Below, one piece after another: positions 1 through 64,000 of a stretch of DNA of 64,000 bases. The position numbers and the translations under genes were made by a program. The first letter of the stretch is position 1. Every line of letters starts with the position of its first letter. Under the pieces are notes generated by a model that was not told the DNA's origin, did not search any database, and saw nothing but the letters and a program-made list of their open reading frames with translations. Source of the DNA: Botryococcus braunii (taxonomy: Eukaryota; Chlorophyta; Trebouxiophyceae); contig MVGU01001159.1 of assembly GCA_002005505.1 (NCBI GenBank), forward strand, positions 1-64,000, given 5' to 3'.

Positions 1-647
1 AAGTGCCGATCACTTCCATGGAGCGACACCACACAGCACCCACGAGAAGGTAAATCTATTCAGTCTGAAGCCAATGTCTACTTCTGGCTGTACTCCCTAA
101 CACGGGACTTCCTGAGGGTCCTAATTGGCCTTGAAAGGGGCCAGAAATCAGGAGCCACAGGGCAAAAGGTCTTGCCCATTTTCTAGGTCTTATTCCCCAA
201 TGGGATGAAGATGTACCATCACAATTTCCACTCGATTCCGAGCTGTCAAATGTCTCTCTTCCGCCGGCATCATATTTCTACCGGTTTCGCATCATAAACA
301 CAACAATTATTGATTGTCCACTTGCAGTCACAGCCACACGCCATTTCACGACATGGCGATCCGCATAATTTACCTTGATACAGAAGCCGCAGCCCAGCTA
401 TTACTAACCGTAGTTGCATAATCTCTAATTTCAATCAGAAAAAAATTTGTCTACCTTGGGTAACGGGAACCCGGTAAAGGACGTGACACCACAACGTTTT
501 TGGGGGGTCAAAATTAAATTTATGAATAAACCGCCGGTTGAGGGGGGTCAATATTTTGCGACATTATTTTCTGGAATTTGTTCTAGCATTTGGACGCTTA
601 CGAGGTGTAGGAGAGTTCTCGAGACACTTTGACATCATATAAAAATT
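1..647. other. Unassigned AT-rich left flank of element A
   Basis: No coding region or known repeat is recognisable. Near the right end there are GGGGGTCAA-type motifs (about 507-515 and 541-562) followed by TTTGCGAC. Similar motifs occur on the other side of element A at 8066-8090 and 8140-8175, so A probably landed inside an older repeat. The last five bases (643-647, AAATT) are the target-site duplication of element A. Confidence 0.5.
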
Positions 648-1375
648 TGAACAATTCTGGGCGTAATGTTCCCTGTATGTCCCGGCACGAAGGGTGTTAA
701 GCTCGGTCGGGTCTCTTGCTGTGTGTCGGAGAGCAAGCAGAGCCCGACTATGTGTTGGCACTTGTGGCAACTGATCAGAGATAAGCACCCGGAGTGCTCT
801 TTCAGTCCCAAACAAGTCATTACATTGCTTCTTGCTCTCTCTCAACGCCAAGGAATTCAAACTACCTCTTCTAGGCATTGACAGATAGTTCGCATTACCA
901 TTGTTCGATGAGCCAAGCATTAGCAACATTCTAATACTCTTATCTAGACCTCTTCCTAATCAATTTGTCCATGCAAGTTACACTAAGATGCAGCACTTCA
1001 CCTGTATGTCCCGGCACGAAGGGTGTTAAGCTCGGTCGGGTCTCTTGCTGTGTGTCGGAGAGCAAGCAGAGCCCGACTATGTGTTGGCACTTGTGGCAAC
1101 TGATCAGAGATAAGCACCCGGAGTGCTCTTTCAGTCCCAAACAAGTGCCGTGCCCTTCATGCCTGCTGCCTATATCCTTTCTCGCAAGGACGCGTCAAAT
1201 TGCATTACTCTCTCTCCAAAATGGAATCGGTCCAGATCAATTATGGCAGAACTCTAGAGTTCTGCCAACCATTACTCTACCTCTAAGATTGTTCACATTG
1301 ATTGCTATAGGGAAGCCTAGCCACTATTACTCTTCTGAGGGAAAGTCACTAATTTGTTCCTTCACTATTATAACA
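648..1375 (-). repeat. Element A 3' LTR (728 bp)
   Basis: Pairs with 7240-7969. It contains two identical copies of a roughly 145-bp module (about 671-815 and 1000-1146) that can form a stem-loop. The palindrome at 1244-1267 lies in the likely U3. On the minus strand TGTAA (820-824) lies just before the second module copy and may be the poly(A) signal. Confidence 0.93.
1244..1267. promoter_or_regulatory. Perfect 24-bp palindrome in LTR of A
   Basis: TGGCAGAACTCT is followed directly by its reverse complement AGAGTTCTGCCA. The same arms (GGCAGAA...TTCTGCC) sit at the same relative place in the LTRs of D (9619-9642, 51994-52017) and B (25492-25512, 36916-36936), with different centres. It lies upstream of the repeated modules in element orientation, so a transcription-factor site in U3 is the natural reading. 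The function is inference. Confidence 0.55.
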
Positions 1376-1385
1376 CTTCCCCTTG
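1376..1385 (-). other. Polypurine tract of A
   Basis: The minus strand reads CAAGGGGAAG directly before the 3' LTR. The same CAAGGGGAAG core precedes the 3' LTRs of B, C, D and E. It primes plus-strand DNA synthesis. Confidence 0.85.
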
Positions 1386-1393
1386 ACTTTTCC

Positions 1394-4300
1394 TCACAAA
1401 AACTTGGCTAGTCCTAGAGCCTCGCGATGGCCCTGAAATACCTGCCTTGTCAACGGCTTGGTAAATATATCTGCCACATTCCTAGCAGAAGGAACGTATT
1501 TCACATCCACCTGTCCCAATGCAATAGCTTCCCGAGCAAAATGAAAGCTGATTGCAATGTGCTTGGTATGTTTTGAGAACACTGGATTTCTGAGATGATT
1601 GATGCATCCCTGATTATCACAGTGGATCTTCACAATCCAAGGAGAAATACCAATTTCTTCCAGGAATCCCTTCATCCAATTTGCCTCTTTGACAGCTGCA
1701 CTTGCCGCCATAAACTCAGCCTCTACAGTGGATGTGGCCACTGCAGACTGCTTCTTGCTTCCCCAAACTACAGCTCCTCCAAACACACGAATTACGTAAC
1801 CAGTAGTGGAGAACCTGTGATCCTGATCACCACCATAATCTGCATCCACAAAGCCCTCCAGCTCTGTGTCCTTCCCCCCAAGTACTAACACAAGATCCCT
1901 GGTAGCCATCAGATACTTCAACACTCTGATGGCTTCATTCCAGTGAGCAGTGGTGGGAGTAATCCTGTACCTGGAAAGCACTCCCACAGCCTGGGAAATA
2001 TCAGGCCTTGTGGTGTTTGCAATGTACAACAGTGACCCAACCAGCTCACAATATCTGTGCCCTGGTGGTAAGGGACTCCCAGCTCCAATGCTGGCACTGT
2101 TGTCCTTGGACATCGGTCGCTGTGTGGCCACAAAATCCTTAGTCATAGGGGTGTCAGGCCCCACAGACTCCAGATCCAGCCCAAATTTCTCAACTAGGGC
2201 ATCAATCTTTGGTATGCAACTCAAAGAAATCAACCCTTTCTCTCTATCTCTCATCACTTGGCAGCCCAAGAAATCTTTCACCTCTCCTAGATCATGAATG
2301 GTGAACTCCTGCTTCAACAACCCTTTCACTCTCTCAATCTCACTCATGCCCTTCGAGACTATCAACAGATCATCAACATAAATCAGCACAAAGGATTTCC
2401 CTCCATCCACAGAACATTTCACATAGACCCCAGCATCACTCTTGCACACCTCATACCCCATGGTATGTAGCTTCTCATTAAGGGTCTTATGCCATGCCCT
2501 TGGAGCTTGCTTCAGGCCATACAGTGCCTTCTTCAAGCGACACACAGTGTTCCCATCCCCATTCTCAAACCCAGGAGGTTGTGTGACATAGACCTCCTCC
2601 TCTAATTCACCATTTAAAAACGCAGTCTTGACATCCACCTGGTGAATTTCAAGACCCTCCTGTGCAGCCACTGACAGTAAAGCTCTTCTAGACCCATAAC
2701 TGCTGGTGGGAGCAAATACCTCCATCACATCCACTCCTGGAATTTGCCTACACCCTTGAGCCACCAGCCTGGCCTTGAACCTAAGGACATTGCCATGAGC
2801 ATCCATTTTCACTGAGAAAATCCAGTGAACTGGGATTACTTTGTGCCCACGAGGTCTAGGAACAAACTCCATCACCTCATGAGCATCTAAGGAGTTTTGC
2901 TCCTCCTGCATTGCAGCCTTCCAGTATTCCCACTGTGGGGACTGCTGGGCCTCCTTTAGACTTGAAGGCACACTAATCTTCCCAAAACGCACCCCAGTGT
3001 GCTTCCCCTGATCTTGCTTACTCTTACTCTCACTCTCATCCACTACTCTTTCGCTGAATGTCGCCGCACTGCATGTGGGGACTGTGGGTAAAGATCCAGA
3101 TCTCTCCCTCTGCTCTTTCTCTCTCTTAGACTCACAGCTTGCCCTCTCAAGCTTGCTGCCAGCCACTCTCACATCATCCTCCCAAACACAGGTACCTCTC
3201 GGAAAGCTCTTGTAATTGGGGGAGTTCTCACACTGTCTTGGCTTCCGATTCACCTCCTCAGACACACTCTCACATGGCTGACGGTTTGCAGTCCCGTCAG
3301 GACTCTCACAGACATGTGTACCACTCTGCCTTGCATGAGCTCTTGGTCTATCTTGCTGCTGTGCCCATGTCTCTCTCTCTCTCTGTCTGCTCCCTACTAG
3401 ACATGAGCGCTGGGGCGCAGGCCCAGCAGCACACTCCCATGCATGGCCCACACTTGCGTGGCTGGCACCACATTGTCCTTGGGCATCACTGATAGAGTTC
3501 TCACCGCTAACATTTCTCTCAAGCACTGAGCAGGTCCCACCCATACAGCTCAACTCACTTGGACCATCTGCAGTCTGATCAGAGACTGCCCCCCTCTCAT
3601 CTCTTACAAGTGAAGCAGGTCTCTCGGTGTCCTGCCCCAAATCCTGCACTTCCCCTGGTCCCTGTGACTCTGTGTCACCTTCAGTCATCCCCTCTCGCTC
3701 ACCGCTCTCTCCCTTATCCTGTGCCAGCAGGATATCTCGAGCCGCAGTTCGTTGCTCATAGCGTTGAGCCCGCGACAGTCCGTCCGGAGGCGGGATGGTA
3801 GTAGCCGGATGCGTGTTACGCAGTGATTGCTGTACTCGCTCTAATATCTGATGGTGTTGTCCTTTGTCCGCACTTCCTCGCGCCAGTCGTTGAATAGCGT
3901 CCAGAGCCCCGGACTGATCCAGGTCCGGCTGCTGCTCTCCCGTGCTTGCTTCGGGAGACACACTGAGAATGCCCTCCTCTTGAGAAGGCTTCCCCTGACT
4001 ATCAGGCTCAGTTGCAGCCTGGTCAGGGGGTACCGGGAAGGAGCTGTCAGGTCTACTGCTGGAGCATGGGCTGCTGACAGTCTGATTCTGCATACTGCGC
4101 TGTGACAATGGCACCACTGGGTTGCTGCTGTGCAATGGCTCTGCTAAGTCTTCAGGGTACGAGAACTGCTGAGGCTGGTCAAGGAGAACAGCCATTCCCA
4201 CCCGAGTAGCTCCTCGAATGTGTTCCACAAATTGAACATCTCTGCTCTCTCTCCAGATCCCCCCTCCCATATAGATACGATATGCCTTTGATACTGGAGA

Positions 4301-4594
4301 GTAACCAGTGAACATCCCAGCCACAGCCTTTGGTGCAAAGGCTCCCCTCTGCTGGTCAGGAACGTGCACAAATGCAAGGCATCCCCATGTGCGCAGCAAG
4401 GATACATCTGGCTTATATCCCATGAACATTTCGCAGGGAGATAGGGGCCTGCCTGTGCTGGGTCCCATGTTTAGGAGGGTGCAGGCTGTCTCCAGGGCTT
4501 CCTTCCACATAACAGGGCTTGCTGCAGCAAAATTGAGGAGGGTCCTGGTGCGCTCCTTGAGGGTTCTGTTGGCTCTCTCAGCAACTCCATTCTG
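1394..4594 (-). CDS. pol: Element A integrase C part, reverse transcriptase and RNase H
   Basis: In-frame continuation after the TAG at 4595; the first ATG is at 4510. It starts with integrase residues QNG followed by ERANRTLKERT. A long variable linker follows (about 4150 to 3000), rich in Ser, Glu and Arg and containing PNYKSFPRGTCVWEDDV. The copia reverse transcriptase runs from about 2930, with VHWIFSVKMDAHG, DVKTAFLNGELEEEVY and the catalytic LIYVDDLLIVSK. RNase H has FVDADYGGDQD, STVEAEFMA and HCDNQGCINHL. It terminates at TGA 1394 next to the polypurine tract. Confidence 0.92.
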   Translation of the reverse strand, partial: QNGVAERANRTLKERTRTLLNFAAASPVMWKEALETACTLLNMGPSTGRPLSPCEMFMGYKPDVSLLRTWGCLAFVHVPDQQRGAFAPKAVAGMFTGYSPVSKAYRIYMGGGIWRESRDVQFVEHIRGATRVGMAVLLDQPQQFSYPEDLAEPLHSSNPVVPLSQRSMQNQTVSSPCSSSRPDSSFPVPPDQAATEPDSQGKPSQEEGILSVSPEASTGEQQPDLDQSGALDAIQRLARGSADKGQHHQILERVQQSLRNTHPATTIPPPDGLSRAQRYEQRTAARDILLAQDKGESGEREGMTEGDTESQGPGEVQDLGQDTERPASLVRDERGAVSDQTADGPSELSCMGGTCSVLERNVSGENSISDAQGQCGASHASVGHAWECAAGPAPQRSCLVGSRQRERETWAQQQDRPRAHARQSGTHVCESPDGTANRQPCESVSEEVNRKPRQCENSPNYKSFPRGTCVWEDDVRVAGSKLERASCESKREKEQRERSGSLPTVPTCSAATFSERVVDESESKSKQDQGKHTGVRFGKISVPSSLKEAQQSPQWEYWKAAMQEEQNSLDAHEVMEFVPRPRGHKVIPVHWIFSVKMDAHGNVLRFKARLVAQGCRQIPGVDVMEVFAPTSSYGSRRALLSVAAQEGLEIHQVDVKTAFLNGELEEEVYVTQPPGFENGDGNTVCRLKKALYGLKQAPRAWHKTLNEKLHTMGYEVCKSDAGVYVKCSVDGGKSFVLIYVDDLLIVSKGMSEIERVKGLLKQEFTIHDLGEVKDFLGCQVMRDREKGLISLSCIPKIDALVEKFGLDLESVGPDTPMTKDFVATQRPMSKDNSASIGAGSPLPPGHRYCELVGSLLYIANTTRPDISQAVGVLSRYRITPTTAHWNEAIRVLKYLMATRDLVLVLGGKDTELEGFVDADYGGDQDHRFSTTGYVIRVFGGAVVWGSKKQSAVATSTVEAEFMAASAAVKEANWMKGFLEEIGISPWIVKIHCDNQGCINHLRNPVFSKHTKHIAISFHFAREAIALGQVDVKYVPSARNVADIFTKPLTRQVFQGHREALGLAKFL

Positions 4595-6646
4595 CTAAGG
4601 GGTATATGGGGCAGATGTCTCCAGCTTAGTGCCCTGGGATGCACAAAATTCTTTGAACTTGGCATTTAAGAACTCTGTCCCTCTGTCACTGCGGATGCAC
4701 TTCACTGTAGTTTCCTTCTCAGTTTGCCAATACAGAATTAGGTCTCTGACAACAGCTCCAATTACATCTTTTGACTTCACTGGCAGCACTGCCTTCCACC
4801 CAGATGCCTCATCAGTTACAGTTACCCAAAAGCGTTCCCCAGTAATGGCTGCTGGTGATATGGGACCCACAGTGTCAATGTGGATTCTGTCAAGGGGTTT
4901 CTCAGCAGGTCTAGAGCTTTCTCCAAATGGGGGACGTGCATGCTTCCCCTCAATGCATGCTTCACAGTACTTAGGACACTTTTCACAGGGGGACATCAAG
5001 GTGTCTAGGCCAGTAACCAGTTGCTCACTGCTCAGGCGTTTCATCCAGGGGTCTCCTGGGTGTCCCAATCTGCTGTGCCACAGGAAACGTTTGGCACAGT
5101 CGTGGCTTAGACCTTTGGAACATTTCTTCTTCAAGGCAGCTGTCACTGAATAATGAACCTTCACTGGTGCTACTGGGAGACAGTTGTGGATATAATAGAG
5201 ACCATTCTCTGGTTTCACAGGCATCTGCCAACCACTCGGTCCTGAGACAGCAGTGAAGGCTCCCAGTCTATCTGTACTGAACCAGATTCCATCACGCAGA
5301 GCAGCAGATACTGAGAGAATATTGGTGGTGGCTGAGGGAACACACTGGACATGATGCAGCCACACTGGAATATGCTGAGAGGACATGAGACACACTGACC
5401 CAGTAGCAACAATACCCCCAGTGGCATCAGAGGTAGCAAGCAGCAGTGGAATAGGATGGTCATGTACTGTAGGGGCATGCAGCAGGGAAAGGTTGTTCAC
5501 GAGATGTACAGACGCTCCACTGTCCACAAGCCACGACTGTTTGGACAGTTGGTGTTTACTGCCATCCAGCACATTATAAGATACCACGTATGGCATACCT
5601 TCTGAGGGAGGAGAAGGTGGGCCTGGAGGAGGGTGCAGTAGTGGGAACGCTCCAGTGCCTGGGAATGCATGCTGTACGCTTGGAGGTGGCTGGGGTGCAC
5701 CAGGAAACGGTCCTTGGGGCCACATGGCAGCAAGTTGCTGTACAGCTGCCACCACATTGCGTTGTGTCTCTGCATCCCTTTTACGTTTGCGGCAGTCTCT
5801 CCAAAAATGGCCTTTCCTGTGGCAGTAGTTGCACGTGCCTCTCACTTCTCCCCTTGATTCTGAGTCTGCTGGCTGTTTGGAGGGATTGGCCCCGCTAGTG
5901 GACAGGGCTGGAGCAGTCTCTCGTAGATCAGGCATTGCCTTCATCACCATGGCAGGCTGTTCTCCATCATCATTGTAGCCAGAGGCCTCTGCAGTGGTGG
6001 AAATGAGAGCTGCCAGATCATCCAGGGGGTAAGCTACTGCAGTGGGCAACAGCCCGGGAGGATTAGCTGCTGCTGGCAGTCCCTGCACGATCTGGGTGGC
6101 CACATGACCATCCAAGAGGTCATGTCCATTGCGTTTCAGGCAGCTTTTGAGATTTATCATTCTAGACACATACTGAGAGATCGTTTCTCCACGTCTCATC
6201 CCTTTTGACATTTCCTTCAGCCAGTCTGCATTCGCTTGAGTGTTGTAACCACCAACAAATTTCTTGCAAATAAACAGATATGCATCATATGCTGACGGCT
6301 TACTTGACACTTCTCCTAACCATTCCTCTGGAACTGACTCATACAGCAGAAGCATTGCAGCCGCATTATGGATAGTTCCAGGCATGGCTGACTGAATGGC
6401 AGGAAAGGAACCCTTGGCACTATTGGCAGCAGTGAAAGCATTGTCCCATACCACAAAATTTGTGCCATGACGGTCCAGTTTAATATGCACTTTGACTTGA
6501 GTGGCTATGACCTTGGGAAGTGCATCTCCCTCGCCCTTTGATGTGCTGGGTGTACACGGCTGTCGTGTGGGAGACGATGTAGATGCTTCCTCTGTTGTGG
6601 GCTCCTCCTCAGATGGCTCTCTTGATTTAGATCTCTTTCTCGCCAT
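4595..6646 (-). CDS. gag-pol: Element A Gag-protease-integrase N part, ends at in-frame TAG
   Basis: 683 codons from ATG at 6646. The Gag region carries a UBN2-type capsid-like segment (VPEEWLG, SAYDAYLFICKKFVGGYN) and a CCHC zinc knuckle (CNYCHRKGHFWRDC, about residue 275). The aspartic protease has LVDSGAS near residue 375. The integrase zinc finger is HSRLGHPG...CEKC...CEAC, and the integrase core starts with HIDTVGP and includes RSDRGTEF. The frame stops at TAG 4595-4597, where B, D and E have Gln in the conserved APYTPQQNG motif. The same frame continues below, so this is a nonsense change in one 1750-codon polyprotein. Confidence 0.92.
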   Translation of the reverse strand: MARKRSKSREPSEEEPTTEEASTSSPTRQPCTPSTSKGEGDALPKVIATQVKVHIKLDRHGTNFVVWDNAFTAANSAKGSFPAIQSAMPGTIHNAAAMLLLYESVPEEWLGEVSSKPSAYDAYLFICKKFVGGYNTQANADWLKEMSKGMRRGETISQYVSRMINLKSCLKRNGHDLLDGHVATQIVQGLPAAANPPGLLPTAVAYPLDDLAALISTTAEASGYNDDGEQPAMVMKAMPDLRETAPALSTSGANPSKQPADSESRGEVRGTCNYCHRKGHFWRDCRKRKRDAETQRNVVAAVQQLAAMWPQGPFPGAPQPPPSVQHAFPGTGAFPLLHPPPGPPSPPSEGMPYVVSYNVLDGSKHQLSKQSWLVDSGASVHLVNNLSLLHAPTVHDHPIPLLLATSDATGGIVATGSVCLMSSQHIPVWLHHVQCVPSATTNILSVSAALRDGIWFSTDRLGAFTAVSGPSGWQMPVKPENGLYYIHNCLPVAPVKVHYSVTAALKKKCSKGLSHDCAKRFLWHSRLGHPGDPWMKRLSSEQLVTGLDTLMSPCEKCPKYCEACIEGKHARPPFGESSRPAEKPLDRIHIDTVGPISPAAITGERFWVTVTDEASGWKAVLPVKSKDVIGAVVRDLILYWQTEKETTVKCIRSDRGTEFLNAKFKEFCASQGTKLETSAPYTP

Positions 6647-6657
6647 GCTGATGTTAC

Positions 6658-7182
6658 TCAGTCTGCGTTAGGTTCTGACCGCTGCGAGTCCCCGTCCTCG
6701 TCTCCGTTGTCTGTGTCCGTGCACCACTCCTCTGGGCTGAATCCTTTTCTGCTGCCCAGAAAGGAAAGTAGGAAGTCCTCGTCAAGAGTGGCGAGAGCAC
6801 ACTCCACTGCTGTGTAGGCTGCCCTTTCTTCCCAATACTCGGGTTTGCTGGGTCCTCCGAGCTGTTGTAGGTGTCGTTCAAATAATGCTCGCGTGACGAA
6901 GCCTGGGTCCGCGTTGATGAATGAACACTCCCACGCAGTTACTTTGTAGGCTGGGTAAACAGAGAATCGTCGTCTGAACCACAGAGGCTGTTCGACTTTG
7001 CCCAGTCCGTACGCGCGGCTGACAAAATCCTTCACTAGAAATGCTCGTTCTTCTGGTGTCCTCGGTCCCGTATCTCCTCCAGCTCTCCTCAGGCTATCAT
7101 ATGTAGGTGGTGAAGGAGTTGGGGGAATAAAAGGTCTTTTACTGCCGGTCAACATCCTCCCGCTCTGCTTCGTTCGTCCCAT
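6658..7182 (-). CDS. ORF0 of A: 174-aa protein with histone H3-like N-terminus
   Basis: The ORF runs from ATG at 7182 to TGA at 6658, ending 11 nt before the gag ATG and in a different frame. The N-terminus MGRTKQSGRMLTGSK aligns without gaps to the histone H3 tail (MARTKQTARKSTGGK): R, T, K, Q, R, T, G and K are identical, and S/T and G/A are conservative. A proline-rich stretch follows (about residues 19-27). Next is a core shared with the D copy (TYDSLRRAGG near 28; VYPAYKVTAWECSFIN near 75), then an acidic tail. I recognise no known domain beyond the tail-like segment. The D copy has exactly the same length, and a truncated relative exists in B. A role in binding or decoying chromatin factors is speculative. 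Confidence 0.8.
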   Translation of the reverse strand: MGRTKQSGRMLTGSKRPFIPPTPSPPTYDSLRRAGGDTGPRTPEERAFLVKDFVSRAYGLGKVEQPLWFRRRFSVYPAYKVTAWECSFINADPGFVTRALFERHLQQLGGPSKPEYWEERAAYTAVECALATLDEDFLLSFLGSRKGFSPEEWCTDTDNGDEDGDSQRSEPNAD

Positions 7183-7224
7183 CGTAGGCTCGGAACATAC
7201 TTTCAGTTGCCCAGCTCAAGAGTT

Positions 7225-7239
7225 GGTGGGCCCATAACC
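7225..7239 (-). other. Primer-binding site of A: initiator tRNA-Met anticodon arm
   Basis: Directly inside the 5' LTR the minus strand reads GGTTATGGGCCCACC. This is complementary to GGUGGGCCCAUAACC, the anticodon stem-loop of plant-type initiator tRNA-Met with its CAU anticodon. It is the half-tRNA priming mode known from Drosophila copia, not the usual TGGTATCAGA site that pairs with the tRNA 3' end. Confidence 0.85.
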
Positions 7240-7969
7240 TGAACAATTCTGGGCGTAATGTTCCCTGTATGTCCCGGCACGAAGGGTGTTAAGCTCGGTC
7301 GGGTCTCTTGCTGTGTGTCGGAGAGCAAGCAGAGCCCGACTATGTGTTGGCACTTGTGGCAACTGATCAGAGATAAGCACCCGGAGTGCTCTTTCAGTCC
7401 CAAACAAGTCATTACGTTGCTTCTTGCTCTCTCTCAACGCCAAGGAATTCAAACTACCTCTTCTAGGCATTGACAGATAGTTCGCATTACCATTGTTCGA
7501 TGAGCCAAGCATTAGCAACATTCTAATACTCTTATCTAGACCTCTTCCTAATCAATTTGTCCATGCAAGTTACACTAAGATGCAGCACTTCACCTGTATG
7601 TCCCGGCACGAAGGGTGTTAAGCTCGGTCGGGTCTCTTGCTGTGTGTCGGAGAGCAAGCAGAGCCCGACTATGTGTTGGCACTTGTGGCAACTGATCAGA
7701 GATAAGCACCCGGAGTGCTCTTTCAGTCCCAAACAAGTGCCGTGCCCTTCATGCCTGCTGCCTATATCCTTTCTCGCAAGGACGCGTCAAATTGCATTAC
7801 TCTCTCTCTCCAAAATGGAATCGGTCCAGATCAATTATGGCAGAACTCTAGAGTTCTGCCAACCATTACTCTACCTCTAAGATTGTTCACATTGATTGCT
7901 ATAGGGAAGCCTAGCCACTATTACTCTTCTGAGGGAAAGTCACTAATTTGTTCCTTCACTATTATAACA
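7240..7969 (-). repeat. Element A 5' LTR (730 bp)
   Basis: Near-identical to 648-1375, with a 2-bp longer CT run near 7801. The minus-strand TGTAA of the left LTR reads CGTAA here. The palindrome is at 7838-7861. The primer site begins directly at the lower-coordinate edge. Confidence 0.93.
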
Positions 7970-7974
7970 AAATT

Positions 7975-8318
7975 CGGTGATGAAGGTTTGGGCCAATTAA
8001 GTGTTATTCAGTGCTGATGTAGGTTTGGATATGAGGATATTAAGAATATTTTTAACTGTCTTGCGAGGGGGGGTCAATAATTTGCGCCATTATTTTTAGG
8101 ATTATTTCTTATTTTTAATTAATAAATCGGGTTTTTTGGGGGGTCAAAATAAAAATATGGGTCAATCTTTTGCGACGGTACGGTATCATAAACTCTTGAA
8201 ATGAATTGATGTGGCTAACAAACATGCTAATATGAAACGACCCAACATGTTGAAGAAATACCTAAGGTATACATGTTAGTGTCCATTTTTCTAACAGCGA
8301 TTAATCGTACAATTACCT
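7975..8318. other. AT-rich flank right of element A
   Basis: No gene seen. GGGGGGTCAATAATTTGCGCC at about 8066 and a further GGGTCAA...TTTGCGAC at about 8140-8175 echo the sequence left of A, which marks the older repeat that A split. Confidence 0.45.
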
Positions 8319-8634
8319 TGGTACTTTTAGCCGATCGGTTAGAACCCGGACTCTGGGTCGAGTCGGTCGAGGGTTCGATCCCCCGGCACAACATCCTGTC
8401 CCGTTTGCTTGGTTGTGTTTCGTCCACTTCTACAAGCTTTTGTTTGGGCACAGTTCACTTACTCTAAAGAGTGTGAGTTACAGGTAATTGCAACATCATT
8501 AGATTAGTTGTTATTGTAACAAGTCTTGAGTTCCCTTATCAAGCTCCTGTCCCGTTTGCTTGGTCGTGTTTCGTCCACTTCTACAAGCTTTTGTTTGGGC
8601 ACAGTTCACTTATTCTAAGAGTGTGAGTTACAGG
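8319..8634 (+). repeat. tRNA-derived SINE candidate with duplicated body
   Basis: At 8319-8392 there is a tRNA-like head with an A-box-like segment (TTAGCCGATCGGTTAGAAC) and a perfect B box (GGTTCGATCCC, 8372-8382). The arms do not pair well enough for a functional tRNA. A roughly 91-bp body follows (8394-8484: TCCTGTCCCGTTTGCTTGG...GTGTGAGTTACAGG) and recurs almost unchanged at 8545-8634. A pol III-promoted SINE plus a second partial copy is the likeliest reading. No poly(A) tail or target duplication was located. Confidence 0.5.
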
Positions 8635-8703
8635 GAGTAACATTTTAACTACAAATTCTACAAATTCTGTTTTTGATGATGCCATTACAGCAAAAATAGC
8701 AGA

Positions 8704-8789
8704 CAGTCGTCTGGACTGGAGCTTGAGGCACCTACTTTAACGACCTGTCTGCATGTTTACAGGTGATGCCGAATGCCCATAACCTAACA
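8704..8789 (+). repeat. LTR-end fragment related to element C
   Basis: CGACCTGTCTGC...TTTACAGG followed by TGATGCCGAATGCCCATAA and CCTAACA matches the 3' end of the C LTRs (compare 29261-29321) with a few differences. It is probably a truncated solo LTR of a C-like family. Confidence 0.6.
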
Positions 8790-9017
8790 CATTGATACGG
8801 AGCCTCAGATAGGAGCTCCGTTGCATAGATGCAGTGATGTCAGAGCTAGGGGAGGCAACCAAGTAAAAGGGCCACAACTACAGTATTTAAGTGGCATAGT
8901 CAGATGTGACTGGCAGTTCTGATGTGTCTGAACTCCAGTCTGTGTATGCCTTTCATGTTGATGAGGCTTTGACTGATCCCTGCTATTGAGCTCTGATTGC
9001 CCAATGCTGCAGGTATT
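8790..9017. other. Left flank of the D nest, half of a repeat pair
   Basis: Bases 8921-9016 (GATGTGTCTGAACTCCAGTC...TGCTGCAGG) recur with about 90 percent identity at about 52190-52292, on the other side of D. Two spaced module copies and an end in CCTAACA at 52449 resemble the LTR layout of C-like elements. D may therefore have inserted into an older LTR. Bases 9013-9017 (GTATT) are the D target duplication. Confidence 0.45.
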
Positions 9018-9748
9018 TGAACAATTCTGAGCGTGGCGTTTCCTGTATGACCCGGGCACGAAGGGTGATTAGCTCGTCGGCACTCTTGTTGTGTGTAGGA
9101 GAACAAGCAGTGACCGAATGTGAATGAGGACTTGATAGGCAACAGACAAGAGATAAGCACCCGAAGTGCCTTTAATGTCCCAATCAAGTGATTACAATGC
9201 TACTTGCTTTCTCTCATCACTCCGTAATTCAAACTACTTAATCTACGTAACTACCGATAGTCTGCATTACCAGTGTTCAATGAGGAAAACATTAGCACCA
9301 ACTTAATAACATTACCTAGACCTCTTCCTAACCAATTGTCAATGAGGCTTCTGTCACTCAACGTCAGGTTACCTGTATGACCCGGGCACGAAGGGTGATT
9401 AGCTCATCGGCACTCTTGTTGTGTGTAGGAGAACAAGCAGTGACCGAATGTGAATGAGGACTTGATAGGCAACAGACAAGAGATAAGCACCCGAAGTGCC
9501 TTTAATGTCCCAATCAAGTGCCTCATCCTTGCACGCCGGCGTCATAAATCCTTTCTAGCAAACCGTGTCCAATTACCTCATTCTCCCTAATCTATGCGAA
9601 ATTGGTCTAGATTGATTCTGGCAGAATACCTAGGTTCTGCCACCTATTACTCATTCTAATGAATGTTCCCGCTGGTTAATCCGAGCTGATCTGGCCACTA
9701 TTACTCTTCTGAGGGAAAGGCACCAAATGTTCTTTCACTATTATAACA
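9018..9748 (-). repeat. Element D 3' LTR
   Basis: Starts TGAACAATTCTGAGCG and ends CACTATTATAACA. Two copies of the roughly 145-bp module lie at about 9041-9190 and 9371-9518. TGTAA (minus) is at 9192-9196 and the palindrome at 9619-9642. Confidence 0.93.
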
Positions 9749-9760
9749 CTTCCCCTTGCC
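9749..9760 (-). other. Polypurine tract of D
   Basis: The minus strand reads GGCAAGGGGAAG directly before the 3' LTR. Confidence 0.85.
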
Positions 9761-9766
9761 TTTTCC

Positions 9767-10044
9767 TCACAAAAACTTGGCCAAACCAAGAGCCTCACGA
9801 TGTCCTTGAAATATCTGCCTTGTTAAAGGCTTGGTGAAGATGTCTGCTACATTCCTGGTTGAGGGAACGTATTTCACATCAACCTGACCCAAAGCAATAG
9901 CTTCGCGCGCAAAGTGGAAGCTGATTGCAATATGCTTGGTATGCTTTGAAAACACTGGATTTTTGAGATGATTGATACATCCCTGATTATCACAGTGAAT
10001 CTTGACTGTCCACGGGGAAATGCCAATTTCCTCGAGGAAGCCCT
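9767..10044 (-). CDS. pol: Element D RNase H C-terminus
   Basis: Last piece of D pol after element H. It reads FLEEIGISPWTVKIHCDNQG, then HTKHIAISFHFAREAIALG and NVADIFTKPLTRQ, and ends at TGA 9767. GCCCT at 10040-10044 is the H target duplication. Confidence 0.88.
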
Positions 10045-10207
10045 TGTAGCGCGCGGCAGGCAGACTCCGCCAGGGTTAACCCCGTCGGATGCCAAGCGGT
10101 ACATTAGGCTAGGCGTAGCCTCTTTAGGCTTCGCGCTAGCACATACGGTGTGGCGCTCGGGCCACACTGGCACTTTCATCGGTGCAAACAATTCGGAGAA
10201 CTTTACA
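10045..10207 (+). repeat. Element H 5' LTR (163 bp)
   Basis: Pairs with 15813-15975. An open frame runs from inside this LTR into gag, but the first internal ATG in frame is at 10312. Confidence 0.93.
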
Positions 10208-10225
10208 TTTGGGGCCCCATATCGG
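10208..10225 (+). other. Putative primer-binding site of H
   Basis: TTTGGGGCCCCATATCGG follows the 5' LTR. It includes TGG and a GGGGCCCC palindrome. I cannot assign a tRNA. Confidence 0.35.
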
Positions 10226-10311
10226 TCACTTCTGCTTTGATTGGCTTGACAACATTTTTTTTAAGCATCTTCGCTTTTCGGTTTGGGGTTGCGCTCCTTT
10301 GTTTGGGTTTA

Positions 10312-11787
10312 ATGGCTCTCGTTTTGCCGCCGATCCCGACCGACTTCGTCCCTTTGGTGGGCAAACCTCCTCGATACACGCTAAGGAGGCTCCCATACCC
10401 TGGAAATACTAGACCTTATTATTCATATCTGAAAGAGTTGGATATTGAGGTGCCAGATATTCCAGAGGGTGTTGACCCGGTCGACTCGAAGGGCTTGCTT
10501 TCCAAGGTTTTTGACTTTGAGACTGCTGAGGAAGCTCTTGAGTGGGCAAGGCTCGGCATTGTTGAAGTCATCAACGATTTGAAAGAGGCTCGGGCACTTA
10601 TGACGGAGTGTGCCGATTCAGTTCGGCACCCGTCCTCTGAGGGCGACGATGGCCTAGGCCTTGCACAATGTTCCAAAGACTTAGTGGAAGCTTCCACTAT
10701 TTGGGCAAAAGTTGTGTGGAGGTATTGGCTGTGGTGCGCTGCGGCGCGCGCTTTTTATGCTCGGATCCCGAGTCATGTCCTACACGACAGAAGGGTGACC
10801 AGCATAGAGTCGTCTGTCCAAGCTCTTAACACTGATATTGGGTCTTTGGGAACCCAAGTTGGCAGCCTGGACGGCAAGATGGACGCGATTATGCGTTTGC
10901 TGCAAGGATCGGGGGGGGGGGGGGGACAAGGTGCGTCTCCCTCGCCTATGCCTTTCGTTGCTCCTAAAACGAGGCCTCCAGCGCCTATGTTTAATGGAAG
11001 CAAGGATGGGACTAAGATAACAACTTGGTTCGAGCAGTTTGCGGCATACGCGGCGTTGTTGCAGCTCACTCCTGACTCTCTTGTGGATCACGCATCCTTG
11101 TGTCTTTCTGGGAAAGCAGCTGAACAATGGGCTTTGATTAAAAAGTCTTTGGCTTTGCATGGCAAGGATGTGAAAGACTTTGATTTGTTTAAAGCTGAAT
11201 TGTTGGCCAACTTTATCGATATGTCAGTGGAAGACACCGTGCGATACCGTTTGGCGCAACTTAAACAATCTGGAACAGTGGCTCAATACTATACTGCCTT
11301 TAGGGCAATAACAGTTGAGGCAGTCACATATCCAGTAACTGGGCCTGAAGCTTGTGCAGCTTTTCGGGCTGGCCTAAAACCCGCTCTACTTGAACTCATT
11401 ATGAAGGATGCCTCGGTAAGGCGTGAGATGAGCAATGTGGAGGCGGTGGTGAAAGCTGCCAAAGAGGCTGAATCTTTGTTGGCTATGCTTTCAGGTGTCT
11501 CCAAGGGAAAGGAGAAGGTCTATGGGGACCGCGAGGAGGGAGAAGTACCTCGGGACCGTGGGACCAAGCGTCCCGCCCATAACCATCCCAAGGGAGCCAC
11601 ACGCCACTTGGGCAAACTTCAGAAGAAGTACGGCCTAAGCCAGGACAGGCGGGAGGCGGCTGGGAAGCTGGCCTCTGGCGTCTGTTTCGAATGCAACAAG
11701 CCCGGCCATTTTGCATTCGAATGCCCTCTCAAGAAGGGGTCTTCTGGCAAGAAGACAAGCCCCGGCGCGGGACCTTCTAATGCTTGA
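10312..11787 (+). CDS. gag: Element H Gag
   Basis: 491 codons from the ATG at 10312 (MALVLPPIPTDF). The N-terminal part is unrecognised. A poly-G run (about 10911-10925) encodes a Gly stretch in the linker. A retrotransposon Gag capsid domain follows (TTWFEQFAAYAALLQLTPD, QWALIKKSL, DTVRYRLAQLKQSGTVAQYY), then a CCHC zinc knuckle (CFECNKPGHFAFEC) and a basic end. It stops at TGA 11785-11787, and the pol frame is the same frame without a shift. Gag-Pol could therefore be made by read-through, or the stop could be a CGA-to-TGA mutation. Confidence 0.92.
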   Translation: MALVLPPIPTDFVPLVGKPPRYTLRRLPYPGNTRPYYSYLKELDIEVPDIPEGVDPVDSKGLLSKVFDFETAEEALEWARLGIVEVINDLKEARALMTECADSVRHPSSEGDDGLGLAQCSKDLVEASTIWAKVVWRYWLWCAAARAFYARIPSHVLHDRRVTSIESSVQALNTDIGSLGTQVGSLDGKMDAIMRLLQGSGGGGGQGASPSPMPFVAPKTRPPAPMFNGSKDGTKITTWFEQFAAYAALLQLTPDSLVDHASLCLSGKAAEQWALIKKSLALHGKDVKDFDLFKAELLANFIDMSVEDTVRYRLAQLKQSGTVAQYYTAFRAITVEAVTYPVTGPEACAAFRAGLKPALLELIMKDASVRREMSNVEAVVKAAKEAESLLAMLSGVSKGKEKVYGDREEGEVPRDRGTKRPAHNHPKGATRHLGKLQKKYGLSQDRREAAGKLASGVCFECNKPGHFAFECPLKKGSSGKKTSPGAGPSNA

Positions 11788-14700
11788 AGGTGTGGGCCTT
11801 CGCTTGGCGATGTAGGCCCTGCATGTTTGACGTCTATTCATGCATTTGCTTGTCAAGAAGCCGTGTCACAGCTTGTGATGGTATTTCCTGCCGAGGTGCA
11901 GGGGAGCAAGGCCACGGCGATGCTGGACTCTGGAGCTTCTTGCAATGTGGTCAGTGCAGACTTTGCTAAAGCCCTTCACTTGGAGATTGTGCCGCCGAAG
12001 GGGGATTCTTTAAGCATTAAGTTGGCTGACGGGAGAACTGTAAACCACATCGGATGTGCTGTCTTAGACATTGTCATCCAGGGGGTACAGTTTGCTAAGG
12101 TGTCGTGTCTTGTGCTAGACTTTGCCATGGATTGGAATGTGCTGTTGGGGACTCCCTGGTTAAAGACATTCCGTGCAAATCTCATGTTTGAAGAGGACAC
12201 CGTTAGGGGGTATACAAGAAAGAACAAGCCGTTCGTTTTGCTTTGCCCGCCTAAGGAGGAGAGGCCTTTGAAGGGTTCAGAAGTGGAGGATGTGCCTAGA
12301 TTGGTTTTGTCTGCAGTGCAGGCTAGAAGGTTAAGCAGAAAGGGCTGTCAGTCCTTTCTGGCAATTGTAACCGATCTATCTACCGATCCGAATGTCTCCA
12401 TTCCTTCTCCTAACTCTCCTGTTGTTGACATACTCAGTGAATTCCAAGATGTTTTCCCTGAAGATGTCCCGCACCTTCCGCCTGAGAGGCAAGGGGTTAG
12501 ACACACTATACCCTTGAGCGATCCACATGCTCGTCCACCGTCTCGTCCGTTGTACCGGCTTTCACGCTTAGAGTATGATGAGGCGTTACGCCAGACAAAG
12601 CTATTGTTGGACAAAGGGTATATACAGCCGTCTACATCACCCTATGGTGCGCCCATTCTTTTTGTGCAAAAGAAGGATGGAAGCCTCCGGATGGTCATTG
12701 ATTACCGAGCTTTGAATCGACAGACGGTCAAGAACAGGTATCCGATGCCTCGTATCGATGATACTCTTGATCAACTGCAGGGTTCTACAGTGTTCTCTAG
12801 TCTTGACCTCACGTCTGGCTATCACCAGATCCGGATCACAGATGAGGATATGCCAAAGACAGCTTTCAGAACACCCGCGGGGTTGTTCGAGTGGCGGGTT
12901 TTGCCATTTGGGCTGACTAATGCCCCGGCCACGTTTCAAACTGCCATGAATGCTATCTTTGCTCCTTACCTGCACAAGTTTGTGCTCGTGTACCTTGATG
13001 ACATCCTCATCTACAGCAAGTCCATTGAAGAGCATAGGGAGCATCTCCGCAAAGTCCTTGAACTGTTGCGGCAGCATAAGTTGTATGCTAACCTAAAGAA
13101 GTGCTCTTTCGCCAAGGATGAGCTGGAGTACTTGGGCCATTTAGTCTCAGCAGATGGGATTAAAGTGGACCCACGCAAGGTGGCTTCAGTTGCTAATTGG
13201 AGCACACCGAAGAATGTTGGCGAGTTGCGGTCTTTCCTGGGGCTGGCAACTTACTTTCGCAAGTTTGTTCGCAATTTTGCAGCACTTGCATCGCCACTGT
13301 ACAGACTCCTACGCCAAGGTGTGACCTGGGTATGGAGTGCTGGGTGTGTTCGGGCGTTTACCGAGATTAAACATGCCTTGACACATGCACCTTGCTTAGC
13401 GTATCCTGACTTCTCAAAGCCGTTTGAGGTCCATTGCGATGCGTCTTTGGCAGGGTTGGGGGCCGTGTTGTACCAGGAGGGTCGCCCAGTTGCCTACGAG
13501 AGTCGTCGCTTGACTCCCGCTGAGGTTAACTATCCTACTGGGGAGCAAGAACTTCTAGCTGTGGTGCATGCATTGACAGTCTGGAGGTGCTACCTAGAGG
13601 GGGCCCCTGAGTTTCGTGTAGTCACGGACCACAAGGCTATCACTTATTTGGACACTTTGCCTACTTTAAGTAGACGGCAAACCAGGTGGGCAGAGTTCCT
13701 TTCAAGGTTCAATTTTCGCATGGACTATGCCCCCGGAACGTCCAATGTGGTGGCTGACGCTCTGAGTCGGCATCCGTCCGACTATGAGGCTCCTTGTCCA
13801 ATCATCAATGGCGTGGTGATTGGTGGGTGTTCGCACCCGGCGCACCGTTGTCTGCCAACGCTCTCTCTTTGTGCCTTGGTTGGCACTATCCGCTCTGCGG
13901 GGGAGGGGAGTGCTGCGGCCGGGGTTGCTCTGTCTTGGAAGGACAAATTTGTCCAGGGTTATACTCAAGACCCATGGTTCCAAGATAAGCAGAATGTTGA
14001 AGGTCTGCTAGACTTTGACGGCTTCCTTCTGAGGGAGGGGAAGGCCGTGGTTCCGGATGCTTTCGGGCTGCGAGCTCACATCCTCAAGGAACTGCATGAT
14101 AGCCCGTATGCTGGCCATCAAGGAGTGAAGAAAACCTTGGCCCTGGTAAGGCGCCATTATTGCTGGCCTACCATGCTTGCTGACATCGAACCTTACGTGC
14201 TAACGTGCCACTTGTGTCAGAAGAACAAGGCTCGGAACACTTTGCCTGCGGGGTTGCTGCAACCTTTACAGTTGCCGCTGAATCCTTGGCACACGGTGAC
14301 TATGGATTTCATTACCCAATTGCCTAGGACAGGCAAGGGTCATGATGCCATTTTCGTCGTAGTGGATAAGCTGACCAAGATGGTGCATCTTATGCCCACA
14401 ACCACCAAGGCTACGGCTGAGCAGACGGCTAAGCTGTACGTTGACAATGTGTGGAAGTTGCATGGTGTTCCCCAAGTGGTGGTGTCCGATAGAGATAAGC
14501 TCTTCACCAGCCACTTTGCTAGAGCTTTGTGTCAATCCATTGGGACTCGACAAGCCATGTCAACAGCCTACCATCCGCAGACGGATGGGCAGACTGAGCG
14601 AGTGAATCGAGTGCTCGAGGACATGCTACGCATGTATGTGGCCAAGTCCCAGGATGATTGGGATGAGAAGTTGGTCTGTGCAGAATTCGCGATCAATAAT

Positions 14701-14901
14701 TGCGATCACGAGTCCACGGGGTCCTCGCCGTTCTTGCTGAACTACGGGTTTCACCCCCACCTGCCAGTCGCGATTCTCCCCAATAGACGGGTACCTGGTG
14801 CGTCTGACTTTGTTCAGGGCATGCAACGCCTCATCAATGAGGCCAGGATGACCCATCGGGTGGCCACTGCGAGACAAGCGCAGTATGCCAACACCAAATG
14901 A
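11788..14901 (+). CDS. pol: Element H protease, reverse transcriptase, RNase H, integrase
   Basis: In frame with gag after the TGA; the first in-frame ATG is at 11878. The protease has AMLDSGASCNVV. RT has MVIDYRALN, SLDLTSGYHQ, LPFGLTNAPATFQ and the catalytic VYLDDILIYSK. RNase H has HCDASLAGLGAVLY, ELLAVVHAL and TDHKAITYL. Integrase has an HHCC finger (HDSPYAGHQG...CHLCQKNK) and the DDE core (MDFITQLP, VSDRDKLF, TAYHPQTDGQTERVNR). Order PR-RT-RH-IN is gypsy type. TGA at 14899-14901 interrupts the frame where related elements continue with a basic residue; the downstream frame is unchanged. Confidence 0.94.
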   Translation, partial: RCGPSLGDVGPACLTSIHAFACQEAVSQLVMVFPAEVQGSKATAMLDSGASCNVVSADFAKALHLEIVPPKGDSLSIKLADGRTVNHIGCAVLDIVIQGVQFAKVSCLVLDFAMDWNVLLGTPWLKTFRANLMFEEDTVRGYTRKNKPFVLLCPPKEERPLKGSEVEDVPRLVLSAVQARRLSRKGCQSFLAIVTDLSTDPNVSIPSPNSPVVDILSEFQDVFPEDVPHLPPERQGVRHTIPLSDPHARPPSRPLYRLSRLEYDEALRQTKLLLDKGYIQPSTSPYGAPILFVQKKDGSLRMVIDYRALNRQTVKNRYPMPRIDDTLDQLQGSTVFSSLDLTSGYHQIRITDEDMPKTAFRTPAGLFEWRVLPFGLTNAPATFQTAMNAIFAPYLHKFVLVYLDDILIYSKSIEEHREHLRKVLELLRQHKLYANLKKCSFAKDELEYLGHLVSADGIKVDPRKVASVANWSTPKNVGELRSFLGLATYFRKFVRNFAALASPLYRLLRQGVTWVWSAGCVRAFTEIKHALTHAPCLAYPDFSKPFEVHCDASLAGLGAVLYQEGRPVAYESRRLTPAEVNYPTGEQELLAVVHALTVWRCYLEGAPEFRVVTDHKAITYLDTLPTLSRRQTRWAEFLSRFNFRMDYAPGTSNVVADALSRHPSDYEAPCPIINGVVIGGCSHPAHRCLPTLSLCALVGTIRSAGEGSAAAGVALSWKDKFVQGYTQDPWFQDKQNVEGLLDFDGFLLREGKAVVPDAFGLRAHILKELHDSPYAGHQGVKKTLALVRRHYCWPTMLADIEPYVLTCHLCQKNKARNTLPAGLLQPLQLPLNPWHTVTMDFITQLPRTGKGHDAIFVVVDKLTKMVHLMPTTTKATAEQTAKLYVDNVWKLHGVPQVVVSDRDKLFTSHFARALCQSIGTRQAMSTAYHPQTDGQTERVNRVLEDMLRMYVAKSQDDWDEKLVCAEFAINNCDHESTGSSPFLLNYGFHPHLPVAILPNRRVPGASDFVQGMQRLINEARMTHRVATARQAQYANTK

Positions 14902-15383
14902 AGGGACGTTCAATTTGGTGTGGGGGACTGGGTCCTCCTCTCCTCAAAGAACCTCCGTTTCAAGGTGGGCACGCCCAAGCTCCTCCCGCGTTGGGTAGGG
15001 CCGTTCCAAGTCGTGAAACGTGTGGGTACCCAAGCTTATGAGCTTGACCTCCCGGCACGATGGAGGATTCATGATGTCTTTCATGTCTCCAACCTGGAAC
15101 GGTACCGGCGGGATGGTTCGATGCAACCCCCACCACCTGCAGAGGTGCTGGAGGGGGAAGATGAGTACGAGGTGGAAGCCTTAATGGACCACCGTCGTGT
15201 CAATTCACGTGGCCGTCCCAAGTATGAGTACCTTGTCCGCTGGAAGGGTTACTCGTCAGAGCAGACACCTGGGAAGAGGAACGGAATTTGACAAATGCTC
15301 CCAATGTTGTAAAGGGATACTGGGACGCAGTCAACGCACGGGCACCACGAGGCGGGGCACGCCGTCGTGGGCAGGTTGACTAG
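14902..15383 (+). pseudogene. pol: Element H integrase C-terminus and chromodomain, frameshifted
   Basis: Continuation after the TGA. It has the integrase C-terminal GPF/Y-like region (VGDWVLLSSKNLRFKVG, PRWVGPFQVVKRVG, IHDVFHVSNLERY), then a chromodomain (YEVEALMDHRRV...YEYLVRWKGYSSEQ). One base is missing near 15262-15270. In the other frame the chromodomain resumes with TWEEERNLTNAP and ends at TAG 15381-15383. Chromodomains bind methylated H3 and direct chromovirus integration to heterochromatin (family knowledge). Confidence 0.85.
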
Positions 15384-15812
15384 GGGAAACACAGCAGCAC
15401 GAGCCTGTCAAGCTGCGTCACCGGGGGGTCGTGGTTTACCCATACGTTCGCGTGATCACAGAACGTCCCCTGACTCGGTGGCTAAGTGTCGTCCAGCCCC
15501 GGCCCCTAATATCCGCCCTGAAGCTAGCAACTTCACTGCTTCTTCATGGGAACCTGTACACGTGGAGTGTACATTTGTTCACGCCGACGACTGCCCTTTG
15601 GGCCCCGTCACTGCGGGATTCTGGTCTAGGCGTACCATAGAGATACCTCAGGCAAGTGTACACCCAGGCTGCGGTCTGGTGTCTGGAGGAGACTCGCCGG
15701 CTCAAAGTGTGATGTATAGAAGTGTGGCAGTGACCTTCTATACGCCTCTGCCTGTGACTGCGGCTTGCTTTGGCAGGCCTCCCGGGAGCTCGGTCACCTA
15801 GGAGGGGGAGAA
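15384..15812 (+). other. Element H 3' untranslated region
   Basis: No coding signal seen between the chromodomain end and the polypurine tract, although a chance open frame covers part of it. Confidence 0.6.
15801..15812 (+). other. Polypurine tract of H
   Basis: GGAGGGGGAGAA directly before the 3' LTR. Confidence 0.85.
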
Positions 15813-15975
15813 TGTAGCGCGCGGCAGGCAGACTCCGCCAGGGTTAGCCCCGTCGGATGCCAAGCGGTACATTAGGCTAGGCGTAGCCTCTTTAGGCTTC
15901 GCGCTAGCACATACGGTGTGGCGCTCGGGCCACACTGGCACTTTCATCGGTGCAAACAATTCGGATAACTTTACA
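15813..15975 (+). repeat. Element H 3' LTR (163 bp)
   Basis: Preceded by the purine tract GGAGGGGGAGAA. Differs from the left LTR at two visible sites (GGTTAGCC versus GGTTAACC; GGATAAC versus GGAGAAC). Confidence 0.93.
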
Positions 15976-16805
15976 GCCCTTCACCCAATTAGCCTCCTTG
16001 ACAGCTGCACTTGCTGCCATGAACTCAGCTTCTACAGTGGAGGTGGCCACTGCAGACTGCTTCTTGCTGCCCCAAACTACAGCCCCTCCAAACACGCGGA
16101 TGACATAACCTGTAGTGGAGAAGCGATGATCTTGATCACCACCATAATCAGCATCTACAAAACCTTCTAACTCTGTATCCTTCCCTCCAAGAATCAGAGC
16201 CAGCTCTCTCGTTCCCTTAAGATATTTCAGCACCCTGATGGCTTCATTCCAGTGTGCTGTGGTAGGATTAATCCTATAACGAGAGAGTACCCCAACAGCT
16301 TGAGCTATATCAGGCCTGGTGGTATTGGCAATATACAATAGGGACCCAACCAGCTCACAATATCGGTTACCTGGAGGCAAAATGCTCCCAGCACCAATAC
16401 TGTCACTGTTGTCTTTAGACATAGGCCTCTGGGTGGCTACAAAATCTTTAGTCATTGGAGTGTCAGGCCCCAAAGACTCCAGATCCAGCCCAAATTTCTC
16501 TACTAGTGCATCAATCTTAGGGATACAGCTCAATGAAATGAGGCCTTTATCCCTGTCTCTCATCACTTGGCAGCCCAAGAAATCCTTCACCTCTCCCAAA
16601 TCATGAATGGTGAATTCTTGCTTGAGCAGCCCCTTCACTCTCTCAATCTCTCCCATGCCCTTGGAAACTATCAGCAGATCATCAACATATATTAACACAA
16701 AGGACTTCCCTCCATCTACTGAACATTCACATAGACACCAGCATCACTTTTACACACCTCATATCCCATGGTATGCAGCTTCTCATTCAGGGTCTTATGC
16801 CATGC
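15976..16805 (-). pseudogene. pol: Element D RT catalytic part and RNase H N part, frameshifted
   Basis: Middle piece of D pol between the F and H insertions. It starts with AWHKTLNEKLHTMGYEVCKS. A 1-nt deletion relative to A (AACATTTCAC versus AACATTCAC near 16724-16729) shifts the frame before LIYVDDLLIVSK. After that it is open through the RT thumb (KDFLGCQVMRDRDKGL) and RNase H (FVDADYGGDQDHRFSTTGYV, STVEAEFMAAS) to the H insertion at 15976. Confidence 0.9.
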
Positions 16806-17283
16806 TGTAATAACTCAGCGGAATTTATAAGGAAGTAAGGCAGGAGGGGAGCAAGGAACGAGGCGCGACACGAGGTCCGTCACTTGGGGCAAGCAAGCGT
16901 TTACAAGAACCACCCCACCACACAGCTTACCCTTGTGGTTTCTCCAGTTCTGTCCTCTCGTGTTAATCTACTCGGCACGCGGGTTCCTAGCCAGGGGGCG
17001 CCTATGATTCGGACTCGGCCCATGTACGAGTTATGTCTCTCTATCCTTCGTGAGAGCCCCAGATCGTCCACTCGCTGGCGTGCTAACGGTGACAACTATT
17101 GTCATCAAACACACGCAATGACGGAGTGCCAACTATGCATGGCGTAAGCAACCATCACCGACGGAAGGTGCTACTCTCGTTCGAGCGGCTAACCACGTGG
17201 CTCCCACGGGCGTGCAGTATGGCGCCAAAGGGCGTCTCCCAAAAATGTCCCAAAATGCTCGGAAATCCTCGCATTCCGTTACA
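16806..17283 (-). repeat. Element F 3' LTR (478 bp)
   Basis: Pairs with 46124-46601. On the minus strand it starts TGTAACGG. Confidence 0.93.
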
Positions 17284-17580
17284 TTATCCCCCCCTTAATC
17301 CTTTGCATGTCCTCATGCAAACCCACTCGAGGATTTTCACTGAGAAGAACAACCAGAGAAACCGGTAAACTGGACGGCCCAAACCTCCAACTGCCGTCTG
17401 ACCCCTGCCGAATTGGTGGTTCATGGGGTCCCCACTTCCAATGTATAATATCTCCAAGTAAACACTTCCTTGCCATTTATTTATTTTTTATGGCTTTTCT
17501 AGTACACTAGGTAGACTTGCGTCTAATCTTATTCGAAGAACAAACATGAAGAAATAAACGTTCAAACATGAAAAACAAGT
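17284..17580 (-). other. Element F polypurine tract and distal 3' UTR
   Basis: The minus strand reads AAGGGGGGGATAA against the 3' LTR (17284-17296). The remainder shows no coding signal. Bases 17576-17580 (CAAGT) are the E target duplication. Confidence 0.7.
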
Positions 17581-17931
17581 TGTGATCTGCAAAGATCCAA
17601 AGGTGTTATATTAATCATAAATGATGACTATACTCACAAGTATATCATCCATGTACTTAATCAGTTTGACCAAGACATACATAGTCGACAGCGTCAAACT
17701 GATGAACAATTCACGTATAGCAATTGCTTCCACAGAAGTTACTCACAACAAGTGAGAGAGAAAGAAAGCAATTCACTTGAGTCCATTCAGGAGTCGGCTT
17801 AACAAGCCAAAGAGATCGAATGACTTACAAACTACTGTCGGACGAACACACACAGTAACTAGTCTTACCTGCAAAGATCCAAAGGTGTTATATTAATCAT
17901 AAATGATGACTATACTCACAAGTATATCATC

Positions 17932-18016
17932 CTGTGAACACACTAACACCTTTAGTTCATTGCATATGATGAACCTTATCTATAAGCAGCCCTCAGCCGT
18001 CACATAGCTGACTTAC
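17932..18016 (-). other. 85-nt GT-AG intron in E LTR (intron 2)
   Basis: The minus strand begins GTAAGTCAGC and ends GTGTTCACAG. Removing it joins ACATG to GATGAT, exactly as in the intronless copy at 17640-17660. The counterpart in the other LTR is 23976-24060. Confidence 0.85.
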
Positions 18017-18078
18017 CATGTACTTAATCAGTTTGACCAAGACATACATAGTCGACAGCGTCAAACTGATGAACAATT

Positions 18079-18170
18079 CTGCAACATTCACATACCCATA
18101 TTAGTCTCTGATCATCAAAACGGCACTTATGGCCGTGATCAAAAACATGACCGGCAGAGCCCCGACTTAC
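18079..18170 (-). other. 92-nt GT-AG intron in E LTR (intron 1)
   Basis: The minus strand begins GTAAGTCGGGG and ends GAATGTTGCAG. Removing it joins the flanking segments exactly as in the intronless copy (TACGTG to AATTGTTC). The counterpart in the other LTR is 24123-24214. Confidence 0.85.
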
Positions 18171-18621
18171 CACGTATAGCAATTGCTTCCACAGAAGTTA
18201 CTCACAACAAGTGAGAGAGAAAGAAAGCAATTCACATGAGTCCATTCAGGAGTCGGCTTAACAAGCCAAAGAGATCGAATGACTGCCTGGTGGTCCGGGT
18301 TCTCTGGCTATCTGTACTCAGATCAGCGCGTGGGAAACGCGCTGTCCAGCACTGCTACTGGCCTTTTTCACGAACATTAGGACATGCTCAGGGTTCCTAT
18401 CCACAGAATTTGGACCCTTATCCTACAGTAACACATTTATTAACTCTAGATGCATGTCTTCCAGCCACTAAAGGCTGGAAGGTATTTACAGCCATAGAAT
18501 AAATATCTCTCAATGCATTAATACTCATAGATTGATCGTTCATAGCCATTGTCAAGATGTCTTTACCTTGAGTTAACTGCTTGGTTAACTTACAGCTAAT
18601 TATTACATGTGATTGTACCTT

Positions 18622-18690
18622 CACACACGCACGCACGCACGCACGTGCGCACGCACGCACGCACGTGCGCACGCACGCACGCACGCACGT
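18622..18690. repeat. (ACGC)n microsatellite in E 3' LTR
   Basis: ACGC units interspersed with GTGC. The length differs from the other LTR (about 24664-24717), a rapidly changing site between otherwise near-identical LTRs. Confidence 0.9.
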
Positions 18691-18728
18691 TAATTAACAT
18701 GACATAATGAAGTACAAAACCCAACAAT

Positions 18729-18739
18729 CTTCCCCTTGC
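18729..18739 (-). other. Polypurine tract of E
   Basis: The minus strand reads GCAAGGGGAAG, two bases from the 3' LTR; same core as the other copia elements. Confidence 0.8.
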
Positions 18740-18751
18740 TTCACATGTCAG

Positions 18752-21700
18752 TTAATTAAAAGCAGGTCCTGACACACCCAATTTAGCCCTATGCTTCTCA
18801 AATGCAGCAGATGCCAGTGGTTTGGTAAACATATCTGCTACATTTTCAGATGTAGCAACATAGACAGGGTCAATCTGCCCCCAAGCCACTTTCTCGCGTG
18901 CATAATGATAGCTGATGCTGATATGCTTAGTGAACTTTGACACTATGTGATTTTTCAAGTGCTGTATAGCCCCTTGATTGTCACAGAATAGCTTGACAGT
19001 CTTCACTGTGACTCCAAGCTCTTCCAGCATACCACCCATCCACATTACCTCCTTTACTGCCGCAGCAGTCGCAACAAATTCAGCTTCCACAGTAGATGTA
19101 GACACTGAAGATTGCTTCTTGCTGCACCAAGACACTGCTGACCCGTTTAGAAGAAGAACAAACCCTGTGGTTGATTTTCTTCCATCCAAGTCACCAGCAA
19201 AATCTGCATCCACGTATCCCACCAACTCATTGTCACCAGAGTTAGTGTACGTTATGCCCATTTCCTTAGTGCAATTTAAGTACCTCAGTACTCTTATAGC
19301 ACCATTCCAATGCGCTGTCGTAGGTTGCCCCCTGAACCGACTCAAAACCCCCACAGCCTGAGCTATGTCAGGCCTAGTTGTGGTAGCTAGGTATTGTAGT
19401 GATCCAACGAGCTCCAGATACCTGTGACCCTCTGGCAATGGTGTGCCTGCTCCTACCTGCTCACCACCAGCCCCCAAGGGTGGCTCTGGATTTTGTGAAG
19501 TGACAAACCCATGCGCCATTGGAGTATCAACATCCCTGCCTTGTGCAGAAAGTCCATACTCCTCCACCAGCCTCTCAATTTTTAATACGTTAGTCATCTT
19601 GAGGCTCCCAGTGGTCTCACCTTTGGTGATTTCACATCCCAGAAATGATTTAATCTCACCAAGATCATGAATAGAGAAACTACAAGTGAGCTTAGATTTG
19701 ACTTGCTCAATGGTTTCCCCTTCCTTGCATACAATCAACAAGTCATCAACATAAGTCAGCAAGTAAACATGTGACTCATAGGATTCCTTGTTGACAAACA
19801 GTGATGAATCGCTTTTGCAGGCAGTAAAGCCAAACTTGCTAAGCTCTTCAACAAGGCGCTTATGCCACGCGCGTGGGGCCTGCTTCAGGCCATACAATGA
19901 TTTCAGAAGCTTACATACTCTACTCGAATCACCATTAGAGAAACAGGGGGGTTGAGTTACATAAACTTCCTCCTCTAAGGACCCATTAAGAAAGGCAGTT
20001 TTAATGTCTACCTGATGTACCTTCCATCCCTTAGCGTTTGCCAGATTCAGAAGCACACGCCTGGATGAGTGTGTACTGACAGGAGCAAAAGTCTCAAAAT
20101 AATCCACCCCTGGTCTTTGTTTGCATCCTTGTGCCACAAGCCTCGCCTTGAACCTGATTACATCCCCAAAACCATCAGTTTTAATTGCATAAACCCACTT
20201 CATTGGGATCACCTTGGCATGGGAAGGCTTGTGACAGTATTCAAATGTCTCATGAGACTCAATTGAGTCCATTTCCTCATTCATAGCCTCCTTCCAGTAT
20301 ACCCATTGAGGTGAATTCCTCGCCTCAAACCAATCGTTAGGGATTTTTACATTCCTAGAGGATAGGACCTCCTCCTTTGCACCATTTTGGTTAAATGATG
20401 TGACCCTTGTTGCTCCTGCTATCGCATCGTCTTTGACAAAGTAAGATCCAGGTATATACTTATCAGGTTGAGCAAGTGTCTCTCTAAGACCATACCTACT
20501 CATCCCACCTCTTACCCTGTCCTGCGCCTCATCCCCACTGTCAGACTCCTGTGATGAGCGGTCCTGATCCGAGTCACCACCGGGATCATTTTCACCATCT
20601 CCTGGTTGTTCCTGCTCATCCCCAGGGCCCATTGACTCTTCCCCTGAGACGCCTGGACCATGTGTATCCCTGTTCCCACTCTCTTCCGCCTGAGCTTGTT
20701 GCCTTAGTACTTCATTGAGTCTCTGCAACACTTCTAGGTTAGCTGGTAGGATTTGGTCTTCTCCCCTTCCAGCTTCCCTGTTCAGGTCCACTGCCTCAAC
20801 AATGTCAACTGGGACAAAATCCCAGTCCTCTTCGTCTGCAGAGCTTGGCACCTGATCACAGTTTACATCACGTGGGAAATCAGGGGGCAGTTGGGTATCA
20901 GTAGAGAGAGTGTGGATACCCAATTTGTCTTCAAAAAATTTCACATTTTTTGACACCTTGATCTTATCCCCAACCAGCACTCTATATGCCTTAGATGCTG
21001 GTTCGTACCCGACAAACATTCCTGCCTCTGATCTAGGAGAAAAGGCAGACAGATCCTTGTCAGGCGTTTTGATGTATGCCAGACAGCCAAATACCCTCAA
21101 GTAATGAACAGCAGGCTTCCTGCCAAATAATAGCTCATAAGGGGTAGCAGTCTTCCCCTTAATTGCCCTGAGGTTTAGTAACCTAACAGCAGTAGGCAGC
21201 GCTTCGATCCACAAGCTTTGTGGAGCCTTAGCCTGTAGCAGCAACATTCTAACCTTCTCTTTCAAGGAACGGTTAAAGCGTTCCGCCCGGCCATTTTGTT
21301 GCGGGGTATAAGGGGCAGACGTCTCGTGTCTTATCCCCTTCGACTGAACGAACTCACGCAAATCTGAGTTTACAAACTCAGTCCCTCTATCTGTCCTGAC
21401 AACTTTTACAGTATGGCCAGTCTGATTTTCTAAGTACAGGAGAATTGCTCTAACAGCATCACCCACCTGAGACTTCAGGACCAATGCCCTTGCAACACCC
21501 GCCTTTGAGAAATCATCCAGCATGGTGAGCATGTATCTCTCTCCTTCAGCACCCGGTACAGGCAGTTCACCCACAATATCCATGTGGACAATCTCTAATC
21601 GCTCTGTAGCCGTTGCCGGAGAGCGTGGGTAGCTCTCTCTAGTCTGCTTCCCCAGAACACAAACCTCACAATGTGAGTGACCATGATTGCAAGGTGATAA

Positions 21701-23143
21701 TGACGTCTCAATGCCTTTCACCATATCTTCGGTTTGCAAGCGTTCCATGTTTTTACTGCTAGGGTGTCCTAGTCTTGCATGCCATAAGTCGTACTCTGAA
21801 CACTTGTGTGCAATGCCAGCAACATGGGGCAACTTTACTGACTGACATATCACTGAGCAGAAGTATAGTCCTCTTTCTTTTGTCACTTCTACTTGAAACG
21901 ATGACTTCTGACAGCAAACATGTGTGACTTCTCCTAGTGGATTTGTTGAAAAATTTAAACCATCAACAACTCCAGCAGACACTGACATTAAATTTTCCAA
22001 TGCAGTTGGAACAAATTCAACATCTCTCAATATGCATGTATTTCCCTGCTGATCCACCAAGCACACAGACCCACATGCCTTACGCTGCGCCACGTGTTCG
22101 CCAGTGGCTAGATTTAAACCCTTTGGAATTGGATACCAGTGAACATTATGCATCAGACGTACATCATTACACACATGTGTGGAGGCCCCAGAATCTATTA
22201 CCCACTGTGAGGACAATTCACCTGAGTCAGAGGAGTATGTAGTTGCCATTCCTCCTACAGGATTTTGAGGTCGCCCTCTGCCAGCCAGGATTGCAGCCCT
22301 TCTGGCGCAATCATCTTTGTACTTCTGACAATTCAGCCTGATGTGACCCTCCTCTAAGCAGAACCAGCACCCATGAAAGTTGGTAGGCACGTCATGGGGC
22401 ATGCCCCTGGGTCTATTGCCATCAAACCCAGGTGCATTATTTGGTCTTGGGGGACCAGAGGGAACAAGATTTGCAGAAGCAGAGGGAGCTTTCTCCTGAT
22501 CAATGCCCAGAAACTTGGCACATGCACTGATACGAGATACAACCTCATCCTCCTCTTTCCCCACACATGAATCATACAAATGGGACTGACTGTGGGTAAA
22601 GGCCTTGGGAAGACAGCTAACTATACCCATGGCAAGGCGCTCCTCATCAACAGGGTGTTTGTTAGCCCTCAAACCTCTAGCCAGCTTGTACTTCATGGCC
22701 ACAAATGCCATGTAAGTCTGGGCATCCTCAATTTTACCGGAGTCAAGCAGAAAGGCCCATTTTGACATGAGCTTCTGGTTATTTCCGCCTGTGAACTTGC
22801 CTTTCAGCCAGTCATACGCCTCCTTGGCTGAAGGCTTGTCCAGAGCTGCATCAACCCACTCATCTGGAATTTTTTCAGTAACTAGGCTCTTAGCCAAAGC
22901 ATCACCTGGTGTGTCAGGATGTTCCTCGTCCAAACACACCTTGATTTTCTTGCTACTAGCAACATTCTCTACATCCTTCATCCATCTGAAACCATTTATG
23001 CATAACACATCAAGTGATTGGGCCAACTTCTGTGTGTTATAAACTGGGTTTAGTGGGTCTCCTGTGCTGCCTGATACAACAGCTGCAGTAACACCTGTAC
23101 CAGTTGCTCCACCAGGAGCAGATGCACCAGCTGACCCACTCAT
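18752..23143 (-). CDS. gag-pol: Element E Gag-Pol polyprotein, intact (1463 aa)
   Basis: ATG 23143 to TAA 18752. Gag has a UBN2-like capsid segment (IPDEWVDAALDKPSAKEAYD, LMSKWAFLLDSGKIEDAQTY) and a CCHC knuckle (CWFCLEEGHIRLNC, about 260). Protease has WVIDSGASTHVCND. Integrase has HARLGHPS...CEVCVLGKQ, the core MDIVGELPVPG, VRTDRGTEF and APYTPQQNGRAER. After an acidic linker, RT has MKWVYAIKTDGFGD, QVDIKTAFLNGSLEEEVY, and TYVDDLLIVCK. RNase H has YVDADFAGDLDGRKSTTGF, STVEAEFVATAA and FCDNQGAIQHLKN. All catalytic motifs are in place and there are no stops, so recent activity is plausible. Confidence 0.96.
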   Translation of the reverse strand: MSGSAGASAPGGATGTGVTAAVVSGSTGDPLNPVYNTQKLAQSLDVLCINGFRWMKDVENVASSKKIKVCLDEEHPDTPGDALAKSLVTEKIPDEWVDAALDKPSAKEAYDWLKGKFTGGNNQKLMSKWAFLLDSGKIEDAQTYMAFVAMKYKLARGLRANKHPVDEERLAMGIVSCLPKAFTHSQSHLYDSCVGKEEDEVVSRISACAKFLGIDQEKAPSASANLVPSGPPRPNNAPGFDGNRPRGMPHDVPTNFHGCWFCLEEGHIRLNCQKYKDDCARRAAILAGRGRPQNPVGGMATTYSSDSGELSSQWVIDSGASTHVCNDVRLMHNVHWYPIPKGLNLATGEHVAQRKACGSVCLVDQQGNTCILRDVEFVPTALENLMSVSAGVVDGLNFSTNPLGEVTHVCCQKSSFQVEVTKERGLYFCSVICQSVKLPHVAGIAHKCSEYDLWHARLGHPSSKNMERLQTEDMVKGIETSLSPCNHGHSHCEVCVLGKQTRESYPRSPATATERLEIVHMDIVGELPVPGAEGERYMLTMLDDFSKAGVARALVLKSQVGDAVRAILLYLENQTGHTVKVVRTDRGTEFVNSDLREFVQSKGIRHETSAPYTPQQNGRAERFNRSLKEKVRMLLLQAKAPQSLWIEALPTAVRLLNLRAIKGKTATPYELLFGRKPAVHYLRVFGCLAYIKTPDKDLSAFSPRSEAGMFVGYEPASKAYRVLVGDKIKVSKNVKFFEDKLGIHTLSTDTQLPPDFPRDVNCDQVPSSADEEDWDFVPVDIVEAVDLNREAGRGEDQILPANLEVLQRLNEVLRQQAQAEESGNRDTHGPGVSGEESMGPGDEQEQPGDGENDPGGDSDQDRSSQESDSGDEAQDRVRGGMSRYGLRETLAQPDKYIPGSYFVKDDAIAGATRVTSFNQNGAKEEVLSSRNVKIPNDWFEARNSPQWVYWKEAMNEEMDSIESHETFEYCHKPSHAKVIPMKWVYAIKTDGFGDVIRFKARLVAQGCKQRPGVDYFETFAPVSTHSSRRVLLNLANAKGWKVHQVDIKTAFLNGSLEEEVYVTQPPCFSNGDSSRVCKLLKSLYGLKQAPRAWHKRLVEELSKFGFTACKSDSSLFVNKESYESHVYLLTYVDDLLIVCKEGETIEQVKSKLTCSFSIHDLGEIKSFLGCEITKGETTGSLKMTNVLKIERLVEEYGLSAQGRDVDTPMAHGFVTSQNPEPPLGAGGEQVGAGTPLPEGHRYLELVGSLQYLATTTRPDIAQAVGVLSRFRGQPTTAHWNGAIRVLRYLNCTKEMGITYTNSGDNELVGYVDADFAGDLDGRKSTTGFVLLLNGSAVSWCSKKQSSVSTSTVEAEFVATAAAVKEVMWMGGMLEELGVTVKTVKLFCDNQGAIQHLKNHIVSKFTKHISISYHYAREKVAWGQIDPVYVATSENVADMFTKPLASAAFEKHRAKLGVSGPAFN

Positions 23144-23328
23144 GAAGGCAATCTGTGATCAAATTCAGCAGCTAATGACTTAAGGATCTCAATTACAATT
23201 AACAAGCGATACAGCGATGTATTCAAGGGACGTTCAATGCCAGAGTTTGACAGCTCTTCAACTTCTTTATGCAGTGAACCAACCCAATACCTGTGCTGTA
23301 CAAAATTCAATTCCTAGGACTTTCAAGC

Positions 23329-23604
23329 TTAGTCAACCAACGGCTCCCTAAACGGTCGATAGGGATACTTTACTTCACTTCCAATGCGTACGTTTGTTTG
23401 TGTTTCTTTCCAGGCAAGTCCAATGTCACAATATCGTTCAAATAGATAACATGCACGATCGATGGCCGATGCAACTTGCACTAACGGGACTTTCCCAACA
23501 AAATACTTTTCGCACGCGTCACAGCAGAAGCATCCTCTGCGGAGATGTTCAACGTCAAAGGGGGTGGCGTTCGCTCGCTGCGCCTCTAAGCGTCGAGACC
23601 CCAT
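23329..23604 (-). CDS. Short ORF (91 aa) between primer site and gag of E
   Basis: Starts with ATG directly after the primer-binding region (MGSRRLEAQRANATPF) and ends at 23329, 186 nt before the gag ATG. It has four Cys in CFCCDAC and nearby. It occupies the place of ORF0 in A, B and D, but I see no convincing similarity to it. It may be a leader ORF or chance. Confidence 0.35.
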   Translation of the reverse strand: MGSRRLEAQRANATPFDVEHLRRGCFCCDACEKYFVGKVPLVQVASAIDRACYLFERYCDIGLAWKETQTNVRIGSEVKYPYRPFREPLVD

Positions 23605-23624
23605 GGATGTGGGCCCAGTACCAT
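23605..23624 (-). other. Primer-binding site region of E
   Basis: The minus strand reads ATGGTACTGGGCCCACATCC after the 5' LTR. GGTACTGGGCCCAC resembles the half-tRNA site GGTTATGGGCCCAC of A, B, C and D with two changed bases. It may still use initiator tRNA-Met or a different tRNA fragment. Confidence 0.55.
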
Positions 23625-24754
23625 TGTGATTTGCAAAGATCCAAAGGTGTTATATTAATCATAAATGATGACTATACTCACAAGTATATCATCCATGTAC
23701 TTAATCAGTTTGACCAAGACATACATAGTCGACAGCGTCAAACTGATGAACAATTCACGTATAGCAATTGCTTCCACAGAAGTTACTCACAACAAGTGAG
23801 AGAGAAAGAAAGCAATTCACTTGAGTCCATTCAGGAGTCGGCTTAACAAGCCAAAGAGATCGAATGACTTACAAACTACTGTCGGACGAACACACACAGT
23901 AACTAGTCTTACCTGCAAAGATCCAAAGGTGTTATATTAATCATAAATGATGACTATACTCACAAGTATATCATCCTGTGAACACACTAACACCTTTAGT
24001 TCATTGCATATGATGAACCTTATCTATAAGCAGCCCTCAGCCGTAACATAGCTGACTTACCATGTACTTAATCAGTTTGACCAAGACATACATAGTCGAC
24101 AGCGTCAAACTGATGAACAATTCTGCAACATTCACATACCCATATTAGTCTCTGATCATCAAAACGGCACTTATGGCCGTGATCAAAAACATGACCGGCA
24201 GAGCCCCGACTTACCACGTATAGCAATTGCTTCCACAGAAGTTACTCACAACAAGTGAGAGAGAAAGAAAGCAATTCACATGAGTCCATTCAGGAGTCGG
24301 CTTAACAAGCCAAAGAGATCGAATGACTGCCTGGTGGTCCGGGTTCTCTGGCTATCTGTACTCAGATCAGCGCGTGGGAAACGCGCTGTCCAGCACTGCT
24401 ACTGGCCTTTTTCACGAACATTAGGACATGCTCAGGGTTCCTATCCACAGAATTTGGACCCTTATCCTACAGTAACACATTTATTAACTCTAGATGCATG
24501 TCTTCCAGCCACTAAAGGCTGGAAGGTATTTACAGCCATAGAATAAATATCTCTCAATGCATTAATACTCATAGATTGATCGTTCATAGCCATTGTCAAG
24601 ATGTCTTTACCTTGAGTTAACTGCTTGGTTAACTTACAGCTAATTATTACATGTGATTGTACCTTCACACACGCACGCACGTGCGCACGCACGCACGCAC
24701 GTGCGCACGCACGCACGTTAATGAACATGACATAATGAAGTACAAAACCCAACA
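23625..24754 (-). repeat. Element E 5' LTR (1130 bp)
   Basis: Same layout as the left copy, shifted by 6044 in its first part. The (ACGC)n tract (about 24664-24717) is shorter than in the left LTR. Confidence 0.93.
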
Positions 24755-24908
24755 CAAGTGTCCCATTTCCCAAGTCCAAGTGAACATAAAAATCTAATCC
24801 AAAAACATACAACACAAAAGAATAATTAAAGTGCTTAAGTCCAAAAAGTAGGGAACTTCCATGGAGAAGTTCCATGCTCCCAATGAGTCCCGTTCCCGTA
24901 ATGGATGA

Positions 24909-25599
24909 TGAAATATTCTGGGCTTGGCGTATCCTGCATGGTGGCGGCACGGAGGGTGTTAGACGATGTCCTCCTACTTGTGCGTTGTTAAGTAGGCACG
25001 GACATATACAAGTCAAGGACTGGTTAGCAACTGATTGATAGACACCCGGAGTGCCACTATAGTTCCAACCAAGTGTTACAATATCTCTCATCTCTCCTAA
25101 CAAGGTGACGCAGTTCAAACACGCCTAACCTGCTCTCACCCAGGTCGTGTTCATTACTTTGTCCGATGAGCTAAACTCAACTCTATATGTCTAACATGTT
25201 CTAACAATGTTCATCTGAGTGCTAAATCCAGGAATACAATAAGGATTAAGTCACCTGCATGGTGGCGGCACGGAGGGTGTTAGACGATGTCCTCCTACTT
25301 GTGCGTTGTTAAGTAGGCACGGACATATACAAGTCAAGGACTGGTTAGCAACTGATTGATAGACACCCGGAGTGCCACTATAGTTCCAACCAAGTGCCTT
25401 CCCTATCCGTGCTTGCCCCATATGCCTCCTTTCTACAAACGTGTCTGTAACTTGCGTTATGATAGTCTTCGTTCAAATGCATGTATTGCCTGGCAGAACT
25501 CAGGGTTCTGCCTCTCTTTCCTAATTGGTATTGTCTTCATACGGAGACTTGCCATTATTACTCCTCTGAGGGAAAGGCATAAAATTAATTAACACAACA
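24909..25599 (-). repeat. Element B 3' LTR (691 bp)
   Basis: Starts TGAAATATTCTGGGC and ends AACACAACA. It holds two copies of its module (about 24938-25075 and 25255-25397), TGTAA (minus) at 25076-25080 and a palindrome at 25492-25512. Confidence 0.93.
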
Positions 25600-25611
25600 C
25601 TTCCCCTTGCC
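25600..25611 (-). other. Polypurine tract of B
   Basis: The minus strand reads GGCAAGGGGAAG directly before the 3' LTR. Confidence 0.85.
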
Positions 25612-25617
25612 TTTACC

Positions 25618-28600
25618 TCACAGAAACTTGGCCAGTCCCAGTGAGTTACGATGTCCCAGAAACACTTGTCTAACTAGTGGTTTGGTAAAAATGTCAGCCA
25701 CATTTCTAGCAGATTGAATGTACTTGAATTCAACCTGCCCCTTTGCAATAGCTTCACGTGCGAAATGACAGCTAATTGCAATATGCTTTGTGTGTTTGGA
25801 GTACACCGGATTCCTCAGGTGGTTTATACACCCTTGGTTGTCACAATGAATCTTCACTATCCACGGTAACACTCCAATTTCCTCCAGGAAACCTCTCAGC
25901 CAATTTGCTTCCTTCACAACAGCACTTGCTGCCATGAATTCAGCCTCCACTGTTGAAGTGGCAACAGCAGATTGCTTTTTACTTCCCCACACTACTGCTC
26001 CTCCAAACACAGTGAGGACAAAGCCAGTGGTAGAGAAGCGATGATCCTGATCACCTCCATAGTCGGCATCCACATAGCCTTCTAGCTCTATCTCCCCCCC
26101 TCCGAGAGTTAGAACCAAATCTCGGGTTCCTTTCAGATACTTCAACACACGGATGGCTTCATTCCAATGTGCTGTGGTGGGAGATATGCGATAACGAGAC
26201 AATACACCTACTGCCTGAGCTATATCGGGACGTGTGGTGTTGGCTATATACAGAAGAGACCCTACTAACTCACAGTAACGGTGACCTGGAGGTAGTGGAC
26301 TGCCAGCACCAATGCTGTCGCTCCCATCTCTCGGTGCAGGCCTTTGGGACATTACGAAATCTTTTGTCATGGGAGTATCAGGTCCCACTGACTCAAGATC
26401 CAAGCCAAATTTCTCTACAAGTGCATCGATTTTAGGGATGCAACTCAGGGTGATCAGCCCTTTATCTCTATCTCTCATCACTTGACATCCCAAGAAATCC
26501 TTCACTTCCCCAAGATCATGGATGGTGAATTCTTTCTTGAGAAGTCCCTTCACTCTCTCGATTTCTGACATGCCCTTGGAAACTATCAGAAGATCATCAA
26601 CATAGATCAGCACATAGGACTTTCCTCCATCAGTAGAGCATCTCACATACACTCCCGCATCACTCTTGCACACCTCATACCCCATGACTTCAAGTTTGTC
26701 ATTCAGGGTTTTGTGCCAGGCACGTGGAGCCTGCTTCAGGCCATACAACGCCTTTCTCAATCGGCACACAATATTCTTATCACCATTCTCAAAGCCAGGA
26801 GGTTGCGTTACATATACTTCCTCCTCGAGCTCACCATTCAGAAAGGCGGTCTTAACGTCCACCTGATGAATTTCACAGCCCTCTCTTGCAGCAACAGCAA
26901 GCAGAGCTCTTCTAGCTCCATAGCTACTAGTAGGAGCAAAGACCTCCATCACATCCACTCCAGGGATTTGTCTGCATCCCTGTGCCACTAATCTGGCCTT
27001 GAATCTCACAACATTGCCATGTGCATCCATTTTCACTGAAAATATCCAGTGAACTGGAATAACCTTATGTCCACGAGGTCTCGGAACATACTCCATGACC
27101 TCATGAGTATCTAGAGAATTTTGCTCTTCCTGCATAGCTGCCTTCCAGTATTCCCACTGGGGAGACATCTGTGCTTCTCTCAAATTAGAGGGAACGTGAA
27201 TTTTCCCAAATCTGACACCTGTGTGCTTTTCCTCTGAATTGCCTGATTTTCTCTCACTTTGTCCAGAACCCACTACTCTTCCACTGACACTCGCTGAGTT
27301 ACACATCACAGGCTCTCCAGTAGAAGTAGAATGCTCTCTCATAGCACGCTCTCGCTTGGACTCACACTTGGCTTTGCACAAGTTACTCTGCTCATCCCTC
27401 ACATCATCCTCCCATGCACAGGTACCTCTCGGACAGTCTTTGTAATTTGGAATCCCTTCACATTGTCCAGACTTCCGATTCACCTCCTCAGACACACTCT
27501 GACATGCCTGCAAGAGTTCAGACTCTTCAGGTCTCTCACAAGCAACATCGGGATATGGCAGAGTGTCTGCATACTTCCCCTGATTTATGTGATCCACATG
27601 CCTCTCAGACCGACTGCATGTCACTGTTGGGAGTGACCTCACATCTCTGACATCACTCTCCCAGGCACAGGTACCTCTCAGTGAGCACTTGTAATTTGGT
27701 CTGTCTCCACAATGTCTGTGCTCCTGATTCACCTCCTCCTCTCGTCCCTTACATGGAGTCAAGGATGCAGATCCTGTCTCCCGCTCACAATCATGTTTGG
27801 CTGGTGCAGAGAAAGCATATGATGCTTCCTCTGACCGGTGGCTGCCACCACAGTCCCGTCCAGGAGTGCTCTGACTGGACGGGTTGCCAGAAGAACTCTG
27901 CATGGTCACATCTCTTACATTTCTCTCAGTCACTGAACAAGACCCACCCATACTGCTCAGCTCCCCGGGACCATTTGCAGCTTTGCATGTAGCTGCCCCC
28001 CTCACTGCACTCACATGCAATTCATGCCCCTCATGTGAATCACCCTCTAGCTGCACTTCCCCTGGTCCCTGTGACAGAGAGTCACATTCAGTCAACCCCT
28101 CTCGCTCTCTGCTCTCTCCCTTCTCCTGTGGCAGCAGGAGGTCTTTGGCGGCAGTGCGTTGTTCGTGTCGTTGAGCCCGGGTCAGGCCATCCAATTGGTG
28201 GTTGCGGCAATCAGACCTAGTTGGTCTGAGGACCTCCTGGGCTCGCTCCATCTGCGGTCGAAGGTGGGAGTCCTGTCTCACTCCTCTGGCTAAGTCCTGT
28301 ACTGCCTCCAGGGTTTGATCCATCTCCACTGGGTCACACAGTCTTCTGGATTCAGGCTCGGGCTCAGCCTCACTGGGGGGTCCTGTGACAGGCTGTGTGG
28401 GGAGGTTGCTGGAGGCTGGCAGGTACTCAGGCTCACTGTGTGGGTCATCAAGATCTGTCTCAAGGCTGATGTTGGTTGTGCCAGGGGAGGTGCCGGGAAA
28501 GACTGGGGGAGTGTCACTTGCAGAGGGCTCAGGACACAGAAACTCTGTAGACTGTGTTGAGGAAACGCTCATGCCAACCCGAGAGGCTCCCCTGAGGTGC

Positions 28601-28621
28601 TCCACGAAAACCACATCTCTG
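25618..28621 (-). CDS. pol: Element B linker, reverse transcriptase, RNase H (downstream of C)
   Basis: Resumes after C with DVVFVEHLRGASRVG. A roughly 450-residue linker rich in Ser, Glu and Cys follows. It carries the motif PNYK-x5-GTCAWE-x-DV twice (about 27410-27455 and 27655-27705); A and D have it once. RT has VHWIFSVKMDAHG, DVKTAFLNGELEEEVY and LIYVDDLLIVSK. RNase H has YVDADYGGDQDHRF, STVEAEFMAAS and HCDNQGCINHL. It ends at TGA 25618. Confidence 0.94.
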
Positions 28622-29321
28622 TGTTGAGTTGTAAACATACATTATAGAATGCCTTGTGCTTTAGGTGATCTTCAAATTTACATTATTAGGATACGGGTCC
28701 ACTATCCACATAAGGTACCTCAAGACACGTTCGGATGAGGTCTATTTCAAACATAAGGTACAATCTGATTTAGATTACGCGTTAGTGTGAAAGGACTATT
28801 AAAGCTGCGATCACCGCATAGTCGAGCAACTGGTTTGGAAAGATACTGGGCACATAAGGATGCCAGTCTTGTTCATGCAGTTGCATGTGTCTAAAGAGCA
28901 CACAGTCGTCAAGGACGGTAGCTGGAGTGGCACGAACTTACGACCTGTCTGCTTGCTTACAGGTGCGGTGACGCAGGGTGTGTATTGGTAATGTGTTCAT
29001 GTTTGATTGATTGTTTGTAAGTGAACCATCTTAGTGGACAATCAAGTCTCCCAAACAGCTAAGGGACGGAGTCTTGATTGAGTATAGGAAGGTACTTGCT
29101 TTCAGCCGTCAGGAGCTTATCCGTGTGTAGATGCTCATTGACAGATCAACATGTAACGGAACTGGTTTGGAAAGATACTGGGCACATAAGGATGCCAGTC
29201 TTGTTCATGCAGTTGCATGTGTCTAAAGAGCACACAGTCGTCAAGGACGGTAGCTGGAGTGGCACGAACTTACGACCTGTCTGCTTGCTTACAGGTGATG
29301 CCGAATGCCCATAACCTAACA
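28622..29321 (+). repeat. Element C 5' LTR (700 bp)
   Basis: Contains a roughly 135-bp module twice (about 28829-28965 and 29160-29296: ACTGGTTTGGAAAGATACTG...GCTTGCTTACAGGTG), with TGTAA at 29152-29156 just before the second copy. Confidence 0.93.
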
Positions 29322-29336
29322 GGTTATGGGCCCACC
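29322..29336 (+). other. Primer-binding site of C (half-tRNA type)
   Basis: GGTTATGGGCCCACC directly follows the 5' LTR on the plus strand, which fixes the orientation. Confidence 0.87.
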
Positions 29337-30108
29337 CAACTCTGGGTGCTGAGGACAAGCCGATATGTGGTTTTTGGGCAAGGCACTGGTGGCCAGCGGA
29401 CACTACACAAGTCTACTCCAGTCCCAAAGGGAGCGACAGCCCCGCAGTTTGTACCCCGCCTTCATGTCGCAGTATATGCTTCAGAATCCATTCGAATTGA
29501 TTCTGAAATGCCAAGAAATCTTGGCAGTTTCATCCGCAAGGCGAGGTGGTGAAATCCCGGTTGGAAGGGCACGAGGCGGAAGACCACCTTGGGATGGAGG
29601 AGTGAAATTTTGAGTGCATATGGGAGGTTGTGTATGATTTGGGATCTGAAATTGTGAGTGTGTGGCTCAATGAGTTGAGAGAGGAAGTGATGCTCCTGTG
29701 TTACAGTAAGTGTACTGGTTGAGAGGTGAACCAATAGAAAGGCTTCTTTTTAAGTCTGCACCCTCTTAAGGCTGGAGATCAAGGGGGTCAGATTAACAAA
29801 AGTAGTTATGAATGACCTCTAACCACTGACAGCAAGTGTGATACTCAGCGGGAAGAAGTGGGTGGACCCTAGGGAGCCCCCATCCAGGTATTGGTAGACA
29901 CCATGAGCAACAGTACAGGTACTGCAGCATGGGGATGGGCTTACATATGTGTTGTATGTGTAAGCGTGTGTAAAGATGTCCATGAGCTGGGGCTTGAAAG
30001 ACATTGATTGTGTATGTGTAAACAGCCAGGAGTTGGTGCAATATGGTGGTAAGGGACTTTTGGTTCCCCAGTCCACTGAGCACATTCTTATTGTGGTTTG
30101 CGCTGCTA

Positions 30109-30280
30109 CTCGCTGATGGCTAGTCCCTAATGTTAAGGGTGAGAAAGGCTGATCGGGTGTCGCGTTCGGACTCGCTGATGGCTAGTCCCTAATGTTGAGG
30201 GTGAGAAAGGCTGATCAGGTGTCGCGTTCGGACTCGCTGATGGCTAGTCCCTAATGTTGAGGGTGAGAAATGCTAAATCG
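30109..30280 (+). repeat. 62-bp tandem repeat, about 2.8 copies
   Basis: Units start CTCGCTGATGGCTAGTCCCT at 30109, 30171 and 30233; the third is partial. Confidence 0.85.
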
Positions 30281-30612
30281 GGAGTCGTGTGCCTCATTGA
30301 ACTGTCGTGCACTTGCGGAGTCAAGACCTCTTATCGGAACTGCTGTGTAATCAATGTCATGACTTGTCTTATGTGCCTGGCATTCCTTCCATGTTTTCCA
30401 GAGTGTGAAACTAGACATTGACTGGTTGTGTCTGGTCAATGATGTGTAGTCAATGCGATGTGTGGCTGATGTTGTGTGGCCAACGCGGTTTTCAAACCTT
30501 GAGTGGTCTTACATAGGGTCATATATGGGTCCAGTGTGGCTTGTGAGACCTCTCTATGTGTGTCTGTGTATGTGGTGTTGTGAAAATCCCTAAGGTATGC
30601 TGAGGTTTTTTT

Positions 30613-31060
30613 GACTTGGTGTTGAAAGTTTTTGGGTTGACCAGGAGTGAGTTGTGGGTACCAGAAGATTACAATTTTATCGTTGCGCAATGCATGCGCT
30701 TCACACCCTGACCTACAGTCTGGCATGGACCATAGAGTAATTGACCCAGAATGTTTAAGGGGATATACATTAATGACCTGGTGTTGAAAGTTTTTGGGCT
30801 GACCAAGAGTGAGTTGTGGGTACCACAAGATTACAATTGTATCGTTGCGCAATGCATGCGCTTCACGCCCTGACCTACAGTCTGGCATGGACCATAGGGT
30901 AATTGACCTAGAATGTTTAAGGTGATATACATGAATGACCTGATGTTGAAAGGTTTTGGGCTGACCAGGAGTGAGTTGTGGGTACCAGAAGATTACAATT
31001 TTATCGTTGCAATGCATGGTAGTTGACCCAGAATGTTTAAGGTGATATACATGAATGACT
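30613..31060 (+). repeat. 162-bp tandem repeat, about 2.8 copies
   Basis: Units start GACTTGGTGTTGAAAGT at about 30613, 30775 and 30937. The third unit lacks an internal part. Because 162 is a multiple of three, the minus strand stays open across the units. Confidence 0.85.
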
Positions 31061-32369
31061 CTAGGAATGCAAAGAGGGGTAGAAATAGCTGCAAGTTAGT
31101 CTTAATCCATGGTGCGGGCTACACAAAGGATATGAGTGTTAGATGGGCCAAATTATGAACACCAAAAATTGCTAACATGTAAAGCTAATTCTGATATTGA
31201 CATGAAAAAAGAATTGGTTTCTGAGGACAATGAATTAATTTGAAGAGTTTTGGGTTAATCTGTGACATAATGTGGTCAGGGGAAGCTCATCAGTTATCGT
31301 TGCGCGCGTGCGCGCGTTGCGTTTTTCGCGCAGTTGGATGTTGAGTAGCCTAATGTCTAGTAGTGATGATGAAGAGGATTTATTGTGCTCAACATGAGGT
31401 TACTGATAGGTACCTGTGATGACCCTAGCTCCTCAAGCAGAGGATGGTGATATTTGACCCAACACACGTAAGCGTTGGTGACTTTGTAAGTCATGTGTAT
31501 TGTTGCAGCAACGCCCTTAGAGACTGATCATACTACTGATGGTGTAAAGATAAGACTTTTTTAAGGGTTATGTGTATAAATAGGGTAGAAGTGAGCTACC
31601 ATCATTGTGACCAATACAAGTGAGCTTTGGGAGGTAGAATTGTCAGTTACAGACAATTTAATCCTAAGGCCTTGATGCATCGGTGCACCCTCACGTTAGA
31701 AAGCTAGACCGGGATAGCCAGTAAAATCAATGAAAGCTAGAGAGAGTTCTTACAGATAGCCACAGAGCCAAGTTTGGGAGTTGTGGCCATATGTGAGAAT
31801 TCTTGAAAAATTCCAGATGAAAGTCGTTGATATCCAGACTCTAGGTTATATAACATGAAACATAGTTGTTAGATGCGTTTTTGAGTGCAGGTCGTTTGTA
31901 ACGGTGTCTGTTTAGTCTTGATGCTTCAAATACTTAACCAAATAAAAGTATAGAGGTTGGAGAAATATAATTTGATCGACGGACCGTGAAACGTGTAATA
32001 GCACTTCCAGGGGAAGCAATGTGAGTTAGGGCAAGACAACTTGAAAGTACTCAAGCAGTAAGTCCTGGGTCATGTTGGTTGTGCAAGTATTGGCCTCCAT
32101 ATGGTGATAGAAAGGGAACTCACACAGGAAATCACGGTCGCAACTAGTTTCGATGTCGCGCCGCGGACTAAAGGGTCAGTTGAAATGTATGGGGGGCTTT
32201 GAAAGTGAGGGGATGGATTTTGAGTTTACATGTATGTTTAGCTGTCATGATCATCATGACGGGTACGTATTAAATTCATGTCGTCATTTGAACACGTCGA
32301 GGAGACTAGTCTTCAATTGTTGTCAGAGGTATTACTGCGGTATACATGAGTGGTGTCTGTGGACTTAGA

Positions 32370-32830
32370 ATAGCGTTGCAAAAAGTTGGAAAGGGTGTGT
32401 GTGAGGATGGTCGTGGAGTTGATACTCCAATGTTCAAGGACTTTGTGGCTAGCAGCAGGCTCGAGTCCAAGGATGTGGAGTCAGTAGGGTCAGGCACTCC
32501 TGGCCATCGGTATTGTGAGCTTAAAGGGTCACTCCGGTACATTGCCAACACCACCAGATCTGAAATTGCATAGGCAGTTGGTGTGTTGCCAAGGTACAGA
32601 ATGAGCCCTACCACTTCGCACTGGAGTGAAGCCATTCGAGTGCTGAAGTATCTTAGGGACACCCAAGAGTTAGCTTTAACTCTTGGAGGGAAGGTACCCG
32701 AGCGTGAAGGCTTTGTGGATGCCACTAAGCTAGGGAGGCCATAGGAGAGGGACTGGCAGATATCCCCTATGTGGAATCTGCTCACAATGTGGCTGAGTTT
32801 ATGACCAAACAACTTAACAAGTCCGTGGTG
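32370..32830 (+). pseudogene. Decayed copia RT/RNase H remnant in C
   Basis: Conceptual residues VDTPMFKDFVAS, GHRYCELKGSLRYIANTTR, an in-frame stop, AVGVLPRY, HWSEAIRVLKYL and EGFVDAT are recognisable. A deletion of most of RNase H follows, then GLADIPYVESAHNVAEFMTK. These match the C-terminal third of copia Pol in A, B and D and show that C descends from an autonomous relative. Confidence 0.85.
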
Positions 32831-32879
32831 TTAGTCATAGGGATTCACTAGGACTGAGAAGATACACATAAAGCATGCA

Positions 32880-32891
32880 GGCAAGGGGAAG
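32880..32891 (+). other. Polypurine tract of C
   Basis: GGCAAGGGGAAG directly before the 3' LTR. Confidence 0.87.
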
Positions 32892-33591
32892 TGTTGAGTT
32901 GTAAACATACATTATAGAATGCCTTGTGCTTTAGGTGATCTTCAAATTTACATTATTAGGATACGGGTCCACTATCCACATAAGGTACCTCAAGACACGT
33001 TCGGATGAGGTCTATTTCAAACATAAGGTACAATCTGATTTAGATTACGCGTTAGTGTGAAAGGACTATTAAAGCTGCGATCACCGCATAGTCGAGCAAC
33101 TGGTTTGGAAAGATACTGGGCACATAAGGATGCCAGTCTTGTTCATGCAGTTGCATGTGTCTAAAGAGCACACAGTCGTCAAGGACGGTAGCTGGAGTGG
33201 CACGAACTTACGACCTGTCTGCTTGCTTACAGGTGCGGTGACGCAGGGTGTGTATTGGTAATGTGTTCATGTTTGATTGATTGTTTGTAAGTGAACCATC
33301 TTAGTGGACAATCAAGTCTCCCAAACAGCTAAGGGACGGAGTCTTGATTGAGTATAGGAAGGTACTTGCTTTCAGCCGTCAGGAGCTTATCCGTGTGTAG
33401 ATGCTCATTGACAGATCAACATGTAACGGAACTGGTTTGGAAAGATACTGGGCACATAAGGATGCCAGTCTTGTTCATGCAGTTGCATGTGTCTAAAGAG
33501 CACACAGTCGTCAAGGACGGTAGCTGGAGTGGCACGAACTTACGACCTGTCTGCTTGCTTACAGGTGATGCCGAATGCCCATAACCTAACA
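32892..33591 (+). repeat. Element C 3' LTR (700 bp)
   Basis: Same as 28622-29321, with no difference seen. Confidence 0.93.
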
Positions 33592-35995
33592 CTCTGCTCT
33601 CCTTCCAGATACCCCCTCCCACATAGATCCGATAGGCTTTGGAGGAGGCTGAGTAACCAGTAAGCATCCCTGGCACAGTTTTAGGGGAAAACACAGAGCG
33701 CTGGACATCAGGAATGTGCACAAAGGCCAAGCAACCCCAGGTACGCAGTGGGGTTACATTTGGTTTGTAGCCAAAAAATAATTCTGATGGCGTGCGGTCC
33801 CTCCCGGTACTGGGACCCATGTTCAGTAGGGTGCATGCAGTTTCCAGGGCCTCCTTCCACAACGTTGGACTGGCAGCTGCAAAAGCCAGAAGAGTCCTGG
33901 TACGTTCCTTGAGGGTGCGATTGGCTCTTTCAGCCGCTCCATTCTGTTGCGGGGTGTAAGGAGCTGAGGTCTCCAATTTAGTCCCCTGGGATGCACAAAA
34001 TTCTTTGAACGTGGCATTCAGAAATTCAGTTCCACGGTCACACCGGACACACTTCACTTTGGTTTTCTTCTGGGTCTGCCAGTATAGAATGAGGTCCCTC
34101 ACAGCAGCACTGATGGCATCTTTGGACTTCACAGGCAGGACCGCCTTTAACTGAGATGACTCATCCAAAGCAGTCACCCAGTAACGTTCACCAGTTACTG
34201 CAGCAGGAAAAATGGGGCCCACAGTGTCAATATGTACTCTGTCAAGTGGTTCAACAGCTGGTCTACTGCTTATTCCAAATGGAGGCCGAGACGTCTTTCC
34301 CTCAATACATGCTTCACAGTAGACTGGACAATTGGAGCAGGGACATAGGGATGTATCAAGTCCCGAGACCAGGTCCTCATTGGTTAGGCGCTGCATCCAT
34401 GTTTCACCTGGATGTCCCATTCTGCTATGCCAGAGGTATCGTCTGGCACAGTTGTGTGAGTTTTGGGTGGGGGTTTTGGACTTCACAGCAGCTGAAATTC
34501 TTCTGTGGTTAACACTGGGACTCAGAGCTACAACTTGATGAATATAAAATAGCCCTTTCTCTGCACTGATCCGAGACCTCCAGCTGTTTGGACCACAGAC
34601 TTCAGTGAACGCTCCAACATCATCTGTGCGAAAGACTGCCCCATCCCGCAATGCTGCAGATACTGACAGTATGTTTGAGGTTGCAGAAGGAACACACTGA
34701 ACATGATGTATCCACAGGGGAACTCCCACTCGACTGAGGATGCAGACAGAGCCTGATGCTACAATTCCTCCAGTGGCATCTGAAGTGGCCAGATGTAATG
34801 GGATGGGTTTGGCATGCACAGTTGGATTATGTAGTAGGGTCACATCATTCACCAGATGTACAGATGCTCCACTGTCAACCAGCCAGGATTGCAGAGACGA
34901 ATTTCTGACAGGAGTCTTCAGGATGTTGAGGGAAATTATGTATGGCATACCTCCAGGTGGTGGAGGTGGGGGAGCTGGGGGTTGGAACCATGCCGGAAAG
35001 GCATCCAGTCCAGGGTGCGCCAGCTGGGCTGCAGGAGGGTGTGGGCCACCCATATGTGGAGGTCCCTGTGGCCACATTCCCTGCAATTGTTGGACCGCTG
35101 CCACTACGTTCCGTTGGGTCTCCTCGTCCCGCTTCCTCTTTCGACAGTCCCTCCAGTAATGCCCCTTCTTATTGCAGTAGTTGCAGATGCCCTTAGTCTC
35201 GGACTTGGCCTCAGAGACAGTTGGTTGGGCCTGCTGATGGACTGCACTGGCAGCTGGTGGGGTATTGGCTCCACTGGAGCCTTGTCCAAGAGCCAAAACC
35301 CTTGGTTGGCGAGGAGCATATTCATCAAAACCCACTGCAGCTGCTGTGTTGCGCAGAAGTCCAGCCAGCTTCTCCAGGGGTTGTGCTGCAGCAGTTGTGA
35401 TCATTCCTGGCTCTTTAGCTGCATCAGGCAAGCCCTGCACAATCTGGGTTGCAACGTGTGCATCCAGTAGAGCATGGTTGTTCCTGTCAAGGCATGCCTT
35501 CAGGTTGATCATTCTGTTGACATATTGCGAAATCGTCTCGTCATGTTTCATTCCCTGGCTCATTTCTTGGAGCCAATCTGCATTGGCCTCGATATTATAT
35601 CCACCAATAAACTTTCTGCAGATGAACTCATATGCATCATAAGCAGAGGGCAGATTAGACAGAGGTCCCAGCCATTCCTCTGGGACTGACTCATAAATCA
35701 GTAACATTGCGGCTGCGTCATGTGCTGTACCAGGCATAGCCTCCAGGATGGCAGGCAAAGACCCTTTTGACTCATTTGCTGCCAAAAATGCATTCTTCCA
35801 AACAATAATATTTGTCCCCCGTTCCTTCAGTTTTATGTGTACCTTGACATTTGTTGGGATAATCTTGGGCAGCTCATCTCCGCTGCCTCTTGAGGTGCTG
35901 GGAGTACACGGTTCTCTGATGGGTGTGGATGAGGCTGGTTCACTGCTTGACGTTGATGCTCCACTAGCTGATGATCCTTTCTTCTTGGAAGTCAT
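33592..35995 (-). CDS. gag-pol: Element B Gag, protease, integrase (upstream of C insertion)
   Basis: ATG 35995 (MTSKKKGSSASG). Gag has the capsid-like region (VPEEWLGPLSNLPSAYDAY, FICRKFIGGYN) and CCHC knuckle CNYCNKKGHYWRDC. Protease has LVDSGASVHLVND. Integrase has HSRMGHPG, CEACIEGK, HIDTVGPIFPAAVTGERYW, RCDRGTEF and APYTPQQNGAAERANR. It is interrupted at 33592 within GGGIWKESR by element C. Beyond this point the frame reads by chance into the C LTR. The same frame resumes at 28621. Confidence 0.94.
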
Positions 35996-36021
35996 AATTC
36001 CCCAGTTGTCTTATAACTCCA

Positions 36022-36264
36022 TTACTCGCAAGGTAGCAGCAAGATCTTACTTCTGAACCAGGTGGGTTGAGCTAACGGACAGCCAACGTGAAGGTGAAAG
36101 ATGTAGTCTTTGACGATAAAGGCTCTCTCGTCAGGATTGCGGTCTCCACGTTGTCCTCCTTCTCTGATTAGTTCGTTGTATGACGGAGGTCCTGATCTCA
36201 AGCGCGCTGGAACGTTGAGGTTGGTGGTCTTCCTGGCTGTTTGCTTTGTCCGCTTCTTCGCCAT
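36022..36264 (-). CDS. ORF0 of B: shortened 80-aa protein with exact H3-tail octamer
   Basis: ATG 36264 to TAA 36022, 26 nt before the gag ATG. The N-terminus is MAKKRTKQTARKTTNLNVPA. RTKQTARK is identical to histone H3 residues 2-9, including the Lys-4 and Lys-9 positions. It continues with the core shared with A and D (PPSYNELIREGGQRGDRNPD, ERAFIVKDY), then stops early where A and D go on for about 95 more residues. The downstream half is missing at DNA level. Whether the short form is functional is unknown. The tail match in a copy with identical LTRs argues that the tail is a maintained part of the protein. Confidence 0.78.
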   Translation of the reverse strand: MAKKRTKQTARKTTNLNVPARLRSGPPSYNELIREGGQRGDRNPDERAFIVKDYIFHLHVGCPLAQPTWFRSKILLLPCE

Positions 36265-36318
36265 TCACAGTCTAGTGAGCTCCGATTTAGGCGCCACCCA
36301 CTCTCAGCATCCGAGCCC

Positions 36319-36332
36319 GTGGGCCCATAACC
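36319..36332 (-). other. Primer-binding site of B (half-tRNA type)
   Basis: The minus strand reads GGTTATGGGCCCAC next to the 5' LTR, complementary to the initiator tRNA-Met anticodon arm. Confidence 0.85.
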
Positions 36333-37023
36333 TGAAATATTCTGGGCTTGGCGTATCCTGCATGGTGGCGGCACGGAGGGTGTTAGACGATGTCCTCCTA
36401 CTTGTGCGTTGTTAAGTAGGCACGGACATATACAAGTCAAGGACTGGTTAGCAACTGATTGATAGACACCCGGAGTGCCACTATAGTTCCAACCAAGTGT
36501 TACAATATCTCTCATCTCTCCTAACAAGGTGACGCAGTTCAAACACGCCTAACCTGCTCTCACCCAGGTCGTGTTCATTACTTTGTCCGATGAGCTAAAC
36601 TCAACTCTATATGTCTAACATGTTCTAACAATGTTCATCTGAGTGCTAAATCCAGGAATACAATAAGGATTAAGTCACCTGCATGGTGGCGGCACGGAGG
36701 GTGTTAGACGATGTCCTCCTACTTGTGCGTTGTTAAGTAGGCACGGACATATACAAGTCAAGGACTGGTTAGCAACTGATTGATAGACACCCGGAGTGCC
36801 ACTATAGTTCCAACCAAGTGCCTTCCCTATCCGTGCTTGCCCCATATGCCTCCTTTCTACAAACGTGTCTGTAACTTGCGTTATGATAGTCTTCGTTCAA
36901 ATGCATGTATTGCCTGGCAGAACTCAGGGTTCTGCCTCTCTTTCCTAATTGGTATTGTCTTCATACGGAGACTTGCCATTATTACTCCTCTGAGGGAAAG
37001 GCATAAAATTAATTAACACAACA
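36333..37023 (-). repeat. Element B 5' LTR (691 bp)
   Basis: No difference from the left LTR seen by eye. Palindrome at 36916-36936. Confidence 0.93.
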
Positions 37024-37028
37024 GATGA

Positions 37029-37632
37029 TCCCAAGTCAACATACTGTACAAATCCGCATAAGGTACCTATTCCAGTTCATGCCGAACGACTCGGGTTGCG
37101 TTGGCTCTGAACCATGATCCAAAAGGAACAAACAAACAAACAAACAAACAAAGAAACAAAGAAACAAAGTCCAACGTTCCCAAAAGTCCCAACAACACAA
37201 ACTTCCAAGGTCCAAGATTTCAAGAGAGTCCAAGTCCCCCTATTGACATAGACAGTCCAAGACCTGCCAGTCTCATAGAAGAATCCCCAATCCCTCTCCA
37301 ATTTCCAAGTCCCTTCTAGTCACATAGTCCACCAATCACCAGAAAAAAGTGCCCAGGATCCACAACTGATTGCTTGTGCTAGCAGATTTACTCCCCCCCC
37401 ACCTATCCAAAGCGTGCAGACTCCGGGCTGCAACATGCCATGGTGTGTGACATCTGTCCACCCACACCGGAGTGGGCGACCCACTCCCAATCCCATCCCG
37501 AGGGGGTGCACACATTTGCAATCCTACCACCGGCTTGTCTGTGCAGATCCTTGCGTACCCGACAAGGACTCCCTCCTAAAGAGAGCAAAGACAAGGTAAC
37601 CGACCGGAGGAGCGGGCAGCAGGGGGAAGGCC
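37029..37632 (-). other. Element F 3' UTR, middle part
   Basis: Downstream of the chromodomain, cut by the B insertion at 37024-37028. It includes an AAAC repeat (about 37130-37165). Chance open frames occur, but nothing recognisable is seen. The next stretch, 24760-24908, lies between E and B and is also non-coding F sequence; it includes the small inverted repeat GGAACTTC...GAAGTTCC. Confidence 0.6.
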
Positions 37633-39549
37633 TCAAACGGCCGTCTCGCCCCACTTGGGCGGGCCCAACTCCTGGTGACGGTGGTAGGCGTTGATGGTGT
37701 CCTTCGCGTGGTCGAACATGTCCAAGGGCTCCCAATCGTCTCCGACGTCATAACCTGACCACACTACCCAGTATTGGTAGGCTGGGGTACCGTCCGGGAA
37801 GTGGAGGGCCCGGTTCCCCTTCATCAAGGGACGGTGACTGAGGATGCCGTCCACGACGTACTCGGCATTCTCCGTGCCGTCATCGCCCTTGACCATGCGT
37901 GGTCCCGGCTGGTATTTGTAAATGCTGAGGCGGTCTGGGTTACGTGGCCCCTTGTAGAGGTCCACATATTCCACGTTTATGCGTGGGTGAAACTTCAGGG
38001 CGGCGGGGACGTCCAGCTCAACAGAGTTGGGATGGACGGCAGTGACCCGGAAGGGTCCAATCCGGCGCCTGGCAAGCTTTATGTACTTCTGCGACGTCAG
38101 GGCGGCTGGGAACTTCGTCCGAAGGAGAACAAGGTCCCCCTCCTTATAGATCACAGCCCGGCGGTGGCGGTTCGCCTGGGCCGCCTGCCGCTCCTGAGCT
38201 GCAGCCAAAAACTTCCGTGCAAGAGTAAGGGAGTCTTGCATCTTCCGGAGGAAAAGATCTGCCCGATCTGCTTTTCCCCCCTCCATGTGTCCCATAGCAA
38301 ATGGAATGTTTGGATCCTGTCCATATGTCAAGCGGAACGGTGTGGTGTTGATCGAGGCTTGCCATGTATTGTTATAGGCAAACTCTGCAACAGCCAGATG
38401 GTTTTCCCATTCGTTAGGCTTATCCCAAACATAATGTTTGAGGTAGTCCTCAAGAATCCTGTTAACCCGTTCCGTTTGTCCGTCAGATTGTGGATGATAG
38501 GCTGTAGACCGTGCGGGTTTGCAGCCTGTTAAATTTAGGAGTATATCCATAGATTTACTCACAAACTTAGGATCCCTATCCGACACAAGTTCCTCTGGAA
38601 ATCCGTGGTATCTCCAGACTTTATCCCTTAGCAAAACTGCTACATCATATGAGTCAGCTTTTGTGGTGGTGGGCACAAAGTGAGCACACTTACTTAACCG
38701 GTCCACCACAACCCATATGGCATCATTCTCGTTTGCACTCCGTGGCAACCCCGTTATGAAATCCATGGAAATGCTTTGCCATTTCCTAGTCTGGATTTGC
38801 AAGGGGTGAAGGAGGCCTGCGGGCAACTTGTTTGAAGCTTTGACCCTTTGACAAGAATCACAGTAGGCAACATATTCCCGCACGTCCTCTGTCATTCCCG
38901 GCCACCACCATTCCCGTTTCACCAGTTCATACATCTTGGCAAAACCAGGGTGTCCCACATACAAAGGTTCATGCAATGCCTTGAGTATATCTTGTCTTAG
39001 GTTTCTCCCCACGACTCCTTCCCCATCCTTCACCTCATAATGCCCTGGGACATACTTCCGTCCCTCCTTCCCATATTCCCACATCCCATTCCTGAAATGC
39101 ACCTTCCTTATGTTCGACCTCTTTCCCAACCACTCATCATCCATGTAAGCCCTCTTTACTAACTCCAGGAAGGGTTCACACGTGTCAAGCTGCTGGGTGA
39201 CTCCGCTCGGGCGGGCCCTCCCGCCGGAGTCCATTGCGACCCGGGGCTTGACACTCCTGAGCTCGGGCTCCGCTGGCTCGACGTTGCGTCGGAGCTGCCT
39301 GGCCGCGAGGATTGGGACCCTGGACAAGGCATCTGCGACATTAGTCTTGCCTGGCTCCCAAACCCAGAGTATGTCAAACTCCTGCAATCGCTCACCCCAC
39401 CTAGCTCTTCTCGGGCTTAGTCCTGCCTGTTGTTGCAAAAAGGTATTACACTTATGGTCAGTGGTTACGGTGACTGGTTTTCCTAACACATAACATCTCC
39501 ATTCCCGTAGAGCATACACTACAGCCAGCAATTCCCTTTCCGTAGCGGA
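37633..39549 (-). CDS. pol: Element F RNase H end, integrase and chromodomain
   Basis: In frame after the TAA; the start codon given by family alignment is upstream. RNase H has ELLAVVYALREWRCYV and TVTTDHKCNTFL. Integrase has an HHCC finger (HEPLYVGHPGF...CDSCQRVKAS) and the core (MDFITGLPRS, VSDRDPKFV, TAYHPQSDGQTERVNRILED). The C-terminal domain contains RRIGPFRVTAVHPNSVELD. A chromodomain-like end follows (YVVDGILSHRPL...YQYWVVWSGYDVGDDWEPLD, DTINAYHRHQ). It ends at TGA 37633. Confidence 0.92.
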   Translation of the reverse strand, partial: SATERELLAVVYALREWRCYVLGKPVTVTTDHKCNTFLQQQAGLSPRRARWGERLQEFDILWVWEPGKTNVADALSRVPILAARQLRRNVEPAEPELRSVKPRVAMDSGGRARPSGVTQQLDTCEPFLELVKRAYMDDEWLGKRSNIRKVHFRNGMWEYGKEGRKYVPGHYEVKDGEGVVGRNLRQDILKALHEPLYVGHPGFAKMYELVKREWWWPGMTEDVREYVAYCDSCQRVKASNKLPAGLLHPLQIQTRKWQSISMDFITGLPRSANENDAIWVVVDRLSKCAHFVPTTTKADSYDVAVLLRDKVWRYHGFPEELVSDRDPKFVSKSMDILLNLTGCKPARSTAYHPQSDGQTERVNRILEDYLKHYVWDKPNEWENHLAVAEFAYNNTWQASINTTPFRLTYGQDPNIPFAMGHMEGGKADRADLFLRKMQDSLTLARKFLAAAQERQAAQANRHRRAVIYKEGDLVLLRTKFPAALTSQKYIKLARRRIGPFRVTAVHPNSVELDVPAALKFHPRINVEYVDLYKGPRNPDRLSIYKYQPGPRMVKGDDGTENAEYVVDGILSHRPLMKGNRALHFPDGTPAYQYWVVWSGYDVGDDWEPLDMFDHAKDTINAYHRHQELGPPKWGETAV

Positions 39550-39552
39550 TTA

Positions 39553-40272
39553 GTTACGCTCTGCACTATTCAACTTTTTGCTATAGTATGCTACTACTTT
39601 CCCGTCCTGCATGAGAACTGCTCCCACCCCAAAATCACTTGCATCACATGTCACTTGGAATGGTTTCCGAAGATCAGGTAGTGATAAGATAGGGGCCTCT
39701 ACCAAAGCAGTCTTCAATGCTGAAAAAGATTCCTCCTGTTCCAATTCCCATTCCCATGCCCTCTTGCTGCTTGACAACTTTGTTAAGGGAGCAGCGATGG
39801 CACTGAAGTCCCTTATAAACTTCCTGAAGTAGTTTGCAAGGCCCAGAAACCTACGGACATCCGTGGTGTTTTTGGGTACGGGCCATTCCTTGACTACTTC
39901 CACCTTTTGTGGGTCAACCTTTAATCCATCCCTTCCAATGATATGCCCCAAGTATCGAAGTTCAGAACGCATGAACTCACACTTGGGTAGCTTGGCAAAG
40001 AGTTGCTTCTCTCGCAAGCGAGCGAAGACTTGTTCCAAATGAACATAATGCATGTTTTCATCATTGCTGAAAATGAGCACATCATCCAAATAGACAACGA
40101 CAAATCCCTCCCGAATAAAATCATGGAAGATTTCATTCATCAGCCGCTGAAAAGTGGCCGGAGCATTCGTTAAAACAAAGGGGAGCACCAGAAACTCGTA
40201 CAACCCAAATGGTGTTCTAAATGCTGTCTTTGGGATATCTTCTTCTTTAAGCCGGACCTGATGGTATCCGCT
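39553..40272 (-). CDS. pol: Element F RT palm and RNase H N part, ends at in-frame TAA
   Basis: Continues from the TAG with SGYHQVRLKEED-like residues. It has VLPFVLTNAPATFQRLMN, the catalytic VYLDDVLIFS, FLGLANYFRKFIRDFS, and RNase H VTCDASDFGVGAVLMQDGK. TAA at 39550-39552 falls where relatives have Tyr in ERNYSATERE. Confidence 0.9.
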
Positions 40273-40275
40273 CTA

Positions 40276-40790
40276 TAAGTCCAGGCTTGAGAAGACCTTT
40301 GCTCCTTTGAGCCTATCAAGCAAATCATCAATCCGGGGCAAGGGGTACCTATCCGGAATGGTAATCTGGTTGACAGCTCTATAATCAATTACCATCCTAT
40401 AAGTTCCTTCCTTCTTTTTAACAAAAAGAATAGGAGATGCATAAGGTGAGTGACTGGGCCGGATGTGCCCTAATGCGAGAAGCTCATCCACTGCTTTAGT
40501 ACACCCTTCCATTTCTAGAGAAGATAAACGATAAGCAGGCTTATTAGGAGGTACAGAGCCAGGTTGTATCCTGATGGTGTGATACACCTGTCTGTGCGGT
40601 GGCAATCCTGGCAAACCTTGAGGAAACAAATCACTGTACTCCCTAAGGAGCACCCCCAATTGTTCCGGTTTGCCCTTCAACACCTCCTCCAGTCCCAAGG
40701 ATCCCGTGAGCTTACCCGACGACGACGTTGGCTTCTCCTCCTCCCCCTCCATTATTCCCTCTTCCTCCCCCTCCACTAGGGGTTCCGAGA
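40276..40790 (-). CDS. pol: Element F linker and RT fingers, ends at in-frame TAG
   Basis: Starts at the G insertion. It has RT N-terminal motifs [42 protein letters not shown] and FSSLDL, then TAG at 40273-40275 directly before SGYHQ, where gypsy elements have a polar residue. The frame continues after it. Confidence 0.9.
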
Positions 40791-41542
40791 CACTCCGCCA
40801 AATAAATAAGTACAATCGAATTTTCAACCGCGGATTGTACCCCTTGAAAGGCGTTGCCCGGACCTGGCAGTATCATCACGTGTAGTCCACGTGGAGTACT
40901 TTCAGAACAAAAGCTTAGCTCGATGCCCCGAAAAAATTTCGCGCCTTGGGCACATACAGGAGTGGTGAAGACGCAAGCCGCAGAGAAGGGTAGCCCAACT
41001 ACAACCGGTCAGTCTTGGGTCCGCTTGCATTTACTTTTAAATTAAAAGTAAGCCAAGTCTTTGTGTGGGAGTGGAGGAAACGTGCGTGGAGGGGGATGGT
41101 GGGGTACCGGATGTTGGCTCCGTTGTAGCAGTTCCAAGGTTAAGTTGCGAATCACGGCTTTTCAGCACTTTTCGGTTCCACATTTGGAGCTACAGTTTAG
41201 TAAGTATGCATTTTCAATGTGGTGGGCTGGCTTTATTTGAGGCTTCGCTCCTTGTTAGAGGCGAGATTGGGCACACGGGCCCGGGAATGCTATTTGTCTG
41301 ATGGGGGACCGGGCTTAAAGCATGTGGGTTCGAGCGTGCCTAAGTGAAGGAACTCAGATTTTGGGGGCCTTTGGTTGCTTGCGCAATACTACGTTCAATA
41401 GTTGAAACCAGCAAAGTTCCATTTTGCGCAACGAAAACATACTTACTTAGGGACTATTTAACGCTTTTGGCAAAGGGGGACACTGCCTAATGAGTCTGTG
41501 GACCAGCTGGAAAGCCATTGCACTTATTTATTTGGGGGAGTG
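40791..41542. repeat. G left 752-bp TIR unit
   Basis: Terminal inverted repeats of about 24 bp with one or two mismatches. About six differences from the right unit, for example AGCCAAGTC versus AGCAAAGTC. Confidence 0.85.
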
Positions 41543-43040
41543 AAGGGGTTTTTGCATGGATAGCCGAAGACAGGACTTTCGCTATATCCCGATTTCCGTC
41601 GGGCACACACATTCGAACGTCCAGAACGTAACGTATTAATAATTTAATTTGTTATTTTTCTTAAATACCAAATGCTTGAATCAATTGCTGCTCTACATTG
41701 GGGATGGCAGGCTCGTTTTAGGAGCGATGTCTTTGCCCAGTGTGGGCCGTTGAGCCATGCAACTTCCGATGCCGGACATTCTTTCGTATTATAAACTATT
41801 AATTGATTATTGCTCTACAAGTGGGGTGGCAAATTTTGGCGTTGAAATTTCCGTATCCCGTCGAATCGGACATGGGGATGCTATTTGCGTCAGGCGTCCG
41901 AAGGATTCTCATTGTATTTCTGGTCATTCGCTGGTTCCAACTTGATTTTAAGCCTTGATAACTTCTAATTTTAGTACTCATTGAAGCATGTGCACATGAA
42001 AATCCGGTTGCAAAGCGATACAATAGCTTTAAAGGTGATGGAACGAAGCTCCGCATCAAAAGTATTATATCTTCCCCATCTGCTTGTGTAGTGAAGTCAA
42101 ACATCAATTTAATGTTTCAATAATAATAAATGTGGTAATCCATGTGAGGAAGGAGGTAGAAGATGGAGCAAAAAACCTACGTTTTTCATGTGGTACTAAG
42201 TCCATCACACCCCTACACCCCTCCCCTCCCTCCCTCCCTCTCTCTCCCCCCCTCCTCTCTTGTCAATACCACTACAATTTTTGATTAGACAACCCTCTTC
42301 AGCTACAAAGAATCTGCCCCCCCCCCCCCCCTTGCACTATGTACGACTTCCTCCTTTGATGGCGGCTTTAGCTCCATTTGCATTCAATGCGTGAAGGCTG
42401 AATTGAAAGCTATCTTAAATCACCTTCAGCTTGTCGTCTGCAACTTGCTGGCACTCTTGGTTCATGTGAGGAGGCAATTCCATTTCACGGCACGTGCTTT
42501 TTTGGTTAGATCCTAATCGACCTCTTTGACCTGCTTCAATACACGTACTACATCGTGGCTAGATACTTCTACTTGTGCTGCAATGATTGGCTTGATCCTG
42601 CATGTCTCTTTTATTGTTTGGTAGTACACCTCGTTGGCACCCATGAGGTGGCCTTTCTTTTACTACATCTGCAGTCTCATGCGCTATACCCTCGTCCACA
42701 AGATGTGGCCTGCCGGACCAGGGTCGGTCACCACCTGAATCATCATCACTTGATCTCCCCCATGAATTGTCTAAGACCTTGTAGGGGCTGGTTACCTTAT
42801 CATGTTAATCGCGCTTGACGTTTAAGGTGTTGAAGACCCAGAGCTCTGGCGTGCTATATAGCCAAGACACCACTCCAAGCGCAACGACGTATATACGAGG
42901 ATCCTCAAGGTAGTACATCCCAGCCTCCACACACACATGTGTTGAGTGCAGGACTTCAATAAGTAATGTGGGTACCCTGGGGTACCCCACGTGACGCACG
43001 AGCCCCATGCCTATTTTTAAACCCTAGCTCCCCTACCCTT
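41543..43040. other. G internal segment, non-coding
   Basis: No gene recognised. It contains a CT-rich run (about 42205-42262) and a poly-C run (about 42316-42330). Its ends are inverted (AAGGG... and ...CCCTT), so the TIR symmetry extends slightly inward. Confidence 0.55.
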
Positions 43041-43792
43041 CACTCCGCCAAATAAATAAGTACAATCGAATTTTCAACCGCGGATTGTACCCCTTGAAAG
43101 GCGTTGCCCGGACCTGGCAGTATCATCACGTGTAGTCCACGTGGAGTACTTTCAGAACAAAAGCTTAGCTCGATGCCCCAAAAAATTTTCGCGCCTTGGG
43201 CACATACAGGAGTGGTGAAGACGCAAGCCGCAGAGAAGGGTAGCCCAACTACAACCGGTCAGTCTTGGGTCCGCTTGCATTTACTTTTAAATTAAAAGTA
43301 AGCAAAGTCTTTGTGTGGGAGTGGAGGAAACGTGCGTGGAGGGGGATGGTGGGGCACCGGATGTTGGCTCCGTTGTAGCAGTTCCAAGGTTAAGTTGCGA
43401 ATCACGGCTTTTCAGCACTTTTCGGTTCCACATTTGGAGCTACAGTTTAGTAAGTATGCATTTTCAATGTGGTGGGCTGGCTTTATTTGAGGCTTCGCTC
43501 CTTGTTAGAGGCGAGATTGGGCACACGGGCCCGGGAATGCTATTTGTCTGATGGGGGACCGGGCTTAAAGCATGTGGGTTCGAGCGTGCCTAAGTGAAGG
43601 AACTCAGATTTTGGGGGCCTTTGGTTGCTTGCGCAATACTACGTTCAATAGTTGAAACCAGCAAAGTTCCATTTTGCGCAACGAAAACATACTTACTTAG
43701 GGACTATTTAACGCTTTTGGCAAAGGGGGACACTGCCTAATGAGTCTGCGGACCAGCTGGAAAGCCATTGCACTTATTTATTTGGGGGAGTG
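43041..43792. repeat. G right 752-bp TIR unit
   Basis: Direct repeat of the left unit, about 99 percent identical by eye. Confidence 0.85.
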
Positions 43793-43796
43793 GAGA

Positions 43797-44757
43797 ATAA
43801 TTCCGGGACCGGCCCGCCCTGGGTACCCGGTCCCCTGGAGTTGGTTGATGAGGTGCCTGATTCGTCGTCGGAGGGATCGAGCCCGTTTTCCTCCCGGGAT
43901 GACTCCTGCTCATCCCATGCATACTCTTCAGGTCTCATGACAACATTCAACAGACAAAGTCTCCATTGATCTACTTTGTTCTTCCCCTTCCTCACTATGT
44001 TCATACCCCATTGCAACGTGCAGGGTAAGACTTTCCTGTGAGGGTCCAACGTTACCCACTTCCCTTGATGTTTTATTTGTGCTTTCCCAACCCCAACACT
44101 GACTGTGGCTTCCCTGGGAGACATCCAGTCTTGACCCAAAATGAGATCCACTCCCTCCATGATAGAATCACATACAAAGAAAGTATGGCGGGTGACTACC
44201 GAAGGGGTGAACCTAACACTAAGGTCAACCTTCCCCTTGGTTTCAGACAAGGACCCATCTGCAAGGACTACTGTTGTTGCTTCCTTGTAATACCTAAGCC
44301 CTTGTAGCACTTTGCCTCGGACAAAAGAATGGGTAGCCCCAGTGTCCATGAGTGCACGAAACTCCATGCCTCGAACAGTAACGGCAAAAGTCAGGTTGAG
44401 TGGTGAGAGATTTCCCACTTGCCCTACATGACAAGATGGTTGTGGCATGACACATGCAAGCACAAATGAAAAAGGAAATATTCCTGCCTTGCCCGAGAAC
44501 ATAAATTGTTCTCCCCTACATCCCCGAGCAAGAACTTTTAGTTTGGCCTTTGTCCTGTACTCTAAGAAAAACCTCCTGCTTTTCCAGACTTTTTGGCTAA
44601 TAACAAAGCAGGCACCAAGGCTGGGATCATGTTTTCTCTTTGCAAAGAAATCATGCAAGCAAGCCTCTGCACAATTTTTCTTAGGTACTACCAACTCAAA
44701 GGGTTCAGAGAGTGAAGACAAATAGGCCAAACAATGGGGATCCATGACCCTTGCGAG
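43797..44757 (-). CDS. pol: Element F protease region
   Basis: In frame after the gag TGA; the first ATG is at 44745. It contains the retropepsin-like motif FRALMDTGATHSFV and LILGQDWMSP. Then an acidic linker runs to the G insertion, where GAGA at 43793-43796 is the G target duplication. The frame resumes without a shift at 40790 once G is removed (3006 bp, a multiple of three). Confidence 0.9.
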
Positions 44758-46017
44758 TCAAGTTTTGGGTTTCCCCTTCCCTTTCCCCTTCCACTTCCCT
44801 CTTCCCTTTCCTTTCCCTTGCCAATTACCTTGCCCTCCTTGAGGTGGTGGAAGCCCTCCTTGCACTGGTGCCACCACTGGTGGGGCCTGTGGTGCAGAGG
44901 GAAAGTAACCCGGTTGAACAACTGGTGGTTGGAACCCTCCCGCTTTAGCTTTAGCAGCCAACCACTCCCTTTTCAACTGACATTGCCATGCTTCATGGCC
45001 CAATTGTTTGCAAAAGTAACACTCCCTATTAGCGGGGATGACCTTCCGAGAGTCCAATTTTCCCTTCCCTGGTGCACCAGGGGGTCCTCCAACAGCTCCC
45101 CAGAAGGGTGGTGACCCCTGAACTTCCTCTGGGATATGAGCTGCACCAAGATTGGTGTGGAAGTTTGATAGTGTCCTCCTCTTGGGGGGACCTCCCTGTG
45201 CATCCCCATGGGCACTCTTGAAACCACCTTCATACTTGACCACAAAGGAGCACAAGTCATCCACGTCTGTGAAGGGTTTCCCTGTCCCGGGGTTGATGGT
45301 ACTGGCCAATCTTAACTGCACATTAAGACCCTTCATGAATAAGTGCAACTTATCCGGCTCTACCATTTCATATTCCACCTCAATATCCGAAAGCAAAGCA
45401 ACAAATCTTTCAATGTACCTCTCCACACTTTCATTACCTTGGTATACTTTGTCAAGCTTTTGTCTTGCTATTGCTACTGTGTCAGTGGCATCATATCTTT
45501 TGGACATAAAAGCTTTAAAGTCTTCCCACTCTATGGCATCTTCCTCTCCTCCCTCTTTTTCCCACTTACGCACAAAAGCATCCCACACTTTAAGAGGTCT
45601 TTCTTCCAAGTGTTGAACTGCCAAAGCAACCCACTTAGCATCAGGCACGTTTGTGAGTTTAGCATATGATGCCAATTTCCGTGCAAAAAACATAAAACTT
45701 CCACGTTTTCCGTTAAAGAGAGGAGGGGCAGCACGCACTTGCACCGGTTTTTGGATCGGTGCTTGAGCCTCGGCCTGCCGAGCCTCCAACTTTTCTTGAA
45801 CCAAAGCGTCAACATATTGTTCAATATCTTCCTTTGACAAGGGGCGTTTCTTCCTTTTGCCTTTTGATCCCTCGGTTGTAGGGGCGATCGGGTTCATGGA
45901 ATCGACGTCCTCCTCTAACAAATCCGTAACCTCGAAGCCTTCCCGCAAAGAACCTTCCAAAAGGCTTCGGTCGTCCTCAGAAAGGTTTTTAAACCTATCT
46001 GATGTCACCGGGCTCAT
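44758..46017 (-). CDS. gag: Element F Gag
   Basis: 419 codons from ATG 46017. The N-terminus is acidic and basic. The Gag capsid domain covers roughly residues 95-270 (APPLFNGKRGSFMFFARKL, HLEERPLKVWDAFV, DWEDFKAFMSKRYD-like, ESVERYIERFVALLSDIE). A CCHC knuckle follows (CYFCKQLGHEAWQC, about 340), then a Gly/Lys/Pro-rich basic tail. It ends at TGA 44758-44760 followed by C, a context favourable for read-through. Pol is in the same frame. Confidence 0.92.
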   Translation of the reverse strand: MSPVTSDRFKNLSEDDRSLLEGSLREGFEVTDLLEEDVDSMNPIAPTTEGSKGKRKKRPLSKEDIEQYVDALVQEKLEARQAEAQAPIQKPVQVRAAPPLFNGKRGSFMFFARKLASYAKLTNVPDAKWVALAVQHLEERPLKVWDAFVRKWEKEGGEEDAIEWEDFKAFMSKRYDATDTVAIARQKLDKVYQGNESVERYIERFVALLSDIEVEYEMVEPDKLHLFMKGLNVQLRLASTINPGTGKPFTDVDDLCSFVVKYEGGFKSAHGDAQGGPPKRRTLSNFHTNLGAAHIPEEVQGSPPFWGAVGGPPGAPGKGKLDSRKVIPANRECYFCKQLGHEAWQCQLKREWLAAKAKAGGFQPPVVQPGYFPSAPQAPPVVAPVQGGLPPPQGGQGNWQGKGKGRGKWKGKGKGKPKT

Positions 46018-46103
46018 CTACGAGGGGCATCCCAAAGTTAGATCCTTGCATCGGCATCTGCCAACTTCCAACAACTTGATCAAAAACCCCAAAGGATTGA
46101 TAA

Positions 46104-46123
46104 CGGCTTTCGCCGATACCAAA
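46104..46123 (-). other. Putative primer-binding site of F
   Basis: After the 5' LTR the minus strand reads TTTGGTATCGGCGAAAGCCG. TGGTATC fits a tRNA ending GATACCA, such as an initiator tRNA-Met. CGGC-GAAA-GCCG could form a GNRA tetraloop hairpin. The tRNA is not proven. Confidence 0.45.
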
Positions 46124-46601
46124 TGTAATAACTCAGCGGAATTTATAAGGAAGTAAGGCAGGAGGGGAGCAAGGAACGAGGCGCGACACGAGGTCCGTCA
46201 CTTGGGGCAAGCAAGCGTTTACAAGAACCACCCCACCACACAGCTTACCCTTGTGGTTTCTCCAGTTCTGTCCTCTCGTGTTAATCTACTCGGCACGCGG
46301 GTTCCTAGCCAGGGGGCGCCTATGATTCGGACTCGGCCCATGTACGAGTTATGTCTCTCTATCGTTCGTGAGAGCCCTAGATCGTCCACTCGCTGGCGTG
46401 CTAACGGTGACAACTATTGTCATCAAACACACGCAATGACGGAGTGCCAACTATGCATGGCGTAAGCAACCATCACCGACGGAAGGTGCTACTCTCGTTC
46501 GAGCGGCTAACCACGTGGCTCCCACGGGCGTGCAGTATGGCGCCAAAGGGCGTCTCCCAAAAATGTCCCGAAATGCTCGGAAATCCTCGCATTCCGTTAC
46601 A
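46124..46601 (-). repeat. Element F 5' LTR (478 bp)
   Basis: Differs from the left copy at ATCGTTCG versus ATCCTTCG, GCCCTAG versus GCCCCAG, and CCCGAAATG versus CCCAAAATG. Confidence 0.93.
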
Positions 46602-49492
46602 CATGCCCTGGGTGCTTGCTTCAGCCCATACAGAGCCTTCTTCAAGCGACACACAGTGTTACCATCCCCATTCTCAAAACCAGGAGGTTGTGTGACATAC
46701 ACCTCCACTTCCAATTCACCATTCAAGAATGCTGTCTTGACATCCACTTGGTGGATCTCAAGACCCTCTTGTGCAGCCACTGAAAGCAGTGCTCTCCTAG
46801 ACCCATAACTGCTAGTTGGTGCAAACACCTCCATGACATCTACACCAGGGATTTGCCTACATCCCTGAGCTACCAACCTTGCCTTGAACCTTAGCACATT
46901 ACCATGAGCATCCATTTTCACGGAGAAAATCCAGTGAACTGGAATCACTTTATGACCACGAGGCCTGGGGACATACTCCATCACCTCGTGGGCATCCAAC
47001 GAATTCTGCTCTTCCTGCATGGCAGCCTTCCAGTATTCCCACTGGGGAGACTGCTGTGCCTCTTTCAAGCTTGAGGCCACACTTATCTTGCTAAAACGCA
47101 CTCCAGTATGCTTCCCCTTTTCTCCCTGGCTCTCAGCAGTCCTGCTCTCATTCTCTCTCTCACCCACTACTCTTTCACTGACTGTCGCCGTACTGCACGT
47201 TGGAACAGCCTGAGCAGGTTCAGATCTCCTTCTCTGCTCTCTCTCTCTCTCTCTCTTCGACTCGCAGTTTGCCTTTTCAAGCTTACTGCTCCCCACGCCA
47301 ACATCATTCTCCCAGACACAGGTATCTCTCGGAAAGCTCTTGTAGTCTGGGGTTGTCACACATTGTCTAAGCTTCCGATTCACCTCCTCATTCGCACTCT
47401 CACATGTCTGACGAGTGGCAGTCTCGTCAGTTCCCTCACAAGCAATCTGAGCGCCCTGCAGGATGTGTGTGGCTGCTCCTTGTGTGCACTGAGTTAGTGC
47501 CTCTCTTTCTCTCTGTCTTCCACCCACTACACATGTGCGCTGGGACGCTGGCCCAGCTGCGCGCTCACAGACATTGCCCCCATTTGTGTGGCTGGCACCA
47601 CATTGCGTCTGGGCTTTATGGAATTGGACTGTGCAGCTCATCTCACACGATGCATCTCTAACATCACTCTCAGGCACTGTACAGGTCCCACCCAAACAGC
47701 TCAGCTCACTTGGACCATCTTCAGTCTGATCAGAGACTGTCCCCCTCTCATCGCTCACATGTGATGCAGGTCTCTCGTGATCCTGACCTCTTTCCTGCAC
47801 CCCTGGTCCCTGTGACTCGGTGTCACATTCAGTCAACCCCACTCGCTCACAGCTCTCTCCCTTCTCCTGTGCCAGCAGGAGCTCGCGAGCAGCAGTTCGA
47901 TGCTCGTAGCGTTGTGATCTTGTCAATCCATCCGGGGGCTGGCCTTCGTTGTCAGGCCGCGGGTCTCGGAGGGTCTGCTGTGCTCGCTCCAAAAGCCGTT
48001 GATGTCCTCCACTGTCGGGATTCCCTCTTGCCATTCGACGGAGTGTCTCCAACATGCCGGACTGGTCCAGGTCCAGCGGATGAGTCCCTCCCGGTGATCC
48101 AGTGACATGATCAGTGGCACCTTCCTCCGGGAGGCACTTCCCCTGACAGACAGGCTCGGTTGCAGCCTCGTCAGGAGCTTCTGGGAGGGTGATGTCATGT
48201 CTGTTGCTGGAGCAGGGTATGCTGATAGCGCCATCCTGAGTGTGGAGTTGGTTGTGACCAGCAGGAGGTTCACTGTCCTGCTGCTGGAGTTGCAGGCCTT
48301 CAGGATATGAAAACTGCTGTGGAAGTCCAGGCAGAATGTGTATTCCCACTCTGGAGGCCCCCCGAATGTGCTCCACAAATTCCACATCTCTGCTCTCCCG
48401 CCAGACCCCTCCTCCTAGATAGATTCGAAATGCCTTGGACACTGGCGAATATCCAGTGAACATCCCGGGCACTGCCTTGGGTGCAAATACACCCCTCTGC
48501 TGGTCTGGAACATGCACAAATGCCAGACATCCCCAGGTACGTAGAAGGGAGACATCCGGTTTATATCCCATAAACATTTCACAGGGGGTAAGAGGCCTGC
48601 CTGTGCTGGGTCCCATGTTCAGAGGGGTGCAGGCTATCTCCAGAGCCTCTTTCCACATCAGAGGACTGGCTGCTGCAAAGTTAAGAAGTGTCTTGGTTCG
48701 CTCCTTGAGGGTCCTGTTGGCTCGCTCTGCTATCCCATTCTGTTGCGGGGTATATGGCGCAGACATCTCCAACTTAGTGCCCTGAGAGGCACAGAACTCC
48801 TTGAATTTGGCATTAATGAATTCAGTGCCCCTGTCACATCGAATGCACTTCACAGTGGTTCTCCTTTCTGTCTGCCAAAACAGGATAAGATCCCTGACAA
48901 CAGCTCCGATAACATCCTTAGATTTAACTGGCAAGACTGCTTTCCATCCGGATGCTTCATCTGCTACTGTCACCCAAAACCGTTCTCCGGTGATTGCAGC
49001 TGGAGATATGGGACCCACAGTGTCAATGTGGATTCTGTCAAGGGGGTTCACTGCAGGTCTGGAACTTTCACCGAAAGGTGGGCGAGCATGCTTCCCCTCA
49101 ATACAGGCTTCACAGTATTTGGGGCACTTTTCACAAGGGGAGAGATGTGTGTCTAGGCCAGTGACTAACTGCTCGCTGCTCAAGCGTTGCATCCATGGTT
49201 CACCAGGGTGTCCGAATCTGCTGTGCCACAAGAAACGTCTAGTGCAGTCATGCTTCAGGCTCTTCTTACATTTTCTCTTCATGGCAGCTGTCACTGGGCA
49301 TGGGGTTTTACTTGCTGTCACAGGCAAACAGTTGTGTACATAGTACAGGCCATTCTCTGCACTCACTGGCATCCTCCACCCATTTGGGCCTGTCACTGCT
49401 GTAAAACCTCCCACACTGTCTGTAGCAAGGCAGGCACCATCACGAAGGGCAGCAGAAGCTGATAGGATATTAGCTGTAGCTGAAGGAACACA
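46602..49492 (-). CDS. pol: Element D integrase and N-terminal RT, cut by element F
   Basis: Continuation of the D gag-pol frame. Integrase zinc-binding residues (HSRFGHPG, CEKC, CEAC) are followed by the core (HIDTVGPISPAAITGERFW, RCDRGTEF, APYTPQQNG). The Ser/Glu/Arg-rich linker contains PDYKSFPRDTCVWENDV (about 47300-47350). RT motifs are VHWIFSVKMDAHG, DVKTAFLNGELE and ALYGLKQAPRA. At 46602 the frame meets the LTR of F (duplication CATGC), and the rest of RT resumes at 16805. One residue in GELEVEVY differs from the usual GELEEEVY. Confidence 0.92.
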
Positions 49493-50785
49493 CTACACAT
49501 GATGCAGCCACAGTGGTACATGCTGTGGGGACAATAGGCAAACTGAGCCCGTTGCAATGATTCCTCCTGTTGCATCTGAGGTGGCAAGTTGGAGGGGAAT
49601 AGGCTTGGCATGTACGGTGGGGGCATGCAGCAGGGACAGGCTGTTGACAAGGTGCACTGACGCTCCACTATCCACAAGCCAGGACTGTTTGGACTGTTTA
49701 TTGCAGTGAGAATCCAGCACATTGTAGGACACTACGTATGGCATACCTTCTGAAGGAGGAGAGGGAGGACCATTAGGTGGATGCAGCAGTGGGAATGCTC
49801 CAGCTCCAGGGAAGGCATGCTGCACTGTTGGGGGTGGCTGAAGTGCTCCGGGAAACTGCCCTTGGGGCCACATGCCAGCCAGCTGCTGTACAGCTGCAAC
49901 TACGTTCCTCTGGGTTTCTGCATCTCTCTGCCGCTTGCGGCAGTCTCGCCAGAAGTGTCCCCTTTTGTGGCAGTAGTTGCAGGTCCCCTTTACCTCCACC
50001 TTTGCGTCTCCATCTGTTGACTGCTTGGGTTGGTTCAGCGCACATGCTGCTGGTGCAGGTACAGGAGCAGGTGGGGTAGGCTGAGCCATCATGACCACAG
50101 CCTGTTGATCCCCATCATCATTGTACCCGGAGGCCTCAGCTGTGGTGGAGATCAGGTCTGCCAGCAGATCCAAAGGATGAGCAACTGCAGTGGGTAGTAG
50201 TCCTGGCGGGTTGGCTGCTGCTGGAAGTCCCTGCACTATTTGGGTTGCCACATGACCATCCAGGAGATCATGTCCATTACGTTTCAAGCAGCTCTTCAGA
50301 TTGATCATCCTGGATACATACTGGGATATTGTTTCTCCTCGCTTCATGCCCTTTGCCATCTCCTTCAGCCAGTCTGCATTGGCTTGGGTATTATACCCAC
50401 CAACGAATTTCTTGCAGATAAATACATAGGCATCATACGCAGAGGGCTTGCTAGACAATTCTCCCAACCATTCTTCCGGGACTGATTCATACATCAGCAG
50501 CATAGCAGCAGCATTGTGGATGGTACCAGTCATGGCTTCTTGAATGGCAGGCAGAGAACCCTTTGCACTATTAGCAGCAGTGAATGCATTGTCCCACACT
50601 ATAAAGTTCTGACAATGACGCAGTAGTTTGATATGGACCTTGACTTGCGTAGCAATAACCTTTGGAAGACTATCTCCCTCACCCTTAGAGGTACTGGGTG
50701 TGCATGGCTCTCGTGTGGGGGTTGATGTTGACTCCTCGTCAGCTGACTTCGATGCTTCACTGGTGCTTGAGCCCTTCTTTACCAT
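49493..50785 (-). CDS. gag-pol: Element D Gag and protease, ends at in-frame TAG
   Basis: 430 codons. The capsid-like domain covers roughly residues 40-215. The CCHC knuckle is CNYCHKRGHFWRDC (269-282), and the protease motif DSGAS starts at 372. TAG at 49493-49495 replaces the CAG (Gln) codon present in A and B within WLHHVQCVPSAT. The pol frame continues unchanged after it, so this is a point nonsense change and not the true gag end. Confidence 0.9.
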   Translation of the reverse strand: MVKKGSSTSEASKSADEESTSTPTREPCTPSTSKGEGDSLPKVIATQVKVHIKLLRHCQNFIVWDNAFTAANSAKGSLPAIQEAMTGTIHNAAAMLLMYESVPEEWLGELSSKPSAYDAYVFICKKFVGGYNTQANADWLKEMAKGMKRGETISQYVSRMINLKSCLKRNGHDLLDGHVATQIVQGLPAAANPPGLLPTAVAHPLDLLADLISTTAEASGYNDDGDQQAVVMMAQPTPPAPVPAPAACALNQPKQSTDGDAKVEVKGTCNYCHKRGHFWRDCRKRQRDAETQRNVVAAVQQLAGMWPQGQFPGALQPPPTVQHAFPGAGAFPLLHPPNGPPSPPSEGMPYVVSYNVLDSHCNKQSKQSWLVDSGASVHLVNSLSLLHAPTVHAKPIPLQLATSDATGGIIATGSVCLLSPQHVPLWLHHV

Positions 50786-50801
50786 TCTGTTGAATATCTG
50801 G

Positions 50802-51326
50802 TCAGTCGTCGTTGCGTTCTGAAAGTTTCGAGTCTCCGTCCTCGTCCTCGCTGCCTGGTTCCGAGCACCACTCTTCCGGACTGTATCCTTTTATGCATCC
50901 CAAGAGAGAAATAAGGAAGTCCTCGTCGAACGAAGCGAGAGCCGTCTCCACAGCTGTGTACGCTGCCTTTTCTGCCCAGAACTCTTCCTGGTCCGGACCT
51001 CCGACCTGCCGCAGGTGTCGTTCAAACAGTGCTCGGGTTACAAATCCTGGGTCTCCGTTGATGAAGGAACACTCCCAGGCTGTGACTTTGTAAGCAGGGT
51101 AGACTGGAAATCTCCGTTTGAACCACCGTGGAGGGTCTAGTCTGCCCTGTCCGTATTTTCGGCTGACAACGTCCTTGATGATGAATGCTCGTTCCTCAGG
51201 TGTTCTTGGTCCTGTCTCTCCACCAGCTCTTCTCAAGCTGTCATATGTCGGTGGTGGAGGTGGAGGAAGCCTCATAGGTCTCGCAGAGCCCGTAGACATT
51301 CTCCCGCTCTGTCTCGTTCGTCCCAT
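50802..51326 (-). CDS. ORF0 of D: 174-aa protein with H3-like N-terminus
   Basis: ATG at 51326, TGA at 50802; the stop lies 16 nt before the gag ATG (50785), in a different frame. The N-terminus is MGRTRQSGRMSTGSARP. It keeps R, T, Q, R and STG of the H3 tail, with the Lys-4 position changed to Arg. Downstream are a polyproline run, the shared core (TYDSLRRAGGETGPRTPEER; VYPAYKVTAWECSFIN; FVTRALFERHL) and an acidic end (EDEDGDS). Length equals the A copy exactly, and most of the core is conserved at protein level, which suggests selection in the lineage. No known enzymatic motif is visible. A GTG- or upstream-started longer frame reaches into the LTR, but the ATG shared with A is the better start. 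Confidence 0.8.
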   Translation of the reverse strand: MGRTRQSGRMSTGSARPMRLPPPPPPTYDSLRRAGGETGPRTPEERAFIIKDVVSRKYGQGRLDPPRWFKRRFPVYPAYKVTAWECSFINGDPGFVTRALFERHLRQVGGPDQEEFWAEKAAYTAVETALASFDEDFLISLLGCIKGYSPEEWCSEPGSEDEDGDSKLSERNDD

Positions 51327-51377
51327 CGCAGATTCTTCCGTTCGGGTCACACATCTCAAATGCTCAGCGTACGAGTT

Positions 51378-51392
51378 GGTGGGCCCATAACC
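51378..51392 (-). other. Primer-binding site of D (half-tRNA type)
   Basis: The minus strand reads GGTTATGGGCCCACC next to the 5' LTR, identical to A and complementary to the initiator tRNA-Met anticodon arm. Confidence 0.85.
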
Positions 51393-52123
51393 TGAACAAT
51401 TCTGAGCGTGGCGTTTCCTGTATGACCCGGGCACGAAGGGTGATTAGCTCGTCGGCACTCTTGTTGTGTGTAGGAGAACAAGCAGTGACCGAATGTGAAT
51501 GAGGACTTGATAGGCAACAGACAAGAAATAAGCACCCGAAGTGCCTTTAATGTCCCAATCAAGTGATTACAATGCTACTTGCTTTCTCTCATCACTCCGT
51601 AATTCAAACTACTTAATCTACGTAACTACCGATAGTCTGCATTACCAGTGTTCAATGAGGAAAACATTAGCACCAACTTAATAACATTACCTAGACCTCT
51701 TCCTAACCAATTGTCAATGAGGCTTCTGTCACTCAACGTCAGGTTACCTGTATGACCCGGGCACGAAGGGTGATTAGCTCGTCGGCGCTCTTGTTGTGTG
51801 TAGGAGAACAAGCAGTGACCGAATGTGAATGAGGACTTGATAGGCAACAGACAAGAGATAAGCACCCGAAGTGCCTTTAATGTCCCAATCAAGAGCCTCG
51901 TCCTTGCACACCGGCGTCATAAATCCTTTCTAGCAAACCGTGTCCAATTACCTCATTCTCCCTAATCTATGCGAAATTGGTCTAGATTGATTCTGGCAGA
52001 ATACCTAGGTTCTGCCACCTATTACTCATTCTAATGAATGTTCCCGCTGGTTAATCCGAGCTGATCTGGCCGCTATTACTCTTCTGAGGGAAAGGCACCA
52101 AATGTTCTTTCACTATTATAACA
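51393..52123 (-). repeat. Element D 5' LTR
   Basis: Same ends and internal modules as the left copy. Visible differences include CGTCGGCGC versus CATCGGCAC in the second module and AAGAGCC versus AAGTGCC after it. Confidence 0.93.
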
Positions 52124-52958
52124 GTATTCCTAGCTCGCTACTTAGTAAAATGTGTGGCATTGTACATAGTTTTATATATGTAAATAGTTTTGATGTGTCT
52201 GAACTCCAGTCCGTTTATACCCTTCATGTTGATGAGGCTTTGACTGATCCCTGCCACTGAGCTGTGATTGCCCAGTGCTGCAGGAATGTTGTTTAAATGT
52301 TAACTGTCTCACTTGATGGCGCTATAAGCGTAAGAGCATGCTTTGTCACGGAAAGGAAATACAACGTCCTTTGGCTGAAGGGGTGACAATATATCTAGAA
52401 TTGACTAGAATGCAGATCCACAGGGTGCTTACCTGCCCAAAACCTAACAGATGCTCTTCAATAAAAGTTTGAAAAATCGTGACCCGGCACAAGCGGAGGA
52501 AAAATGTTATGTATGAGTTTTTAGGGGGAAAAGTGAAATATATCAGTCAGAAGTGAATATATCAGTGTCGGGTTTGACGAGTATTGCTGGCGAAAAGGGC
52601 CAGCTTCAGCCCCGGCCTTTGGCAGTACGTGAAGGTGGCGTGAGTCGCAATTGGGCATTAATGGTGGTGGTGACCGAGTAATCAAAGACACCTTGGTGAA
52701 CACGAGTTAGAATTACAAACGGCTTAAGTGCACACAAATACGACAAATTCTATTGCAAATGCCTTCACCACGCTGTAATACATAATAACTCGAGACAATG
52801 ATAGCGGCATTCGGTAAGGTTAGACTTCTACTAAGGTAAAACCAAGGTCTATGCTGCCGAGATCAGTTGACGTATGAAAATGAGCATGGATGCATGTAAA
52901 TGCTTCACTCATAATACTAATGCTTCCCAAATTGAAGTTCCTATATGCGCTGAGTTGC
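52124..52958. other. Right flank of the D nest
   Basis: GTATT (52124-52128) is the D duplication. About 52190-52292 repeats 8921-9016. CCCAAAACCTAACA at 52436-52449 looks like the end of a C-like LTR. No gene seen up to the Helitron remnant. Confidence 0.5.
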
Positions 52959-52974
52959 TTAGTGTTGTGCCGTC

Positions 52975-53533
52975 CTAGATGGATAGCATCCGAGCCTCTG
53001 CCTGCCGCAATCGTGCATACTCTTCCGCGACCTTGGGGTCAGCCTTATAAAGACTTCGTTCGACCAAGCCGATAAGCAAAACCCCATCAAGACTCCGCAC
53101 TCTACTAAGGGCAACGTAAGCTTGCCCATGAGCGAAGATTGTACGTCCAAGGTCTATCACGGCGCGATCCATGGAAAGGCCTTGAACTCCGATGGATGGT
53201 GATGGCCCATGACAATTGCAAAGGAAATTGGCTTCGCTCAATGACATGCCTTCCATTTGAAGTGCGAAATCTCGCAGTGGCTCTGCCTATGGGTGTGTAT
53301 TCACTCATACTCCCTGCACAAGAAGATAGGATGTTGTAAGCTTGTGGAACAGATAAAGGGTAAGACCAGATGGGTCCAGGATGGGTGTCAAAGTGATTAG
53401 TGCCATGTGGAAATATTTGAACAAATGCCATGGCCTCTATCCCTTGGATTGCATGGATGCTTGCTGGAGGCCCATCATGACGTGGTAAGTTCACAGATGT
53501 ACGCGCGCCACGAGCGGAAGCACTTGCGGGGCA
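52975..53533 (-). pseudogene. Helitron Rep start fused to PIF1 helicase C-terminus
   Basis: IEAMAFVQIFPHGTNHF and YPLSVPQAYN match the beginning of Helitron-like Rep domains. Shortly after come FPLQLSWAITIHRS, a frame change near 53258, LSMDRAVIDLGRTIFAHGQA and YVALSRVRSLDGVLL, the last motifs of PIF1-family helicases. Roughly a thousand residues expected between them are absent. It is therefore a deletion derivative without Rep or ATPase activity. Confidence 0.75.
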
Positions 53534-54074
53534 TCATTGATAGTTGGCACCTAGGCAACAACCATAGTTGGCATACCGAAAGACGTTTAAGTACAAGTCG
53601 ACACCCTTACCTCTAAGACCAATTAGGTCATGCATGGCGTCGTGAGGTAGGATGGGTCGATCATCAAGAACCACTGAATGTTGAAGCACATTGGAGTTGA
53701 CTTCACTAAATTCTTCCGCAGTGGCAGGGAGGACGACGTCAGGAGATTGAACTTGCACCGTGACATCGCGATAGTAGACGTTGTGCGCAATGAGCCATGT
53801 CAATGCCCTTATAATCTTCCTATAATTGATGGAGTACACTCCCACTTGTTCATGTCGACCGTCTTGAGGTAGATTATGAGGTTCAGGTTGGTCTTGTTGT
53901 TGAACGTCAACCTCCTCAGGAGGATTAAGGTCTCCTTGGTTTTCAGCATGGTGCTCGGCGCTTAAAACTATAGTTCTGTTGCCTTCCTCGCATGCAGGTG
54001 CATCCTCAATTGAAGGTGGCGCGGCCCCCTCACGCGGGTGCACAATGACGCTCATCAACCCTTCATCTGGAGGG

Positions 54075-54263
<189 letters not shown>

Positions 54264-54559
54264 CGAGGAAGGTGATTCACAAACGTTGGTGCATCAAAAG
54301 GAAAGCTGATGGCCATTCCTCGATATGCACTTTGTCCCTTGGGGAGCTGGATGACGGTCACAAAGCAATGCATCAGACATACCATGCGAAGCTCCATATA
54401 ATTCAAATCCGAGAGCTCCTCTGGGCATGGCAATAAAGCCATTCCATTTGCGAGTGACATGGGGGGTACCTACATATCAATATGAAATGACAACCCTGGT
54501 CAAATGGCATGTTGTGGATCTCATGAAATGTGTAGTAAATGGTCCGAAGCGCACCTTGC

Positions 54560-55889
54560 CTTGTTCGATGTGGCAACGGCAATGCTTACAAAGGCACAAC
54601 GCCTCTTGTGTAAGTTCTTCATGGATCGTCCCCAGCATCTCTACGGCTCTAATGGAAACCTGTCCACATGAGTAAGATGAGCATGTTCCATTGCCAATGA
54701 CCTCAGATACAACTCATGGACATTATGGCTTAAGCAAGAACTTACCTCCGACCCAACCCGTGGTCTCACTACTTGGTAGCGGTACATCCTCCTGTTACAA
54801 CTGCTGCAAATACATGTTGGGGCTTGACAGAATGTGTCCAGCAAAGCAAGGTCCCGGTGGAGAGGTGGAGGGTTGACCGGTGGAGGTACTGCGTTCCGAG
54901 CACGGGGACGTCTGACTCTGATCATGGGGAATGCCCGCCCTCTGATACCGTCCATAGACGCCGTCGGGAGAGGCGGATTGCTGCAGCATCATGTGGGGCA
55001 CGCGGAACTCTAATTACGGGGATTGCTGCAGCATGATGTACAGCACGGGGAACTCTGATTACGGGGAATGAACGCCCTCTGCTACGGTCCATGTGACGCC
55101 GCCGGGAGAGGCGTCGAGCAGCAAAGGTGGGTAATGACGTGCTTGGAATAGAGGGGGACACAAGGTGTTGCCCAGCACCTGCACAACATGCTTGCATGAG
55201 ATGGATGCAACGTACTTCCTTGAAGCATTATTTCATTATTCTTTAAACATGAATTGTGAGGCGTTACCTAGAGTTGGCGTTGGAGATTGAGGAACAATGT
55301 GAGGTGGACGTGCGTTGCAAACACGGGCAACTCTAACGATAGGGAGATGATGTCCTCTGTTATTATCCATGAGACGTCGCCTAGAAAGGCGTCTCGCAGC
55401 ACACGTGATTGATGACGGGGCAGAAGTCGTTAAGGTATCCCCTATAAGGCTTGCAGGTAGAGACCATGGAGGAGCTTGTGGTCCCATTGCACCTCGAGCA
55501 ATGCGAGCTAGAGGTGCCTTGCGAGCAAGGGGAACTCTGATTTTAGGGAATGGATACCCCCTCTTGATATCCATGAGACGACGCCGGGACAAGCGCCTAG
55601 TAGATGAGCTATTCCCCGTAAGAGTTGGTAGTGGAGGGCATAAAGGGACATGTGAGGATGTTTGCAAGCCACCATGTCCCATTGCAGCTTCAAACAGAGT
55701 TCCCAACTGTGAAGCAGGAGCTCTTAAGTCGTGTGCGTCCACCTCGGATATACAACCCCTTCCATGAGGATGATTATGGCCTATTGCATCCCCAATTAGC
55801 ATGGTGTCCCTGCTTACACTATACTCTAAAGGGACAGATGTGTTGGAGTCTTCTCCATTTCCTGCACAGCATGCTTGCAAGTAAGGCAC
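54560..55889 (-). pseudogene. Helitron N-terminal Cys-rich region with repeated basic peptides
   Basis: Near 54780-54840 the frame reads LALLDTFCQAPTCICSSCNR, a zinc-finger-like segment common before DUF6570 in Helitrons. Upstream, a motif of the form RRLSRRR-x-MD-x2-RG-x3-P-x-VRV-A/P recurs about four times (around 54960, 55085, 55370 and 55570). Two repeats are preceded by QACCAG. The pieces are in more than one frame, so exons or frameshifts are involved. I do not know their function; AT-hook-like DNA binding is possible. Confidence 0.45.
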
Positions 55890-56640
55890 TTCATGACATC
55901 AAAGCGAGCAGAGATACATTAAAGCGAGCAAAGATAGTACTAAAGATAATACCTGTTGAAGCCACCAGAAGAGGGGCAGGTGAAATGCCAGCTGCAAACA
56001 CCAACATCAAATGAAATAATCACTTCATATGTCTCAAGGATGGCAAATCAAGAGTGGTGCGAAGGCATTACCGGACGGGCAACAATGTCCGTAGGATGGA
56101 TCATAAAGAAGTAAAGTACTTACCCTCTCGACAGCGCGCCTCAGAATCTCGAGTATGCTGCTCTGCCCTTTGAAGATTTCTAGCAACCACACTGCTGGGT
56201 GTAATATTCACTACTCTACTCTGAGGTTCCATGGGGATCGCGAGTAGAAGGAATAGGATATTAATAACACCATTGCCCGCTTATCGGAGACCTGAAAATT
56301 ACCGTTAAAGTCACATACATGCGGTTCCCGAATTTCAGTCCACTTAAATTAAGTCAAGGGTCCCACGAGTAAAGCATGGGCATATCGAGTTCCATTGACA
56401 TACACGTTCTCGGAATAACACAAGTCACAAGACACAAGAAGCGATACGCAAGAGAGAGAGAGAAAGTTTATGAAGGCCTCCCGTGGGGTTTAGAATGGGT
56501 CCAAGCTGTTGTTGCTGTTGTTGTTTCGCGAAGTGAGTCCTTCGGAAGCATCCGTTGCAAGTTGCGTGCGACAGTGCGACAGTGCGACAATGCTTACAAT
56601 TAACTTTGAACTCCTTCGATCTTTGACTTTAATCTATTCT
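55890..56640. other. Spacer between Helitron remnant and LINE K
   Basis: No gene recognised. Short simple repeats (GAGA run near 56452; GTT repeats near 56505; GTGCGACA repeats near 56570). Part of it may be the LINE K 5' UTR. Confidence 0.45.
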
Positions 56641-56651
56641 GATACTCTCTC

Positions 56652-57542
56652 ATGACTTCTATGCTTTCGAGTATTCTTGGGGAGAAGCGTGCCCGTCCGG
56701 AATCGCCATCCCCTACCACGGATGGGAAGTCTAAGACCCTCGGCGAGGATGCCCTTGCCAGTATTACCTCTGAGCTCAAAATATTTTTGTGATCCGAACT
56801 TAATGATAAGCTTCAGGCGGCCGTGGCCGACGCTTTGGTTCCCTTTAAACTTCAGATTCAGCAACAGATCGGCGAGATCCTCGCGCCCCTCCACACTCAG
56901 ATTGCCGTCTTTGTGGAAAATATGGAGGCTAAGGTGGAGGCAAAGTTGGATAACAAACTCCTTGAGGTTCAGGAGATTGTACGCGCCGGTTATGAAGACC
57001 TGGACAACAAGTTTTCCAAGTGCGACTCCTCTCTAGACGCTCTGGAGAGAAAGTTTCGCTCTCCTAACGCCATCCTTTTTGGGGTGGAGGAGAGCGTGGG
57101 GGAAAAAACCCTCAATGCAGTTACGTCCTTTCTCAACTGCGAGATTCATGAGGCAGCTCGGCTTGGGAAGTTTGTTGCTGGTGCTCCTCGTGCTCGTCCA
57201 GTTCTCATCCGGTTCCACTCCACTGCAGACAAACATGCCGCTTACAAGAAATCCAAGGACCTCAGGAGGCGCTTTCACGTTTCTATGGACGACGACCTCA
57301 CACCCAAGCAACGTGCAGCCCGGGCAGCTCTCCAACCTCAAGCCACCGCCTTGCGCAACCAGGGCTGGATCACCTTCTGGAGGGGCGAATCCTTATTCAA
57401 AGTCAAGGGGCAAGGGCCCCCCGTCAAAGTGCTCCCTGGAGTTTTTGCTGCTCCCCCTTCAGCTTCCCCAGCTCCTACTCCTTCTGCTCCCCCAGCTACG
57501 GGCCCGGGTCCATCCTCTCGAGCTCAGGGCCCCGCTGCTTAG
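56652..57542 (+). CDS. LINE K ORF1 protein
   Basis: Starts at ATG 56652 (MTSMLSSILGEKRARPESPS). An in-frame TGA lies at 56790-56792 after KIFL. It continues with a coiled-coil-like stretch (LQAAVADALVPFKLQ, VENMEAKVEAKLDNKLLEVQ), then a segment like the RRM and C-terminal parts of LINE ORF1 proteins (AILFGVEESV, RPVLIRFHSTADKHAAYKKS, DDLTPKQRAARAAL). A Pro/Ala-rich tail ends at TAG 57540-57542. ORF1 proteins bind the element RNA. Without suppression of the TGA, only a start downstream would give protein. Confidence 0.7.
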
Positions 57543-60500
57543 GAACCCGTTGGTCAAGTCACTCTTTCGCTTCTGACCTGGAATATCCGTGGCCTCACAG
57601 ATTCTAAGTTCCACCTCTATGATTATGGTCGGTTTTTTCATGAGTTCGATGTAGTAATGTTACAAGAGACTCTGCATAAGCATATTGATCCGGATCTGTT
57701 TAGGGGCTTTCAACTTTTTTGTTCTCCACCGCAACTTTCTCTTGACAAGACAGGTTATGGTTTGGTGATTGCCGTTAAGGTCAGTTCCTTGTACAGTGCC
57801 CAACTATGGGCCACCACATCTTCGTCCCTTTGGGTATCCCTGCGTTTTGTGCACGACACCCATTCCCCACTTTACTTAGGCAACGTTTACATTCCCCCCC
57901 TTGGGTCCCCGCTCCTTCAGACTGTTCCTATTCCCACTCGTTACGATGAGTTATATGGGGTTCTGGCGTCCAGTGACGGTTATGTCTTTCTGGGGAGTGA
58001 CTTCAATGGACATATTGAGTATGTTTCTACCTCTTCCTCGGTTGATGTCGGCAAATTCAGTGGTCAAGATCCTAGTGGCCGCCAGCTTGTCACCTTGGCT
58101 GACCAAAGTGGGTTACTTATATGCACGGGCCGTGTCCCGGGGGACTTTCATGCTCCTCCGATGTACCGTGCCACCAGCCGTACCTCTGCCACTCGCCCAG
58201 ATCATATTTTGGTTTCTTCGTTGCTTCACACTTGCCTCCAATCGGTCACGGTTTCCACTGAGTTAAGGGGTTCTGATCACTACCCCATTGCCTCATCGGT
58301 GGCGCTCACCGGGCTTTCTTATCAGGAGTCGAGTCCTTCTCATTTGGGGGTGCCACTGAAACAAGTCCATTGGCGAGGGGGTTGTCGTTTAGCTTATGTG
58401 CATCGTTTGGAGCTCGCAGCTCCCGCCTTGGGTCGTTGTGCGGATTTAGCAGTGGCAGGGCATGTGGAGGAAGCACTTACCACACTGTCCCAAGTCTTAG
58501 TCCGTGCGGCTCACGATGCGGACATGCGGATGTATAGTGTTCGGTTAGCTTCTCCTGCTAGGAATCCCCCACACCAGCCATTCTATGACCAGGAATGTGT
58601 TAGACTCAAGCGGGACTGGCGGCGGGCAGGTCGCTTGCATGGGTTTTCTGACCCTGCCGTGCGTGGACTTGAGCGGCACTATCATTCCTATGTGCGGTCC
58701 CGTAAACGGGTGTGGCTCATGTCTCAATTGGATGAGTGTGTTGCTCTCTTTCATACTTGCCCCCGTCTCTTTTGGCGGACGCTCCGTGGCCACCCCCCTT
58801 CCTTGCCCCTGCCCTTGCATGACCATCAGATGTGGGGCACCTTCATGTCTGGGTTCACTGGGGGGGATGTAGCTGCCCCTGCTGAACCGCTTCTCTCCTT
58901 GTCTGAGGTGGCGTATCCACCTTCTCCGGTCACCGATGACTCCCTTAACCAACCCTTCACCTTACAGGAAATGGAAGATGCCCTTGGTACCTTGCACACG
59001 GGTAGGAGTGTTGGATTTCAGGGTTTTCCGTCTGAATTCCTTCGCTTCGCCCAACGCCCCCCTGACCCCCACACCCGTAGACAGGACCCCCATCTCTTGG
59101 CCCCGCTCTTGTTGACCATTGTCAATGCCATGTTTCAGGTTGGGCGCATTCCCCCTGCCTTCAATGTGTCTCGGGTCGTCCCTGTGTTTAAACCCGGGGC
59201 CAAGGACGTATTAGATACGGCAAATTACCGCCCTCTTGCTGTCCCTGAACCCTTCATGCGGTTGTATGCCACTCTCTTGAACACTCGGCTTATTCGGCAT
59301 CTGGAAACCCAGGGGTTGCGCTGTCAAGCCCAAACTGGCTTCCGCCCAGGTTTTTCCACCTTGCATCAGCTCTTTGCGGTTCAGCACTTCATTGACCTTG
59401 CTACGCCAGAGCACCCCTTATTTTTATGCTCTTTAGATTTGAGTAAAGCCTATGATCGGGTTCCTCGTCCCCTTCTTTGGGAGGCCTTATCTCGGGTGGG
59501 GGTACCTGCCCAATTTCGGGCTGCTGTGCAATCTTTGTTTGGCGATGCCTTAGTTACCTTATGTGCAGGGGGGACGTCCGGGGCGCTCGTGACGCCTCGG
59601 GTCGGTATCCTCCAGGGGTCCCCTATTAGTCCTACTCTGTTTGGTATCTTCTCGGATGGTCTCATTCGCTATGTTGAAGCTCGGTGTCCGGGTGTTGGGC
59701 CCGCCACCCGGGATGGTCGTTCTGTCCCTATTCAGGGCTATGCCGATGACTACAAGCTTCTGGCCAAGTCCCGGGACGAGTTGCAGGCTCACCTTCTCCC
59801 CGCTACTTCGGAGTGGTGCCAGTTCACGCGTATGCGGGTGAATGTCCCCAAGTCGCATTTCATGGTCTTCCCTCACTCGCAGGAGGCCCCCGTCCCCGTT
59901 ACGTATGATGGTCAACCCCTGCCTCGGGTGACCAAGGCTCGTCATTTAGGAGTCATCCTTTCTACGACTTCCGGTATTGGGGCTACCTTTGGCCACTTAC
60001 GTGGCAAGATGTGGGGTGCCTGGTCTACTATTTTCACGCGCTATGGCAATCTTAAATGCGCCACTTCGATTGGTCTTCTTGTGCGTCTCTTCTTGACGTG
60101 TGTGGTTCCTGCTTGTTCATATGGGTGTGAGGTATGGAGTCTCCGGGGGTTTTCCCCCTCCTCCCCTCAGCCCTCTGCAAACACTCTAGAAAAGGATTTT
60201 CTTACTATGCTCCGGATGATCCTAGGGGTTCGTCCCACTGTCCGTACTGATGTGCTCCTTGCCGAGGTAGGCGTTTGGCCCCTTCAGCATATTTGGTTGA
60301 AGCGGGTGGTCACCTTTTGGAACTCTCTGGCAGCTCTCCCCGCAGACCACTTGTATGCCCGCATTCATAGGGACTCTTGCTACTACGGGGTTACGGCTCG
60401 TCCCCCGTCCTGGGCGGCTTCTTTGATGTCCACCCTTCGACGCTTAGGGTACCCCTATGAGGTTGATTGTCAGCGCCCCCATCCTGTAGACATGGATACC

Positions 60501-60968
60501 TTTTTAGCCCTCGTTAGGCAGGCTAATACTCTCGATGTGCCTTCCCTCCATGTTTCCCCCCGGTTGGCCCCTACGGATCCTCAGCTGTGTACTTATGTGC
60601 GGTGGTTTGCGCGCCCTACTAAGGCTCAGCGTTCCCGCCTTTTTTATCTCTCTCTTGATGTTTCCAAGGTTCGGCTCTTTCTCAGGTTTCGTCTTGGTGT
60701 TCATGGCCTTCCCATTGATCTGGGCCGCCGGCAGCGGCTTCCGCGGCTTCAGCGAGTGTGTGATATGTGTGGTTCCGCTGTGGGTGATGAACACCACTTT
60801 GTTTTACACTGTCCCGCCCTTACGCCGGTGCGGGACCGTTACCCCCAGTTGTTTGCTAGTCCCTCACGGTCTCTTCGGCAGTTTATTTGGCAGGCTGACT
60901 TGCGTGCGGTTGTATCGTTCATCTCGGATGCCTTCCAGGCTCGTGTTGACTTATGCCGGACGCGGTGA
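57543..60968 (+). CDS. LINE K ORF2: endonuclease-reverse transcriptase
   Basis: In frame with ORF1 after the TAG. The endonuclease begins before the first ATG (57657) with LLTWNIRGL, then [25 protein letters not shown] and [11 protein letters not shown] has [57 protein letters not shown], the catalytic GYADDYKLL and RHLGVIL. A zinc knuckle [18 protein letters not shown] lies near the C-terminus. The stop is TGA 60966. It makes nicks and primes reverse transcription at the target. Apart from the shared TAG it is open for over 1100 codons. Confidence 0.88.
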
Positions 60969-61230
60969 CTTGGCCGCAGCCACGTGTGTGGCTGCCCCTC
61001 CCCCATTTATTCCCCATTTCCCCATTTCGTTTACGCCGTTGCGTGTCTAGTCTTTGGTTGGCTACCTCGGGTGGCCCGCTTTTCTTTATTTCGTGCTAGC
61101 GTGTGTTGTGGACATCTTATCATGCCCTTGTGGCTGGACAGATGTAACTTCTTCTTCCCTTTACAAGAGTGGAGTAAAAAAGACCAGCCCAATGTTCAGG
61201 GACCCAAACCCCAATGTTTCAAGCTATGAG
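60969..61230 (+). other. LINE K 3' UTR and junction with LINE L
   Basis: Non-coding. A short A-run (GTAAAAAAGACC near 61175) may mark the K 3' end. The L stop codon is at 61231. Confidence 0.5.
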
Positions 61231-64000
61231 TCACACCCGGCGAGCGGCCAGCTGGCGACCCACAGCCGCCGCAATGATGAAACTGACCCGACGAATGACA
61301 AAATATCCCTCCACATCTTCTTGAGCAATGATGGCTTGGTTCAAAAGCCCCTGGAGCCTCTGCAACAAGGCCAGCGCATCAGCATGCAACCCTCCAAATG
61401 TTTCAAAAGCGAAGGCTTGGAAAGCCACAGGCGGCTGCTGACGCGACAACAAGACAGCATAGCGGGTCTGCTTGTCTTGGGCAGCGCGCGCGGCGGCCCC
61501 ACCCGGCACGAAGTGCAGCAAGTTGGCAACTGTGAGTGGGGAAGAGCCAACGATGTCGATATAAAGGTCACGCCCCTCCTCCCACGCATGGAGGCGGAGG
61601 TCTGCGCGACGGCGCTCCTGGCCAGGGACAGGGGTGGGAAAGGCGGGTTCCCGGGTGACCCGCTGACGAGCTGAGGTAAGGACAGCGTCCAGGCCGTTAC
61701 GAACGGAGTAATGTCGGCCGACAATGGCAACATCCCCCCCTGAGGTGCAGTGGACCGCGTGGTCGCCCCAGACATCCAACTCCCTCAAGCAGCACGGGCA
61801 TTGGGAGCCAGGGTGGAAAATGGGGATCAAGAGCTGGTATTGAAGGCGGCAGCGGAACGACTCTGGGGGCATGGTTTGCTGCAAATGGGGAACTGGGAGA
61901 GCCAGCAGCCAATCAGACGCTCCCGGCTGTGTAAGAGATTGGAGCACAGCACGGTCGCGATCCGAGCGAGCAGGGTCATCAAGAACCTCCTGGTATGCGC
62001 GGTGAGACAAGGGTTTGGACAGCCGGGCTTGCACTTTGCTGCGGACAAAATCCGGATCCTCGAAGAGCGCCGCATCGAAATCAGGAACAAGGGCGCAGTA
62101 GTCAGCCTTGGCAGCGAGGGCAGCGGGGACAAGAGGGGCAGTGGATGTCCCCAGAAGGCGGTCCTGGAGGGGGGCTGTCTGCGTGACGGAGGCGAGATAG
62201 GCACAAGGCAGAAGGGAAGTGGCCTTAGTGACCCCTAGACCCCCCTGGGCAATAGGCAAGCCAGCCAAGGTTTGCTGCAAAGGGCCAAAACCACCACCAC
62301 CAGCTGTGACAATGGATTGGAGGACCTGGGTTTGGAGCATATCAAAGGTCACCAAAGCTTGCGCAGCTGCAGCTGGCGGCATGGTCCGGGCTGTGAAAAC
62401 CACCTTGCAGGTCCCAAGGCAACTGCGAAGCAAGAGAAGCTCGGCTTGGGGGTGGCGGAGAATCGGCAAACGCTGGAGCGAGGCTGCCACGGCATCAACG
62501 TGCGCCTGGGCTACGGAAGCCGCGTACTCGACTGACACGGTGACCGCTGCCCCCAACACTATCAAACCAGCACGAGTTTCATTGACGAAGCCCAGAGGGA
62601 ACCCATCCAAATGCTGAGGGTTCGGGCGCGGCGACCACACACAGCACTTGTGAGGGTTGAGGCTCAAGCCATATGCGGGGGCCCGGTCAACAACCAACTG
62701 GACTGCCTGCTGCGCTGCGGGCACGGGACCAACAAACGTGCCGTCATCCAGATACCACCCTTGGTGTACGTCGGGACACTCCCGATGAAGGTCAAGGAGG
62801 AGTGGCTGGACAGTGAGCGCAAAAAGCAGCGGAGAGAGGGGGTCCCCTTGCTGGACCCCTGTTGTGGAGTCCACGACATGGGGCCCAACATACTGATGGG
62901 CCGCGCAGCCGTACGTCGTCGCCACATACTGCCAGATGCTGGGGCAATGGAGGGCGACTTCCCCAAGCATGCGGTTGCGGTCGACCGTATTGAAAGCATT
63001 TTGGAAGTCCAAGCTGACAACGACGAGGTCGGGGGAATCTTGCTGGTGTGCCACCAAGCGGTTGAGGGCATGGACGAGGCCTTCTGCACCCCCTCGGACT
63101 CCAACCCCAACTTGGTGTGGCTGCAAATACTCACTGACAGCGGGCAAGACGGCTGCAACAGCTATCTTGGAAACCAGACGGCGCAGGGTGAGCCCCACTG
63201 CAATGGGCCGGATACCCCCATTGGGCTTTAAGAGAGGGGTGATGGGAGCGCTGGCCCAATAAGATCGCAAGGGAGGGGGAACATCCCCAGCTAAGGCCCG
63301 ATTGACCACGCCAAGGAGGCTGTCCAGTAAGAGGTCTGAGCCACCTACAGAGAAGGCATGTTTTATATGTAATGGGGTCAAGCCGTCCCGCCCGCCAGCG
63401 GTACCAGGTGGGAAGGTTTTGAGGGCAGCCAAGACTTCCTCCACTTGGGCACGGTAAGGGGCCTGCGCAGGCGGGGCGCCAACGGGAAGCGGTCGGATAG
63501 GATGAAGCGCTGCCAATGTAGCACATGTGTCAGGCGTGGCTGGGGCGATGGTGGCAGGCTCCAACATCCGAACAGCCGCTGATAAATGGCCATCTGCAAC
63601 CTTGCGCAAGACGCGAGCGGCAAGCGCCGCATCGTCTAATGGGCGGGGTGGGGCAGTGGCTGCAGGCGCGGTGGCCAAGAGTTCATCAATTAGGCCATCA
63701 ATATCCCCATCCAACCATGCGCGGGCCCGACGGCGGACGTGCTGCGCAACTCCCTCACCCCGAGGCCTGCGACGAGCTGACAGGACGCACATCGGAAGGA
63801 TCAACAGCTCAACCCAGGCAGCCTCGGAGCCCGAGTCCGCAACAGCCTTGAGAGCGGACCGCAATGCTGCAGCCCAAGGTATCCAGGCTGACCTAGGGAC
63901 CCTGCGGTACGAATGGTGACCAAGGGTGAAAACGTGATGGACAAGGGCAGGGGTCAGGGGATGGCGGCGGACACGGGCCGGGGGAGCAGAGGGCGGAGGA
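61231..64000 (-). CDS. LINE L: reverse transcriptase with RLE-type endonuclease (partial)
   Basis: The minus-strand frame is open from the window edge to TGA 61231, so the N-terminus lies outside (more than 920 codons seen). RT motifs are GGRDGLTPLHIKHAF, GIRPIAVGLTLRRLV, VVSLDFQNAFNTVDR, VQQGDPLSPLLFAL, the catalytic WYLDDGTFVG and GLSLNPHKCCVWS. The C-terminal part has a CCHC knuckle (CPCC...WGDHAVHC), then RHYSVRNGLD, EP, RRADLRLHAWEEG and DLYIDIVGSS. This fits the restriction-like endonuclease of R2/NeSL/Dualen-type LINEs. GC-rich codon use differs from the copia elements. Confidence 0.85.
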   Translation of the reverse strand, partial: PPPSAPPARVRRHPLTPALVHHVFTLGHHSYRRVPRSAWIPWAAALRSALKAVADSGSEAAWVELLILPMCVLSARRRPRGEGVAQHVRRRARAWLDGDIDGLIDELLATAPAATAPPRPLDDAALAARVLRKVADGHLSAAVRMLEPATIAPATPDTCATLAALHPIRPLPVGAPPAQAPYRAQVEEVLAALKTFPPGTAGGRDGLTPLHIKHAFSVGGSDLLLDSLLGVVNRALAGDVPPPLRSYWASAPITPLLKPNGGIRPIAVGLTLRRLVSKIAVAAVLPAVSEYLQPHQVGVGVRGGAEGLVHALNRLVAHQQDSPDLVVVSLDFQNAFNTVDRNRMLGEVALHCPSIWQYVATTYGCAAHQYVGPHVVDSTTGVQQGDPLSPLLFALTVQPLLLDLHRECPDVHQGWYLDDGTFVGPVPAAQQAVQLVVDRAPAYGLSLNPHKCCVWSPRPNPQHLDGFPLGFVNETRAGLIVLGAAVTVSVEYAASVAQAHVDAVAASLQRLPILRHPQAELLLLRSCLGTCKVVFTARTMPPAAAAQALVTFDMLQTQVLQSIVTAGGGGFGPLQQTLAGLPIAQGGLGVTKATSLLPCAYLASVTQTAPLQDRLLGTSTAPLVPAALAAKADYCALVPDFDAALFEDPDFVRSKVQARLSKPLSHRAYQEVLDDPARSDRDRAVLQSLTQPGASDWLLALPVPHLQQTMPPESFRCRLQYQLLIPIFHPGSQCPCCLRELDVWGDHAVHCTSGGDVAIVGRHYSVRNGLDAVLTSARQRVTREPAFPTPVPGQERRRADLRLHAWEEGRDLYIDIVGSSPLTVANLLHFVPGGAAARAAQDKQTRYAVLLSRQQPPVAFQAFAFETFGGLHADALALLQRLQGLLNQAIIAQEDVEGYFVIRRVSFIIAAAVGRQLAARRV

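Follow-up and report, generated by a model that had tools for sequence, protein, structure and literature searches.

Copia retrotransposons of the green alga Botryococcus braunii encode an additional protein with a histone H3-like N-terminal tail, a putative mimic of the H3K9 methylation site

The elements and their additional ORF

The stretch analysed here, the window, is 64,000 nucleotides of a Botryococcus braunii contig (MVGU01001159.1). It contains Copia (Ty1/copia) LTR retrotransposons, three of which, termed A, B and C, have an additional ORF, ORF0, ahead of gag (Table 1). Element B extends as a whole from 24909 to 37023, and the translation of its ORF0, which is of 80 codons on the minus strand, has the N-terminus MAKKRTKQTARKTT; the 80 amino acids open MAKKRTKQTARKTTNLNV and the ORF as read is MAKKRTKQTARKTTNLNVPARLRSGPPSYNEL. 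A preliminary description of this DNA had located the ORF exactly, between the LTR with its primer site and gag, and its equation of RTKQTARK with H3 residues 2–9 agrees with the host's own H3, whose N-terminus, MARTKQTARKSTGGKAP, is present in three host genes. It had also put the motif at the extreme N-terminus as in H3, which is not so. R2 is displaced by two preceding lysines (M-A-K-K-R-T-K), and H3 is thus copied in the order of the motif but not in its spacing from the N-terminus.

That the element hosting ORF0 is a Copia LTR retrotransposon is evident from element B, in which gag_pre-integrs, Pol_BBD and SH3_retrovirus are above their Pfam cut-offs (rve is below its own) and are followed by RVT_2, and in which the paired 691-bp LTRs have the 5-bp target-site duplication GATGA on both sides. 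The domain order of element A is the same, with RVT_2 downstream of the integrase. By its LTR coordinates, element B is inserted inside element C. The primer-site-like sequence of B, GGTTATGGGCCCACGGGCTC, is taken by us to resemble the anticodon arm of initiator tRNA-Met. The gag ATG of A, at 6646, is 11 nts past the ORF0 stop and that of C, at 50785, is 16 nts past it. The ORF0s of A and C are homologous to that of B and have H3-like N-termini, and such a protein is not confined to element B even within the window.

A fourth Copia element, at 17580–24330, has a single long gag-pol frame (18752–23143), and comparison by eye of the two minus-strand frames, of 91 and 35 aa, that lie ahead of its gag on the LTR side revealed no ORF0-like protein. 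It is a natural control for the neighbouring lineage that has ORF0. The LTRs of A, B and C have an internal direct duplication of ~143–153 bp at a spacing of 321–330 bp. A nested insertion (~28640–33415), with direct repeats at 28621–28920 and 32891–33190, interrupts the pol of element B.

Table 1. Positions in the window of the ORF0-bearing Copia elements and their features
Feature	Positions	Strand	Remark
ORF0 of Copia element B (K lineage), MAKKRTKQTARKTT, shortened	36022–36264	-	ORF listing, genomic copies
RTKQTARK	36229–36252	-	identical to host H3 residues 2–9
PPSY (PPxY-type) motif after the tail, element B	36178–36189	-	kept in most homologues seen
gag-protease-integrase ORF, element B	33416–35995	-	ATG 26 nt past ORF0 stop; nested insertion cuts the ORF
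Reverse-transcriptase part of pol, element B	25618–28641	-	RVT_2, E 1.3e-66
5′ LTR, element B	36333–37023	-	691 bp, 100% identical to 3′ LTR
3′ LTR, element B	24909–25599	-	pair of 5′ LTR
Target-site duplication GATGA, element B	24904–24908	.	partner 37024–37028
Primer-site-like GGTTATGGGCCCACGGGCTC, element B	36313–36332	-	adjoins LTR
ORF0 of Copia element A (M lineage), 174 aa, MGRTKQSGRMLTGSKRP	6658–7182	-	homologue of B ORF0
H3-like tail of A against H3 1–16	7132–7179	-	9/16 identical, M at position 9
5′ LTR, element A	7240–7969	-	partner 648–1375, 99.6% identical
ORF0 of Copia element C (M lineage), 174 aa, MGRTRQSGRMSTGSARP	50802–51326	-	homologue of B ORF0
H3-like tail of C against H3 1–16	51276–51323	-	8/16 identical, M at position 9
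5′ LTR, element C	51393–52123	-	partner 9018–9748, 99.0% identical

Real length and architecture of the protein

The 80 residues of element B ORF0 are 100% identical in all 150 scored places of the genome (753 candidates). The family of element B is recent and very successful, and identity of this degree makes its copies uninformative on selection. The previously given length of 80 aa is right for the window copy but is that of a shortened form, the open frame being 90 codons in 139 of the 150 scored copies. Among 30 fetched B loci, 19 read 90 codons, 9 (the window copy included) read 80, one 81 and one 99; in 19 of the 30 the stop of the 90-codon ORF0 overlaps the gag ATG. An undeleted relative, P0008, is of ~166 aa.

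AlphaFold2 modelling of 17 sequences with P0008 as first row (80.2; a 7-sequence model was poor, 58.5) gave a confident all-helical core, blocks of residues 31–130 being at pLDDT 89–97 (pTM 0.74), tail blocks at pLDDT 50–54 and a low-confidence acidic end. What is predicted is a disordered or flexible tail on a folded core. In most members a PPxY motif follows the tail, with VPTY or VPSY in P0009/P0010 and PPTF in P0017. Neither ORF0 of B nor the M-type proteins (below) gave a significant sequence match in Pfam or PDB, to a histone or to any other known domain, and by eye the helix pattern of the model is unlike the histone fold. The numerous B family has an ORF0 that retains the tail, PPxY and the stretch following it and is without the helical core, which may be dispensable or provided in trans. 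N-myristoylation was considered as a reason for the M-G start of tails and rejected, since most tails have Gln at the position that its consensus needs and M-A opens 18 of the 43 distinct tails.

Two lineages that differ at position 9

Nearly all data on the ORF0 family come from one genome (176 Mb). A tree of the core, with the tail omitted, has a supported K clade of full-length B relatives and a supported M clade with A and C; the shortened ORF of element B was not among its rows, and copy L138 was scored K though its position 9 is N. The M-type tally is of 62 distinct places chosen by core similarity, each counted once (L049 is element C, and L089 is L059). Six pattern-chosen loci, element B, the unrelated L096 and the cut copy L099, whose visible part keeps S-G-R-M, were excluded from it. 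R2 is present in 61 of the 62, T3 in 54, Q5 in 48, S or T at position 6 in 61, G7 in 60, R8 in 61, T or S at position 11 in 57 and G12 in 60; position 4 is R in 55. Position 9 is M in 61 and I in the remaining copy. The K9 to M replacement in this sister lineage had no part in the preliminary reading. The M lineage thus has the combination expected of a K-to-M inhibitor, Met or Ile in place of the lysine and retention of the flanking Arg; the K lineage, to which the window ORF of element B belongs, does not have it.

A genome-wide pattern search gave 239 matches for a tail ending R-M and 5 for one ending R-K, with none in either reversed-pattern control; as the pattern presets some residues, it is the M-to-K comparison alone that is informative. 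The five R-K matches are made up of four host H3 genes and an unrelated frame. A match in contig C310 (L096) was rejected as an ORF0 tail, its frame being unrelated.

Forty stretches were fetched for the K clade, of which 38 were readable (L137 and L156 were dropped). KQTARKTT is exact in 27 of the 38 and KQTA in 32, with at least two synonymous codons each at Q, T, A, R and K. In three copies (L135, L136 and L147) the tail is frameshifted and the core open; in L138 position 9 is N. The residues ahead of K4 vary between R and K, and the N-terminus lies two or three residues farther off than in H3.

Likeness to H3, chance and selection

When the 166 ORFs of the window that start with ATG and have 60 aa or more were ranked against H3 1–18, the three ORF0s took the first three places, with BLOSUM62 scores of 49, 45 and 43 and the next ORF at 29. 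Five M-type tails were compared with H3 1–16 by composition-preserving shuffling, 200,000 shuffles per tail. The best of them, L091 MGRTKQSGRMSTGGKRP and L106 MARTRQTGRMSTGGNRP, have 11 of 16 residues identical to H3, and for each no shuffle matched the score or the identity. For the tail of element A none matched by score and 2 by identity, for that of element C 5 and 18, and for the weakest of the five 26 and 305.

In the K lineage the codons for H3 4–11 have a pN/pS of 0.070 at a pS of 0.70, against 0.267 for the core (17 copies and 119 pairs, after L135, L136 and L137 were dropped from 20 rows); this is the sixth lowest of 113 windows. In the M lineage (40 copies, 404 pairs) the stretch for H3 2–9 has 0.153 against 0.273 for the core, with 11 of 97 core windows lower, and that for H3 1–12 has 0.276 against 0.273, with 60 of 93 core windows lower. 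The M-clade ratios indicate that the tail as a whole is constrained like the core, and its 2–9 stretch more than most of the core. In both lineages the tail has been kept at the protein level although synonymous sites approach saturation. H3-like tails are selectively maintained in two lineages, and ORF0 has the features of a histone mimic in being a short H3-tail-like stretch that exceeds chance and is kept by selection. Two outcomes that had been named in advance as fatal to the mimic idea were not encountered: the N-termini of homologues bearing the core are as a rule not random, and the match did not arise in a single copy, KQTARK being kept in the K lineage through heavy synonymous change. 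The R2 codon is always CGA among 11 family representatives of the M lineage (11 of 16 named rows, 45 pairs), and there may be a nucleotide constraint so near the start codon.

Distant relatives and the history of position 9

A protein search with the shortened B ORF0 alone gave no candidate. An alignment search then found distant relatives, some from metagenome sources beyond the host genome; Botrbrau1 gene models are 8 of its 17 relatives, and all 5 in another relative search. Viral contigs searched with P0009 gave none. Some of the distant relatives have an H3K9-like site (RQTARRS, RQTARRN, RQTARKST and KKTARMSTGG). The tail of P0013 is MTHHRQTARRSPRGG, of P0014 MARRRQTARRNPRVG and of P0017 MVRPKKTARMSTGGGPP. 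Against mimicry count P0018, which is without a clear motif, P0016, GRKRQTARKSTSSKR, with QTARKST only from residue 20, and those with a blurred motif, P0009 and P0010 (RSRTQTAQRRT) and the similar P0015. P0007 is a fragment without the tail. The region of H3 5–11 seems to be old in the ORF0 family, judging by the related tails of the distant metagenome relatives. Mapped on the tree, position 9 has to have changed four times among K, R and M, or five times if the single I is counted; with P0016 and P0017, long branches of unsure placement, omitted, two changes suffice. Position 9 is R in P0013 and P0014, which by the EZHIP rule (below) would suit neither a methylatable decoy nor a K-to-M inhibitor.

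The H3 residues kept differ between lineages. They are K4, A7 and K9 in the K lineage, A7 and S10–G13 in P0017, Q5–T11 in P0016, and A1, R2, T3, S10–G13, K14 and P16 in some M-lineage members. That different lineages keep different H3 residues suggests capture of, or descent from, an H3 tail. It is possible, if tentative, that an algal Copia element captured the H3 N-terminus onto an unrelated helical protein and that residue 9 has since switched among K, R and M, yielding a selected weapon against H3K9 silencing, a mobile equivalent of H3K9M, in which K would make a substrate decoy and M a dominant inhibitor.

ORF0 as a putative mimic of the H3K9 methylation site

In our judgement ORF0 is probably an anti-silencing mimic of the H3K9 methylation site, the M form being an inhibitor and the K form a decoy or bait. 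One study reports that G9a needs H3 6–11, with the arginine beside the lysine essential (PMC8541646). In another, changing K9 to M is reported to make the H3 tail inhibitory to H3K9 methyltransferases: H3K9M binds Clr4 and G9a with SAM, peptide residues 3–12 are visible in the G9a crystal, and H3K9 methylation is dominantly blocked in fission yeast (PMC5030085). For EZHIP, inhibition is reported with Met or Ile in place of the lysine and not with Lys or Arg (PMC6513997), and the Ile of the sole non-M copy among the 62 is an inhibiting residue by this rule. Since the kept residues overlap H3 6–11 and H3 3–12, and with EZHIP as precedent, M-lineage ORF0 is best read as an H3K9 methyltransferase inhibitor. 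The preliminary description had suggested that the protein either recruits H3-tail readers to guide integration or competes for methyltransferases; M9 in 61 of 62 copies points to competition for the writer and away from recruitment, and a role in guiding integration finds no support here. Its more general suggestion, a histone mimic acting on silencing, stands to the extent that the H3-like N-terminus is real and mimicry plausible, and is not supported for the H3K4 side on which it also drew. What stays kept is the K9 neighbourhood, not the K4 side, and the constraint centres on the footprint of the H3K9 writer, not on the free N-terminus needed by K4 readers.

As the first long frame on genomic RNA, ORF0 would be produced early. 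The first protein made from that RNA would present an H3-like disordered tail followed by PPxY, a core made of helices and an acidic end. The M-lineage tail, R-T-x-Q-S/T-G-R-M, would occupy the active site of SET methyltransferases of the SUV39/G9a class, with its methionine in the lysine channel and the enzyme trapped SAM-dependently as with H3K9M. The KQTARKTT of the K lineage would act as an alternative substrate, in competition with H3 for the writer and, after its own methylation, for chromodomain readers. In either case host silencing of the element would be blunted. That ORF0 is translated, enters the nucleus, binds the enzyme and affects silencing is what we infer.

Some findings go against a mimic. 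G9a prefers a hydrophobic residue at position 7 according to PMC8541646, and A7 is nonetheless G in the M lineage; the M tail over H3 1–12 is no more constrained than the core. Of the host enzymes, 11 SET exon matches were found. A search for Pre-SET gave no exon match in the host genome, with a control that was itself uninformative, and identified no host H3K9 methyltransferase. SRA exons in contig C126 have, by eye, a RING-like stretch downstream, and the gene looks like one of the UHRF1/VIM type.

The likeness of M-lineage ORF0, a putative inhibitor, to the oncohistone H3K9M lies in Met at position 9, the kept R8 and the flexible N-terminal tail. H3K9M, however (PMC5030085), is a mutated histone within a nucleosome, whereas ORF0 is retrotransposon-encoded, has no histone match and also has A7 changed to G. 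Like M-lineage ORF0, EZHIP/CXORF67 is a non-histone protein with a K-to-M mimic of a histone tail; it is a natural K27M-like PRC2 inhibitor that mimics H3K27 and acts on EZH2 (PMC6513997), and it is called eutherian-specific in PMC12842176. ORF0 mimics H3K9, is borne by an element and is algal, and homology between the two is not expected. VANC of the Arabidopsis VANDAL elements is, like the proposed ORF0, an anti-silencing protein encoded by an element, but it is described as sequence-specific (PMC5735166 and PMC10398659), while ORF0 has a histone-tail mimic and no known domain. Rice Retrosat2 also has an ORF0 of undefined role in an LTR retrotransposon. Its description (PMC3485330) sets it apart by LTRs of great length and by an ORF0 reported from no other organism.

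For the K lineage the nearest likeness is to sites in host enzymes. The QTARKTT of this lineage contains ARKT, the letters of the G9a/GLP automethylation site. It is of the same kind as that and other H3K9-like sites discussed in PMC8541646, though these are in host enzymes and their partners and ORF0 belongs to a mobile element.

Were the mimic reading right, a K-to-M inhibitor modelled on a histone tail would have arisen independently in algal retrotransposons and be a rare natural case of its kind for H3K9. Imitation of the substrate would be a new type of counter-defence beside the erasing of marks or the binding of an element's own DNA, the arms race between element and H3K9 methylation could be followed directly in a single codon, for K, R or M, and the tails would be natural, selection-tested peptides for probing SET enzymes. 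The literature searched, whose coverage leaves out most subscription journals, yielded neither an earlier account of a histone-tail mimic in a retrotransposon nor a publication on Copia elements of Botryococcus.

Alternative readings

The K-type tail, methylated at K9, could instead be bound by chromodomain or HP1-like readers and guide the preintegration complex to heterochromatin, the reverse of the chromodomain integrases of Gypsy chromoviruses. This is unlikely. The K lineage does retain the whole reader and writer site, KQTARKT, and element B does sit within another Copia element, but the M lineage, unmethylatable at position 9, is nevertheless widespread (239 matches), ORF0 is separate from the integrase, and the fission-yeast chromodomains tested in PMC5030085 are reported not to bind H3K9M.

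Also unlikely is a basic nuclear-localisation or RNA-binding stretch whose H3 likeness is a by-product of R/K/Q/T composition. The tails are indeed basic, the K-lineage residues ahead of K4 vary between R and K, and the weaker M tails are equalled in score by 5 to 26 of 200,000 shuffles. However, shuffles keeping composition never reach the H3 match of the best tails; the non-basic Q5, T/S6, A/G7, T11 and G12 are kept despite synonymous change, and a role for charge alone would not fix M at position 9.

An N-terminus acting on the H3K4 axis, that is on PHD fingers, LSD1-type demethylases or K4 methyltransferases, for which SNAG domains are the comparison, is very unlikely. The M lineage keeps R2 and T3, with A or G after the initiator Met. 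K4, though, is R in 55 of the 62 M-type copies, and in the K lineage the N-terminus with its free alanine is displaced by two or three residues while those ahead of K4 vary; it is this displacement together with the R at position 4 that makes the K4 axis the less likely, and with it the PHD-reader idea of the preliminary description.

It is highly improbable that the position-9 ATG is kept as a second start codon with the H3 likeness upstream of it incidental. Two of the 62 copies lost the first ATG and keep that at position 9, where gene model P0004 also begins, yet residues 1–8 are themselves kept at the protein level through synonymous change, and neither the K lineage nor the R types have an ATG at that position. 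A chance likeness in a decaying frame, which the shortened window copy and the existence of further stop-bearing copies might suggest, is hardly credible in view of the pN/pS of both lineages (taken as already refuting it), the shuffles, the ranking among 166 ORFs, the retention of KQTARKTT in the K lineage and the distant relatives from metagenome sources.

Other H3-related sequences

At window positions 37633–39234 there is the end of a Gypsy-type pol whose C-terminus, YWVVWSGYDVGDDWEPLDMF, looks like what we take to be a chromodomain; other elements in the window may thus make use of H3-tail readers. The host genome has a divergent H3-like gene, L034 (contig C224 of G000, ATG at 266850), with the tail MARTKQTARKSVGGNRP. 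GGNRP is common to this tail and that of ORF0 copy L106, MARTRQTGRMSTGGNRP; L034 may have been its donor, or the sharing may be mere coincidence. A further host gene, L045 (contig C256 of G000), is a split H3-fold gene with RKYQRTTNLLIRKLPFARLV, and from its resemblance is perhaps the centromeric H3.
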